Source: Heliocidaris erythrogramma (Eukaryota; Echinodermata; Echinoidea; Camarodonta; Echinometridae). From it: DNA of 64,000 bases. Shown piece after piece: positions 1 to 64,000 of this stretch; the stretch's first letter is position 1; each line of letters begins with the position of its first letter. Made by a program: the position numbers and the translations under genes. The notes below the pieces were generated by a model. It was not told where the DNA came from. It made no database searches and saw nothing but the letters and a program-made list of their open reading frames with translations. The stretch covers positions 12,729,168 to 12,793,167 of the forward strand of contig CM046869.1 in assembly GCA_025617745.1 (NCBI GenBank). The letters are read 5' to 3'.

Positions 1-606
1 GATAAAAGGGAGTTTAATAGTGAAAAAGGGGCAGAATTGAAAGGAGCAAATATTGTACAAATCTTTAAAAGGGGCACTTATCAGAAGGGGAAATGGCACT
101 TTCTAGAAAAGAAAAGGGGCACTGTTGTAGTTTAAAGAAGGCAGTTATCAGAAAGCAGTAACTTTCAGAAATACTAATGGACACTTCTGGGGTAAAAATG
201 AAGGGCGTACTGCACCCTAGATTTCCACTTGAAGATAACCAAGGCCACAAAATATGTGTGTATCAGTAGTAATTCAGAGCACAGCAATTGTCATTGTACT
301 TTGCAACTTAAATTCCAGAGCTGCTCTTTTAACCCAGAGTCATGAATCATTAATGACATTGAATAGTGCAAGGTTGGCAGAAATGACAGATGCCATGCAC
401 AATGGTATTATTGTTTTCTTAATTTTATTACTGATACACACAGATTTTGTGGCCTTCATTTTTCAAAAACATGAAAATCTAATCAAATATTCAAAGCATC
501 AATTTAAAAGCATTAATCACGGAAATTTCACGGTACTTATCCCAGATAAATTTTATATCCTTCAACTGAACAATGTAAAAGTATCATTCTGTCATAACTT
601 GAGTTA
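1..606. other. no gene recognised
   Basis: AT-rich sequence. A 118-codon open frame on the plus strand (254-610) shows no recognisable domain, has ordinary AT-rich composition and no splice or promoter context that I can support, so I do not call it a gene. Confidence 0.5.
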
Positions 607-614
607 TTAATGAT

Positions 615-749
615 CACGGGCGTAGACACCCATAATTATCACACTTTATCACACTTTCTATTGTTAGTGGGGTGGGGGGATGATGAATAGAACACCCCCC
701 CCCCCCCCCCCCACTAACAATAGAAAGTGTGTTCGTATGTACGCCACTG
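615..749. mobile_element. small hAT-like non-autonomous DNA transposon
   Basis: The ends read CACGGGCGTAGAC and, on the other strand, CAGTGGCGTACAT. Both sides carry the same 8-bp duplication TTAATGAT (607-614 and 750-757). The interior is a hairpin (about 651-730) whose arms contain CTATTGTTAGTGGGG and its complement around a poly-C tract. An 8-bp duplication with CA-starting ends fits hAT-type insertion; no coding capacity. Confidence 0.7.
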
Positions 750-1004
750 TTAATGATCAAAAGTGTCAACCCTAAAACACCTAGTACATGCAACCAATGT
801 CATGCATTTGATATCAAAGAAACCCAATTAAATAATGTAGGGTAGGCCTACCACACAATGCACTTTAAATACTTTATTCAATTTAAAAGAAAAAAAATAA
901 TGTACAAAATTCTTTTAATTTGTAAACAAATCTTTCGGCATATTACTCCCAGTGTTAAAGATCGTATGCTCGATCTGTAATGAAAAACACAAGTCAGAAA
1001 AAAT

Positions 1005-1078
1005 TGGAACCAGCGGGATTCGAACCTGTCATCTACTGCTTGCCGGGCAGCGACTTAACCACCAGGCTATTCTGGTTC
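1005..1078 (-). ncRNA. tRNA-like sequence inside a repeat
   Basis: Read on the minus strand, the 74 nt show a terminal pairing GAACCAG/CTGGTTC, a box-A-like TAGCCTGGTGG, a box-B motif GGTTCGAATCC, and a 5-bp anticodon-type stem around CCGGCAA. The D-arm pairs poorly and position 33 is C rather than U. I read it as tRNA-derived rather than a working tRNA. An identical 74-nt copy is at 19337-19410. Confidence 0.5.
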
Positions 1079-1293
1079 ACGGCCAAGTCACGACGAACTA
1101 GAATCAAATACCCAAGATCCTCTTCTTTCTGACTCATTAATATTCAAACGGTCCGCCGTGGACAATGGTTAGTAAACGAAGAAGCTTGACTGGGGAGGAA
1201 TTTTTAATTTGTAAACAAATCTTTCGGCATATTACTCCCAGTGTTAAAGATCGTATGCTCGATCTGTAATGAAAAACACAAGTCAGAAAAAAT

Positions 1294-1347
1294 TGGAACC
1301 AGCGGGATTCGAACCTGTCATCTACTGCTTGCCGGGCAGCGACTTAA
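1294..1347 (-). ncRNA. truncated copy of the tRNA-like sequence
   Basis: It is identical to the 3' part of the copy at 1005-1078 as far as the D-arm region, then breaks off at GACTTAA and joins unrelated sequence. The A box and 5' acceptor strand are missing. Confidence 0.5.
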
Positions 1348-1944
1348 TTCCTCCCCAGTCAAGCTTCTTCGTTTACAAAATTCTTGTTTTGATCTTCATT
1401 TTTATTGCATCTTCAGAAAATTACAACAGTGACAAATTTTGACAAAAGTCAAAATGTCACAATTATTGGCCATCTCAAAGCAGTTTCGGAGCAATTTCAA
1501 GGCAATTTACATCGTTACAGAGCATTCAACATGAATTCTGTTGTCACAGGTTGTTGTTTAGGCCTACTTACAATTTCCCGAGGGCATAATCATACACTAT
1601 GTTCCATATAGTAATTCAATGAAAGACTGACTAGTGATAAAGTGCCATAACTTTGTTTTATAATAGATGATGAAACGGTCGTCAAACGCCCCCCCCCCCC
1701 CCGAAAAAAGGTAATAACATCAGTACAATTGACATTTTTGTATCTCACCACTCTTTTCAGGAGATAAATTTAGTGAAACTGTCAAGAGTCCCTAATTGAG
1801 GACCTTTCATTATCGATATAAATTTGTGACATTCCTTATATTATGCATACACATATATCTATGTATAGTTTTTCCAACTTCCCAAATAATTGATGCAGGA
1901 TCATGTTACTGAGAGATATACAGCGCGTCCAAGAGAAAACTAAA

Positions 1945-2726
1945 CCTTAAAGGAGAATGAAACTTAACTCAACAAACAGCTGATAATCGTGTGGCAAATT
2001 GCCAGTCTGTTCAAAATAACTTCAAAATACTCCTATTTGATTACTCAGTAAGTAAAACAATCTCTCTAAAGTTTGCAGATTCCTTGCTAGATATTATCCC
2101 ATGGGGGCTGCCATTTTGAAAAACTGTAATGTCATAGTCGTACATATCATTTACCTGTACACAATGGATGATGTTGCGTTATAATGAATAGCTATTGTAC
2201 AACTAAAGCCACCAATGCAAAATGGCAGCCATTTTGGTACCCCCATTTGTCTCGCACAGGTGATATCTTGGAGCAGTTGTAGGTCTTTGTCACTTCTCTG
2301 AAGAATTGACAAACCTTTGAAACAACTTGTGCATGCCAAATCCTGCCTAACAAAAGAAACAGCTGAACCGAATATCTTGACACAAATACGTCATATGACA
2401 GGATAAAAGTATCTCAATTTGAATGTACATGACTACGAAAATGTTTATTATGAGAAAATCCAGTGTCATGCATTCCACAGGTGATCGTGAGTGTCTTGGA
2501 GCTAGTGTATAGGTCAATGGGCATCTCACAAAATAATAGAACTGCTCTAACATTAAAAATGGCAGCCCCTATGGGATAATGTCTAGCAAGGAAACTGCAA
2601 CTCTTTGAGACACTACTCTCCTTCTTAGATAATCAAATAGGAGTAATTTCGAGATATTTGTAATAGGCTGACAATTATCTACATGATTATAGGCTAATGT
2701 ATGTTGCCTTTCATTCCCCTTCTAAA
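1945..2726. mobile_element. foldback / long-TIR repeat
   Basis: The left arm (about 1945-2115) and right arm (about 2556-2726) are imperfect inverted repeats. For example, GCAGATTCCTTGCTAGA on the left pairs with TCTAGCAAGGAAACTGC on the right, and TGGGGGCTGCCATTTT with AAAATGGCAGCCCCT. The centre holds no recognisable protein. Confidence 0.55.
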
Positions 2727-2801
2727 GAAGGGCTACTGTGACCAAACTATGTGCTCTATGACAATAGTTTTCTTTTTCACATAAAACGAAAGTATTAAGT
2801 T

Positions 2802-2987
2802 TTAAAGGATACCTTGATGACGTCAAGCCGTATAATGATGTACCAGGCAGCATTGTTTAGAAAATGACATGTAAAAAGTAAATGGTACTTTATATTGTCA
2901 TCAATCGCAAAAGTATGGTATAAAGGTCACATAATTCATAAAATATGATTATGGCAATTTTCCACCTCAGCCATCAAGGTATCACCT
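2802..2987. mobile_element. small inverted-terminal repeat element
   Basis: It starts with AAGGATACCTTGATG and ends with CATCAAGGTATCACCT, which are inverted matches. AT-rich interior without coding signal. No clear target duplication. Confidence 0.4.
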
Positions 2988-3439
2988 GAAAGTATAATAC
3001 TTCCAATTTAAAGAAAATAGAAAATAATTATATTGCACATGCTGTGGTCACAATAATTATTTGTTTTAGAGAGTTTTTTTTCTTTTCTGAGACTCACTGT
3101 GCAGTAGAGGGATCTAGTTCAATTATAATGAAAAGTGGCTTACTTAGAATAAGTGCAAAACTACATGTATATGCGTTATGGTACTCATATTGCGGTATAT
3201 TAATATTTTTTGATATTATTAGTACTGATGCGAATTGTGTAACACTTTTTGTGAATATACATATATGTATTCCCCCTCTCGCCATCTAATACGTCCCCCC
3301 CCCCCCCCCCGTCAAATATATAATAACAGGCGTGTACGATAAATGATAAAGGGATATTGAAGTTTTGCCGTGATCCTTCCTTAAAACTATGATAACAAGC
3401 ACGAAGAAACCTTAGTGTTACATTTTATGACATAATGAT

Positions 3440-4404
3440 CACTGGCGTAGCCATACTTATTGAACGCGGGGGGGGGGGGGGGGGGTCCAAATACATGGGG
3501 TAGGGATAGGGGTAGGGTTAAAGGGAAAGTCCAGTCCAAAAATAGTTTGGTTTTAGTAGAAGCAGAAAGTCAGACCTACAGATCAAAAGAAAGTTTGAGG
3601 AAAATCGGACAACTAATAAGAAAATTATGATTTTTTTTAGTGGTATGAAAAAATAGAGAAACAATGAGAATCACCGGACAAATTGGCAACTCAGTCATGG
3701 GTTTGTGATGTCAATGGTACAAAACTCACAAATTGTTCTATTATTTTATATTCATAATACAAATTCTCAGTTTTTTTCAAAGAATATGAGTTTTCACATA
3801 ACTTGAACCAAGTTACATTTATAGCAATATGTTTTTGCATATACCTTTCCAAAATATTTCACCAACTTCAGAATATTGATATCGTTTTCAAGATATTACA
3901 TTTTCGTAATCACTGATTTTTTTATGTATATTATATTAAATATTAATATTTTCCTGATTTTTACAGAAAAGAATTACTCTGTATTACATGCAAAATCATA
4001 TTACTATAAATATAAGTTGGTTCAAGTCATGAGGAAATCATTGTCGGACAAAAATTTAAAACTTGCAATATCAATACAAACGAAATAGTTGGTGAGTTGT
4101 GTACCTATGACATATCAAGCTCATGACTAAGTCGCCAATTGTCTAGTGATTTTCATGTTTACCTAGTTTTTCATACCACTAAAAAATTCCAAAACTTTCT
4201 TATTAGTTGTCCAGCGATTTTCCTCAAACCTTTTTTGATCTGTTAGTCTGATTTTTCTGCTTCTATCAAAACCGAGTTAAGTTTTGGACCGCACTTCCCC
4301 TTTAAGGTCTTAACCCCTAAGTTCCCCGATGATGACAGTTTTTTAACATATGAACAAGGGCCATCATGGCGCCCTTGTTCCCCGGCCCCCTGGATACGCC
4401 TATG
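3440..4404. mobile_element. hAT-like DNA transposon carrying a nested TTAA element
   Basis: It begins CACTGGCGTAGCC and ends GGATACGCCTATG (inverted: CATAGGCGTATCC). Both sides show the 8-bp duplication ATAATGAT (3432-3439 and 4405-4412). Its middle was later hit by the element at 3518-4305, so the original element was only about 0.2 kb. A poly-G tract follows the left end, as in related copies in this window. Confidence 0.7.
3518..4305. mobile_element. non-autonomous DNA transposon with TTAA target site
   Basis: Long inverted ends: AAAGGGAAAGTCCAGTCC on the left is matched by the complement of GGACCGCACTTCCCCTTT on the right, and similarity continues inward for about 130 bp (ATCGGACAACTAATAAG against CTTATTAGTTGTCC). 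Both edges are TTAA, the target preference of Kolobok and piggyBac families. Family assignment is inferred from the TTAA alone. Confidence 0.65.
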
Positions 4405-5278
4405 ATAATGATTAAACAGTTGTGGTTTCACCTCAATCGAATATTATTGTTTTTATGAATAATTTATCTCAACTGTTTATTCATTATTTTCAAGGTACTC
4501 TAACAAACAGTATACACTATAAAGGTTTGACTAAAATATACAATGTAATTATAAACGTAATACACAGCAACAAAATTATTCTTATCAGTAATGTAATAAT
4601 GCACAAGATTATTATTGTTTGTAATGTGTTCTTAGGAAACCGTATACACTTGGCAATAATATACACTAGTAATGTAATTATAGTTTAATAACAAACGTAA
4701 TACACGTAATACACAGCAACAAATTGTTTCTTATCAGTAATACAATTAATGCATAAGATTAGCAAAAAATACATAAATGTTAATTCAGAATGACATGAAA
4801 AGGGGTAAGCAGAGCATTAGGGAGAGGGAGCGAGAGAGAGAGAATAAATGGAAGAAAGTGAAAATAGAACAAAATCTTAAAGAGGATTTGCACATGTTTG
4901 TTGGAACTTATGTCTGAAGTTATTTAAACACTTTGGCCGTTTATTTGGTCAGTTGTTATTAGGTTGATTATCTGTGGAGGACGTGTTCTTTATTCTTCAT
5001 CGAAAGTTGATCAGAGGTACATCTTCCACAAAGGAGTATCTTAGGAGTACCATATTTTAGAAGAAAAAAAATGTCAATCTTCGTATAGTCATATTTTGTG
5101 AGCTTTGATCTTTCATTATGAATCTAGATAGTCGAATGTATATCTCAGAAATGATGACGATGTACAGAAAACATTCATTTCTTTGGAAAATCATATGATT
5201 TCATCATGTGATTTCAGCATCTACCATCCTTTAATCGCCAGTGGGGAAAGGGAGAGGTATGATCTGATAGCTTAATTG
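4405..5278. repeat. non-coding; local duplication of about 75 bp
   Basis: A block containing ACGTAATACACAGCAACAAA and CTTATCAGTAAT occurs near 4552 and again near 4702, an imperfect tandem copy about 150 bp apart. A short GA-rich run lies at 4826-4846. No gene recognised in the rest. Confidence 0.4.
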
Positions 5279-5414
5279 CTTGATTGTGACAGTTCTTATG
5301 CTGGAGAAACAGGAAGAACATTTGGGGGATACATTTAAAGAACACAACAATCCATCATATTCAGCATTTGCACAATACGAGCTTAATCATGTTAATAGAG
5401 GACAACTTGATTAA
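5279..5414 (+). pseudogene. Penelope-like element remnant, GIY-YIG endonuclease end
   Basis: The plus strand reads CDSSYAGETGRTFG, then after a one-base frame change TFKEHNNPSYSAFAQYE and NH further on, before a stop. A Cys, then Y-[AI]-G-E-T-G-R, then an EH pair and a later NH is the layout of the GIY-YIG nuclease at the C terminus of Penelope-like retroelements. An extra base in the GGGGG run near 5325 explains the frame change. No reverse transcriptase was recognised upstream, so this is a short decayed fragment. Confidence 0.6.
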
Positions 5415-5448
5415 TAGTGCGGAAAATGTTGATCATCGTGGTAGTACA

Positions 5449-5521
5449 ATAAGAGTATAAGTTGATCTGTTGTCACCTCGTTTGCTCCTTCGTGTGACAA
5501 CAGATCAACTTATACTCTTAT
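5449..5521. repeat. perfect hairpin
   Basis: Arms of 28 bp (5449-5476 and 5494-5521) are exact complements, containing AAGTTGATCTGTTGTCAC and its reverse complement, with a 17-nt loop. It lies just downstream of the Penelope remnant. Confidence 0.65.
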
Positions 5522-5969
5522 AAACTGATTAATTGATGATTAATATACTCCGCGAGAAAGTTGGAATTTCTATATCGAGTGAAACATTTTGTTCCAAAGA
5601 GTGTACTTTTATTACTATATCATTCATTTATCCAAACATATCATAATGGTCTTTAGGCATGGGGATGCTTAATAGCTGTAACCATGCATGAAATTTTTTT
5701 TCGTGTTATACGAAAGATGGCAAGAAGAGCAATTACTTTTAGCAAATATAGATCAACTTCCTCCCCTTCGTTTCATTCATTACGTATAATTTTCAAAGTG
5801 TACAGATTTTTTAGTGGCAGCATTTATGTCTAAGTTGATCAACCAGCAACTGCCTCATTCAATATGTTATTATTGTAAGTGCAAACCAATAATGGTTAGG
5901 GTTATGGTTATAAAGATGCCCTGGCCTAGAATCAAAACAGAGCATGGCAAAAATTCAATATAATTTGCA

Positions 5970-6182
5970 GGATCTGAAGTATTGAATAGTCTGCCCAAAG
6001 ATATCAAAAGAAAATTCTCTTTCCATTCATTTTGTATAGCTACAAAAGATCATTTATTACAAGAGTATATTCAACATCCATTGTACCGTAAATACCATCT
6101 TACCTGTCGTGCAGATATTAGCGACTACTCCATTTATGTCATTGTAATTTGTGACAAGGAATGTAATCCATTTATAATGTAA
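5970..6182 (+). pseudogene. LINE ORF2 C-terminal remnant
   Basis: The frame reads GSEVLNSLPKDIKRKFSFHS followed by F....KDHLL. This matches the pattern G-x-x-[W]-NSLP-x-x-I-[KR]...SF...LK..LL found at the extreme C terminus of CR1/L2/Jockey-type ORF2 proteins; the LINE at 36010-39122 ends the same way (FWNSLSEHIKNAPSLYSFKK). The usual Trp is Leu here. No reverse transcriptase domain is present upstream, so this is a 5'-truncated copy. Confidence 0.5.
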
Positions 6183-6635
6183 GTGTGTTATTCGTATTTA
6201 TCACAGGGAATGTAACCCGTTTTAATGTAAGGGTGCCAAACCCAACTAGCAGTATTGCTATCTGGTGATGTCCTATATTACCAAAGAACCGCATTTCAAT
6301 ATATATACCGAATTATGATCAAATTTTGGTAACACATTTTTCATTCATTAGATTATAGGTTATGATGACGATATTATTGACTTTGAAACACATTTCTGGA
6401 CAGGAAAGATGAAATGATTTGGATGCAAGATTAATCCTTCATGGGAATAGGGATTCCGGCTACTCACTTTCACCTATCTTTCCCCAGTCATCTAAAGGTT
6501 GTAGAAAGCAACAAATCATGTGAAGAAGCACTTGGCTTGAGAAAATCCATGTATTGGAACAGATGAAAGCTTAACTACTATAGATTTTAAGGTTGGTAAA
6601 AGCTTAAGCTGCTGCATGTGATGTTGATTTACTTT

Positions 6636-6802
6636 CAAGGCCGTACGCAGCGGGGGGGCAGGGGGGGCAGTTGCCCCCCCCCCCCCCCCCCAGAAATTTC
6701 AAAATCATACTTTTTTTTAATTGGGTTTTAGACTTCAAGTCATGGGTTCCTTTGAAAGCGATCATCTTGCCCCCCAGGAAAAAATTTCTGCGTACGGCCT
6801 TG
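6636..6802. mobile_element. small DNA transposon, CAAGGCCGTACGCAG ends
   Basis: Perfect 15-bp terminal inverted repeats (CAAGGCCGTACGCAG) and an exact 8-bp target duplication TTTACTTT (6628-6635 and 6803-6810). Just inside are poly-G and poly-C tracts that could pair. 167 bp, no coding capacity; hAT-like by duplication length. Confidence 0.75.
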
Positions 6803-7740
6803 TTTACTTTATGAAGGAATGTTAACTTGGCAGACCGTCGCTTTAGGGCTTGAGCACCCTGCGTCGTGCATTCTGCCGGTGACCATATACAACGAAACAC
6901 AATCCGAACTCGCAGCGTCAGGTTGATTAGTATCCCAGTCTGGAAGTGAAAGGAAGGACGAATTTGATTAAAAAGCTAATATTTAGAAGAAACTTTGAAA
7001 TGTTTTATCAAATGATTCTACGTTTCCGACTAGTCATTCCAATTGTAATATTACAATTAACTAACTTGGTTGGAGAGAAAGTTCTAGTGCTTCGAATCGT
7101 GATGTGATAACATAAATTTGAAACAGGTAGATTATCGATGTTTGATATATCATCCGCTTTGGGTATTCGCACTAGCTAACGGACCCTAGGTCCAGGTTTG
7201 CAGTTATTTAAATTAATAGTCAATGGGCCAGGAACCGAACCCCCCCCCCCCCCCCTTAAGCACAATTTTAAATGTTTTTTTTTTTTCTGGTAGCTAGGAC
7301 CTTAAGCCAGGGGCGGATCCAGGATTGAGTAAAAGAGGCGGCACAAAAATGAAAGTTTGTCCAGAGGTAGACCCGTATTTTATTGGTCTCGCCAGCTTCT
7401 CGAAAAGTCGCTCAGGGGGAGGGGAGGGGGGGGGGGGGGGGGAGGGGGGTGGTAGGTACCAAAACAAAAATTCGCCAAACCTTCAAAAATCGTTCAGTAG
7501 GGGGTTATGGGGGTTCAGTTTCCCTCCATAATTCCCTGACAAGCAAAAAAAAAAAAAAAAAAAAAAAGGTCTTCATTCTAAAAGGGGGCCACAATCGAGA
7601 AAATTGCGGATCGTCTATGGTCAAAATTCATACTTCTCTTCCGCCAATGCCCTAAGCTATCAGGATCTGCTTGTTGGCATTTCCTAAAATGAATTTTAGG
7701 AAAAGTCATATCATTCCAATTCACCAATCTAAAAATACTT
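6803..7740. other. non-coding, homopolymer-rich
   Basis: Contains poly-C (7240-7255), poly-G (7418-7445) and poly-A (7545-7566) tracts. A CAGGGGCGGATCCAGG sequence at 7308 looks like one end of another hAT-type element, but I could not find its partner. Glycine- or lysine-rich open frames here are products of the homopolymers. Confidence 0.4.
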
Positions 7741-9355
7741 GGCAAGCATCCTAATATATGTATTTCATGTTGTGCGATTGATTGTAACCACAATCAGAGT
7801 CATTTAAAGTGAAGATGATGTCGAAAAAAATGGCCATTACTATGAAAACGGTACTATAAAAAGCTGGTATTTTTGAAAAATATCTAAAAACTTATCAACA
7901 TGAAATAGTCGAAAGGTGTCTGCACAGGCCTAAAATAATTATGTTTTTCTTCTGGCTAGGACCCTCAGTTATCATCATCTGCCTGTTTGATGTATAGTTG
8001 ATGCTGGGCGTGGCCTCTAGAGCCGTTACTATGGCAACACATCAATACATACTGGAATTTGAGATAATACCATATATTTGATATTTAAAGATCACATTGC
8101 AAGAAAATCACAAATATGGCAATTAATGTATCACTAGAAACTGGGAAGCTTACAGATGGCAATCGTATAAGTTTTATGTCAACTGCGTATCTGATGATTA
8201 TAAAAACAACATAAATAAAAGCTCTTCTAAGCATCTGGAATATCCGAGGATTCGCCAGAAATATAGCGATGTTTTGATGTCGTCACACTAGGGATCGATC
8301 CTGCTTAAGCAGACGACGTCCTATAATGAATGAACGTAATTGCAATGCAATTATTTATCAAATTATAAAGAGTTTGGCATATTTAGCATGACCTTATTTC
8401 ACACCATTCTAAAAGGGAAAGTGAAACTGATTCTGATAACTAAAACCGTTTGATTGTAAATACACAGGAGAAGGGTCAATGATCAATGAAATAAACCCCA
8501 TTTTCAAATTGAAAAGCCCTTCGAATAATATCACAGATTGTATTCGTTCCCTCTTGAAACGAAGTTGCTGCCTGAACGGCGGCGGTCACACGATGGCTTA
8601 AGATGCCCTCATGAATGGCTCGATGATTACACTATCAGAGCCGTAACTGAACATTTCTTTTATCGTGTGTCCATCTTTGCTCAATTTCGGGACAGTGTGA
8701 CGCCTGCAAGTATCTGATCAGCAATTGAATTTCTAACGCGTATGGTCAGCTGGAGGTTTTATACCATCGGGAGGTCACATCGACGCCTTCATGACATAGT
8801 TCGAAAGCAATGTGCCCTCATTACGACGTCGTGTAGCCATCGTGTGTCCTTCGTGTGTCAAACTTTTAATAAAAATTCATCTTCGTGTGTGGTTCGGGTG
8901 CCATCGTGTGACCTGTGAGCATCGTACTTGCTTCGGCTGTTGATTCGCTGTTGACCAAGTTCGGGCCAACTTCGCACGAAATAGAAACTTCCATATTCGT
9001 GTGGCCATCTTGTGTCAATTTCGTGACAGTGTGACGCCATTCCAGTATTTTGATATGTGTTGCCATGGTAACGACAATAGTAGTCACGCCCACCATGAAC
9101 TCTATGGAAAACAGACAGATTACGATAGCTCAGGGTCCTAGCTAATAGAAAAATATAATCTAAGACTGTGTAAACACCTCTCTGTCTATTTTATACTGAT
9201 CAGTTTAGATTCTTTTTCAAAAATATCTACTTTTTATGGTACCGTTTTCATAGTAACGGCCATTTTTGTTTTACATGACCGTGACTTTAAATGACCTAGA
9301 TTTTGGTTTCAATCAATCGGAAAACTCAAAATACATATATTTAGATGCTTACCAC
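7740..9355. mobile_element. foldback-type repeat with arms of about 300 bp
   Basis: The left arm (about 7740-8045) and right arm (about 9055-9355) are imperfect inverted repeats: GGCCATTACTATGAAAACGG pairs with CCGTTTTCATAGTAACGGCC, and GAGTCATTTAAAGT with ACTTTAAATGACCT. The inner part (8520-9050) holds repeated words such as CTTCGTGTG and CATCGTGTG. A further diverged partial copy of the arm lies at 9385-9480. No transposase was seen. Confidence 0.6.
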
Positions 9356-9559
9356 TCATATTTCAAATTTCTGAATTAGAAATATTAGTTACCATGGCCA
9401 CGGCCCTGGTGGCCACACCCACCACTAACTCTATTGCAAACAGGCAGATTCTGATAGCCGAGGATCCTTGCTACCAGGAACACATCACTAAAAATTGTGC
9501 CTAACGGGTGGGGTCTACGGTATCCATATGTCTGTGAGAGTTCTCCGACACAGATTCTA

Positions 9560-9850
9560 GGACAACGAGCCGAGGACTGCCACCCTAGCTTACAACTGAC
9601 CAGCGGAAAATGTGCTGTTCTGGATAATCGTCCCAGAGCGCAGTTTTCCTAGGAGTAGTCTACCTATGAGCTGGTAGTACCGGGGGTAATTTTCCCAGAG
9701 CGTAGTTGTCTGTTGGTGTAGTAGTGCTGAAGGCAGGCTAATTGACCCAGAAGGTATTTGTCCTAAGTGTAGTATTACCGGATGTAATTGTAAATTGTCC
9801 CAGAGTGGTAGTCGTCCTAGGGGATAGTAGTACAGAAGATACTTGTCCAA
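9560..9850. repeat. degenerate short subrepeat array (TTGTCCCAGAG type)
   Basis: Variants of TTGTCCCAGAGNGTAGT and GTCCTAGGGG-TAGT recur about every 18-25 bp (for example near 9630, 9690, 9750, 9768, 9796 and 9812). The 86-codon minus-strand frame across it is a by-product of the repeat. Confidence 0.5.
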
Positions 9851-9990
9851 GAGGTCGTATGCGTTCTATTTACACTGAAGCGCAGTTACCATTCACTATG
9901 AACATGTCAAACAAAGAAGCGGACAAAATATACAGCTTCTCATTGTACCTTCCACACTTGCTCTGGTAGACAAAAGAACATCCCTTCATT

Positions 9991-11963
9991 CACAGGCGTA
10001 GCCAGCATTTTTCAATAAGGGGGCCAGACGTGAAGGATCCGACCGCATAGCCAGGATTTCATGTTAGGGGGAGGCTGTTGTGGGGCACGCTAAGAGTGCG
10101 AAATTGGTGATGGGGAGGGGGATTTTCCCCCTTCTCACGCGAAAGCTCTTATGTTTTACAGCAAATTTGAGAGAAAGACAACGGCTCGTAACATTTTACA
10201 TTTAACATTTAAGGCGGAAAGTTAGTTCGATGCCCTGGCTGCTTTTCATTTATTTGGATGCAATACTGCGCTGTATGTAACATGGGTGGGTGCAGGGATG
10301 GGGAGTTTCCCCCTTCCCGCGCGAAGCGCAAAAGCTCTGACATTTTTATCATTTTTTTAGGCGGAATGTTAGTTCACCGCCCTGGCTGCTTTTCCTTTGG
10401 GGGAGCGAAATTAAGAGATCCTGATAGAAAATAATTATGCGAGGGAGCAAATCGACCGAGCATTGGAAAATTTTCGCATTTCAAAACTTTCCCCTTCCCC
10501 CTTCCCGAGCGAAGCGCGAAAGCTCTGACGTTTTTAGCAAATTTGAGAGAAAGATAACGGCTTGTAGCAAACAACTTTTTAGGCGGAAAGTTATAGTTCG
10601 ACGCCCGGACTGCTTTTCAATTATTTGGACGCAACATTTCACATGCGAGGGAGCGAAGCCAGTGGCGTATCTAGGGATTATCTAGCCCCCCCCCCCCCCC
10701 CCCCCTCCCCCGTGCCCAAACTTAGCTACGTTATTGTACAAGCGAGGGAGCAAAGCGACCTAGCGTCAAATTTTTCATTTTTTCACCCTAAAAAAACGCA
10801 TTTTCTTGTGAATTTTACCCAGGAAATTTGCATTGATAAGCTGTTTTCTATTCTATCACTTCTATAATCGGGAGCAGAACTAACGAAACCCTATAGGCTT
10901 GATAAAGAGTCGAGAAATTAAGCAAGGCGACCTGAAGTTGAGATTTCTTTCAAAAGTTGAACAATTGCAAATGCTGTTTTATACACTTTATCCGATATGG
11001 GGGCGCATTATTTAGCAGGAGTCATATGAAACTTACATGATATAGTGAGCAAAGCAATTACATCTTTATTTTTTCAAACTTTTTGAACCCTTTAAGAACT
11101 ATATACTGGGGGAACGAAATAACGAGATCCTGAAAGAATTTTCGCATTTCAAACCTTCAAACACTAGATTTCTAGTGCATTTACCCTGCGGATTTGGGGG
11201 GCGCGTGATCCATAAAGATTATGAATTTTCTTTCCGCCTATTTTTCTTTCTATCCTTTGCGGTTTTTACGCCCCCTCCAAGTGCTGTCCGGGGCACGTGC
11301 CCCCCCCCCCCCCCACTGCCCCTAGATACAACTCTGAGCGAAGAGACCGAGCGGGGGTGAGAGGGGTATCCCCCTCCTACATCAGGGAATTTTTCCAAAA
11401 TCTGTCTATAAAACTTGCATTTTAGAGCATCCCATAATGGTTTTCAATGAAAAGAAGGAATGCACGGATCTACGCCAATGGACGCAACCCCTTATTTGAG
11501 AGTAACAATGCGAGCGAACAAATTGTCTTCTATATTTTCGCATTGAAGTTATGGCTTTTCTTATTTCCTTACTTTAATCATTGAAGCATGTGATGGTATT
11601 TCAAGATCAAACATCATGAGTTTTGATAATTATTAGTTTTAAGTTAATGTAACATAATTCTTATTTATTTTATCAAAACATATTGGCGGGGGGGGGGGGG
11701 GTGATAATACAGGCCATCCCCCACCTCAATCGACACCCATGGTAACAGGGGTGGGTGCAGGGAGAGGAGAGTTATTTCCTCCCTTCGCGCGAAGCGCGAA
11801 AACTTTGACGTTTTAGCAAATTTTGAGAGCCAGATAATGGCTTGTAACGCCTTTTTAGGCCTTTTACTCTCTTTCCCCGCTTTTTCACTGTTTTTTTTTG
11901 TGGCTGAATAGGGGGGGGGGGGCATGGCCTCCCGGTGCCCCCCCCCCCCTGTCTACGCCAGTG
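9991..11963. mobile_element. hAT-like element with nested relatives
   Basis: Outer ends are CACAGGCGTAGCCAG on the left and CACTGGCGTAGACAG on the right (inverted), with an exact 8-bp duplication CCTTCATT (9983-9990 and 11964-11971). Inside are several diverged copies of a block containing GCGAAGCGCGAAAGCTCTGA and AGCAAATTTGAGAGA (about 10130, 10320, 10505 and 11785) and a nested element at 10660-11336. No transposase frame was recognised. Confidence 0.65.
10660..11336. mobile_element. nested hAT-like element
   Basis: It starts CAGTGGCGTATCTAGGG and ends with the inverted CCCCTAGATACAACTCTG. The flanks are AGCGAAGC (10652-10659) and AGCGAAGA (11337-11344), a 7-of-8 duplication. It lies inside the related element at 9991-11963, so it is the younger insertion. 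Confidence 0.55.
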
Positions 11964-11966
11964 CCT

Positions 11967-12046
11967 TCATTGCTATTATGTAAAAATATGTAGAACAGGT
12001 GTCACATGCATATTCACCTGTTCTACTTATTTTACATAATAGCAAT
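11967..12046. repeat. hairpin
   Basis: ATTGCTATTATGTAAAAATA followed by TGTAGAACAGGT on the left pairs with ACCTGTTCTACTTATT and TTACATAATAGCAAT on the right, around a loop containing ATGCAT. It abuts the right end of the hAT-like element. Confidence 0.5.
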
Positions 12047-12506
12047 AAAGAGATGTTGGAGCTGAATATTTTGTCCGCTCTCTTTTGTCATCGTGTTCCT
12101 AGTGATTGTTACGAATAGGGTCCGGTAGTTTTGAAGACCAAACAGGACAGGGCTTTATGAAAATTATCTTTATTTTTCCATCTCCCAATTTTGTAAACCA
12201 ACAAAAGCATGGGTCTGAAAAAAACAAATAGCAAGATGTGTTGAACATAATACACTTGGGGGTGGTGAATGTTTACGGGGGTGGACAGGTATACAATCTC
12301 TGACAAGCTGCACCAAAACAAAACAGCAAACAAATAAACCAAAAACAAGGAAGGTTCTTACATTTCTCTGATTCATTATATGTCTTCATAAACCCTAACA
12401 AAAACAAACAGAAAAAATAGGTTCTTATATGTTTGCTAAATCTTTTGGAGGGTGATCTTCCCCTGACTCCCCTGTCGCCTAATATTCCCGCCCTGCCTGC
12501 ACTAAC

Positions 12507-12797
12507 CTCTGTAAGAAGTGGTGGTCCCATCTCGGTCCCTGACACATACCCATGTCCCTTCTGCATCGATATCATTACAATTCATCCATGCTGTACTAGT
12601 GGTGATGGAAGGCCTGAGAAGACTGAACTCTTCTGCACTCTCTATGTATAGCAAAGACGGTTCAATCGTGTCTCCGTTACCCAGGGCAACCGCGCTAAGG
12701 GTTCCACAATAGTCATAAGCAACTTGCCAAGTTCTTGTGCCTTGAGCGATCAGAAAACATTTTGTTTTCCCAAAAACCCACCCTCCCGGGCAGATTA
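12507..12797 (-). CDS. gene A, CTLD exon
   Basis: 291 bp, phase 1 at both ends, no stop codon. The translation opens [18 protein letters not shown] and continues through [30 protein letters not shown] and GTWVCV. The Cys-Pro-x-Gly-Trp start, Cys in DYC, Leu-x-x-Ile-x-Ser and the Trp-x-Asn motif are CTLD landmarks. It is about 61% identical by eye to the gene B exon at 45987-46283, which is two codons longer. The acceptor is ATATTTAG and the donor G|GTTAGT. Confidence 0.85.
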
Positions 12798-15700
12798 CTA
12801 AATATAAGATTGAAAATGAAAAGACAACTTACTCTCTTAATATAGATGAGTGTAAATCCATTAGTTTTAGGAGTCATATTAGGGATCGCTTCCTTTTGGA
12901 GTGGAATCCATTCCAAATGAGTGGTTGAATTGCTCTTTTGAGAGTGGATTGCACTTCAAATGAAACAATACCAAATAAGACCCCCAAAAGGTGGATTTCC
13001 ACTCTATACATTTTTTTAAGAGCACATGGAATAGGGCGGAATGTAAAAAATTGTATTAGAAAATTATTTGATAGCACTGTTGGTCTTTAGATAGGCCTAA
13101 ATAATTAATTTGATTCCTTTAAACCGTAGACATTACTGCACCAAATCTAAAAAAAATAGATATTTAAGAGTTGTGATTACAAAAATAAGCCTTCTATATG
13201 AACCATCTCTAAAATTTAAAAGTCCGAAAATTTGTAGTTGAAGACGAATCACCTTATGAATTGCTCTCCATTTGATGGTAGCTTGTTCGTGACATTGTTG
13301 AACCAGAATGATAATTAGGCAGTATGACTTTTTAAGACAGATTTGATATAATATGCACTCAAAATTCTTCTATAAAAATAATATGAAACTGAAATTTATT
13401 CAAAGCTTGATATTGATTGAACATAATGTTCAAAATAAATAACATACGATTTTCGCAGTGTAATCCTCCGTATTCTTCCGGGCAGGAGCAGCTATATCCA
13501 TCAAGTTCTTCTAAACAGGTCCCTCCATTTTGACATCTCTGTGAGTGACATGCTATATCAATCAAGAAGAGGGAGATAGTAAAGAACTCAGTAGTAATAC
13601 ACAAATCTACAAAATAGAGGGGCAGCAAAGTTTGCACAAAATAGAGGGACGAGGGTAGATTAATAAACAGGATAGCAATAGGAGAGGTGTCGTAATCGAG
13701 TGGTTTAAACACTCTTTTTTTAAATGCGAAGGTTATGGGTTCGCATGTCGGCGCAGTACTGATGTCCTTTGCAAGATACTAATCTACATTGGCCATTCTC
13801 CTCCCAGGTGTTTAATGGGTACCAGGTCATGCTGGCAGGAAAGAAATTCTTAAATGTTGTATATCAGTTACCTAGGTGTAAGCGGGGCAATATTGAAGCG
13901 CTTTAAGCAAAATTTCTTTTATCCAGAATCATCTTACAAAAATACAAGGAGTTAATAATATTAACATAGGGGGAAAAAATAGCGGTCATAATCTAAAAAG
14001 ATATATACATTTTAAAATATAGAATGCATGGCGGATCACAAACAAAAATAGTATACTTTGAGAGTAACATCCAATATTAGCCTTACTTCCTCGTCAAGAA
14101 AGAGAGAGAGAGAGAGAGAAACATTTTCATTCAAAAGATGCTTAAGATCATGCTTTCACTATACACTCCCTTTAATTGAGCAATGGCATTGCACCAAAGC
14201 ACCTGTTTCATGGACGCTCGAAATAAACTGGTGTTTTGTTCCAAATATCTTTCGTGATAATAGATTGTCCTCATCTTTTGAGTAATTTCTTTAGGAACTT
14301 TAAACTTTCTAAATGCTGTGTCTTAACTCTTATCGTTGCCGTATAAATTTGGTAGCTAAATCATACCTTTTGACACCTATAGACAGCCAGAAGAACCACA
14401 ATCAGGAAGTAGGCGATAGGATCTTTGATCAAAACAAGAACCCCCCGATTTTCAGATGTGGTCTTTATAACGAGGACGCCCATGGACCTAGAAATTAAGT
14501 TTGGCTCACACGAGGCGTCATAAGGACTACGTCAGTGACCTGACTTGTACGTTCTTTTGAAAGAATGATATAGTTAAAATGTGATTGCAAAACAGTGCAA
14601 ACAAAACTTTTAATAACTGTATATGGGCTCATTGCCTTCACAGGTTCGATTAGCGCAGGTAATAGGGACTTTTCGATTTTGCACGTTCACTAGTCGACTG
14701 CGGCGTGCGGTAATTCAATGGACTGCTCTGTGTTTATGGTATACAAAGCCGGTGAAGCGAGGCACCACGCATTGTGCAAGAACGGCTCACTCGTCCACTG
14801 CCCTGTGGACATACGCGTTTTGGGTGGAAATCCTGGTCGTCCTCAAGGCAGTGAGCCGCTCTTGCACAAAGTGTGGTGCCTCGCTTCACCGGCTTTGTAT
14901 AGCATAAACACAAAGCAGTCCATTGAATTACCGCAAGTCGCAGTCGACTAGTGAACGTGCAAAATCGAAAAGTCCCTACTAATGCAGTCGTACTGACGTC
15001 TCGTGTGAGCCGGACTTAATACCCGCTGAACACGATTTCATTAATACCTGTGTTAATTATGCATCTGAAGGCAATGAGCCCATACGTCAGTCATTTTTTT
15101 TTTTGTTCGATGTCACTCACACCGAGCGCGTTAAAGATTGCACTAATACCTGACGTCAAACCTACGTCAGGTATAAATGACGCCTCGTAGGTGAGCCGGT
15201 GTAGCGGCACACACGGTTCTCCGGAAGATACCGTATCCGCCGGCAGATATCGTTCTACCTCGGAACTATATCTGCCGGATAAGGTGTATTGTATATTGGC
15301 AGATTTGTACGAGACACTCTCGTGCCTAAATAATAGACCTGTCTAATTGATTCAAATTTATGGATGTTTCTTTCCTGGGGACCTAGTAACGAGGTATTCC
15401 ATTAATGAATGCACTACAATACTTGGAATCCAGTTTGCATACATTATTTGTTGCTATGTCTAGGTACGATATCTTCGGGGTTGGAACATGATCCGCCGGC
15501 AGATAGTGTTCTTGGCCGTTTTTAGAACGGTATTTGCCGATCCCCGTATCTTCCGCTACACCGGCATGAAGTTATCAATAAACCGTACCGTATTCGCAGT
15601 TTATTCCTCCGTATCCTTCCAGGCAAGAACAGCTATACCCATCGAGTTCCTCTGTGCAGGAGCCTCCATTTCTACACGGCTGGGAATAACACGCTACGTA

Positions 15701-18700
15701 GAGCAAATAATTTTTTTATAGAAGTTTACTTCAATGTAACCTTGGTTAATCTACCAAACCAAACCAACTTTTTTATCTTCTTTATAATGTACTTTAAGAT
15801 ATTCAAGATGTTCAAGAAGGAAAAAAAGCGGCCCCTCATGGAGAAAATCAAGATGGCGTCAAAGGTGATGAAAATGGGCTTTTACTCAATTTCTTTTGAC
15901 ATCTTCCCCTGTAACATTATACATGATTATTAGATTTCATTGAAACGTCGTCATCGTATTTAGAATTATATTCCTCACATTTTGATACCAACTAAACGTA
16001 TTTACCTTACTGACCGTTACCATGGCAACCGTCTGTTTCAATACAAACCAACATGGCTTTGAGAAGTTTTTGATATTTTGGGGGCTTCAAATTGCTTCGG
16101 TTTTTGAACTTTAGTTTTAATATGGGTTTGATACAATATTTAGTCAGAAGAAAGATATCATACATAGTGGTGTGGCATAGCAACAAATTCGAGGCCAATT
16201 ATGCATTTTATGATTAAAGCACCAAATTTGGCACACAGGTAGATGGATATGTCCTAAGCAAACATGGATATTGATCCACCTGGAATTTGGGCCCCGGGGC
16301 CAGTTGTGCCCGTTTTTCAAAATGGTTGCCACGGGTCATTTTTCTGTATATTTGGTCAAAAAATGATATATTTTTACAAACTTTTAAATTTAATTAATTG
16401 TGTTGTCATGATATTTAAGTTTCCAGGTCTCGAAATTCTGGAAAAAGCTTTAGGTGCCCATTTTTCCCCAAAAATCCAAATTGTATGCATAAAATGTTTG
16501 ATAAAATTATTGCATTGCAGAATATATTTGAAATTATCTTAATTGTAATCACGAAAACATTACCCTATTTAAAATCGACAAAATAGGTGGCTAAGGTGCC
16601 CATTGTGCCCCATTCTGAGAAAGGGCCCAAAATATATGTTCAAAATAAAATGTTATCTTATCCTGAAAAGTCCATTTTGTGATAGAAGCACCAAACCTGG
16701 CGCACATGTACATCTAAGTAAATGTGTTGAGAAAGTGTATATTCAGCCATCTCAAAGTGGGTCCTTTAGGCCTGTTCTGCCCAGTTTTCAGACTGGCTGC
16801 CACAGGGTATTTTTCATGTATAATTTTTCAAATATCAATATAGTAGAGTAAATTTAGATTTAATGAAATATTTTTGATTTATATTTCAAATTTTCAGTAA
16901 GGGCATATTTGAACACCAGTGTAAGATAGAGTCATGAATCGTAGACTATGTGAACAATAATTCTGATTGTGATTAGGCAAAATTGGCAAAATACGTGGCA
17001 CGGTCAAACATGTGCCCATTCTGAAAAAGGGCCCAAAATATACAAATGTGTGTTAATAAGATTTCAAATCTTTTATTTCATTTTTAAATTCGTAGACAAC
17101 TAGTTTTCAAGACCATACGACACGCCCTATTCAAATTAGGCACATGGGCAATGTGATCATTGTTTATTTAGTTCACCGCTTATCATCGAAAATTTAAGGA
17201 TTGCCCATGCATATAACATGAACTGCATATCATGCCAAATGTCGCGCTTGGCTGTGCTAGTTGTCTGGCCCCATGACATAACTGGTAATTGATTTAAAGA
17301 CCTCAGCCTGACCCAAAGCAACCATATATTGACGTAAAGCTTAGTAAACAAAGAATATAATTACCCTGGGTATTCATAAATTTTCGTCTCCGTTTATCCA
17401 TAAAAAATAAAAAAGATAATTTTTTTGGTCCGCCCCCTCCCTATGGCGTAACAACAGAGGAAGCTGCAGGGGGTCGCTAGACGTGTGACGACATGTCATG
17501 TATACAGCTCCGAGTGCGTCTACACGATATGTCGTCATCAAATTTTCACCCCCCGCAAAGTAGCGTTCCTCAGAGACGGGGCCCTCGTCAGAAAAACCAC
17601 CGGGGCTCAACATTCGGGACGCTGTTACTCATTCCACAGGAAACGGAATCTCATGAAGTTGGTTTCACTTTGTTCAGAAAATATATAGCTCCCCGTGGAT
17701 GAATAAAGGGTATATTTCAAAATTCGGTCAGGCTGAGGTCTTTTATAAATGTACGTCTATGATGAGTTATAGCGCTCTAAAGTTGACACTTTGATTTTAG
17801 CTAAAGTAGAAAAACGATAAATAAATTGGTTACTAAGTGCTGCCCTAACAATGGTAACAAAAAGAATGGATTGTTTCGGTAGTACATGCTATTGTCATGC
17901 GGATGAATATTTCAATAGGAAGTGCGATGTCAGATGATTCAGTACGATCATATTTTAGTGATATAAAATTGTTTATTGGTTACCGTCAGGCCATCAGTGA
18001 AATAACATGGGGCCTCTATTCACGTGATAGACAAGATTTACACTCTAAAACATGTAGATACTTGGTGGTAGGGTTAAAAAAGAAAAATTGTGCCCGCACC
18101 CCCTCAGTTCTACAGAGAGGTCCCCTGAACATATTGATACTAAACTGTCTTTAACATCAATCTGGTCTGGTTGACCCCCAAAATTGGGTCCCCTGTAACA
18201 TTTCCAAGCACTTTAAAGATTAAAACGAGCATAGTCTTACGAGACGAGATGAGGAGGGGTGCCGGCTAGGGGCTGAAAGTAAAGTTTACATTCGGGCAAG
18301 AGGCGTCAGCCCCCCCCCCCCCCGGTCAGCTGTAGACAAAGTTCATCGGTTGGTCTCACACAGTGCATTTCACGCCACTCTACATTTTGACTTTCTTCAT
18401 TTCAGCATTGCAAAAATCTTTTGCTACGAAAGATCCTTCTAAACTTAGGTGACGTTTTGAGACTTTTTTTTCCTCTTTTGATTAAAAAGTGATTTAACAC
18501 AATATTTTTTGCTACCCTGTTTATCTTATGTTAAAAAAATTTCCTTACTTAAGCTTTACCATTTCAGTAGCTGAAATAGCAGAACTGAAAGCAAAAAAAA
18601 TGTGACCTTTTGATATTTTTTTCTCTGTTTTTGTACAAAGTGGTCAAAATGCAATATTTCTTATTCTATTTGTATATCTTTTTTTCTCTCCTTTTATATG

Positions 18701-21700
18701 TTATTAAGCTTTACTATTTACCTTAAAAAGCAGAACTGAAAGTAAATAAAGTTGAAAAACAATATGAAATGTAGGAAATGAGCATTTTAAAGGTTGTGAG
18801 CCGTGTGTGCTGTAATGGCGTGATCCTACATGTATACAATTGTAATAGAATAGCCTAATTGGAGTACCCTAAACGTCTTTGGGCTAAGTAAAGTATGTAA
18901 TAATTTGTTGTACTGTAAAATACATTTATTTAGTTTGCACATGCTGGTCGACATATTAGAACAGGAACTATATCTCTAGTATGATACAGTATAATTGATT
19001 AGTAGGTTACAATAAGAATCTAAAGCTAAAGAACTGCACTTGGTATTTAATTCAGGGGGCAGTTATCCAGGGGGTAGTTGACCAGTGATGATAGTCGATG
19101 GGAAAGTGCGTAGACTGAAAAACAAATTGTTTTTCAACCATATTTCTTGCTTTGTAGGTCCGTTACTAGAGGGTTAGACTAGTTTTTTTTTTTTTTTTTT
19201 TTTTTTGCCCATTTCAAAGAAGGCCGTCTTTGCCCAATCACAATCACATATTTGTAAACAAATTTTTAGGCATTTTACTCCCAGTGTTAAAGATCGCATG
19301 CTCGATCTGTAATGAAAAACACAAGTAAGAAAAAATTGGAACCAGCGGGATTCGAACCTGTCATCTACTGCTTGCCGGGCAGCGACTTAACCACCAGGCT
19401 ATTCTGGTTCACGGCCAAGTCACGATGAACTGGAATCAAATACCCAAGATCCTCTTCTTTCTGACTCATTAATAACTTTAACACTGGGAGTAAAAATGCC
19501 TAAAAACTTGTTTACAAATTAAATTCCTCCCATCAAGCTTCTTCGTTTACTAACCACAATCACATAGTTTACGATTCATAATTCTATCTTACGCTGGTGT
19601 TCAAATAGGCCCAAAATGGCAAACAAATTACTTTCCAGGAATTTGGAGGCCTGGAAATTTCAAATATGAATCAAAATTATTTCATTAAATCTAATTTGCT
19701 CTAATATATTGATATTTGACAAATTATACATGAAAGATATTCTGTGGCGGCCAGTCTGAAAACTAGGCAGAACAGGCCTAAAGGACCCACTTTGAGATGG
19801 CTCAATATACACTTTCTCTCATAACACATTTACTTGTATGTACATGTGCGCCAGGTTTGGTGCTTCTATCACAAAATGCACTAATCAGATTAAGATAATA
19901 CGTTATTTTAAACATACATTTATAATACATACAGGATAATGTTATCCGATCATAATTAAGATAATTTCAAATATATTCTGCAATGCAATAATTTTATCAA
20001 ACATTTTATGTATAAAATTTGCTTATTTGGAGAGAAAAAAATGACACATAAAGCTTTTTCCAGTTTGAGACCTGGAAACTTAAATACGATTACAACGCAA
20101 TTATTTAAACTTACATTTTGTAAAAATATATTAATTTTTGACCAAATATACAGTAAAAATTCCGGGTGGCTCAATATCCATGTTTGCTTAGAACATTTTC
20201 ACCTACCTGTGTGCCAAATTTGGTGCTTTTATCATAAAATGCACAATTGGCCTGGAATTTGTTGCTATGCTGCCCCACTACATGTGTAATGCCGAAAGTT
20301 CATTATTCCAAAATGTAATAGAACCTATGATAAACGAACCTTAAAAAAAAAGGAGTACCCCCTGACATGTCAATGAAATATCATGAAATCTACCGCCTAT
20401 CAAATGGTTCCGTCTGCATGATCTGAAATGAAAACCAATTAATAAGTGCTCTCTAGTGTAACTAACTGATAGCCATTGTATTGGACATTAATTCCCTAAA
20501 AATTCAAACGATTAGCCTTTCATGCTTAGCGGGAGAAGTAGGCGTAATTTTTATCGTATTATTTTTTTTAGCTTAATGACCACACGGTTAAGTTCAAAGG
20601 GACGTGTTTGAAAGGATTTTATCAACAGTGGCGGCACCAGGATTTTTAAAGTGGGGGGGGGGGCAAATGGGGGGCAAAAGAAAATGCTGGGGGGCAAGGG
20701 CAGACAAAAATTTTTTCCACCCTTTTATCTTTTTTCACTCCGAAAATTATTGGGGGGCAACTGGGGGAGCAAAGCTTCTGAATGGGGGGGGGGGGGGGGG
20801 GGCAAATGCCCCCATGCCCCCCCCCCCCCCCTGGTGCCGCCACTGTTTATCCAGTGTAAAAATTTGCTATACCTGGATGCGCACAATACAAGTTCGTTTT
20901 GTCTCTCGCTTCTTCTGGCGTTCTGACGTCATATTCAGGATGGTCACGTGGTAGATACTTGGGAACCAACTTGACTACCTCCCCAGTTTGTTCAGAGACG
21001 CCATAGGGACAGATGTCCGTAGGTATAAGAGGGCATGTTCCATCACCAAAAGTACCTGTTACACAATGTAGGATCGATCATATCGATGAAGTTAGCGTAT
21101 GCAAATTATGAGCAAAAAGGGCTCATTTTATTTCCAGTACCTGAAATGGCACTTTCCCTGCAACCAGTGGGCTGTTTTGCATGGACATATTCAAAGTTAT
21201 GTAAGACAAGAAATATTAATGCTATGTTTATTCAATTATCTACAAAGATAAATGGATAGTTCTTCAACACAGACATACCTTGTTTAAGTTACCATTTAAA
21301 GAATAAGAAGGATAGATTTTTTTCCTTCGGCTCCATTAAACCCACTGAAATTCTTCTAATCACTATCGTATGTGGAAACAACAGTACTATAGACTCACTG
21401 AACCAAAAAATAAACACAACAACAAACGAACTCACCATGAATGTACTGCTTCAATAGGAAGAGTAGAACTGCAACCTTCAAATGCTATTTAAATAATTAG
21501 AAATATAATACAATAGAAAATTACGTAACATGCAATAGTACATGAAATCTTACCTGACCAGCTGGGTCAAAACTTACAATTCTATATTCATTGGATAAAT
21601 CCTCACAAATGCGTTTAAAAATTGATTAAAATTTTATCAATCTTTATCCTGTATAACATAATGTCCTCCTCACACGGAGCAGAGTACACCCTTTCAAATA

Positions 21701-22210
21701 CTTTTTTTTTTGTTGCAATGGTAGAAATTTAGATGTAAGTGTATTTGCGTTTTGAAACACAAAATAAGCCCAGTGCTCAGATAATTTGGTTACCGACATT
21801 CTTTGATGTTTGCGCATTCGTTGTGCAAGATATGTTATATGCTATCGATTGTATCACTTGATTCTATATCGTTGTAACAATTACTGGAAATATGTCATTA
21901 ATCCATAACAAAACTGAAAGGCTATGCAAGTCTCTGACCACTATGAATGATTTTGTTAATCTAAAGGATATTATGACAGATTGATCCATCAAATTCCGGC
22001 ACATTTGGGTATTTAAAAAGCAACATTTTCTACGGTGTCTCTTTTTCAGGCATATATTTCTCTTTCAGCATTAATCCTCCTGGAATTAAAGCAAAGGAAT
22101 TCAACTAATCATTAACACACGTGCAATGGAACGTGACACCTTTTTGATAATTCTTTTTTAAAATGAGAATAAAAAGTAATTAAAAAAAGGAAGCAAACCA
22201 TACGTACCAT
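12507..22210 (-). CDS. gene A: secreted EGF-CTLD lectin-like protein (minus strand, six exons seen)
   Basis: Model, in coding order: initiator ATG at 22208-22210, then exons 21436-21484, 20873-21055, 15589-15693, 13448-13552 and 12507-12797. Product so far: signal peptide, a 61-residue cysteine-containing domain I do not recognise, two EGF repeats, and the first two-thirds of a C-type lectin domain. Internal exons are bounded by AG/GT and join in phase 1; their summed length stays in frame. The paralogue at 42447-49475 has the same exon lengths and order, which is the main support. C-type lectin domains bind sugars or proteins outside the cell; the ligand cannot be told. The final CTLD exon was not found below 12507, so the gene is either truncated or ends in an exon I missed or outside the window. 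Confidence 0.75.
13448..13552 (-). CDS. gene A, EGF exon 2
   Basis: 105 bp, phase 1-1. It reads [12 protein letters not shown], then [10 protein letters not shown], then GGLHCEN: six cysteines in C-x4-C-x5-C-x8-C-x-C-x8-C EGF spacing with the NGGTC core. It has neither the N-terminal Asp-x-Asp/Asn-Glu calcium signature nor the Asp/Asn hydroxylation position. Flanks are AG|CATGT and C|GTATGT. Confidence 0.85.
13686..13935 (+). mobile_element. tRNA-headed SINE
   Basis: The head GTCGTAATCGAGTGG...GGGTTCGCATG resembles Pol III A and B boxes. The body has CTCCTCCCAGGTGTTTAATG and GGTACCAGGTCATGCTGG, then a diverged tail with GAAGCGCTTTAAGCA. A relative on the opposite strand lies at 45470-45773. 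It sits in the intron between the two EGF exons of gene A, antisense to the gene. Confidence 0.6.
14503..15199. repeat. 0.7-kb palindrome inside gene A intron
   Basis: Arms of about 200-340 bp: GGGCTCATTGCCTTCA (14626) pairs with TGAAGGCAATGAGCCC (15065), GTTCACTAGTCGACTGC with the inverted sequence near 14945, and GAGGCACCACGC with GTGTGGTGCCTC (14871). Outer words GGCTCACACGAGGCGTCAT and ATGACGCCTCGTAGGTGAGC extend it. The interior shows no gene. It behaves like a foldback or long-TIR element. Confidence 0.65.
15195..15565. mobile_element. DNA transposon-like repeat with GCCGGTGTAGCGG ends
   Basis: It begins GCCGGTGTAGCGG and ends with the inverted CCGCTACACCGGC; GGAAGATAC and GTATCTTCC match further in, as do several CCGGCAGAT words. 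No convincing target duplication. Its right end lies 23 bp from the EGF exon at 15589, on the donor side, so it is close to the gene A splice donor. Confidence 0.5.
15589..15693 (-). CDS. gene A, EGF exon 1
   Basis: 105 bp, phase 1-1. It reads [33 protein letters not shown] with EGF cysteine spacing. Of the two EGF exons in gene A this one is closer to the single EGF of gene B (about 26 of 36 residues by eye). Acceptor CGTAG|CGTGT, donor G|GTACGG. Confidence 0.85.
17041..19214. other. spacer between inverted arms; no gene recognised
   Basis: An inner inverted pair GACCTCAGCCTGACC / GGTCAGGCTGAGGTC (17301-17315 and 17728-17742) encloses GC-richer sequence with no protein similarity that I recognise. 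Poly-C at 18311-18322 and poly-T at about 19183-19206. Two related segments containing GCAGAACTGAAAG-AAA lie near 18580 and 18732. Confidence 0.4.
19251..19554. mobile_element. complete tRNA-carrying inverted-repeat element
   Basis: 304 bp, flanked by the 12-bp direct repeat CACAATCACATA (19239-19250 and 19555-19566). The ends are inverted: TTGTAAACAAATTTTTAGGC and ACTCCCAGTGTTAAAG on the left mirror CTTTAACACTGGGAGT and GCCTAAAAACTTGTTTACAA on the right, plus a 30-nt right-hand extension. The centre carries the 74-nt tRNA-like sequence. It was inserted into the right arm of the 4.1-kb inverted pair. Confidence 0.65.
19337..19410 (-). ncRNA. tRNA-like sequence, second full copy
   Basis: Identical over 74 nt to 1005-1078, including the B-box GGTTCGAATCC and the GAACCAG/CTGGTTC terminal pairing, although the surrounding repeat differs between the copies. 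The same doubts about the D-arm and the missing U33 apply. Confidence 0.5.
20636..20845. mobile_element. hAT-like small transposon next to a splice donor
   Basis: Perfect ends CAGTGGCGGCACCAGG and its complement. The flanks TTTATCAA (20628-20635) and TTTATCCA (20846-20853) match at 7 of 8 positions. The interior is poly-G, GGGGGGCAA words and poly-C. It lies 27 bp downstream of the donor of the gene A exon 20873-21055. Confidence 0.7.
20873..21055 (-). CDS. gene A, 61-codon unrecognised domain exon
   Basis: 183 bp, phase 1-1. Key words: [20 protein letters not shown], then [25 protein letters not shown] and NLYCAHPG. Cysteines sit in TCP, ICP and YCA. Against the gene B exon (44233-44415) about 51 of 62 residues match, and from CPYG onward only three differ. 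I do not recognise the domain in any family. It lies between the signal peptide and the EGF repeats, so it should be the mature N terminus of a secreted protein. Splice sites: AACAG|GTAC and CCAG|GTATAG. Confidence 0.8.
21436..21484 (-). CDS. gene A, signal-peptide exon
   Basis: 49 bp reading [16 protein letters not shown] plus one base, with acceptor AAATAG|CAT and donor G|GTGAGT. It is supported by an equivalent exon in gene B reading HLKPVIIIHVFLLEQQFQ, also starting CATTTGAAG and ending one base into a codon. The hydrophobic run fits a signal peptide for secretion. There is no ATG in the exon, so initiation must lie upstream. Confidence 0.55.
22208..22210 (-). CDS. gene A, candidate start codon at the end of exon 1
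   Basis: On the minus strand AATTACAATG is followed at once by GTACGT, a plausible splice donor. Joining this ATG to the exon starting CAT gives [10 protein letters not shown]. Gene B has the same arrangement at 42447-42449. The 5' untranslated part of the exon has no visible left boundary. Confidence 0.35.
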
Positions 22211-22449
22211 TGTAATTCAACACATCAAGTCTACTGGAAACGATGACAATGTGCTGAGTATCCTAACGGTACAGATAAAATGAATGCCTGCTTTCACTTT
22301 GTAAAAAATGTTGAGCAGACCATTTTTCTCATTAGTTCGTTAGTACGTAAAGCCATTTATCGAATCAATCAAGTCGATTAACAAGGTTGGAATTATTGGG
22401 GATTATTTGATAGAGAGAAAATCTATTAACCCTCTGATATATGTTTAGG
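22211..22449. other. upstream of gene A; no clear promoter
   Basis: Expected 5' UTR and promoter side of gene A. No convincing TATA or initiator can be assigned by eye. Confidence 0.3.
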
Positions 22450-22452
22450 AAA

Positions 22453-22494
22453 TGCATAATGATAATAATAATAGTAACGATGATGATGATGATG

Positions 22495-22567
<73 letters not shown>

Positions 22568-22695
22568 TAACTCTAACTGCGACTTAGGGCGAAATCTTTT
22601 ATCTCATTCTTTTGTTACGTTTCGCCCGAACGTTGAGTTTCTATTGTGACGGAATAAACCTATTGTTAGGTTTCGCCTTAAGTCGCAGTTAGGTA

Positions 22696-22726
<31 letters not shown>

Positions 22727-23010
22727 TTAATAATAATAATAATAATAATAATATATACATTATTACTCCTACTACTACTACTACTAATACTGGTAGCAAT
22801 GCTACTACTGTATTATTATTACTACTAGTAATAATGATAATGACCATAGAATCAATAATAATGATATCAATACTAATATAATATTTACAATACTACTATT
22901 ACCACTACTGCTACTACAACTATTACTACTAGACTACTACAACTACTACTACTACTATTACTACTACTAATACTAATACTAATACTACAACTATATACTT
23001 CTTCTACTCT
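22453..23010. repeat. trinucleotide microsatellites (AAT and ACT)
   Basis: Long AAT/ATA runs at 22488-22566 and 22696-22752, then imperfect ACT/CTA runs to about 23010. Asparagine-rich open frames here are repeat artefacts. Confidence 0.85.
22573..22692. mobile_element. 120-bp MITE inside a microsatellite
   Basis: Ends CTAACTGCGACTTAGGGCGAAA and its near-complement TTTCGCCTTAAGTCGCAGTTAG are inverted repeats. AAT arrays flank both sides, so the element either landed in the array or carried it along. Confidence 0.55.
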
Positions 23011-23129
23011 ACTACCAGAAATGACTACTTGTAATGACAATGATAATGATAATAATGGTAGTGTTATAAATTCTAATGAGAGGAAATGTAAACATTATCA
23101 TATATATGTATATATATATCTTTAAAATG

Positions 23130-23168
23130 TTATCTCTTTTAAATATATATATATATATATATATATAT
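23130..23168. repeat. AT dinucleotide run
   Basis: Alternating AT/TA tract between single-copy sequences. Confidence 0.8.
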
Positions 23169-23224
23169 TGTGCATAATCATTAAACGAATTTGTATGAAA
23201 AGTGTCTACTCAAAAAAACGAAAT

Positions 23225-23358
23225 GACAATTAGACCAAATGGTAATTGGACGAAATGATGATTAGGCCAATTCGTTATTGGACCAACTAATATTAGACCG
23301 AATGATGTTAGACCAATGTGCTATTAGACCAACTGGCTGTAGACCAAGTGGCAATAAA
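23225..23358. repeat. short subrepeat array, ATTAGACCAAATGG type
   Basis: About eight diverged copies of a 15-18-bp word such as ATTAGACCAAATGG, ATTGGACCAACTA and ATTAGACCGAATG, all in one orientation. No inverted partner was found nearby. Confidence 0.6.
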
Positions 23359-23474
23359 CCGTTTATTTTTAATCAAAACAACAGCGTGCGTCGTATAGTG
23401 TAGACCCTCTACATTTGTGTTATACTAGTATTTGATTATCAGTAGATGAAACGATAACATGCAGGTTTCAGACA

Positions 23475-25835
23475 TTTCTCAACCATTAAATATTTCATCA
23501 TTAAAAATCGTGTGAATAATTAAAGTATCATTATTAACCATATCAGACATCTGAGCGATGCAATTTTTTTACATTTTGTCCCGGCTTTGCCAAGCTAACA
23601 TAACTAAGGGCCGATAAATTTAAAAATTGTGTATTGAGCGGTTTCGCTCTGGACGTCTGATTATGTTAATAATAATGATAAAATCCGACTGGCTACTTTC
23701 GGGGGATACCACATTCATTGCCCTCACTAGAATAGTTGTTGTTCTGTGTAGAGATCGATGGATTATCTGAATTTTTCTTGCCATTTAAGTTCATGATCAA
23801 CTGTAAACTCATCTCTGTAAACTGATCATAAAAGGGAAACCACTAGTAAACGACTAGTTTAATAAATTTTTACATTTGCGGTTGACATGTTTTGACATGT
23901 GGTAAGGGGTGTTTCAATATTTTAGGGATTTTAATGGTCAGGAAAACCTCTCACACACGCGTACACGCTCACAAACACAGACATCTCATAATAACTTATC
24001 TTACACGGGTACATTATGGAAGCAATGAGTTTTTACATTTGCTGTCGACGTGTTATGACATTTGTGGTAAAAACGGAAATTTTTACATTTGTAGGCGAAA
24101 TGTTTTTACATTTGTGGTTAAACCGATTTTTACATTTTTGGGCGATTTTTATTACATTTGTGGTTGACATATTATGACATTTGTGGTTATTTTGACATTT
24201 GCGGGTGCAACGTTTTTACATTTGTGGTTGATTTTTACATTTGTGGGCTCTACATCCCCTCCCCAGTCAGATGGCAACTTTGTTTCCCTCTTTTTGTGGA
24301 GGTATCTCGTTAGGCCAAGTTATATTTACCGTCGAAACATTTCAGTTTTCATTTTTTCATTTATTTATTTCCATCAATACATGTACATGTAGTTTTAAAA
24401 ATACATACAAATCGAAATTAGAACAAAATATAAAATTACAAGATAGAGGAGACAGCAAGAAAAGCAAGGAGCTTTATAAAAAGCTGCCACTTTTTGGTGT
24501 ATACATAAATAAATACATAAAATGGGCATACTGGATGGATAGAATGTAGATAACATCATAACTCCATCATAACATCGCGATGTTATGTTGAGTCGCTTAG
24601 CAACTATGATGGCGTAGATTAACATCGTGTCACGGCGAGTCATTACTAATTCTCAAACCCATTCTCTAATCATAATTCAAAGGGAAGGAGGGGGAAAGGG
24701 TTCCTGTGGAATGTCTTTAGGGTTAAAACTTTGCTTGAGTGGCTGGTTTTACACTCGCTAAATTCCCCCGTTTTACTGCAGTATGTTCAAGATTAGTATT
24801 TGAAAAAGATCTTCATGAAGTATATATACGTATTTGACTATAGATTTATGATATTGTAAACAATGTGCAATATGAATGGAATCAATAAAGTATAAATACT
24901 ACTAATGTTCATAGCGTATATTGAGTAATGTTTTCGTTTCATGTATATATATATATATATATTACTTACTAAAGAATTTTTATAGTGTTAGTGCTTATAA
25001 CAAAAACACTGGCTTATGATCTGATGGTGATCCTGAATGATTAATTCATTGTCATAACGCATGGAGTATTAAACGAGGCCAACCTTTACTAGCTTTTGCT
25101 ATATGTTAGCTCCATTTACCGCATGCATACTTCAATGTCATGCCCTAATTCTATGTAACTTTGAATTGCTTGGTAACAAATGAATACAGTATAATACAAA
25201 TATTACAATTCTTTTGGTATGCCTTCTCTCTCTATCTTTATCTCTCTTTCTTTCATATCTCTTTTTCCCCATTAGTCAAAATATGCATCGCATCAGTGAA
25301 ATCATAATAAACTAATATGCACCCGACCGCCAAGCATGACTTTGAATGCCGTTTTGGCCTTTTTAGACTAAGCCAAGATAAATTAGTTTTTGCGCGCTGG
25401 AAAATGAGCGACTAAAAATTCGGTGAACCGAAAAGACTAAACAGGATAGACAAGGTTGCTTGAATATGAGAGTGATAAAATTAATTTAACAAGATAGTTT
25501 TGCAAACTCGATTGAGAAAACCTATTATTGGCATATCTATCATATTCATGTAGATTTAACAAAAGAGCTCATGAAGATCTATTAACATAATGTAGTGTTC
25601 GAATGAACTTAGAACTGTTCTGTGCATTTATACGCCCAAATGTTCTTGAATTTAAATATATTAGTCTTAGAAATTTATTGTTCATTTAGAAAATATAGGA
25701 TGACATGAAGCTTTTCAATGACACCATTCACTATATCATTATAGGTACTTTCGTTCGTTTTCAATCTTGTATATTCAATTACTATATTATATATAACATT
25801 TACCTGCTATACAAACGTAACGCAGGCAAATAATA
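23475..25835. repeat. tandem unit 1 (about 2.36 kb)
   Basis: First of three direct copies beginning TTCTCAACCATTAAATATTT. It contains a minisatellite of TTTTTACATTTGTGGT words (about 24035-24250), longer here than in the other units; a perfect palindrome CATAACATCGCGATGTTATG (about 24568); and an AT run. Short frames of 61-102 codons recur in each unit, without domain similarity. Confidence 0.85.
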
Positions 25836-28071
25836 TTCTCAACCATTAAATATTTCATCATTAAAAATCGCGTTAATAATTAAAGTATTATTATGAACCA
25901 TATCAGACATCTGAGCGATACATTTTTTTTACAGTTTGTCCCGGCTTTGCCAAGCTAACATAACTGCGGGCCGATAAATTTAAAAATTGTGTATTGAGCG
26001 GGTTTCGCTCTGGACGTCTAATTATGTTAATAATAATGATAAAATCCGACTGGCTACTTTCGGGGGATACCACATTCATTGCCCTCACTAGAATAGTTGT
26101 TGTTCTGTGTAGAGATCGATGGATTATCTGAATTTTTCTTGCCATTTAAGTTCATGATCAACTGTAAACTGATCATAAAAGGGAAACCACTAGTAAACGA
26201 CTAGTTTAATAAATTTTTACATTTGCGGTTGACATGTTTTGACATGTGGTAAGGGGTGTTTCAATATTTTAGGGATTTTAATGGTCAGGAAAACCTCTCA
26301 CACACGCATACACGCTCACAAACACAGACATCTCATAATAACTTATCTTACACGGGTACATTATGCAAGCAATGTGTTTTTACATTTGTGGTTGACATGT
26401 TATGACATTTTTGACATATTATGACATTTTTGACATTTGCGGGTGCAACGTTTTTACATTTGTGGTTGATTTTTACATTTGTGGGCTCTACATCCCCTCC
26501 CCAGTCAGATGGCAACTTTGTTTCCCTCTTTTTGTGGAGGTATCTCGTTAGGCCAAGTTATATTTACCGTCGAAACATTTCAGTTTTCATTTTTTCATTT
26601 ATTTATTTCCATCAATACATGTACATGTAGTTTTAAAAATACATACAAATCGAAATTAGAACAAAATATAAAATTACAAGATAGAGGAAACAGCAAGAAA
26701 AGCAAGGAGCTTTATAAAAAGCTGCCACCTTTTGGTGTATACATAAATAAATACATAAAATGGGCATACTGGATGGATAGAATGTAGATAACATCATAAC
26801 TCCATCATAACATCGCGATGTTATGTTGAGTCGCTTAGCAACTATGATGGCGTAGATTAACATCGTGTCACGGCGAGTCATTACTAATTCTCAAACCCAT
26901 TCTCTAATCATAATTCAAAGGGAAGGAGGGGGAAAGGGTTCCTGTGGAATGTCTTTAGGGTTAAAACTTTGCTTGAGTGGCTGGTTTTACACTCGCTAAA
27001 TTCCCCCGTTTTACTGCAGTATGTTCAAGATTAGTATTTGAAAAAGATCTTCATGAAGTATATATACGTATTTGACTATAGATTTATGATATTGTAAACA
27101 ATGTGCAATATGAATGGAATCAATAAAGTATAAATACTACTAATGTTCATAGCGTGTATTGAGTAATGTTTTCGTTTCATGTATATATATATATATATAT
27201 TACTTACTAAAGAATTTTTATAGTGTTAGTGCTTAACAAAAACACTGGCTTATGATCTGATGGTGATCCTGAATGATTAATTCATTGTCATAACGCATGG
27301 AGTATTAAACGAGGCCAACCTTTACTAGCTTTTGCTATATGTTAGCTCCATTTACCGCATGCATACTTCAATGTCATGCCCTAATTCTATGTAACTTTGA
27401 ATTGCTTGGTAACAAATGAATACAGTATAATACAAATATTACAATTCTTTTGGTATGCCTTCTCTCTCTATCTTTATCTCTCTTTCTTTCATATCTCTTT
27501 TTCCCCATTAGTCAAAATATGCATCGCATCAGTGAAATCATAATAAACTAATATGCACCCGACCGCCAAGCATGACTTTGAATGCCGTTTTGGCCTTTTT
27601 AGACTAAGCCAAGATAAATTAGTTTTTGCGCGCTGGAAAATGAGCGACTAAAAATTCGGTGAACCGAAAAGACTAAACAGGATAGACAAGGTTGCTTGAA
27701 TATGAGAGTGATAAAATTAATTTAACAAGATAGTTTTGCAAACTCGATTGAGAAAACCTATTATTGGCATATCTATCATATTCATGTAGATTTAACAAAA
27801 GAGCTCATGAAGATCTATTAACATAATGTAGTGTTCGAATGAACTTAGAACTGTTCTGTGCATTTATACGCCCAAATGTTCTTGAATTTAAATATATTAG
27901 TCTTAGAAATTTATTGTTCATTTAGAAAATATAGGATGACATGAAGCTTTTCAATGACACCATTCACTATATCATTATAGGTACTTTCGTTCGTTTTCAA
28001 TCTTGTATATTCAATTACTATATTATATATAACATTTACCTGCTATACAAACGTAACGCAGGCAAATAATA
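25836..28071. repeat. tandem unit 2 (2236 bp)
   Basis: Near-identical to unit 1 with few substitutions, but with a shortened TTTTTACATTTGTGG minisatellite. The junction with unit 1 contains TACAAACGTAACGCAGGCAA. High identity implies recent duplication or homogenisation. Confidence 0.85.
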
Positions 28072-29418
28072 TTCTCAACCATTAAATATTTCATCATTAA
28101 AAATCGCGTTAATAATTAAAGTATTATTATGAACCATATCAGACATCTGAGCGATACATTTTTTTTACAGTTTGTCCCGGCTTTGCCAAGCTAACATAAC
28201 TGCGGGCCGATAAATTTAAAAATTGTGTATTGAGCGGGTTTCGCTCTGGACGTCTAATTATGTTAATAATAATGATAAAATCCGACTGGCTACTTTCGGG
28301 GGATACCACATTCATTGCCCTCACTAGAATAGTTGTTGTTCTGTGTAGAGATCGATGGATTATCTGAATTTTTCTTGCCATTTAAGTTCATGATCAACTG
28401 TAAACTGATCATAAAAGGGAAACCACTAGTAAACGACTAGTTTAATAAATTTTTACATTTGCGGTTGACATGTTTTGACATGTGGTAAGGGGTGTTTCAA
28501 TATTTTAGGGATTTTAATGGTCAGGAAAACCTCTCACACACGCATACACGCTCGCAAACACAGACATCTCATAATAACTTATCTTACACGGGTACATTAT
28601 GCAAGCAATGTGTTTTTACATTTGTGGTTGACATATTATGACATTTTTGACATATTATGACATTTTTGACATTTGCGGGTGCAATGTTTTTACATTTGTG
28701 GTTGATTTTTACATTTGTGGGCTCTACATCCCCTCCCCAATCAGATGGCAACTTTGTTTCCCTCTTTTTGTGGAGGTATCTCGTTAGGCCAAGTTATATT
28801 TACCGTCGAAACATTTCAGTTTTCATTTTTTCATTTATTTATTTATTTCCATCAATACATGTACATGTAGTTTTAAAAATACATACAAATCGAAATTAGA
28901 ACAAAATATAAAATTACAAGATAGAGGAGACAGCAAGAAAAGCAAGGAGCTTTATAAAAAGCTGCCACCTTTGGTGTATACATAAATAAATACATAAAAT
29001 GGGCATACTGGATGGATAGAATGTAGATAACATCATAACTCCATCATAACATCGCGATGTTATGATGAATGTCGCTTAGCACCTCTGATGGCGTAGATTA
29101 ACATCGTGTCACGGCTAGTCATTACTAATTCTCAAACCCATTCTCAAATCATAATTCAAAGGGAAGGAGGGGGAAAGGGTTCCTGTGGAATGTCTTTAGG
29201 GTTAAAACTTTGCTTGAGTGGCTGGTTTTACACTCACTAAATTCCCCGTTTTACTGCAGTATGTTCAAGATTAGTATTTGAAAAAGATCTTCATGAGGTA
29301 TATATACGTATTTGACTATAGATTTATGATATTGTAAACAATGTGCAATATGAATGGAATCAATAAAGTATAAATACTACTAATGTTCATAGTGTATATT
29401 GAATAATGTTTTCGTTTC

Positions 29419-29482
<64 letters not shown>

Positions 29483-29545
29483 CTTCCTAAAGAATTTTTA
29501 TAGTGTTAGTGCTTAACAAAAACACTGGCTTATGATCTGATGGTG
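28072..29545. repeat. tandem unit 3, 5' part
   Basis: Third copy of the unit, with an expanded AT run at about 29423-29480. It is cut after CTGATGGTG by the foldback element at 29546. The unit resumes at 31709, is cut by the LINE and the 39933-41063 segment, and ends at about 41391. Confidence 0.85.
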
Positions 29546-31708
29546 GTTTACAGCCCTATAGCTAGAAGGTCCGATAGTTAGCGGGTCCGATAGACCGACG
29601 CCCAATAGATAGAAGGTTCGATAGACCGAATGTACGAGAGGGTCCAATAGACAGACGGTTCTATAGACCGAATCGGCGGAGGGTCCGATAATCCGAAGAT
29701 TCTATAGATCGAATGTCCAACGGGGTCCGATAGTAAGAAGGTCCGATAGATAGAAGGTTCGATAGACCGAATCGGCAAAAGGGTCCGATAGTCCGAAGGT
29801 TCAGTAGGGGTCCGATAGTTAGAAGGTCCGATAGACCGACAATAACGTAAAAAGGTAAAATAAGTGGATACAATAATTTTTTAATAGTTTTATCTCATAA
29901 AAGGGTAATTGCCTTACCTTCTTCTATGTGTATTGTAATAAACCGATGCACTAGGTCTGTAGGCCCACCCCCCCCAAAAAAAAAAAATAAATAAATAAAT
30001 GAGGAACTTATACATGTTAAAAGTATTTTTATCAGAGCATCATCATCATCACCGTGGGGCGGGGGTGGTCCACCTCAGCCCCCGGTTAATTTTGACACTT
30101 AACCGATGTATTGGCAATGGGGAACGCTGACCATTTTTGAAACATGGAAATCTAATTACATGTATATGGTGCACACTAAAGTCCCGAGGCCCATCATGCC
30201 CGAAACATTTTTTTCTAGTGGAGCAAGCTGAGGAAAGGGCGTCCCCTTCTATTACAAGTGTTTTTTTAAACACAGAAATCTTATGGGGTGCACACTTTAT
30301 CGTTAAATTTTCATTAAAAGTAACAAAAGATAAGATTCTGACAACAAAAGATTCTGACCGATAAAAATGAAATTGTTTCAATTCGGCCCTACCACCTTCT
30401 TGGGATGGGGGCGTTTCCATTTTTCTTTTTGAGGGTTGTCAGGTGATATTTTCCTACCAGCTATGATGTCAGCTTTTATACTTTATATTACTACTATCTT
30501 GTGGCAAATTTTAGTCTGTGGACGGGTAAATTATACCACTTTTTTTTGGGGGGGGGGGAGGGTGGGGGTGGGGGAATTCGATAATAGTCAGATACCTCAC
30601 TGCCCGAATATTATGATATTCGGGATTCTTGTTGCTGCAGGACGTAAGAGATGCTTGCTGCAAGAAACAATCTAAGGTTAGATTCTTGATTGTATGAGCG
30701 AGCAAAGCGAGCGAACGAGAGAGAGAGAGAAAAAAAAAGAATTTTGTATCATCAGAATAGGTTCTAGTGTATTTTTATTCCGTTCTCATAATCTATGTAA
30801 CATGTTATTGGCATCTTCCGTTCTCATATTGGGAAGAGACTATTGGTCACAGGCCATTATTTCTGAAAATTCATCTCTTTAGCGCCTTTAGTTATGTTGC
30901 TAACATTATTTGAGTAGAAAAATAGCATAACATTTGCTAGAGATTCAAGATGCAAACCAAATAACTTCCATAAGAATATGACTTATTAATATAATTGGCA
31001 TTGGTTTATATACCCAAATATGGCGATTATATTAATAACTAATATCAATAATGAAAATATAATGGGCATTGGTAAATAACCATAATAATGCTAGTTAGCG
31101 AAGTTTTTAATTTCTGTTTTCTTCTCTTTCCGTTCTAATTTCTTCTTTTCTTTTTCTCTTCTTTTCCTTTCTTTTCTTTTCTTCTTTCCTTTTCAACCTC
31201 TTCCTTTTTGGCCTTTTCTTTGGTTGGAACCCCCTTTTCAGGCATGAAAAGTGGGAGGGGGAGGGTATTCCCGCCCCACATTTCAAAACATCTGAAAACA
31301 TAACGCCCCACTTATTTTAACCACTTATTTTTTTACCCACTTATCATTTTATCCACTATTTTACCCTTTTTACGTATTTATTGTCGGTCTAACGGACCTT
31401 CTAACTATCGGACCCCTACTGAACCTTCGGACTATCGGACCCTTTTGCCGAGTCGGTCTATATATAGAACCTTCTGTCTATTGGACCCTCATGTACATTC
31501 GGAATATCGAACCTTCTGACTATCGGACCCGTTGGTCATTCGATCTATAGAACCTTCGGACTATTGGACCCTCCTGTCGATTCGGTTTATAGAACCTTCT
31601 GTCTACTGGACCCTCTCGTACATTCGGTCTATCGAACCTTCTATCTATTGGGTGTCGGTCTATCGGACCCGCTAACTATCGGACCTTCTAGCTATAGGGA
31701 TGACCCCA
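29546..31708. mobile_element. foldback transposon with subrepeat-built terminal inverted repeats
   Basis: 2163 bp, flanked by the 8-bp duplication TGATGGTG (29538-29545 and 31709-31716), whose unfilled site is visible in tandem units 1 and 2. The arms (about 29554-29860 and 31385-31700) are inverted copies of an array of words such as GGTCCGATAGACCGA and GGTTCGATAGACCGAAT. The outermost bases differ (GTTTACAG versus TGGGGTCAT) before the shared CCCTATAGCTAGAAGG. The 1.5-kb core shows no transposase. Confidence 0.75.
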
Positions 31709-31905
31709 TGATGGTGATCCTGAATGATTAATTCATTGTCATAACGCATGGAGTATTAAACGAGGCCAACCTTTACTAGCTCTTACTATATGTTAGCTCC
31801 ATTTACCGCATGCATACTTCATTGTCATGCCCTAATTCTATACGTAACTTTGAATTGCTTGGTAACAAATGAATACAGTATAATACAAATATTACAATGT
31901 GAATT
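31643..31905. repeat. 263-bp direct repeat, left of LINE
   Basis: Matches 39678-39940 at every position I compared. It consists of the last 66 bp of the foldback element plus 197 bp of tandem unit 3 and its junction. It directly abuts the 5' end of the LINE and so behaves as a very long target-site duplication. Confidence 0.8.
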
Positions 31906-31972
31906 CGGACCTATGCATTCGTAGCAACCAGACGTATATTTCACGCGCTCCCGCTATTTGACTGATATGTGA

Positions 31973-33157
31973 TTGAACAGCCTAACCCCGACTCTGATAG
32001 AGATGAATAGTGAGAAATCATATAACTTTCGATCATCAACGGCTTCAAAAACACTACCTCCCAGGCCTAGGAAAATGTCAACGCAAAATTCGAATTCGAC
32101 AGCGACTTCGAAAGCCAATACTTCGCATTCGTGCATCATTAGAAGGGAATCCACCTCCCGATCCCCTTCTGGCGGGAACGAGAGTCACGTGACGGAACCC
32201 GCGAACTCGAGTATTGTCAGTAATGCCGTGCCTACGGGTCAAGGGGACGTAATCAACCAAATGAAAGCTATGTTCTCGCAGCTTACTACACAAATGAACG
32301 CTAGATTTGACGCCATTGGTGAGGATGTGAGTCTCATAAAACACGATTTAGCTGAAACCAAAAGAGCCGTTATAGAATTGGAAGGAGCTGTCAACTTCAA
32401 CGCGGAGAAAATCAAAGCCATCGAAAAGGATTATCTACCAAAAGTGAAAGATGAGTTAGAGAAGAAAAGTAAGGAAATTGAGGAAAAGATCATATTGCTA
32501 GAACTTCACCAGCGAAAGCAAAACCTCTTGGTATATGGGGTGGGGGAGAGGAAAAATGAGAACATATATGCCGTTGTTAACGATGTATTGAGCTTCTTCC
32601 TCAAAATCCCCGCGACCGAGGCCGGTAAAGTTCTATTGGTCAACGCCCACCGTCTCCCCGCCCCCCAGCACGGTATCGGCAATGGAGCCAAGATACGCCC
32701 CATTATCATCCGATTTGTCAATATGTCGGACCGTGATCGCCTATTGAACGCCTTCGAGGATTCTCACAGACAACACCACACTGGAACAACCACTATCGAA
32801 CCCACCGGTCAGCAACCTTCTCAACCTACCACCCAGGGTCAACCCCCCGTACCACCAGGGATACAACAGCAGCAAGCAGAGCAGCTTACCAACGAGCCAC
32901 CGCAGCAACTTGCCGGCATCGGGCCGACACAAGCACTCAACCAATTGTTCGCCCGTGTTACGATACGGACGGACCTACCACCCAACATGAAACGTGAACG
33001 CGGCAAGCTAGCAGCAGTAGCATACAAGCTTCGAAAAGAGCAGAAACTGTCAACCCGCATTCGAATCAATGGTATCAATCTCTACCTTCAAACTCGGAAG
33101 CCATCTACGACTGGAGGTCAATCAAGTTGGAAAAACTGGGATAATGAAGATAAGTAA
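31973..33157 (+). CDS. LINE ORF1, L1-ORF1p-like RNA-binding protein
   Basis: 394 residues. A basic Ser-rich N terminus is followed by a heptad-rich stretch (about residues 90-190, with QLTTQMNARFDAI, ELEKKSKEIEEKI), predicted coiled coil. Then comes an RRM-like core starting NLLVYGVGERKNENIY and ending IIIRFVNMSDRDRLL. A Gln/Pro-rich insertion (about residues 275-310) interrupts it before a C-terminal segment with NMKRERGKLAAVAYKLRKEQ. Coiled coil, RRM and C-terminal domain in this order match L1-type ORF1 proteins, which trimerise on the element RNA. The frame is intact. A second Met follows ten residues after the first, so the exact start is uncertain. Confidence 0.8.
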   Translation: MNSLTPTLIEMNSEKSYNFRSSTASKTLPPRPRKMSTQNSNSTATSKANTSHSCIIRRESTSRSPSGGNESHVTEPANSSIVSNAVPTGQGDVINQMKAMFSQLTTQMNARFDAIGEDVSLIKHDLAETKRAVIELEGAVNFNAEKIKAIEKDYLPKVKDELEKKSKEIEEKIILLELHQRKQNLLVYGVGERKNENIYAVVNDVLSFFLKIPATEAGKVLLVNAHRLPAPQHGIGNGAKIRPIIIRFVNMSDRDRLLNAFEDSHRQHHTGTTTIEPTGQQPSQPTTQGQPPVPPGIQQQQAEQLTNEPPQQLAGIGPTQALNQLFARVTIRTDLPPNMKRERGKLAAVAYKLRKEQKLSTRIRINGINLYLQTRKPSTTGGQSSWKNWDNEDK

Positions 33158-33361
33158 TCTTTCTTTCTATCAAGAATAAATTCAAACTGTAAGAAGAAAC
33201 CATAAGACGAATATATATATATGTATATATAAGAAATAAATCAGTTAAGAAGAAACTGAAGTAAAGAATTGAAAGAAAGAACTTGGACACTAAGAAGAAA
33301 CGGAATGGAAACATAATAAATATATTCATCTTGATAAAATAATTTATATATTTCGCCATAT

Positions 33362-35087
33362 ATATTATGATGCTGTTACATGATGCTGTCATGTTACCGC
33401 AGTGTCATTACTGCAATTTTGTCCTTGTTATTGTTTCTTTTCTGTCAGAATGAAAATGCATTCAGTGTCAATTTATATTGTCAATTTGTAGCGTAACTTG
33501 TGTAGCTGCAAAACATGGATTTCCCTCCATCTCAGAAAAATTTACAGCTGATTTATTCACCCTTAATTTCAAAGCAGGTCGCCACTCCGCATCTGGGTCA
33601 GGCCGCTGAGGTATTTTCTCCTAAATTGGTCGTTTTTGTCGTCTAATCATGCATGCCTCCACCCATTATCAGTGTTTATTATGTTCTTTCCCCTTCATCA
33701 TGGCATTGTTTTGTCTACATAGCCACCCCCCCCCCCGTCATATATTACAACCCACCTCCATCGCTTCTGTATACAATGTTATGTTTTACTGCTCTTAGTG
33801 GACGTTCTATTAATATTTTTATTATATTGTTCCACACGTGCCTACCAAATGACAGTTTTCCGTAATTTATTTCAAATCATGTATGAATTTATTTTCATGC
33901 AAGTATATATTTTCTTTTGCTTTTTAATTTACTTGTTTGTTAATTATGAGTACTTTTCCAGTATTTGTTTTTTTGTTTTTTGTTTTGTTTTTGTTTTTGT
34001 TTTTTATAGCAATTTTTTTTCTCTTGCATCTCTAGAGAATGTGAGCGTTACCTTCCTCCAGCCCTCATGATATATTTACCTTTTTTTTTCCTTTTGTAAA
34101 TATATAATCGTACATAGTTCTCGATGTTATTTTTGTTTTGCTATGATCATAGTTATCAATTGAAATATTTTATAGACGATGAATATAATTCTTGCTATTG
34201 ACATTTAATGCTCTATTTGCAATGTACTTATTTATACTATACAACCGTCCAGAGGAAAAAGTTTGAATGAATTGCATCAATTGAATACTGACGTTTTGTA
34301 CTTGTTTTTTTGTTTTTTGCTCGCACATTTATTATTATCTCATATTATTATATTTTATAATATTGTAATTACACTATACCTCAATATGATATGCCCAAGG
34401 CTATTCCATTTCATTTCATTTTGTCTGTCTTTTTTTTGTTTTGTTTTGTTTTATATTTTTTTCCCGGTATATATTATGATGCTGTTACATGATGCTGTCA
34501 TGTTGCCGCAATGTTATTGCTGTAATTTTGTCCTTGTTATTGTTTCTTTTCTGTCAGAATGAAAATGCATTCAGTGTCAATTTATATTGTCAATTTGTAG
34601 CGTAACTTGTGTAGCTGCAAAACATGGATTTCCATCCATCTCAGAAAAATTTACAGCTGATTTATTCACCCTTAATTTCAAAGCAGGTCGCCACTCCGCA
34701 TCTGGGTCAGGCCGCTGAGGTATTTTCTCTTAAATTGGTCGTTTTTGTCGTCTAATCATGCATGCCTCCACCCATTATCAGTGTTTATTATGTTCTTTCC
34801 CCTTCATCATGGCATTGTTTTGTCTACATAGCCACCCCCCCCCCCCGTCATATACTACAACCCACCTCCATCGCTTCTGTATACAATGTTATGTTTTACT
34901 GCTCTTAGTGGACGTTCTATTAATATTTTTATTATATTGTTCCACACGTGCCTACCAAATGACAGTTTTCCGTAATTTATTTCAAATCATGTATGAATTT
35001 ATTTTCATGCAAGTATATATTTTCTTTTGCTTTTTAATTTACTTGTTTGTTAATTATGAGTACTTTTCCAGTATTTGTTTTTTTGTT

Positions 35088-35118
<31 letters not shown>

Positions 35119-35580
35119 TGTTTTTGTTTTTTATAGCAATTTTTTTCTCTTGCATCTCTAGAGAATGTGAGCGTTACCTTCCTCCAGCCCTCATGATATA
35201 TTTACCTTTTTTTTCCTTTTGTAAATATATAATCGTACGTAGTTCTCGATGTTATTTTTGTTTTGCTATGATCATAGTTATCAATTGAAATATTTTATAG
35301 ACGATGAATATAATTCTTGCTATTGACATTTAATGCTCTATTTGCAATGTACTTATTTATACTATACAACCGTCCAGAGGAAAAAGTTTGAATGAATTGC
35401 ATCAATTGAATACTGATGTTTTGTACTTGTTTTTTTGTTTTTTGCTCGCACATTTATTATTATCTCATATTATTATATTTTATAATATTGTAATTACACT
35501 ATACCTCAATATGATATGCCCTAGGCTATTCCATTTCATTTCATTTTGTCTGTCTTTTTTTTTTTTTTTTTTTTTTTCCC
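33362..35580. repeat. two tandem 1109-bp copies between ORF1 and ORF2
   Basis: The segment starting ATATTATGATGCTGTTACAT at 33362 repeats at 34471 with few differences (length changes are in the T-rich runs). Each copy has a GTCGCCACTCCGCATCTGGG block, a poly-C tract and TTTTGTTTTTG runs, and no credible gene. Hydrophobic open frames are a result of T-richness. Confidence 0.85.
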
Positions 35581-36009
35581 GTTTTATATATATGTATATG
35601 TTTCTATATTATGTCTGTTTTTGGTTTCTCTTTTTATTTTAAATTGTTCTATTGTTCTATTTGTTTCTTCATCTAAGGGAGTCGCGTTGAATTTGCGTCG
35701 CATTTGCAGTATGTCTAGTTGCGTTTTTGTTGATTTAATCGGTTATTTTTTGTTCAAGCCTACGAAGATTTCCTTCAGTATGAATTTTTCTGTCATAGTC
35801 TATTTTGTATGTATATATGTTACCATTTTCTATTCGACCTACTACATCATTCATTTGATGTTTCTGTACATGATATTCAACTTCAATTTTTCTCTTTCTC
35901 AGCAACCTGCGACTGTACTTTTGTTAATTCGCGCTAAGCATTACGTCAGACACGTATTTGTTTTATTCACTATTATTTATTATCACACTTTAGTATCAAC
36001 CATTAAACC

Positions 36010-38718
36010 ATGGCTGATGATATAGCTGATAATATAGCATTCAACTCCCTTAATGATGATGACCTTTTTGACCTGTTTAGACCATCCCTGAATGATATTA
36101 ATATTGACACTCAAACTGGTAATTATGATAGTATTATTGTTGATTCATTTAATTCTTCATCCGAAGAATTATCTTTTGATTTTCATACTGAAGACCCAGC
36201 CCAAACTAATTCTTTAACTAAATATGTAACTGACAATCAATTTAAACATATAATGGCAGATTTTAGACTGGATACCTTTTCTTTGTTACATTTGAATATA
36301 AGAAGTCTAAATAAACATTTTGATGAATTGCAGTTACTTTTAGATAATTCAGCCCAACGTCTCCCTTCTATAATCGGCCTCACAGAAACCTGGTTGTCCT
36401 CTGACCCTAACCCACCCTTTGCTCTTCGTGATTATGATTTTATTTTTAATAGTAGACAGGATAGATCAGGGGGTGGAGTGGGTCTATATATTTCTAAGGA
36501 TTATAATTATAATATTTGTCAAGAAATTACATTAATGAATAATGTAATAGAATCTCTATTTATTGAAATTATTGTTCCAGGTCATACAAATATAATTGTT
36601 GGTGTAGTATATCGATCACCAAGTAATAACTCACAAGACTTTTTTATACAATTGACTGGTATAGTTAAAAATTCTTTATTTGATAATAAAGATTGCTTCG
36701 TTATGGGTGATTTTAATATCAATTTATTGCAACACGACACTAATAATGCATCGCAGGAGTTTCTTGAGATATTCCTATCTGCTTCTTTCTTGCCTCTAAT
36801 TTCTAAACCCACCCGTGTGGTTAATCACTCTGCTACATTAATCGACAATATTTTTAGTAATGTAATACCGCACCCTGACTCATGTGTTGTTCTTTCCGAT
36901 ATAACTGACCACTACCCTATATGTGCTCATTATAAAATATCTCATTCTGTTAAAAATGGTGGACCCCTTCCCTCAAGACGTCGAGTTACACCAGAAACTT
37001 TAGCGCGGCTCGGTGCCAGTTTAGAACAAGTTGATTGGTCTGACGTACACAATAGTAATGATGTTAATATTTCATATGAACATTTTTTGAATAATTTTAA
37101 TGAAAAATTAGACATTTATATCCCTGTTGTAAGAGACAAACGTAATTATAAAGTTTCTCCTCGACTTCCTTGGATTACTAAATCTCTATTACGATCCATT
37201 AATAGAAAAAATAGATTATATTATACATATAAATTGAAACGTACAGGTCATGCTAAATTTAAATATACTTCTTATAAAAATATGCTGACTAAAATTTTAC
37301 GTTTTGAGAAAAAAAAATATTTTATGAATCGTTTGGAATTATATAAGCATGATATGCAAAATACATGGAAAATTTTAAAACAGGCAATGAATTTATTGAA
37401 TAATCGAATTGATATCACTAAAATTAAACACGATGGAAAGATTATTGAAGATCCTGGTAATATTGTTAATATTTTTAATTCGTACTTTTCTTCAATTGGG
37501 GAGACCCTTGCTCATGATATTCGACCGTCCGATAAACCCTTTGTTGATTTTTTAGGCCCCACAAATTCAGAATCTATATTTTTTGTCCCAACACATAGAA
37601 CTGAAATATTGGATATAGTTGCAAATTTGAATAAAAAGAAAAGTTCGGGCTCCGATGGCATCAATAATGTTATTCTGAAAGGCATCATACCGTCTATCGT
37701 CGATCCCTTGGTGCATATATTTAATTTATCTTTGTTAAATGGTGTAGTACCCGACATTATGAAAATTGCAAAAGTTATTCCTTTATTTAAAAAAGGGGAC
37801 AGATTAGTTCTTAATAATTATCGCCCTATTTCTCTTTTGTCTTCCCTTTCAAAAGTCTTAGAAAAAATTATTTATAAAAGAACAATTGCTTTTTTGAAAA
37901 AACATAATATTATCAGTGATTCTCAGTTTGGATTTCGGGAGAACCACAGCACTTCTCATGCCTTATTGTCATTTGTAGATAAAGTTGTTCATGCCCTCGA
38001 TTCATCATCTCATATGATCGGTATCTTCCTGGACTATTCCAAGGCCTTTGACACGATTAACCACAACATTTTACTTTATAAACTTTCCCATTATGGTATA
38101 CGCGGGAAGGCCTTGGAGTGGTTCAGGAGCTACCTAACCAACAGAAAACAATATGTTTATTTAAATGGTCATAGCTCAGAACTTCATCATACAAACTGCG
38201 GAGTTCCCCAAGGTAGTCTATTGGGACCGCTTCTCTTTATATTGTATATTAATGATTTTCATAGATCATCTAATATTTTGTCTTTCATATTGTTTGCTGA
38301 TGATACGAATTTATTTTTCTCGCATAGTGACCCTCATTATTTAATACAAACAGTCAATTTAGAATTGCGTAACCTTTCTCAATGGATACGAGCAAATAGG
38401 CTTTCTTTGAATTTACAAAAAACAAAATATATGCTTTTCAGTCATTCTTTAGTTTCTTTACCAGGCAATATAATTTTTGATGATTCTCCTTTAGATAAAG
38501 TTTCTGATATTAAATTTTTAGGAGTTATGATTGATGATAAACTTTCATGGCGACTTCATATAGATAGCATTTGTAAAACGGTCTCGCGTAACATTGGGAT
38601 TATAAATAGATTAAAGACGCACTTTCCATTAAATTCCTTACTTACATTATATTCGTCATTAATTTTACCGTACTTAAATTATGGATTGTTGACTTGGGGT
38701 AACGCATGTCATTATTAG
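36010..38718 (+). CDS. LINE ORF2: AP-like endonuclease and reverse transcriptase
   Basis: 902 residues. Residues about 90-310 form an exonuclease-endonuclease-phosphatase domain: LNIRSLN, GLTETWL with the catalytic Glu, GGGVGLYI, YRSPSNN, MGDFN (232-236), TLIDNIF and SDITDHYP. Residues about 520-830 are the reverse transcriptase: IPLFKKGDR, NNYRPISLLSSLSKVLEKII, FGFRENHST, DYSKAFDTINH, GVPQGSLLGPLLF and the active-site FADD (762-765). These nick the target and prime cDNA synthesis. The frame ends prematurely at WGNACHY; the remaining C terminus continues in another frame from 38706. Confidence 0.9.
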   Translation: MADDIADNIAFNSLNDDDLFDLFRPSLNDINIDTQTGNYDSIIVDSFNSSSEELSFDFHTEDPAQTNSLTKYVTDNQFKHIMADFRLDTFSLLHLNIRSLNKHFDELQLLLDNSAQRLPSIIGLTETWLSSDPNPPFALRDYDFIFNSRQDRSGGGVGLYISKDYNYNICQEITLMNNVIESLFIEIIVPGHTNIIVGVVYRSPSNNSQDFFIQLTGIVKNSLFDNKDCFVMGDFNINLLQHDTNNASQEFLEIFLSASFLPLISKPTRVVNHSATLIDNIFSNVIPHPDSCVVLSDITDHYPICAHYKISHSVKNGGPLPSRRRVTPETLARLGASLEQVDWSDVHNSNDVNISYEHFLNNFNEKLDIYIPVVRDKRNYKVSPRLPWITKSLLRSINRKNRLYYTYKLKRTGHAKFKYTSYKNMLTKILRFEKKKYFMNRLELYKHDMQNTWKILKQAMNLLNNRIDITKIKHDGKIIEDPGNIVNIFNSYFSSIGETLAHDIRPSDKPFVDFLGPTNSESIFFVPTHRTEILDIVANLNKKKSSGSDGINNVILKGIIPSIVDPLVHIFNLSLLNGVVPDIMKIAKVIPLFKKGDRLVLNNYRPISLLSSLSKVLEKIIYKRTIAFLKKHNIISDSQFGFRENHSTSHALLSFVDKVVHALDSSSHMIGIFLDYSKAFDTINHNILLYKLSHYGIRGKALEWFRSYLTNRKQYVYLNGHSSELHHTNCGVPQGSLLGPLLFILYINDFHRSSNILSFILFADDTNLFFSHSDPHYLIQTVNLELRNLSQWIRANRLSLNLQKTKYMLFSHSLVSLPGNIIFDDSPLDKVSDIKFLGVMIDDKLSWRLHIDSICKTVSRNIGIINRLKTHFPLNSLLTLYSSLILPYLNYGLLTWGNACHY

Positions 38719-39122
38719 ACAAATTGTTATTATTACAGAAGAAGACCCTCCGAATAATTTGTCATACAACTTTCCGCGCCCATACAGACCGTTTATTTTT
38801 TGATAATAAAATTATGAAAGTAACAGATTTATATTGGTATCAGTTAGGTCAGTTTATGTATAATTTTAATAATGATGCTTTGCCTGTAGTTTTTAAAAAC
38901 ATGTTTTTGAAAAATTGTTCACTTCATAAATATTCAACAAGACGTTCTGATGAATTACATTTACCCCTCTTTCGAAAAGTCCTGGCCCAAAATACATTCA
39001 TCTATGATGGTCCGAAATTTTGGAATTCCCTTTCTGAACACATTAAAAATGCCCCCTCTTTATATTCGTTTAAGAAAAGATTAAAGTTACATTTATTGAA
39101 ATCATACGCAGATGTTCATTAA
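38706..39122 (+). pseudogene. LINE ORF2 C-terminal part, out of frame
   Basis: 138 codons beginning SLLDKLLLLQKKTLRIICHT and ending with FWNSLSEHIKNAPSLYSFKK and KLHLL, the normal CR1/Jockey C-terminal tail. It lies in the minus-one frame relative to 36010-38718 and overlaps it by 13 bases, so a single-base loss near 38706 is the simplest explanation. This copy is probably unable to make full-length ORF2 unless by frameshifting, for which I see no slippery heptamer. Confidence 0.8.
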
Positions 39123-39677
39123 TGATTATGTTGTTATGATTGAATATTCTCACCCCTTTCCCATTGTCCGCTGTCCACTCTTCTTGTTTTGTGTTAAAAA
39201 GGTTATCATCAATGTCCATGAGTCGCTCAAATCATGATTTTTCTTTTTTTTTAAGCGTGCTTTTAATTAGTTCTGTTTCTCTCTTGGTCGAATAATCGTT
39301 ACTTTGTAACGTATTGTATAAGTTTCCCGATTCATACCCTATATCAAGTTTTGTTGTTTCTATGGTAGCTCTATTGTGTCCTTTTGAAGGTTCTCTTCGT
39401 AGGCATTGTACTGGTATTTTTTTGTTTTTTGTTTTTTTTTTGTTTTTTTTTAATTATATGATTTATTATTTTACTTTAATGTGTTTCGAGGGATCCTCAT
39501 TTTACAAGCTTCGGCTTTTTAGTGGATCCCTCCATTTCTGCAGATTTGTTAACTCCATACAATTATTTATTTGATTATTATGTTGATATATGTATACTAA
39601 CTTACTGAATAATGTTCTACATAATTATGTCAAAGTTTGTTTATCTGTGGAAATGAAAATAAATTGAATTGAATTGA
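39123..39677 (+). other. LINE 3' region and tail
   Basis: T-rich, ending GTGGAAATGAAAATAAATTG followed by ATTGA-type repeats. No gene. Confidence 0.7.
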
Positions 39678-39940
39678 ATCTATTGGGTGTCGGTCTATCG
39701 GACCCGCTAACTATCGGACCTTCTAGCTATAGGGATGACCCCATGATGGTGATCCTGAATGATTAATTCATTGTCATAACGCATGGAGTATTAAACGAGG
39801 CCAACCTTTACTAGCTCTTACTATATGTTAGCTCCATTTACCGCATGCATACTTCATTGTCATGCCCTAATTCTATACGTAACTTTGAATTGCTTGGTAA
39901 CAAATGAATACAGTATAATACAAATATTACAATGTGAATT
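39678..39940. repeat. 263-bp direct repeat, right of LINE
   Basis: Second copy of 31643-31905, beginning ATCTATTGGGTGTCGGTC and ending CAATGTGAATT. After it the pre-insertion sequence continues. Confidence 0.8.
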
Positions 39941-41063
39941 AATTGACATCGTTTTGGGGCGGGGGGGGGGGGATAGGGATGATACAAATTATAAATAAAT
40001 TCAGTTTCTTACATAAATCAATTAAGTGCCAAAATATTTTCAGAGAGACACAGTTTTTTGCGATGTACATTAGTATAGGGCAACAGTAACAATTTACCAC
40101 GAAATGAGCAAAAAATTGCTTAACTTGATTTGGATTCATCAACATTCCAAGACCTATTTACCAAAGTTTAAAAACAAATTGATTTCCTTTGAAATAATTT
40201 ATTGTTAATAATTATAATAAATCAAGTGTAATAATGTCAATACTTTTGCTCTCAGTTATATACGACCACAAGCAACCATTCAACTCGTCCATTACGGTGG
40301 AAACAGAAGATGTTGAGAATTCCTGCTTCACCCACTTACACAGCAATAAGGGTATGATACGTGAGATCCACTTAGGTAGATTTTTTCTAGTGCGTTTAAC
40401 ACTATCATACCCCATCATCTACTAACCAATTAACTAATTAATATGAATGTACCCCCCCCCCCCCCAGATCACATTGTGGATACAGAACTTTCTAAATGAC
40501 AGACCACAAAGATTAGTGTTCGGTAACACTCTATCCAGTATGAGAATTTTGAACATAGGCCTCCCCCTCCCCCCCCCCCCCCCCGGGCTGTTTCATCTCT
40601 CCCGTGCTTTTCTCCTTGTACACAAGTGACTGTGTACTGTGTACTGTAAGAAAATAATTCCAATAATGTCCATCTTCCTGCTTGGACTGATTGTTTCATT
40701 CATAACTGTTAGACAAGGGTTTTGTAACATAAAGCTTTATATATTGATCGTACGATTGATTTTTACGATCAATCCCATTGACTACAATGTACAATCAATT
40801 GTAAAAATAAATCGTAAGATCAATTTCAAGCTTGAAGTTACAGGGCCCAGAACATCTTTCCATTTGCAAATTAGTACATGAAAAACAGCTCTTCCTCATT
40901 GATCTGTGTACCATATTGACCCCCAGTGTATGTATTTCTCTTCCGAATGCTATTAGCATGTATCAAACGAAAATTGGAAAAATATGGAAAAGTATGAAGC
41001 CCTTTGTATAAGACGCAATTGAATTGAACGTATTTAATGGTTGTATTTAGGTTTCATAACTTC
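39933..41063. other. 1.1-kb segment replacing part of tandem unit 3
   Basis: Units 1 and 2 continue ATTACAATTCTTTTGGTATG at this point; here the sequence changes after ATTACAAT and rejoins the unit near 41064 (GATAAAATTAGTTTAACAAG), so about 260 bp of unit is replaced. It contains poly-G (39961-39973) and poly-C (40449-40465, 40568-40584) tracts and an inverted pair around 40735-40833 (GATTGATTTTTACGATCAAT, AAAATAAATCGTAAGATCAAT region). No gene recognised. Confidence 0.5.
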
Positions 41064-41391
41064 ATTTCAGATAAAATTAGTTTAACAAGATAGTTTTGCA
41101 AATTCGACTGAGAAAACCTATTATTGGCATATCTATCATATTCATGTAGATTTAACAAAAGAGCTCATAAAGATCTATTAACATAATGTAGTATTCGAAT
41201 GAACTTAGAACTGTTCTGTGCATTTATACGCCCAAATGTCCTTGAATTTAAATATATTAGTCTTAGAAATTTATTGTTCATTTAGAAAATATAGGATGAC
41301 ATGAAGCTATTCAATGACACCATTCATCATATCATTATAGCTACTTTCGTTCGTTTTCGATCTTGTATATTCAATTACTATATTATATAAC
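41064..41391. repeat. tandem unit 3, 3' part
   Basis: Matches 25475-25790 of unit 1 with more substitutions than units 1 and 2 show between each other (for example AATTCGACTGAG for AACTCGATTGAG), then diverges after ACTATATTATATA. Confidence 0.7.
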
Positions 41392-42446
41392 GAACAATCA
41401 AAGTGTATTAGTTGAGTAGCAATACTATCTCGTAATATATTTTATTTAAATTTGTATACAACAGTTTTGGTATAAGAAGTGTGGATCTATATTTAGCCAA
41501 AATCCTCTGTCTATTTTGTTTATGAACTTTCAAAAGTATTTTTTCTCCGAATTTTTATAATATATAGTGATATAATTCTTAATTAATATCTACATGCGCC
41601 TTGAGCACTCCACGGAGTGGATTTGGCGCTATATAAGTTACATTTATTATCATTATTATTATTAATTTCCATCTGAATTGGAAAATAATTACCGAGTTTA
41701 CATAATTATCATAAGATATTAGAAATTTAAAAAATTGAAAAACCCATATTTAAAACGAGGAAATATATATATATACTTCTGTATTTTGTTTTGTTGCTGT
41801 TACATGTTACTACTTAGCAAAGTTATGCATGAATAGATAAATATATAAAAAATGAATGAATAAATGTATATATAAATATATATATTGAAAGAAATGTCAC
41901 TATGAGTTGATCGTAGCTTTTATTGTCCTCCTTTATTTGTCAAGCTTTCGATCAATTATCTTCATCAGGACTGCATAAAAACACAAAATGATGGCTGACA
42001 TTTACATCGGAATATACATTTCAATTTCTTACAATTTCTTACAATTGTTAATTTCTTTCAATTTACCATCCACTAAAACAACTGAGTGACCTCCGGCGTT
42101 GTGTTCGAGGATCATTTCTTACAATATATATATGTGTGTGTGTGTGTGTATACATAAATATAAATGGCGCAATGGAAATGACGCTATCAGTGGTTCAAGA
42201 GCAATTAACCTATAAAATAATTTCTGATCGATGACCTTGTGTAGTCACGGCATTTTAATCATAAATTGTACGAAGCTGCGGGTAAGGCGTGGAAATTAAC
42301 TGAGTTTAATAGGTGCCTACTATTCAGATAGATTGATAACGAATACCACAAATAATGAACCGATTATTTTCATCGGTGCCTAGGCAGTGAAACACGGGTT
42401 TTCAACATTTCGTGTATGCATAGTGTCTTTGACCAGTCCAATCAGA
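41392..42446. other. no gene; SINE-tail and small repeats
   Basis: At 41595-41665 the plus strand reads CGCCTTGAGCACTCCACGG and TGGATTTGGCGCTATATAAG followed by ATT repeats, the 3' tail type of the SINE at 45470-45773. Near 42030 ATTTCTTACA words repeat. A minus-strand CCTGATGAAG...GATCGAAAGC at about 41945-41970 resembles Penelope-associated sequence. A GT run lies at 42132-42147. Confidence 0.4.
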
Positions 42447-42449
42447 ATG
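42447..42449 (+). CDS. gene B, candidate start codon at end of exon 1
   Basis: AATCAGAATG is followed directly by GTATGT, a plausible donor. Ungapped comparison of the 25 bases upstream with the gene A candidate matches at more than half of positions by eye. It splices in frame to CATTTGAAG at 43636. Confidence 0.35.
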
Positions 42450-45400
42450 GTATGTGTTTGCTGTTTGCCTAAATTGTTTTGAATTTTTTTTTATCTAGCC
42501 TGACAAAGGTGACATAATTGGTGTATTACGAATGACTCGAAATATTCATGGTTTTAACGAATCACAAGTTAGGGATTTTTTAAATCTAAAAACTTCTTGG
42601 CGATACAAGAAGACTATCTGATTGTTTACATAATGTTCAAACTGCTTCCAACTGCTTATTCACTGGCTTGATTAGAATAACCACATATAGTGAGAAAAAA
42701 AATGTTACATACAAAATAATTACAGAGATCAGTAAGGTTGTATTTATCTATACCAAAATTGGAGATAGTATTATGGAATGTCTGGACAAAAGTGTGGAAA
42801 ATGATGGTCGAATTTATCTTTGGCATATATAAGCTAATGGCTTTTTGGATGTGGCTGAAACATTGTAACCCCTGTGTGTATGTTGGTGTGTGAGTATTCA
42901 TTAGGATGTGTGAGGGCGTAGTTTTGTGGGTGTGTGGGTATGTGTGTGTGTGTGTGTGTGTGTGGTTCTATCGTAAGATGTACAAAGAAGTTGTTAGCCA
43001 TTGGATGGAGTAAGCCAGGATGACAGTGGGTGGAGGTAATGTGAGACAGCCAGAATGGCGGATGAGGTAATTTTCTCTGGCTTTAATATCCTTTTAGAGC
43101 ATTTTGGACTAGGATTTTATAAATATTTTTACGTATTTTATGTTGACGAATTTAGTTTTTAGACCCAAAACAACAATAGTTTTTTTTTCTTTTATTTGTC
43201 ATCGATATAATTGCGTGGACGTTAAGTAACTGTAAAGATATGTTGCATTCTGGCATCATCCTCGCATTTGGTTGGACATAAAGAACTCTCCTCATCCTCA
43301 AAAGCAGCCCGCAGTGACCATACCCTCTATACTCAAGAAGAAAAAGATAATGTGAAACAAGAAAATATATTAACTTTATGTATTTCGGGAACTTTCATTA
43401 TTGTCCGAATTTAATTCAAAACTGTTTTAAATATGACGTCATTACTGCTCTCTGGTTGGAGATGTTTCTCTATTGACCTTCGTACTTCATACCATCATTA
43501 AAAACTCCCACCCATGGTGCAGATTTAAACTTGATACCCCCATAAGGGATCCCTCAAAGTTATAGGTATTCTTCTGATCATAGAGGTCCCTCTATTGAAT
43601 GTAATATGTCTTTATGTTTTCACACTCTGTTCCAGCATTTGAAGCCAGTGATTATAATACATGTATTCTTACTCGAGCAACAGTTCCAGAGTGAGTACTT
43701 TAGAATTCATTCTTATAAGCATTTACATTACCTTCCATAAATGTCAAAATATTACAATTTATATTAATAGGATACTTTTCTACACTGCTTTCGATCATCA
43801 TCCCTAAGTGCAACGCCATAGTTTGATACGTGTGATATATTAACAAATAAAGAGAATATTTGACAATGAATATTGTATTATGAGAATGTCCCGATATTTG
43901 CTCTGGTTCCGGGCTATATTTCGTCAAAGATGATATTATAGGGTTGGGGTATCACCTGGGTTCAGGGGAGCGTTTTTTTCAGTGAATTTTACTAACATAT
44001 TTTCCCTCAGCCAATCAGATGAAAGGATTTCAGTAGCTTATAACAGTTGTCGGTAAAAATCACTGACAAAACGCTTGATGAAACGCTCCCCAGGCTAGGT
44101 GTGGGATTAACGTTATAGGGTCAGGTTAAGTGTTTGTTCCAGGGTTGCAGTTAAAGATACGGTTAGTGTACAATATTGATCGCGGAACATGTTTCGTACA
44201 ACCAAGAATATATTATTGCATGTTATCAACAGGTACTCTCTGTCACGATACATGCCCTGAAATACCACAAGATGTCTGTCCTTATGGTGTCTCTGAACAG
44301 ACTGGGGAATTAGTCAAGTTGGTTCCCAAGTATCTACCACGTAATCACCCTGAATATGACGTCAGAACGCCAGAAGAATCGAGAGACAAAACGAACTTGT
44401 ATTGCGCACATCCGGGTAGGGGTTTTTTTTATCATTATTTTTGTTATTTGGGCCAATAACTTTTCATTCAGAACTCGAAATAATATACCAGAAGCATAAG
44501 AAGAAACATCAAACAATTATGCACATGATATGTCCATTTTTGTTGGATGATTATATTGCGTTTGATGCTAGGAATTTTAAAGATGAGAAAAAGCTTTAAA
44601 ATCCTTTCAAAAAATTATTGTTTCTTTTAATCAAAATTGGCAATTTTTTTCAACCAAAAATTCCAATGGTCACCCGCGAGTGAAATTTAGTATCACAAAG
44701 GGGCACAGATTTTCTGCCTTCAAAGACAACATAAACCAAATATTCATTACTTTAGAGGTACATTGTAGACAAGTGAGTCACGATTTGTTTATGTGAATAC
44801 ATGCAGAATAGAACTGTCATCATCATAAAAACTAGACTTGAAATGTAAAATACAGTTTTTGATATTGTACTCCCCGATTGCGTGAAATTTGAAGGCAATG
44901 TAAAATCAACTTCAAAATTATTTTTTTTCCTTACCTCAACCCCTCTTTCCCTTTTTTGTAGCATGTTACCCACAACCCTGTTTAAATGGAGGAACCTGCA
45001 CGGAGGAACTCAGTGGATTTAGCTGCTCTTGCCAGGAAGGTTATGTGGGAATGCGTTGCGAAAATGGTAAATTTTCTTTATGGCAACTTTTGCTCTCTAA
45101 CACAAGTATCTCCATATGAACAGTCGTGTTATGTGAAAGGGATATGATGACGAGAACACGAAGGGGGAAAGACGAGAAGAAAGGGGAAAAACAGAGAAGA
45201 AGAAGAATTTTAGAGCGATTGGACAAATGTATTAAAGCATCAATTTTGAATTACAAAATCTAGAATTTTTTTTGTGTTTGCAAGAATTTTTTTTTTGTGT
45301 TTATATTTTTATTTTCTTCTAACGTATAGAAGTTGTGTTATCTCCTTGATACCAGTGGAAAGCAAATATCTACTAGTTGTAAGCCTTGAATAGATTATCA

Positions 45401-48400
45401 TTGCTATCAAATATCAATCATGATCTGAAACGTTTTGAAGATAATACACCTTTGTTTCAAAGCTAATATCATTATTAAGAAGAAGAATAACTGTTTCTTA
45501 TATAGCGTCTCACCATTTACAACGTAACCGACAAAAACGCTTCCAGGATCATTACCCCGCTCACTGGAATCAATTACGATTCTGCTCTTAACAGTAACAG
45601 TAACAGTGCCATGCTAATCCCATCACATTGACGATCACATAATACCGGACACCCATTTAACACCTGGGTGGAGAGGAGCAATATAGATTAAATGCCTTCT
45701 TCAAGGACCGCGCCTGAACCCACGACCTTTATATTCCAAGTAAAGTGATTAAACGATTCGACTACGACAATACAATTGAATGTGATCGTATGTAAAAAGA
45801 TGAATGGTATCAAATCAAAAGCGTTGCAATGAAAGTAATCTCAATGGTCTTTGCTTCGTATCTTCTAAATCTAGAAACTTTGAATTTCAACTTCATTAAA
45901 GTTCTTGATTGTTTGCAGAATCACCTTAATCTCTGTGGTTCAAGATCATCTGACGTTGCTTTTCTTCCTGTCCAATCTCTGAATAGATCTCTGCCCAGTG
46001 GGGTGGATTTATGGGAACACCAAATGTTTCATGATCGCTGATGATAATATGACAAGTACTTGGCAAGACACACGTGATTACTGTGACGCCCTTAGCGCGG
46101 TAACACTGGGTAACGATGATACGGTTGAACCGTCGTTGCTGTTCATAGAGAGCGAGGAAGAATTCGATTTCCTGGATCCCCACGTCGTCAGCAATAGGGC
46201 TTGGATGAACTGTCGAGACATCGTGGTCCATGGGACGTGGGTTTGTGTCAATGATAGAGCAGGGACCATCAGTACATACAGAAGTAGGTATAGAATACAA
46301 ATATTTAGTGTTTTGAGCGAGATGGTAAGACTATGAGATAAATATTGAAGCCGTTCTATTCAAGGATGCTGTAGCAGAATTGGATTCAAATGGATTCAGG
46401 GTATGTCACGGAGCATAATATCTTTGCAATTCTCGGTAAGGGTTTGTGAGCATTATTTGATATTCTCAATACACTAGGAATAGATTATATCTCAACGAAA
46501 CACAAAAGGCAAAAACGTGGTACAACATTCGTATGTGGATGACTATTTGACTACCACTAAACAAGCTTTGAATTGCCTTTCATTAAAGGGATCTCCATCG
46601 CTAGTCGAATTTTCAAAACATGTACTTTGTAGGTATTTAAAATTCTTAATTGTTGGCTTTACTTGATGCGCTGCGATTTGTATGGTGTATGTGTGTGTGC
46701 GCGCGCACGTGTGTGTGTATGTGTTTATTCTAATGAAGCGACTTTAAACACATACATAATTTGTAGAGATTCAGCACGACTATTAATGCAATGCACAGAA
46801 GTGAATACGTGTTAGTTGTGTTTTTTTGGGGGGCACTCGTTTTTCTGAAGGTTCGTTTTTCCGGAGGTTCCTATTTCCTAAGGTTCATAATTCCGAAACA
46901 CAAATTTCCCATGCCTGGGGTTCATATAAAAAGGGTTCACAATTCCGAACATTTGTTGCATTATTCCGAGGTTCCTTATTCCGAAGGTTCGTTTATCCGA
47001 AGGTTCATAATTCCAAGAATGAATTAAGGTTCATATTTCCGAAGATTCATAATTCCGAAAAAGAAAAAGGGTTCATAATTCCGAAAATGAAATAGGGTTC
47101 ATAATTCCGAAAATGAAATAAGGTACCTAAAAAGGAGGGAGGGGGCCAAAACGACCGAGCGTCTCCCCCCCCCCCCCCAAAAAAAAAAAAACAACAACAA
47201 CAACAACAAAAAAAAAACAAAGGGAGAGAGATAAAAGAGGGGGAATAAAACGATTACAGAATAAGAACCAGTGAATTATGTGGCGGCTGCCAGATCAATT
47301 CTATTTTTCCTCATGCTATTCTATGTTTTTATCCTTCTTTCATTTCCTCTTTCTATCTTTTCTTTGTTTCCCTTCTATCTTCTTTTTTTCTATCTTTCCT
47401 TATGTTATTCTTTGTTTTGTTTTGTTTTTTTGTTTTTTGTTTTTGTTTTTCATTTCCTCTTTCTATCTACAACATAACATAAGGAAAAATAGAATTATCT
47501 GGCGGCCACCAGATAATTCTATATTTCCTTATACATGTATTATCTTATTTTCCTTCTATCTTCTTCACTTTCTATCTTGCCTAATGTTATTCTTTGTTTT
47601 ATTCTTTTCTTTGCCTTCTATCTTTCCTTATGTTATTCTTTGTTTAATCCTTCTATCATTTCCTCTTTCTATCTTCATTATGCTATTCTTTGTTTAAGTT
47701 TCTTCTATCTTCTTCTCTTTCTATATTTCCTTATGTTATTCTTTTTTAAATTCTATCATTTTCTCTTTCTGTATTCATTATAATAAAAATAGGAAACAAT
47801 AAGATAAAAAGAAAGAATAACAAAATGAAAGAGAGGGAGATAGAAGGGTAAAAACAAAGAATAACATAACAGTTAGAAAGAGAAGATGATGGAAGGAAAA
47901 CAACAAAACACCGGCGGCCGCTGGATAAATATTTGGCGGCCGGCAGATAATTCCCTATTTTCCCCTAATGTTATGTTGTTTTCCTTCTCTTGTTTTTCTC
48001 TAACCTTCCTTATGTTATTCTTTGTTTTTATGCTTCTGTCTTCTGCTCTTTCGATCTTTCCTTTTGTTAGTCTTTGTTTTTATCTCATCGATTCCTATTT
48101 GTAACAAAATTAACATAGACAGAGAAAATGATAGAATAAAAACAGAAAAAAACATAAGGAAACATAGAAAGAGAAGAAGATAGAAGAAACTTAAATAAAG
48201 AAATAGCATAATGAAGACAGAAAGAGGAAATGATAGAAGGATTAAACAAAGAATAACATAAGAGGAAATGATAGGAGGATAAAAACAAAGAATAAAATTA
48301 GGAAAGAGAGAAGGCAAAGATAAAAGAATAAAACAAAGAATAACATAAGAAAAGTGGAAAGTGAAGAAGATAGAAGGAAAACAACATAATATAAGAAAAG

Positions 48401-48630
48401 AGAGAATTTTCTGGCGGCCGCCTGATAATTCTATTTCTCCCTATGTTCTGTTGTAGATAGAAAGAGGAAATGAAAGAAGGATAAAAACAAAGAATAACAT
48501 AATTAAAAATAGTAAGAGAAGAAGATAGAAGGAAAAATAAAGAATAACATAAGGAAAAATAATTATCCGGCGGCCGCCAGATAATAATTCTGTAATAGTT
48601 TTCTTTTTAATGTTATCTCTCTCTCTTATA

Positions 48631-48697
<67 letters not shown>

Positions 48698-48887
48698 AAC
48701 CCTTGGTATAGATAGGGGTGTGCTCAGTCATTTTGCCCCCCCCCCCTCCCTCCTTTTTAGGTTCCTTATTTCATTTTCGGAATTATGAACCCTATTTTTT
48801 TTTACCGGAATTACGAACCCTATTTCATTTTTCGGAAATACGAACCTTCGGAATTATAAACCCTCTTTCATTTTCCTTTTAATTTTA

Positions 48888-48918
<31 letters not shown>

Positions 48919-49475
48919 TTGAACCCTTGATATAGATAGGGGATAGGGGTGTGCTCAGTCATTTTGCCCCCCCCCCCCCCCCCTCCCTCCTTTTTAGGTT
49001 CCTTATTTCATTTTCGGAATTACAAACCCTATTTCAATTTCGGAATTACGAACCTTCGGAATTATAAACCCTCTTTCATTTTCGGAAAACGAACCATCGG
49101 AAACACGACATGTAACCGGGTTTTTTTTTTTCTTCCTTTCTTCAAATTGCAATGTGGCAACGTTTTAAGAAGAGCAAATTGAATTTGAAGCGTTGCTAAG
49201 ATATTTGTAGCACTTTAAAAATCCATTATTTCCTTAATATCTTCATTATTATTATTATTATTATCTATATTATTGTTGTCATCATGTTATCATTACGATG
49301 TATATTAAGTGATATTATTTCATCACATATCTATTAACTTTCAGACTGGGGAGATCAGCAACCTGCCAATGCTAATAATCACTGTATGACTCTGAACACG
49401 AAAAATGGTAAAATGCACGACACGATGTGTACTACTTTGACGGCAAAAATCTGCCAAGTCAAGATCCCATCATAA
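42447..49475 (+). CDS. gene B: secreted EGF-CTLD lectin-like protein (plus strand)
   Basis: Model: ATG at 42447-42449, then exons 43636-43690, 44233-44415, 44962-45066, 45987-46283 and 49345-49475 with a stop codon. The sum is 774 bp, exactly 258 codons, so all phases agree. Domain order: signal peptide, 61-residue unrecognised domain, one EGF, CTLD split over two exons. Paralogous to gene A on the opposite strand about 20 kb away, and the better preserved of the two because the CTLD is complete. Secretion is inferred from the signal peptide and disulfide-type domains. The start exon is the weakest part. No polyadenylation signal could be assigned. Confidence 0.8.
42939..42963. repeat. GT dinucleotide run
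   Basis: About 12 GT units in the first intron of the gene B model. Confidence 0.8.
43636..43690 (+). CDS. gene B, signal-peptide exon
   Basis: 55 bp reading HLKPVIIIHVFLLEQQFQ plus one base; acceptor TTCCAG|CAT, donor A|GTGAGT. It shares the HLK start, the FLL core and phase with the gene A exon at 21436-21484. The hydrophobic stretch II..HVFLL fits a signal-peptide core. Confidence 0.55.
44233..44415 (+). CDS. gene B, 61-codon unrecognised domain exon
   Basis: 183 bp, phase 1-1, same length as in gene A. Words: [45 protein letters not shown] and NLYCAHPG. It has one extra cysteine (LCHD) where gene A has FGDG. Nucleotide identity with gene A is very high from about 44290 on, including many synonymous positions. 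No family recognised; a disulfide-bonded extracellular module is inferred from the cysteines. Confidence 0.8.
44962..45066 (+). CDS. gene B, EGF exon
   Basis: 105 bp, phase 1-1: CYPQPCLNGGTC, TEELSGFSCSC, QEGYVGMRCEN. Six cysteines in EGF spacing. Acceptor TTTTGTAG|CA, donor G|GTAAAT. Only one EGF exon is visible before the CTLD, against two in gene A. Confidence 0.85.
45470..45773 (-). mobile_element. tRNA-headed SINE
   Basis: On the minus strand: head GTCGTAGTCGAATCG and GGTCGTGGGTTCAGGCG (B-box-like), body CTCCACCCAGGTGTTAAATG, tail GACGCTATATAAGAAACAG followed by ATT/CTT repeats. Same family as 13686-13935. It lies between the EGF and CTLD exons of gene B, antisense to the gene. Confidence 0.6.
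45987..46283 (+). CDS. gene B, first CTLD exon
   Basis: 297 bp, phase 1-1. It opens DLCPVGWIYGNTKCFMIADD and goes through TWQDTRDYC, LSAV, EPSLLFIESEEEFDFL, RAWMNC and GTWVCVNDR. The acceptor is CTGAATAG; an earlier AG at 45918 would read into a stop, so it was rejected. The donor is A|GTAGGT. This exon holds the first two helices and early strands of the CTLD fold; the rest is in the exon at 49345. Confidence 0.85.
46836..49109. mobile_element. foldback element inside the CTLD intron of gene B
   Basis: Left arm (46836-47120) is an array of words such as GGTTCATAATTCCGAA and GGTTCGTTTTTCCGG; right arm (48755-49109) is the same array inverted (TTCGGAATTATGAACC). The core (47270-48600) alternates TATCTTTCCTTATGTTATTC blocks with their complements, separated by six copies of a GGCGGCCGCCAG-like GC palindrome (near 47281, 47503, 47913, 47933, 48412 and 48569). 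CT run at about 48617-48694. No transposase. Confidence 0.65.
49345..49475 (+). CDS. gene B, last CTLD exon with stop
   Basis: 131 bp, phase 1 start, reading NWGDQQPANANNHCMTLNT, then MHDTMC, then AKICQVKIPS and TAA. The W-G-x-x-x-P, His-Cys, Asp before Cys, and final I-C are the second half of a CTLD. The sugar-specificity triplet (EPN or QPD in calcium-dependent lectins) is QPA, and the usual Trp-Asn-Asp reads Met-His-Asp, so classical calcium-dependent sugar binding is doubtful. Acceptor AACTTTCAG. Confidence 0.85.
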
Positions 49476-51974
49476 AAATATATCGGTAATAGATAATGAA
49501 CGGTTCTAGTAATAATCCAATGGATTAACAACAGTTTCGTTCATTCGATAACTGAAGAAGACTCGGAAATTCCTTTTATTTTCGAGAAATTACTTACTTA
49601 GTTTTGGTTGTGTTATGTAATGGCTGATTCGCTCTGCTAAATTCTATCGACATTTATAAAGCTTCAAATTAAAGTAGAGCAGATCCCAAGATGGAAAAAA
49701 ACATGTTTGAAGGAGGAAACGGATTAGCGTTACCAGACAAATATATATATTGTGCTCTTGTTTGAACCTTAAATATCGCTGGTAATTAGAATCAGCATCC
49801 ATAAAAAAACATAATTTCATGTAACTCATGGTCTTGACCATCATAATGTATTAATGAATAACATGTATATATTTACAATCATTACATCTTTGACTTTGAT
49901 TATTTTTCATGCTATATGGAGAATAGAATATGGAGAAAAAGTCTCGTTTCAGTACTGTTAAAAGGGTGTTATAATACTTTCACGCTTAAAAATACGAATA
50001 TATTATGTTGTTTATGAAAAAAAATGTTTTATTGTAAAGTAAGTAAAGTAAGTTGAAGCAATTCAGAAAAAAAGTTTGTGAAGCGACTCAAGTAACCGAA
50101 GTCAAAATATAACATATTCGGTGTTTCTTTCATCTGATTTCTTTGTAGTTTTTTGGTGACAAACAAATGATTTGATAAGATTACAAGCATTTTTGTTTCA
50201 GAGAAGCACAGTGTAATAATCGAGGGGACCATTAAGTATTATGTTTTTTTTTTCATTTAAAGCATAATACACTGATAAGATTACCTCGATTTATTATCGT
50301 AGGGTTTTTAGAGCGATTTAAATATTTTTGTTATGTTTGAACATGATCTAAAGTTAAATGAAATGGTTGTATTTACAATAATGTCAAGCTGTGTGTCATT
50401 CATTTAGTATGGTCAAGTGTACTGTCTTTATGACATCTAGTCATAAAAGCATACTCATACTAACATCTGACCAGGTTTAAACCTTAAATTAGTTAGTCCA
50501 CTGATTTATAAAGCGACATGACTTGTGCTAATTTCTTCACCTGCACAAACTACCAAAATATCAAAAATACATGTAACTGAAACAGAATAGCAAGAATATT
50601 GTTATCATGAAATTCTTTCTTAATTATCATTTCATGAGGTTATTTTGTTTTGTTTATTAATTTTGTTTAGAATTTGGTTAAACTTCTCTTATAAAAATGA
50701 TTTGTCTTTGGATTTCATTGAATGAATACCAAATTCCAGCAATTATCATACTTTTATGATATTTTATTCCTTCTAACCACAAAAATAACACTATCAGTAA
50801 CCATTCTTGGTCTAATTTTTTCCATGGCTGTATGTATAAGTACCTCATTTGATTGTTTGATGTTCTATTGAGAAAGATTGTACATGTATATCACTTTAAG
50901 ACATCATGTGTGAAAAAGCTAAATTTGTGCGTGGCTTTTTTTGTGTGCATTTTCCAGAGTGTGTGGAGTGTGCGTGCGCACGCGCGCGCGCGCGCGTGTG
51001 TGTGTGTACCATAGGTGTGTACATGATATGTATACGCATTCAAACCGATGACATCGAACAAAGAGAACAATGGGTCATCGGTAGTAATTCAATAGGTCAT
51101 CGGTTGTCAACAATTGGTGAGGTTTATTCCGTCAATGAATTTTGTGACGCAATTCAATAGTGGAGTCATCGGTTGAAATTCGAACAATAGAAAACATAGA
51201 TGTATGTGTGTGTGCGGGTGTGTGTGTTTTAATATGTGTGTCATGTTAAATTCTGTTTGTGACGGTTTGAGCGTTATTTGTATCTGCAAAGACCGCATTA
51301 ATGCCCCTATTCAAAATGTTTGTTCAAACATAACAATCATAAGGAGTACGTTGGCGCAAGTTGATTTTCACACTATCGCAAAAAATGCCCCCTGTTCATC
51401 CAAGCGTAAACACATATCACACAAAAATAGTCTCTCACTCTCCCAGTCTCTCCGAATCTCCCCATCCCTCTCCCGGTTTCTACCGCGCGAGTCCAAAAAA
51501 AGTCTACACGTAGACAATTGCTATTTTGTTTAAAACTCAGTTATGAACGCAAAATTATTATACATATTTTGAAAAAGTAACTTATCCGCATCATTTGGTA
51601 CCATTTGTGTGTGATATGTGTTTACGCTTGGATGAACAGGGGAGATAAGACAATTAGAAAAGGAGATATAGAGAGAGAGAGGGGGGGTGCAAATGGAAAG
51701 GGGAGAGGTATCATCTACTTACTTCAACATGTCTCTTTATTACATTTCCGCGCAACAACATAATTAACCATATACAAATTATATTTCAAAATATGAATAC
51801 AAATAGATATTATCATTTATATTCTGCAGTCAGAGTTTGTATTTAGGTTTAAGTCTATAGCCTATATGACCCCCCCCCCCCCCCCCCGAGGTTATTCTGA
51901 TGTATCCATGAATTATTTTTGTTTTTATAGAATTATAAAATTGACTCTTTCGACCCCCTTTCGGGGTATGAGAG
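49476..51974. other. 3' side of gene B; no further gene recognised
   Basis: AT-rich. Simple repeats: CG/TG run at 50974-51007, a GA run near 51670, poly-C at 51871-51887. The segment 51010-51300 has several TGGGTCATCGGT-like words (ATGGGTCATCGG, AATAGGTCATCGG, TGGAGTCATCGG), a small diverged repeat. The 3' UTR of gene B should lie at the start; its end cannot be placed. Confidence 0.35.
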
Positions 51975-52238
51975 TACAAACAAACATGAAGTATAAATAA
52001 CCATGTATAACAGATTTGTACAAACAAACATGAAGTATAAATAACCATGTATAACAGATTTGTACAAACAAACATGAAGTATAAATAACCATGTATAACA
52101 GATTTGTACAAACAAACATGAAGTATAAATAACCATGTATAACAGATTTGTACAAACAAACATGAAGTATAAATAACCATGTATAACAGATTTGTACAAA
52201 CAAACATGAAGTATAAATAACCATGTATAACAGATTTG
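51975..52238. repeat. six exact 44-bp tandem repeats
   Basis: The unit starts TACAAACAAACATGAAGTAT and ends CATGTATAACAGATTTG; six copies fill 264 bp, followed by diverged sequence with related words to about 52400. Because the minus strand of the unit has no stop in any frame, three overlapping open frames with hydrophobic repeats appear there; I do not regard them as genes. Confidence 0.9.
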
Positions 52239-53113
52239 TGAATACAATTCATGTACATTATACATAGATAATGACACAAAGATACAAACAATAATATAGT
52301 CTATGAGAGTACAAACATGAACAATGTTACCAACTTGTAAATACAATGTATACATAGATAGTGACAATAATATATGATGTATAATATACATTCTATTTAC
52401 CAGCTGCATGAATAAAGCAGGCTGTTTCACTATCTTACCGCTACGAGTACGTGTAGGCCTATGTCCAAACTCTATTTGTACTACCTAAGATGCTTGAACA
52501 ATCTTCCTTTTCTGTTTTCTGGGAAATTTGCAACATAATAAGGCGAGTAAATCTTGTTAAATTCTTCAACTGAGAAGTGCTTTTAGTATCAAAAGTTTTG
52601 TCATGTGCAAAGCACTTGGAAACCTTGTCTTACATAATTTTTAAGGCAAATACAAACGTCTCTCCGGCTTTTGAAAATACGGACAAACAAAAATATAGTG
52701 AAATTCATCTCCTGTATCAGTAGACAAGCAGAGCACACAATCAGCCTAGGGACTCGAGTTGTATATTTGTCAGTGCACATTTCTCGCACCTTTGTATACA
52801 ACAAACGTGCCTCATATCAAGTTGGCCTCTTTTAATTAATTTCATACTGCTAAACTCAGTAATAAATTTGTATAATTTCAGTAGGCCTATACTGTCTAAT
52901 GTACTTTAGTCAGTGATAAAAATAGAATTTGTCTTAGTACATGATCACGATTTGTGTACTCGGATGCGCTGTTCGGTATTTATAAGCAAAAGATATATTC
53001 ACTATTTGTATTCAAATCGGCTAAAGTCCACAATTTGCTGACAAGCATGGATTTTTAAAAAATGGCAGACCATTCCAAATTTTCCGGCCAAGAAAACTTT
53101 ACTTTTTTCCCTC
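52239..53113. other. no gene recognised
   Basis: AT-rich sequence, including diverged remnants of the preceding satellite (ACAATTCATGTACATTATAC, ATACAATGTATACATAGATA). Confidence 0.4.
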
Positions 53114-53300
53114 AACTTTCCACAAGGAAAAAGAGTCGATCATCAACTTTTTTAGGATTCTTAAAATTCCATTTTGGGGATCCCCCCCCCCCCGAACCCC
53201 TGCGAAAACTTAATTTTTCCCCCCAACTTTCCACAAGGAAAAAGAGTCGATCATCAACTTTTTTAGGACTCTTAAGATCCCATTTTGGGGATCCCCCGAA
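53114..53300. repeat. 110-bp direct duplication
   Basis: CAACTTTCCACAAGGAAAAA and TTCCATTTTGGGGATCCCCC occur at about 53115 and again at about 53225 with a few differences. Open frames across it are repeat-derived. Confidence 0.75.
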
Positions 53301-55228
53301 GCCCCTGCGACCCCCCTAAGAGCGGATATTGTTAATTTTACAAATAAAACCTGAGTACTTTACTTGTGTTTCCCCACTGCAATCACTCTCAGACAAATGT
53401 GCTACACAAGCGCGTCCACACACTTCCAAAATGGACCCTAAATGGCGTATTGCCACTGACCGCTACCACTCTACTCTAGAGGTCAGTGCGTATTGCACAT
53501 ACGAACTCTAATTTGCACCCTATACGGCGTCACATCAGAAAAACATATACCCTAAATGGTGTATAAATTATTATGGTACCTAGTGACAATGCGTTTAAAA
53601 TAAATTTTTAACCGGAAAACGATTGACCCCCCCCCCCCCCCCCCCCGCCCCCCCCCCCCCGCTACATTGCTAAAAAACAACATTAAAGGACAATTAACCC
53701 CACGTGATATTCTAGATGCACCTATTGTCTGCTACGTCTTTCCATGGAGGCTGCCATTTTGTGCATGACACGGATCATTAGGTACCATATGCATTGATAA
53801 TAGCCTACCTTTACAACAGATACGTCGCTTTGTTCTGATTGTATTACGATTGTTATTGGCCATGGGCCTAGATAATTGACGACCCATGAGTTCTAATAGC
53901 CATCCTGTAAAGCAGATTCCTCGCTTTGTTTTGGTATTGTTACGATTGTCTCCGTCCTTGACGTCAATTCTCCGTCCTTGACGTATATTTTTTATGAAGT
54001 ATATTTTTTATGAACAAATTAAGACCTTTTAAAAAATATATAAAACTAAACTTACATTTCAGAATATGTGACTTTATCTAATATATATTTGTCCTCTAAA
54101 AATCAATTACAAGTTAACGATGAAGGAAATTTTACTTGGGATGAAAAATATGTTCGTGTACACATAAAGTAATGGCAGCCCCCTTATTATTGCTAGCAGA
54201 CGATAACTTGGCTGGAAAATAGTGATTTATATCTATATCCTGTGTTTTTACATGAAATTGCATGTATCAAATAAGAGGCATATACTACACCATTCAAAAT
54301 AAGCTAATTCATACGCTGAGGTTAATTTCCCTTTAAGTCATTTCTTATTTTTCCCCTGGTAAATTTGACAGTTCTTATACGACTTGGTTTAGCCACAAGT
54401 CTTTTGGAGTTCTGTGGGTTTAGCCCACAGTTCAACGTTGGTGGCGCATAAAACTTTTGTTCGTACGTTACCAAGCAACACCGTCGCGCTGGAGAATTAA
54501 AAGCGTGAAAAAGTGGACAAAAATACACATTCTGGGTGGATTTATTGACTGAAAATCATGATCTGCTGTATTCTGATATGACACAAAGCCGAAGGTAACA
54601 ATTTACTTCATATGTTTAAGGAGATTGATTGGATATGTTCATGTAACTTCTCTAACGATAAATAAGGACCAGTCCCGTACGCGGCATTTTATGTCCAGTA
54701 GGCCTACTGGCAGTAGGCAGTATGGCTAACGTCCATGCGCATTGAGTCGCCACCCGACGGCCTTAAACTATTCCTATACTGCTAAATTAAACTTTATTCT
54801 TGATTTAAATCTTGATTTAATATGAAAACATCAATGTATCCCCTAAAATATCTCAAAAGCATGATTCATGAAAATTCTCCATTTTAAAGAGAATGACGTC
54901 ACTATATACGTACTTCCGGGAAGGCGACACAATAGGTGGCTGCTGTTGAGTCGCGCCCATCGATCTCTACCTGTAGTTACAAATCCAATACTGCGCGCAT
55001 GCGCACACCACACAGGCACGTCATACACGTGTGCCAGATCTACGCAGACTCGCCACCTTCTTGTAGAGAGTTCTACGTTAAAGCGCCACCCCCTTCTATT
55101 TTTTTAGATCACACCACCCCCTCTTTTAAAATGGTACCAGCTTGATCAGTATATTTTAATCTTCATCTCGATAGCAAATTTAGTCAACTTCCGTCATCAT
55201 ATTGGGCTACAACTATTGTTGTTGTTTT
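53301..55228. other. no gene recognised; poly-C tracts
   Basis: Poly-C at 53628-53660. A word CTCCGTCCTTGACGT is duplicated at 53956 and 53971. The segment 54724-54753 reappears inverted at 58407-58436. No coding similarity recognised. Confidence 0.35.
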
Positions 55229-55250
55229 GGCAAGGAAAGGTCAGCCACCC

Positions 55251-55940
55251 CACTCATAGGTACATTCCTATACTTCGTGTGTATAATGTAGGCAGTCATA
55301 CACCTCATCTTTTTAAAACACAACTGCACAAAAGTCACCAATATTCACTCAAAATCGGCATTTAATTTTCAAAAACCGACCCCAAAATATCCAAGAAATA
55401 CAATAAATTCAACTCACCAATGTTGGAAAAGATATTTACAAAAATGAAATCCGCAATTTACTGTTGATTCTCGCGAAACGAGCTATCGGAGTCATTGTGT
55501 ACATTTCCTGGTCGCCGCGGGCGCTGACATCTCCCCAAAAGAGTTTTGTCCTCAAAAATTCGGTCCCTATGGCGTACACGGAAAAGTTCCGATTTTCTGT
55601 GTGCGCGATCGTAAAGATCGATGTGCCCTTGCGATCCCGAGTTTCTTCGTGGACAAAAATTATATTGGCCGATTTTAGTCTAAGACATCGGCAGTTTGTA
55701 AACAACACGCGATCGCGAAACAAATCGGCGGGGATTTCTCCGGTTTTGGACAAGATTTTGACTTTGGATTTTGCTGTAAATATCAAAAGTTCTTCCTAAC
55801 GGCCATTTGAGGTAGGAGTGAGATTTTTAAGGGCTGAATTTGAAAGCAAGTATTTAAAATATTTATCTTATTTTCCCCCCATACCTTTAGTACATGCGAC
55901 AGAAAATACCAACTATTTTACAGAAATGTACCCGGGAGTG
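55251..55940 (+). mobile_element. 690-bp DNA transposon, copy 1
   Basis: Ends CACTCATAGGTACATT and, inverted, CACTCCCGGGTACATTTC. Exact 8-bp duplication AGCCACCC (55243-55250 and 55941-55948). It contains a frame of about 111 codons on one strand and 116 on the other (55464-55799 and 55436-55786), neither with a recognisable domain. Non-autonomous, hAT-like by duplication length. Confidence 0.8.
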
Positions 55941-55948
55941 AGCCACCC

Positions 55949-56162
55949 TATTATACTTGAAAAGGGAGTGCGACAAGGCAGCATCCTCTCCCCATCCCTG
56001 TACACCCTCTTCATTGATCAACTGATTAAGATCCTCAGGGAGGAAGACCTGGGATGTCACTTCCTGGGCAGATACTGTGGAGTTGTTGTCCTGGCAGATG
56101 ATGTGGCTCTGCTGTCCACCTCGGCAAAAGAACTGGGAGAAATGCTAAACGTCACCAGTAAC
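55949..56162 (+). pseudogene. LINE reverse transcriptase core, part 1
   Basis: Reads IILEKGVRQGSILSP, YTLFIDQLIKIL, then the catalytic LADDVALLS and KELGEMLNV. G-[VN]-R-Q-G-S-x-L-S-P and the A-D-D box are reverse transcriptase motifs. It is followed immediately by transposon copy 2; the frame resumes at 56861. Confidence 0.75.
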
Positions 56163-56852
56163 CACTCATAGCTACATTCCTATACTTCGTGTGTATAATG
56201 TAGGCAGTCATACACCTCATCTTTTTAAAACACCACTGCACAAAAGTCACCAATATTCACTCAAAATCGGCATTTAATTTTCAAAAACCGACCCCAAAAT
56301 ATCCAAGAAATACAATAAATTCAACTCACCAATGTTGGAAAAGATATTTTCAAAAATCAAATCCGTAATTTACTGTTGATTCTCGCGAAACGAGCTATCG
56401 GAGTCATTGTGTACATTTCCTGGTCGCCGCGGGCGCTGACATCTCCCCAAAAGAGTTTTGTCCTCAAAAATTCGGTCCCTATGGCATACACGGAAAAGTT
56501 CCGATTTTCTGTGTGCGCGATCGTAAAGATCGATGTGCGCTTGCGATCCCAAGTTTCTTCGTGGACAAAAATTGTATTGGCCGATTTTAGTCTAAGACAT
56601 CGGCAGTTTGTAAACAACACGCGATCGCGAAACAAATCGGCGGGGATTTCTCCGGTTTTGGACAAGATTTTGACTTTGGATTTTGCTGAAAATATCAAAA
56701 GTTCTTCCTAACGGCCATTTGAGGTAGGAGTGAGATTTTTAAGGGCTGAATTTGAAAGCAAGTATTTAAAATATTTATCTTATTTTTTCCCCATACCTTT
56801 AGTACATGCGACAGAAAATACCAACTATTTTACAGAAATGTACCCGTGAGTG
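56163..56852 (+). mobile_element. 690-bp DNA transposon, copy 2
   Basis: Ends CACTCATAGCTACATT and, inverted, CACTCACGGGTACATTTC. Duplication CCAGTAAC (56155-56162 and 56853-56860). Same 690-bp length as the other two copies. It interrupts the LINE reverse transcriptase frame. Confidence 0.8.
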
Positions 56853-56860
56853 CCAGTAAC

Positions 56861-58033
56861 TACGCTAAGAGGTGGAAATACTCAATCAATCCATCCAAAA
56901 GTGCTATTGTGGTCTTCAACGAAAAGTGCATCCCACCAGAACAAAGGCAACACACATGGACACTCGGGAATGACCAAGCGATCACCAAAGTTGATCAACA
57001 CCCCCACCTAGGTATCACAAAGTCCTCTGTGCGTGTAGACCCTACTTCGGAAATCATAGCCAAGGGCCTCAAGACCTTCTATGCCCTCCACGGTGTAGGG
57101 GCATATACATCAGGCCTCTCCCCCCATCTATGTTCCAAGCTATGGGCAGTATATTGCATTCCCAGAATGCTGTACGGGACGTCAATTCTCAGTCTGAACT
57201 CCCATGAAATTGCACGTCTCAACACAGCCCAGTACAGCCTCTTCAAAAAGATCCTAGGCATCCCCCAAAGTGCTGCAAACGAATCTGTCTATCTATTCAC
57301 TGGCCTGATCCCTCTCTACTGCCAAATGGAGCTGAACAGCCTCCTTCTAGTAGGTCAGCTCTTCAATCTGCCCCCAAATCGATTCGAAAAAAGGACCCTT
57401 CTCCATGCAACCATCTCACGGGTGCCCCTCATTAAGGCGTGGGAGAAGATCCTATGGAAGTACAAGCTCCCAAGCCTAATGGAATTACCTATCCCCTACC
57501 CCAAATGGAAATCACTGGTTAAGAAAGCTGTCCACCAAGCAGTACTCCATGAGGTTTATGAGGCCATATCCACCAAATCTACGCTCTCCCTATGGAAAGC
57601 TCTGGATCAACTCCCATCTTCTTCATCGCTCTTCCCCCTAAGTCTAGCACCTCACCTACGCAAGGCACTGATTGCCAGATCCCAGCTGCTGACTCAAACT
57701 TACCCACTCCAAAAGCGTCTCTGCAAAATTGGCAAATCCAACGACCTAATATGCCCACTCTGCGGAGTGGAAGAAGAAGATGTCATTCACTTTGTATCCT
57801 CCTGCAGCTTCTTCCAGCCTCAACGATCTATCTTCATAGAGAACATCAACCAGCAAGTCCCGGAGATAGATATTCCCAGCAGCTTAGATGAAGACAACCC
57901 ACAGGCCTTTGCAAACCTCATCCTCCTCCCGAACCCAGCCCTCCCACACTCAGCAGCTAAATCCCTCATGACCCTCGCCCTTCGCTTCATTCTAAAAATT
58001 CACCTTATACGTGCCACCTCATGCCAAGACTAA
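56861..58033 (+). pseudogene. LINE reverse transcriptase end and C-terminal domain, part 2
   Basis: Starts YAKRWKYSINPSKSAIVVF, the thumb-side motif that follows the A-D-D box in LINEs. The tail carries CPLCGVEEEDVIHFVSSC, a Cys-x2-Cys...His-x4-Cys zinc-knuckle-like motif (about residues 307-324 counted from 56846) seen at the C terminus of several I/Jockey-group ORF2 proteins. The exact clade is not determined. The stop is at 58031-58033. GC and codon use are richer than for the LINE at 36010. Confidence 0.7.
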
Positions 58034-58465
58034 GCCCTCACTGACATATACTGAACGAGTCTGACCTTGCACATTTGCCATACCCCTCTTAACAGGCAGC
58101 GTGGTTAAGCTGATCTCCGACACCAACCGGAGGAAGAACAAGAAGAAGAAGAAGAAGTTGAGTAGGGAAGTCTCGTCTTTGTCGCCCGAGCTCCATCCAC
58201 CGGCTATTGCAAGAGTGTGTGTGCTAGTTAAACTTTGATCGCGCCCAACTCTTATTCATGCGCCGGATCTTACAAGAGACTTCCAACGGCGGAAGAATAT
58301 ATTTTGACCTATTCAATGTAGCCACAACAAAGTCTGAAGCGATGCAGATAATTTTTAGAGGACGAGTTCGGACCATAAGTGACAGGTGAGTGGCGAGTTA
58401 ACAACGGTGGCGAGTCAATGCGCATGGACGTTAGCCAGGATCACATCAGCAAGCAATGGTCATAT

Positions 58466-59155
58466 CACTCACGGGTACATTACTGTAAAATAGTTGGTAT
58501 TTTCTGTCGCATGTACTAAAGGTATGGGGGGGAAATAAGATAAATATTTTAAATACTTGCTTTCAAATTCAGCCCTTAAAAATCTCACTCCTACCTCAAA
58601 TGGCCGTTAGGAAGAACTTTTGATATTTACAGCAAAATCCAAAGTCAAAATCTTGTCCAAAACCGGAGAAATCCCCGCCGATTTGTTTCGCGATCGCGTG
58701 TTGTTTACAAACTGCCGATGTCTTAGACTAAAATCGGCCAATATAATTTTTGTCCACGAAGAAACTCGGGATCGCAAGGGCACATCGATCTTTACGATCG
58801 CGCACACAGAAAATCGGAACTTTTCTGTGTACGCCATAGGGACCGAATTTTTGAGGACAAAACTCTTTTGGGGAGATGTCAGCGCCCGCGGCGACCAGGA
58901 AATGTACACAATGACTCCGATAGCTCGTTTCGCGAGAATCAACAGTAAATTGCGGATTTCATTTTTGTAAATATCTTTTCCAACATTGGTGAGTTGAATT
59001 TATTGTATTTCTTGGATATTTTGGGGTCGGTTTTTGAAAATTAAATGCCGATTTTGAGTGAATATTGGTGACTTTTGTGCAGTGGTGTTTTAAAAAGATG
59101 AGGTGTATGACTGCCTACATTATACACACGAAGTATAGGAATGTAGCTATGAGTG
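58466..59155 (-). mobile_element. 690-bp DNA transposon, copy 3 (inverted)
   Basis: Inverted relative to copies 1 and 2. Duplication GGTCATAT (58458-58465 and 59156-59163). Its 116-codon frame translates identically to that of copy 1, so the insertions are recent. Confidence 0.8.
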
Positions 59156-59163
59156 GGTCATAT

Positions 59164-59474
59164 TGACCATTAGGATCATATACATGTGTGTATACTGGGT
59201 ATTGGGGATACAGATGTAATTTTGTTTGAAATGGAGGTTTTTGTGGGCAAACTGATACTTAAGTATCATTCTTTAGATTTTAAGTTATCAGTTCGTTAAG
59301 ATACAAAATGTAGAAAGTTATAAAAACTTACATTTACAGCCCTCTTTTTGGTACTTGTTACCCACACCTCCATACGGATGACGACTGCTCTCAATATGTT
59401 GCGCACTAGTGAGGCCGCTCTACATGGTTACGCACCGTAGATACGTACGCAGAATGTTACGCACACAAGCTATT
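59164..59474. other. no gene recognised
   Basis: Sequence between the third 690-bp element and a palindrome. ACGCA words recur (59400-59465), no coding signal. Confidence 0.35.
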
Positions 59475-59615
59475 CTACGAAGACCTGGAAGGGCCAAACT
59501 GACGACGTAAAAAAATAAAAAATATTACGTACGTACGTAGTAATTATTATTACGTACGTACGTAATATTTTTTATTTTTTTACGTCATCAGTTTGGCCCT
59601 TCCAGGTCTTCGTAG
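59475..59615. repeat. 141-bp near-perfect palindrome
   Basis: CTACGAAGACCTGGAAGGGC at the left end is matched by its complement at the right, with one mismatch noticed in the arms (GACGACGTAA against TTACGTCATC). The centre is ATTACGTACGTACGTA on both sides of TAATTATTA. Confidence 0.85.
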
Positions 59616-60007
59616 GAGATCGACGAACCGATCGCGCCGGTACTACTACGAGCGCTGAGGGCTCCCTTCATCATAATCGTGAAAAATACAAACTGGATGC
59701 TGACGGGACAGTCTCGATAGCAGTTATCGACAAAAAGGACCCAAAATTTCAGGAAACCCTCTTCAAAGGTCACAAAACAACCTGGTAAGTTTTAATCATC
59801 TATTATTCAACATAAGTATTTGGATTTAAGTAAACTGCAATATATGAGTTTCAATTAAATATAGCCAAAAATGCACAGTGATGCAGTTTAGGTATGGGAT
59901 GTGTGTTGGCTGCGTTACTACACAGTCGGCAATGGCGTGTACCTATGAGTGGCCAGGATCACTCATAGGCCAAATCCAGTCGCTTACCATCAGCTTTCGC
60001 TCACCAC

Positions 60008-60791
60008 AGACGAGTCCATACTTCGCGGATTATGTTTGGCGCCCTGTTTTGGCCCTATTTGTGTATATTAATTACGATAAATAATAAATAAGACGTCAGA
60101 ATACACTCGTCTACGGAACCCGACAGCGTAGAGCCGACGCTAATTTGGGGGTAAGAATTTTATATTTAGGGGAATTTTAAACACAAAATTATAATTTTAA
60201 GCTTGATTTTACTAAAATTGACATGATTCTCATCAATATATTGACTAAATTATACATTTACTTACATTTTTTCGTCGCATTTTGCCTCTTTTGGGTTGTT
60301 TCCGTATTGTAGAACGATTCTCCACAGTCCCACATACAGTAGCACGTATAATGTACTTTTTATCGCGTATTTAGTACTGATACGCGAAGTATGGACTTTT
60401 CTGATAACTCTCGCGACCGACAGCTCCTTCACCACAGCGTATCCTCCTAGGAAAACGTTTAGAATTAGAATGTCTTTTTGATCGTACGTATTTTTACCAA
60501 AAAATCCAAAAAAGATTGTAAGAAATTTCCGAAAAATCGCCAGTGTTTGTGTGTATCCATGCCTCCTCTTGTCATGCAGATAAGGCATGACAATGGATAC
60601 ACACAAACACAGACGAGTTTTCGGAAATTTCTTACGATCTTTTTTGGATTTTTTGGTAAAAATACGTACGATCAAAAAGACATTCTAATTCTAAACAGAC
60701 GAGTCCATACTTCGCGGATTATGTTTGGCGCCCTCTTTTGGCCCTATTAGTGCATATTAATTACGGTAAATAATAAATAAGACGTCAGAAT
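60008..60791. repeat. hairpin element between direct repeats
   Basis: A 95-bp block starting AGACGAGTCCATACTTCGCG occurs at 60008-60103 and 60697-60791. Between them, 60457-60696 is a hairpin with arms of about 105 bp (GTTTAGAATTAGAATGTC on the left, GACATTCTAATTCTAAAC on the right; GTGTTTGTGTGTATCCA near the centre). Confidence 0.7.
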
Positions 60792-61081
60792 TTTGTAGAA
60801 TGACCAAGAATTATTGAAAATCGTTTGTGCTATTAGTTGTTCAAAATTATTTGTAAAAACCTTTAGAGCTGTCGCAATTTCCTTTTCAATCAAGTGAATG
60901 ACTTCATGTGGATAAGCTTATGGATCGTAACGGTAATGTTTTTTTTTCGTCGCATTTTCATGATTTTGCCTCTTTTGGGTTGTTTCCGTATTGTAGAACG
61001 ATTTTCCACAGTCCCACGTACAGTAGCGCGTACAATGTACTTTTTATCGCGTATTTAATACTGATATGCGAAGTATGGACA
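60271..61081. repeat. direct repeat pair, about 125 bp
   Basis: CGTCGCATTTTGCCTCTTTT and the following TTCCGTATTGTAGAACGATT occur at 60272-60394 and again, with a small insertion, at 60948-61081, both ending near GCGAAGTATGGA. Interleaved with the hairpin structure at 60008-60791. Confidence 0.65.
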
Positions 61082-61195
61082 TCCGCGAAGTTTGGACACA
61101 CTGCCATACTTTCAATTTGGGGGTTAGCTTTTTTCCTTTCTTTTTCAATCAATCCCAATAACTCACCTACCATTCATTGACATTTCACACATCTT

Positions 61196-61300
61196 ATCTC
61201 AATCTCTCTCTCCTTCCCCCTCTCCCCTTATCTCCCTCCCTCTCTCACCTTGTCTCTCTCCCTCCCTCTTTCCCTTATCTCTCTCTCCCCCTAATTTCGT
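61196..61300. repeat. CT-rich simple repeat
   Basis: Imperfect CTCTCTC/CCCTCTC tract. Confidence 0.75.
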
Positions 61301-62666
61301 AATACTATCATGACAACTCTCACCAGCAGTTCTTCACATCAAAGAATATATATATATATATTTTTAGGTGATCTGTCGTACATCGACAGATCACCTCTTA
61401 ATTTCGTCAAGATTTTTCTTCTTTATTATTTATTTATTTATTTATTCTTTATTTATTTTTATTTTTCGCCCATTTTCTTGTTACCATGATTCCTCAAAAA
61501 TTTCATTCTCAATTTTCTTCAAATTTTCGTCACTTATCAGACTGGTCAATGTCAAGATGTGGCATCTCATTCAAGGTCATCAGGTTATCATGACGTCATC
61601 AAGACGCCATTTTGTAAATTTACAAGATCGATTATATCTTCATAATCGATCATCAAAAATCAACTATATTCACATCACATAAACTTCACATGACGGGTCA
61701 TCAAGTCATGACCTCACAGGTCATCTAGAGGTCAGGACGTGCGCGTACGCGCGCGTCAAAATTTTAAAATGCTCAAAATCACGTAGGATCAAGTCTGCAC
61801 ACGTTTCAGGTCATTTTGAGCATTTCAAAAATGTCCGTGCGTAAGCGTCCTTGCGCGCGTTTTACGCGCACGCAAGTCGTAAATAACCTTAAAACGCCGT
61901 TTTTTTTCGATTGATTTGCAATCCTGACACTTTTCTTTATCATTTCCATCAACTTGGAATCGATTTCAATCAATAATAAGGTCGTACGGGGACGTCAAAG
62001 TTCCAAATCTGTGCGCGCGTCTATGGCGAAAATAACGTTAAAAAGGGCAAAAACATGCCTCTACATAATTCACTGTAGCTCGTTAAATAGTCCGTTGACC
62101 CCAAAATTTTGTATCATCATCAGGTAGGGTATGAATCATAGATATGATTTCATGTATCATTTGACTCTTATAAACATTATGACGTCATTAAAATGGCGCC
62201 TGAAGTCAAAATTTCCATTTTTCATGTTTTGACGTCATCACATTTATGCAAATTTTTCTCTAGATTCGTAATTATTGGTCGTTTTTCTCCCAAATTTTGA
62301 TATGTTATAGCTGCAACAATTCTCTACCAGACATCTTGCCACCATTATTCATTTTGATGACGTCATCACACTGAAATCTTCAATTAAAGACGACATGTCA
62401 AATTTTTCCCTATTTGCGTGTTATGTCTATGGAAGATGATATTTTTTCGAATCATGAATCTACATGACATCGTTCTCTGAGCAGTATCTCAGTTATTTTT
62501 GGTCTATTTCCTTCCAGATTTTAATATGTTGTAGCTGAGACTATAAGCTTTTATTAGTAAGCCCTTCAATTTTTGATCAGATGTCGGGATCATGCCCAAT
62601 TTTTCAGTACCAAATGGGATTTGAGAATCACGTTTTTCGTTTACGTGTTATCTCTATGGGAAATAT

Positions 62667-62732
62667 TTTGGTCTATCGGTAAAGCACATGACTACCATGG
62701 TCAAGGTACCTGGTTCGATCCCCGGGGCCGAT
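62667..62732 (+). ncRNA. tRNA-like Pol III sequence with T-run terminator
   Basis: A box TGGTCTATCGG and B box GGTTCGATCCC at tRNA-like spacing, followed by a run of about 22 T, a Pol III stop. The anticodon-type stem TGAC/GTCA has a 7-nt loop TACCATG; the acceptor strands do not pair. Probably tRNA-derived, not a functional tRNA. Confidence 0.45.
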
Positions 62733-63104
62733 TTTTTTTTTTTTTTTTTTTTTCTTCTTTACTTGTCATTTTACCATCCTCTACGACTATTATAACATAA
62801 ACAATCACAAACCAAGTAATAAAATGCCTTATTTTGCATGTTATGTCTATTGCAAAGTGCTGTGCAGTGGTTTATGTATATCCCTCTGGAAAATCTGTTT
62901 CACTGACGTGTATTAAAGCTATCCTACAATATCATTAGTCCTATTAGATATCACAATTTCTCAAAATTGGCTTAGTCAATTATCTTAATTATCTTATTGT
63001 GACGTCATCTAGACGCCATTTTCTACAAATCAACTTATGGTCGTATCTTCATAACGAAATGTGATTTCTCGTTCATATTTGGCATGGTTAAGGTCACTGT
63101 CATT

Positions 63105-63335
63105 GCAGTCATGATCATTACCATTATCCCCATCATTATCATCATTATCATTATCATCATTATATCATCAATCATCTTCAAAATCACCAACACCATAATC
63201 ATCATGAATATCACATCATCAATAATCATCATTATCATCACCATCATTATATCATCATAATCATTATAACCATCATCATTATATTATCATCTTCATCATC
63301 ATCACCATTATCATCATCACCGTAATCTTTTTACA
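63105..63335. repeat. ATC-type imperfect trinucleotide repeat
   Basis: ATCATTATCATCACC words throughout; Met/Ile-rich minus-strand frames are artefacts. Confidence 0.8.
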
Positions 63336-63614
63336 ATGACCGTTTCACACATTTTGCTACATTCCTGTCCTCAAGAACCATCTCCATTCATGGCATTCTT
63401 GACTTCCTATCTTCAGTTTAGCATTTCCCCATTATTATGATCATCCTGATTACAATCATGATCGTACAAAGTGAAAGACAGATCACCTAATTCGTCATGA
63501 CGAATTAAACTCTAGTTTTTAATTTAATATTCTTTTTTCAAAACCCAAATAAAAGACATAAGAGGAGTTGAATTTTTTATTCTTGCTTTCGCTCTGTTTC
63601 ATGTTATCATAAAA

Positions 63615-64000
63615 TCAACAATATTTTAAATTCACATTATAATTGGGAGGTGATGGACGTTTCTTGTACAACATACGCTGGACAGGAGTGGAGTTATCAG
63701 ATAGCTCTGGAACCTCGGCGTTCGAGCATGTTACTGTGCTTGGTTGAGATGCCCTGACAACGTCGACAGCATCTCTGTTGAAGGGATGTATACCTGTCTT
63801 CCTAAAGGCAGCCTGGAGGTTTTGAGAAGACATTGACTTCAGATACGCTGATGACATCAACCTGGTGATGATGAATTTCGACACCACCTGTCCTGGATTT
63901 GCAGCAAGATAGGAAGCACACTGTATGTTGTAATGTTGCTTCATAGGGCCAAAGCATCCGACGTCCATGGGTTGAAGTAGATGAGACGTGTGAGGCGGTA
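63615..64000 (-). CDS. pogo/Tigger-like DDE transposase, C-terminal end (partial)
   Basis: Open from the window edge to a stop at 63615. It begins PPHTSHLLQPMDVGCFGPMK, the well-known motif just before the third catalytic acidic region of DDE_1 transposases (usual form PPHTSHLLQPLDVGVF). Later it has KTGIHPFNRDAV, matching the RxTGIxPFNPxxV motif of jerky/Tigger proteins. The family is related to Tc1/mariner-pogo. The upstream catalytic core lies beyond the window. No in-frame stop in the visible 128 codons, so it could be part of an intact gene. Confidence 0.75.
   Translation of the reverse strand, partial: PPHTSHLLQPMDVGCFGPMKQHYNIQCASYLAANPGQVVSKFIITRLMSSAYLKSMSSQNLQAAFRKTGIHPFNRDAVDVVRASQPSTVTCSNAEVPELSDNSTPVQRMLYKKRPSPPNYNVNLKYC

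Follow-up and report, generated by a model that had tools for sequence, protein, structure and literature searches.

The R9 elements of bdelloid rotifers are said to make a 126-bp target duplication, as Gladyshev and Arkhipova reportedly described in 2009; they are reportedly site-specific in rDNA, and the long duplication is a regular property of the family. For ZfL2-2, a zebrafish L2-clade LINE, the published report describes target alterations that normally do not exceed 20 bp, together with a 1228-bp duplication at one of 25 insertions in wild-type DT40 chicken cells (PMC2666801). In a study of human L1 in NER-deficient cells, many duplications exceed 100 bp and some reach hundreds to thousands of base pairs, with 242, 275 and 277 bp among the lengths listed, and the authors invoke a distant second nick (PMC5223499). 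The original prediction for the locus described here, that target-primed insertion normally duplicates tens of bases at most, was too strict, since published duplications span hundreds to thousands of bases. For L2-clade LINEs, a further report gives a peak of duplication length at 3-5 bp, with frequent extra nucleotides at the 5' end (PMC4245944).

Here we describe a LINE copy within a 64,000-nucleotide stretch of the Heliocidaris erythrogramma assembly (the window). We judge it probable, at roughly 0.8, that a single event of target-primed reverse transcription placed this full-length element into the third unit of a tandem host array and left a target-site duplication of 263 bp. Behind this reading stand flanks that are exact duplicates, native LINE ends, a target that is single in two LINE-free units, and duplications of 0-4 bp in the five other copies of the family with a readable empty site.

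The LINE (7,774 bp, 31906 to 39679, forward strand like all its features below) is full-length with native 5' and 3' ends, as judged from the start positions and 3' ends of other copies. Its base 1 is the first matched base in three other copies (C18, C4, C2), its base 3 is the first matched base in four matches (two from C12, and the C15 and C9 copies), and 37 of the 41 matches to its last 500 bp reach base 494-500. ORF1 (31973 to 33157, 394 codons) exhibits no Pfam match at E 0.01, the single sub-threshold match being RAP1 (E 0.13), and no PDB match at E 0.1. A T-rich spacer between the ORFs (33345 to 35577) contains a 1.1-kb tandem duplication, the halves of which (33345-34452 and 34454-35577) are 96.5% identical; copy L010 aligns continuously across both. 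ORF2 (36010 to 38718) encodes an APE-type endonuclease (PF03372, E 1.6e-9) and a reverse transcriptase (PF00078, E 2.4e-38), and matches L1 ORF2p (3e-21) and R2 (7.5e-13) in the PDB. Its C-terminal part lies in a different frame (38706 to 39122), and the window copy has a small deletion that is absent from the 12 other aligned copies. The 3' tail consists of TTGAA repeats (39659 to 39679). The two Pfam domains and the L1 ORF2p match identify the element as a non-LTR retrotransposon (LINE) with an APE-type endonuclease. In keeping with this class, the copies have a common 3' tail and variable 5' starts, and the element has no terminal repeats of its own, the flanking repeat belonging to the target site; that the 263-mer could be a terminal repeat of the LINE is rejected, since it is missing from both ends of the other full-length LINE copies. 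No relative was found in the viral contigs searched.

The segments at 31643 to 31905 and 39678 to 39940 (left and right copies of the duplication, forward strand) agree at every one of their 263 bases, and the match extends by 0 bases further to the left or right. The window LINE thus has, at both of its native ends, an identical direct repeat well over the 20 bp above which we call a target-site duplication long. The 5' junction reads GTGAATT/CGGACC (31905/31906) and the 3' junction ...TTGAATTGA/ATCTATT (39677/39678). The AT at the latter, the first 2 bp of the right copy, is assignable either to the LINE tail or to the target, which gives a duplication length of 261-263 bp. The identity of the two segments and the native LINE ends confirm what the original prediction had proposed, namely that the two segments match and abut the element exactly.

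The position of the 3' joint bears on two accounts that make the repeat secondary or spurious. Conceivably, the LINE inserted first at GTGAATT/AATTG with a short duplication, and a later replication template switch or break repair joined its tail, through the 2-bp AT, to an empty allele 263 bp upstream. The structure seen would also result, the joint exhibits the 2-bp match, and short duplications are the usual readable outcome in this family; however, the breakpoint would need to fall inside the ~17-nt terminal tail of a 7.8-kb element (~0.2% by our own estimate, if breakpoints are uniform), and no intermediate allele is known, so that we hold this course of events to be very unlikely. Still less credible is an assembly artefact in which the contig passes from a LINE-bearing to an empty haplotype at the LINE tail. 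The identity of the repeat copies would fit such a passage, but the contigs of up to 78.6 Mb in 26 pieces and the lack of any N in the window are suggestive of assembly from long reads, which would span the 8.3 kb, and a switch precisely at the tail, with a joint overlap of at most 2 bp, is unlikely. Because the breakpoint must fall in the terminal tail of the LINE, allelic recombination and a haplotype switch in the assembly are both less economical than causes acting at the time of insertion.

The host site itself provides a view of the target before insertion. Two tandem units (2,360 and 2,236 bp; 23476 to 28071, forward strand) contain neither foldback element nor LINE and represent paralogous empty sites. 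The third unit begins at 28072 and harbors a foldback element (29546 to 31708) flanked by the 8-bp duplication TGATGGTG at 29538-29545 and 31709-31716. This foldback element entered the third unit earlier than the LINE, since both repeat copies contain the foldback arm. The left part of the repeat (31643-31702, 60 bp) lies within the right arm of the foldback element, and the remainder is the foldback end and adjoining host unit DNA; the arm match and the LINE-free units bear out the earlier proposal that the repeat spans the foldback tail and neighboring host DNA and lies outside the LINE. Positions 31709-31898 match the corresponding stretches of the LINE-free units (25022-25209 and 27258-27445) with 97.4% identity. 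This 190-bp host part occurs singly in each of the two upstream units, which are paralogous rather than allelic sites, and was accordingly single before insertion, the last 7 bp of the repeat lying outside the comparison: units 1 and 2 depart from unit 3 past 31898, leaving those bases and the right border with no paralogous empty site. As the host part is single where the LINE is absent, the duplication arose with, or after, the LINE insertion.

Forty of 960 candidate places in the 1.06-Gb host assembly were scored: of these, only the two copies described here hold the full 263-mer, its bases 67-256 recur in units 1 and 2 of the array, and the other 36 carry the foldback part alone (approximately the first 67-73 bases); a chance or dispersed repeat caught on both sides of the LINE is thereby rejected. 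From 39934 the right flank has no other matches over its first 69 bp and is a dispersed repeat after that, so that the duplication border does not coincide with the end of any known repeat. Recent tandem duplications abound in the region, and the 263-mer is only the third-longest exact direct repeat in the window, after runs of 1,320 and 426 bp common to units 1 and 2; what distinguishes it from these longer repeats is that it exactly brackets a LINE. Since long exact tandem duplications formed here by other means, it would not be absurd to suppose that the repeat arose independently of the LINE, and the LINE might by chance have landed exactly where the two halves of an older 263-bp tandem duplication met. 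The abundance of such duplications, some of them exact over those lengths, speaks for this, but the insertion would have had to hit the one exact junction, and the host part is single in each of units 1 and 2; we consider the odds of such a landing negligible.

We then compare the window copy with its family. None of 29 other copies exhibits an exact flanking repeat longer than 6 bp at its junctions, in a test that tolerated 5' additions of at most 4 nucleotides and let the repeat begin at most 35 bases past the last ATAAA of the tail. Longer fillers were accommodated by a BLAST comparison of the two flanks, which extended over 1.2-1.5 kb of right flank; longer duplications would escape it. 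Left out of the count were seven rearranged copies (L017, L019, L029, L035, L037, L066, L067), L038 as a duplicate locus of L034, three copies with an unmatched 3' end (C9:20344273, C9:21083675, C15:36019945), L088-L091, whose left border is shared or internal with no truncation point, and eight further genomic places. Some surveyed 5' borders, those of L010, L023 and L025 especially, may mark a later insertion and not a genuine truncation, and pairing is assumed for the C2 pair L046/L018 (32 kb apart) and the C15 pair (~23 kb apart). With the window copy included, one of 30 copies has a long duplication, ~60 times longer than the few bases usual among its relatives; nothing therefore indicates a repeated habit, and a family-wide tendency to long duplications is rejected. 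As a product of target-primed insertion, the window copy is a rare outlier within its LINE family, and the survey that had been called for upholds the original prediction of an exceptional length.

Five copies have readable empty sites. A 4-bp duplication is seen in three of these, the C18 copy (L040, 2 extra nucleotides), L069 (8 extra) and L026 (2 extra), and one of 0-2 bp in two, the C9 copy (L044, 51 extra) and L030 (0 extra); extra 5' nucleotides are thus present in four of the five. Partial flank similarities at L026 (62 bp, 84%), L030 (59 bp, 75%) and L069 (56 bp, 87.5%) are rejected as decayed long duplications, since alignment identifies them as local repeats serving as empty sites (4, 0-2 and 4 bp, respectively); these repeats are diverged, so that the base counts given for them depend on short alignments.

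Under the reading that we prefer, one insertion event, the element's own endonuclease would have made a first nick in the bottom strand close to 31642/31643, inside the foldback element's right arm. The TTGAA tail may have primed there through at most 2 bp of pairing, and cDNA synthesis would have continued to the 5' end of the RNA. Instead of forming the usual joint within ~4 bp, the LINE 5' end presumably became attached to the top strand at a site 263 bp downstream, either a second nick or a gap that was already present, with neither an added nor a shared base. Repair synthesis would then have filled both 263-nt single strands, yielding the two copies. Tentatively, we put forward the further possibility that the LINE made no cut at the far end. 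The top strand would already have been interrupted 263 bp away, for example by a gap left between Okazaki fragments or by a structure-linked nick next to the foldback element, and the insertion would have been completed there.

The same event could also proceed with no distant nick: the reverse transcriptase or a repair polymerase, having copied the LINE RNA, would switch, 263 bp downstream, to the intact top strand and copy back to the first nick, and after ligation the longer strand would be fixed by replication. Such a switch yields exactly the product seen, and the extra 5' nucleotides of other copies (51, 8, 2 and 2) show joining with added sequence. At the 5' joint of the window copy, however, the LINE end and the target share no bases (CGGACC versus AATTGA) and no filler is present, so that annealing-driven switching is not supported, and we regard this route as improbable. 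Of the three causes named in the original prediction, a second nick at a distance and a template switch at the target yield an identical product and are indistinguishable here.

The locus offers a clean natural case: the element is full-length, the repeat is perfect, most of the target has a paralogous empty site, and the readable copies of the family set a baseline of 0-4 bp. If the duplication is real, the rare long duplications of cultured cells also arise, and persist, in an animal germline, and one LINE insertion can double hundreds of host bases and set them 8 kb apart as a substrate for later recombination. Should the far end be a pre-existing discontinuity, such copies would be natural records of strand breaks during germline retrotransposition. 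In cultured cells, elements of this kind were already known to produce long duplications on rare occasions, and the window copy leaves the known mechanism unchanged.

R9, like the window LINE, is a non-LTR element with an exceptionally long duplication, but its duplication is reportedly regular for its family, whereas the window LINE is one case in its own. Human L1 shares duplications above 100 bp; unlike the window LINE, it belongs to the L1 clade, and its cases come from repair-deficient cell lines. The family of the window LINE resembles the L2-clade LINEs as reported, with empty sites of 4, 4, 4, 0-2 and 0-2 bp and 2, 8, 2, 0 and 51 extra nucleotides, values that are few and non-diagnostic, while the window copy itself, at 263 bp, departs from the 3-5 bp peak. 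The ZfL2-2 case concerns an engineered element in chicken cells, and ours a natural full-length copy in a genome assembly, with 263 bp; the two share a similar insertion habit, with usually short target alterations and, rarely, a very long duplication.

A single LINE (31906..39679, plus strand) is bracketed by two direct repeats, 31643-31905 and 39678-39940, which are identical at 263/263 positions; the match stops immediately at both borders. The final two letters of the LINE tail are also the first two of the right repeat copy (AT), and the duplication therefore measures 261-263 bp. At the 5' joint no base of the LINE start matches the target, which argues against a duplication produced by annealing-driven template switching.

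The LINE exhibits an ORF1 (31973-33157) and an ORF2 (36010-38718) with endonuclease and reverse-transcriptase domains, continued beyond a frame change at 38706-39122, and ends in a tail of TTGAA repeats. The closest relatives of solved structure for ORF2 are L1 ORF2p and R2. The T-rich spacer between the ORFs (33158-36009, about 2.8 kb) contains a 1.1-kb internal tandem duplication that is also present in another copy of the family (L010). Querying the host assembly (1.06 Gb, 26 contigs), in which the window occupies C17:12729168-12793167, with the LINE's initial 400 bp returned 12 matches. Four start from query base 1 (the window copy, C18:25304227, C4:15471958 and C2:480436) and four from base 3 (C12:46420755, C12:46420289, C15:35999553 and C9:35951766); of the remaining four, one is the second part of the C2 copy, and three are distant (67-70%) and start from base 91-94. 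With the last 500 bp as query, 37 of 41 matches reach base 494-500. The family's 5' end can therefore be placed at 31906, with a margin of two bases, and its 3' end at the tail, so that the LINE has both native ends and, as originally noted, the repeat adjoins them exactly.

The target lies in a tandem array of host units, the third of which (from 28072) took up a foldback element and later the LINE. The foldback element (29546-31708) is flanked by an 8-bp duplication, TGATGGTG; since its arm is found in both repeat copies, its insertion preceded that of the LINE. Units 1 and 2 (23476..28071) carry neither insertion, which makes them paralogous empty sites, both for the foldback element and for most of the LINE target. 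Their segments 25022-25209 and 27258-27445 exhibit 97.4% identity to 31709-31898 and 39744-39933; there is no difference between the two repeat copies, and a 2.6% difference between units 1 and 2 and unit 3 over the aligned part. Past 31898 these units diverge from unit 3, and the final 7 bases of the repeat and its right border therefore have no empty-site counterpart. Among 40 places scored, of 960 candidates in the host assembly, the full 263-mer is present only at the window locus. Its first 67-73 bases, at 36 of the 40, belong to the dispersed foldback element, and bases 67-256 occur besides this locus at only two places, both inside the window. The repeat thus consists, as had been proposed, of a foldback end and adjoining host DNA, most of it found in the LINE-free units 1 and 2, and not of LINE sequence. 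In the right flank of the LINE, the first 69 bp have no match elsewhere and are followed by a dispersed repeat.

Units 1 and 2 are identical over a 1,320-bp stretch (24998-26317 and 27234-28553), indicating that the array was recently duplicated or homogenised. Many other exact tandem repeats of different origin, up to this length, occur in the window; the 263-bp repeat is therefore notable for its exact bracketing of the LINE, not for length alone. A region making so many tandem duplications might have offered the LINE a pre-existing one, but insertion precisely at its border would be required, and we consider this very unlikely. An identical 146-bp direct repeat at 913-1347 (913-1058 and 1202-1347) belongs to a repeat also present at 19250-19474. 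At 55249-59176, 0.7-kb arms 98-99% alike, two direct and one inverted, surround an ORF (56846-58033) whose zf-RVT match is weak (E-value = 5e-4, under the Pfam cut-off); this is perhaps a LINE fragment within a foldback-like structure.

The simplest account of the LINE and its 263-bp duplication is one target-primed event. A first nick would fall within the foldback element's right arm, where the LINE tail would prime and the entire RNA be copied; the LINE 5' end would then be attached to the top strand at a point 263 bp downstream, and filling in of both single-stranded stretches would yield the two repeat copies. Under the standard model (PMC2666801), duplication, blunt joining or truncation results according to where the second cut falls with respect to the first. 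The same structure, with the long repeat made secondarily, would result if the LINE tail had later been joined to an empty allele, as the AT match at the joint would permit, but the breakpoint would be confined to the last ~17 of 7,774 bases. An assembly that changes haplotype at this point could show the same shape.

We surveyed 29 other copies of the family: four full-length pairs and 23 others, and two further full-length pairs (C2, C15). None of the 29 has an exact flanking repeat longer than 6 bp at its junctions. Their junction matches (4-6 bp) do not exceed those of mismatched left/right pairs (756 pairs, largest 10). BLAST of flank against flank, covering 1.2-1.5 kb on the right side, found no long duplication, with the limits that duplications beyond this length would be missed and that later insertions may account for some of the 5' borders; a 263-bp duplication in older copies, at 85-95% identity, should remain detectable. 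The comparison of duplication lengths across the family thus makes the window copy an outlier. Paralogous or local empty sites render the outcome readable in five copies: 4-bp duplications with 2 extra nucleotides on C18 (TGAT; flanks L040/L016) and C22 (TAAT; L026) and with 8 on C11 (TGTA; L069), 0-2 bp with 51 extra nucleotides on C9 (L044/L024), and 0-2 bp on C5 (L030). Against these 0-4 bp, the window copy has 263 bp and no extra nucleotide. For the C4 copy (L042/L022), both flanks run on in an 83-93% identical paralog around a ~40-bp low-complexity tract masking the joint, and there is therefore no long duplication.

Several other copies exhibit structures of their own. The 51 extra nucleotides on C9 (L044 1450-1500), between target and LINE 5' end, are missing from two paralogous empty sites. 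In a full-length copy on C12 (L045 1366-2301, near 46420289) the 5' junction is tandemly duplicated (470 bp aligned, 99.4%), 131 bp of flank and LINE bases 3-337 being present twice. On C13 (L025 with L057 and L065), LINE bases 5260-6172 (912 bp) occur four times in tandem. Short-repeat arrays of the GATTATGAATAGCGACCC type adjoin both sides of one copy (L023), in opposite orientation, and the right side of another (L027). At four loci (L088-L091) the final ~105 bp of the LINE are present at 97-99% identity behind unrelated upstream sequence, of which one stretch in L090 has only 66% similarity to ORF2; different LINE families may therefore have a common 3' end.

Long target duplications are a minor outcome already known. 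For ZfL2-2 in wild-type DT40 cells, 24 of 25 insertions had alterations of at most 20 bp and one a 1228-bp duplication (PMC2666801). In HeLa studies of human L1, according to PMC5223499, duplications >100 bp were never above 10% of events; they made up 4/7, 21/23 and 22/28 events in XPA-, XPC- and XPD-deficient cells, respectively, and 3/9 in complemented XPD cells. Its authors suggest for L1 an unrelated distant nick, for example at exposed ends from replication or repair. For the window copy, either such a nick or a widely displaced second cut may apply. Our literature search, most subscription papers lying outside its scope, found no report of a long duplication flanking a naturally inserted germline copy of an L2-like LINE. 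According to PMC4245944, duplications of L2-clade LINEs peak at 3-5 bp, and about half of ZfL2-2 copies carry extra 5' nucleotides. The five readable outcomes of the present family resemble this L2-clade habit, though so few cases are not diagnostic of the clade.
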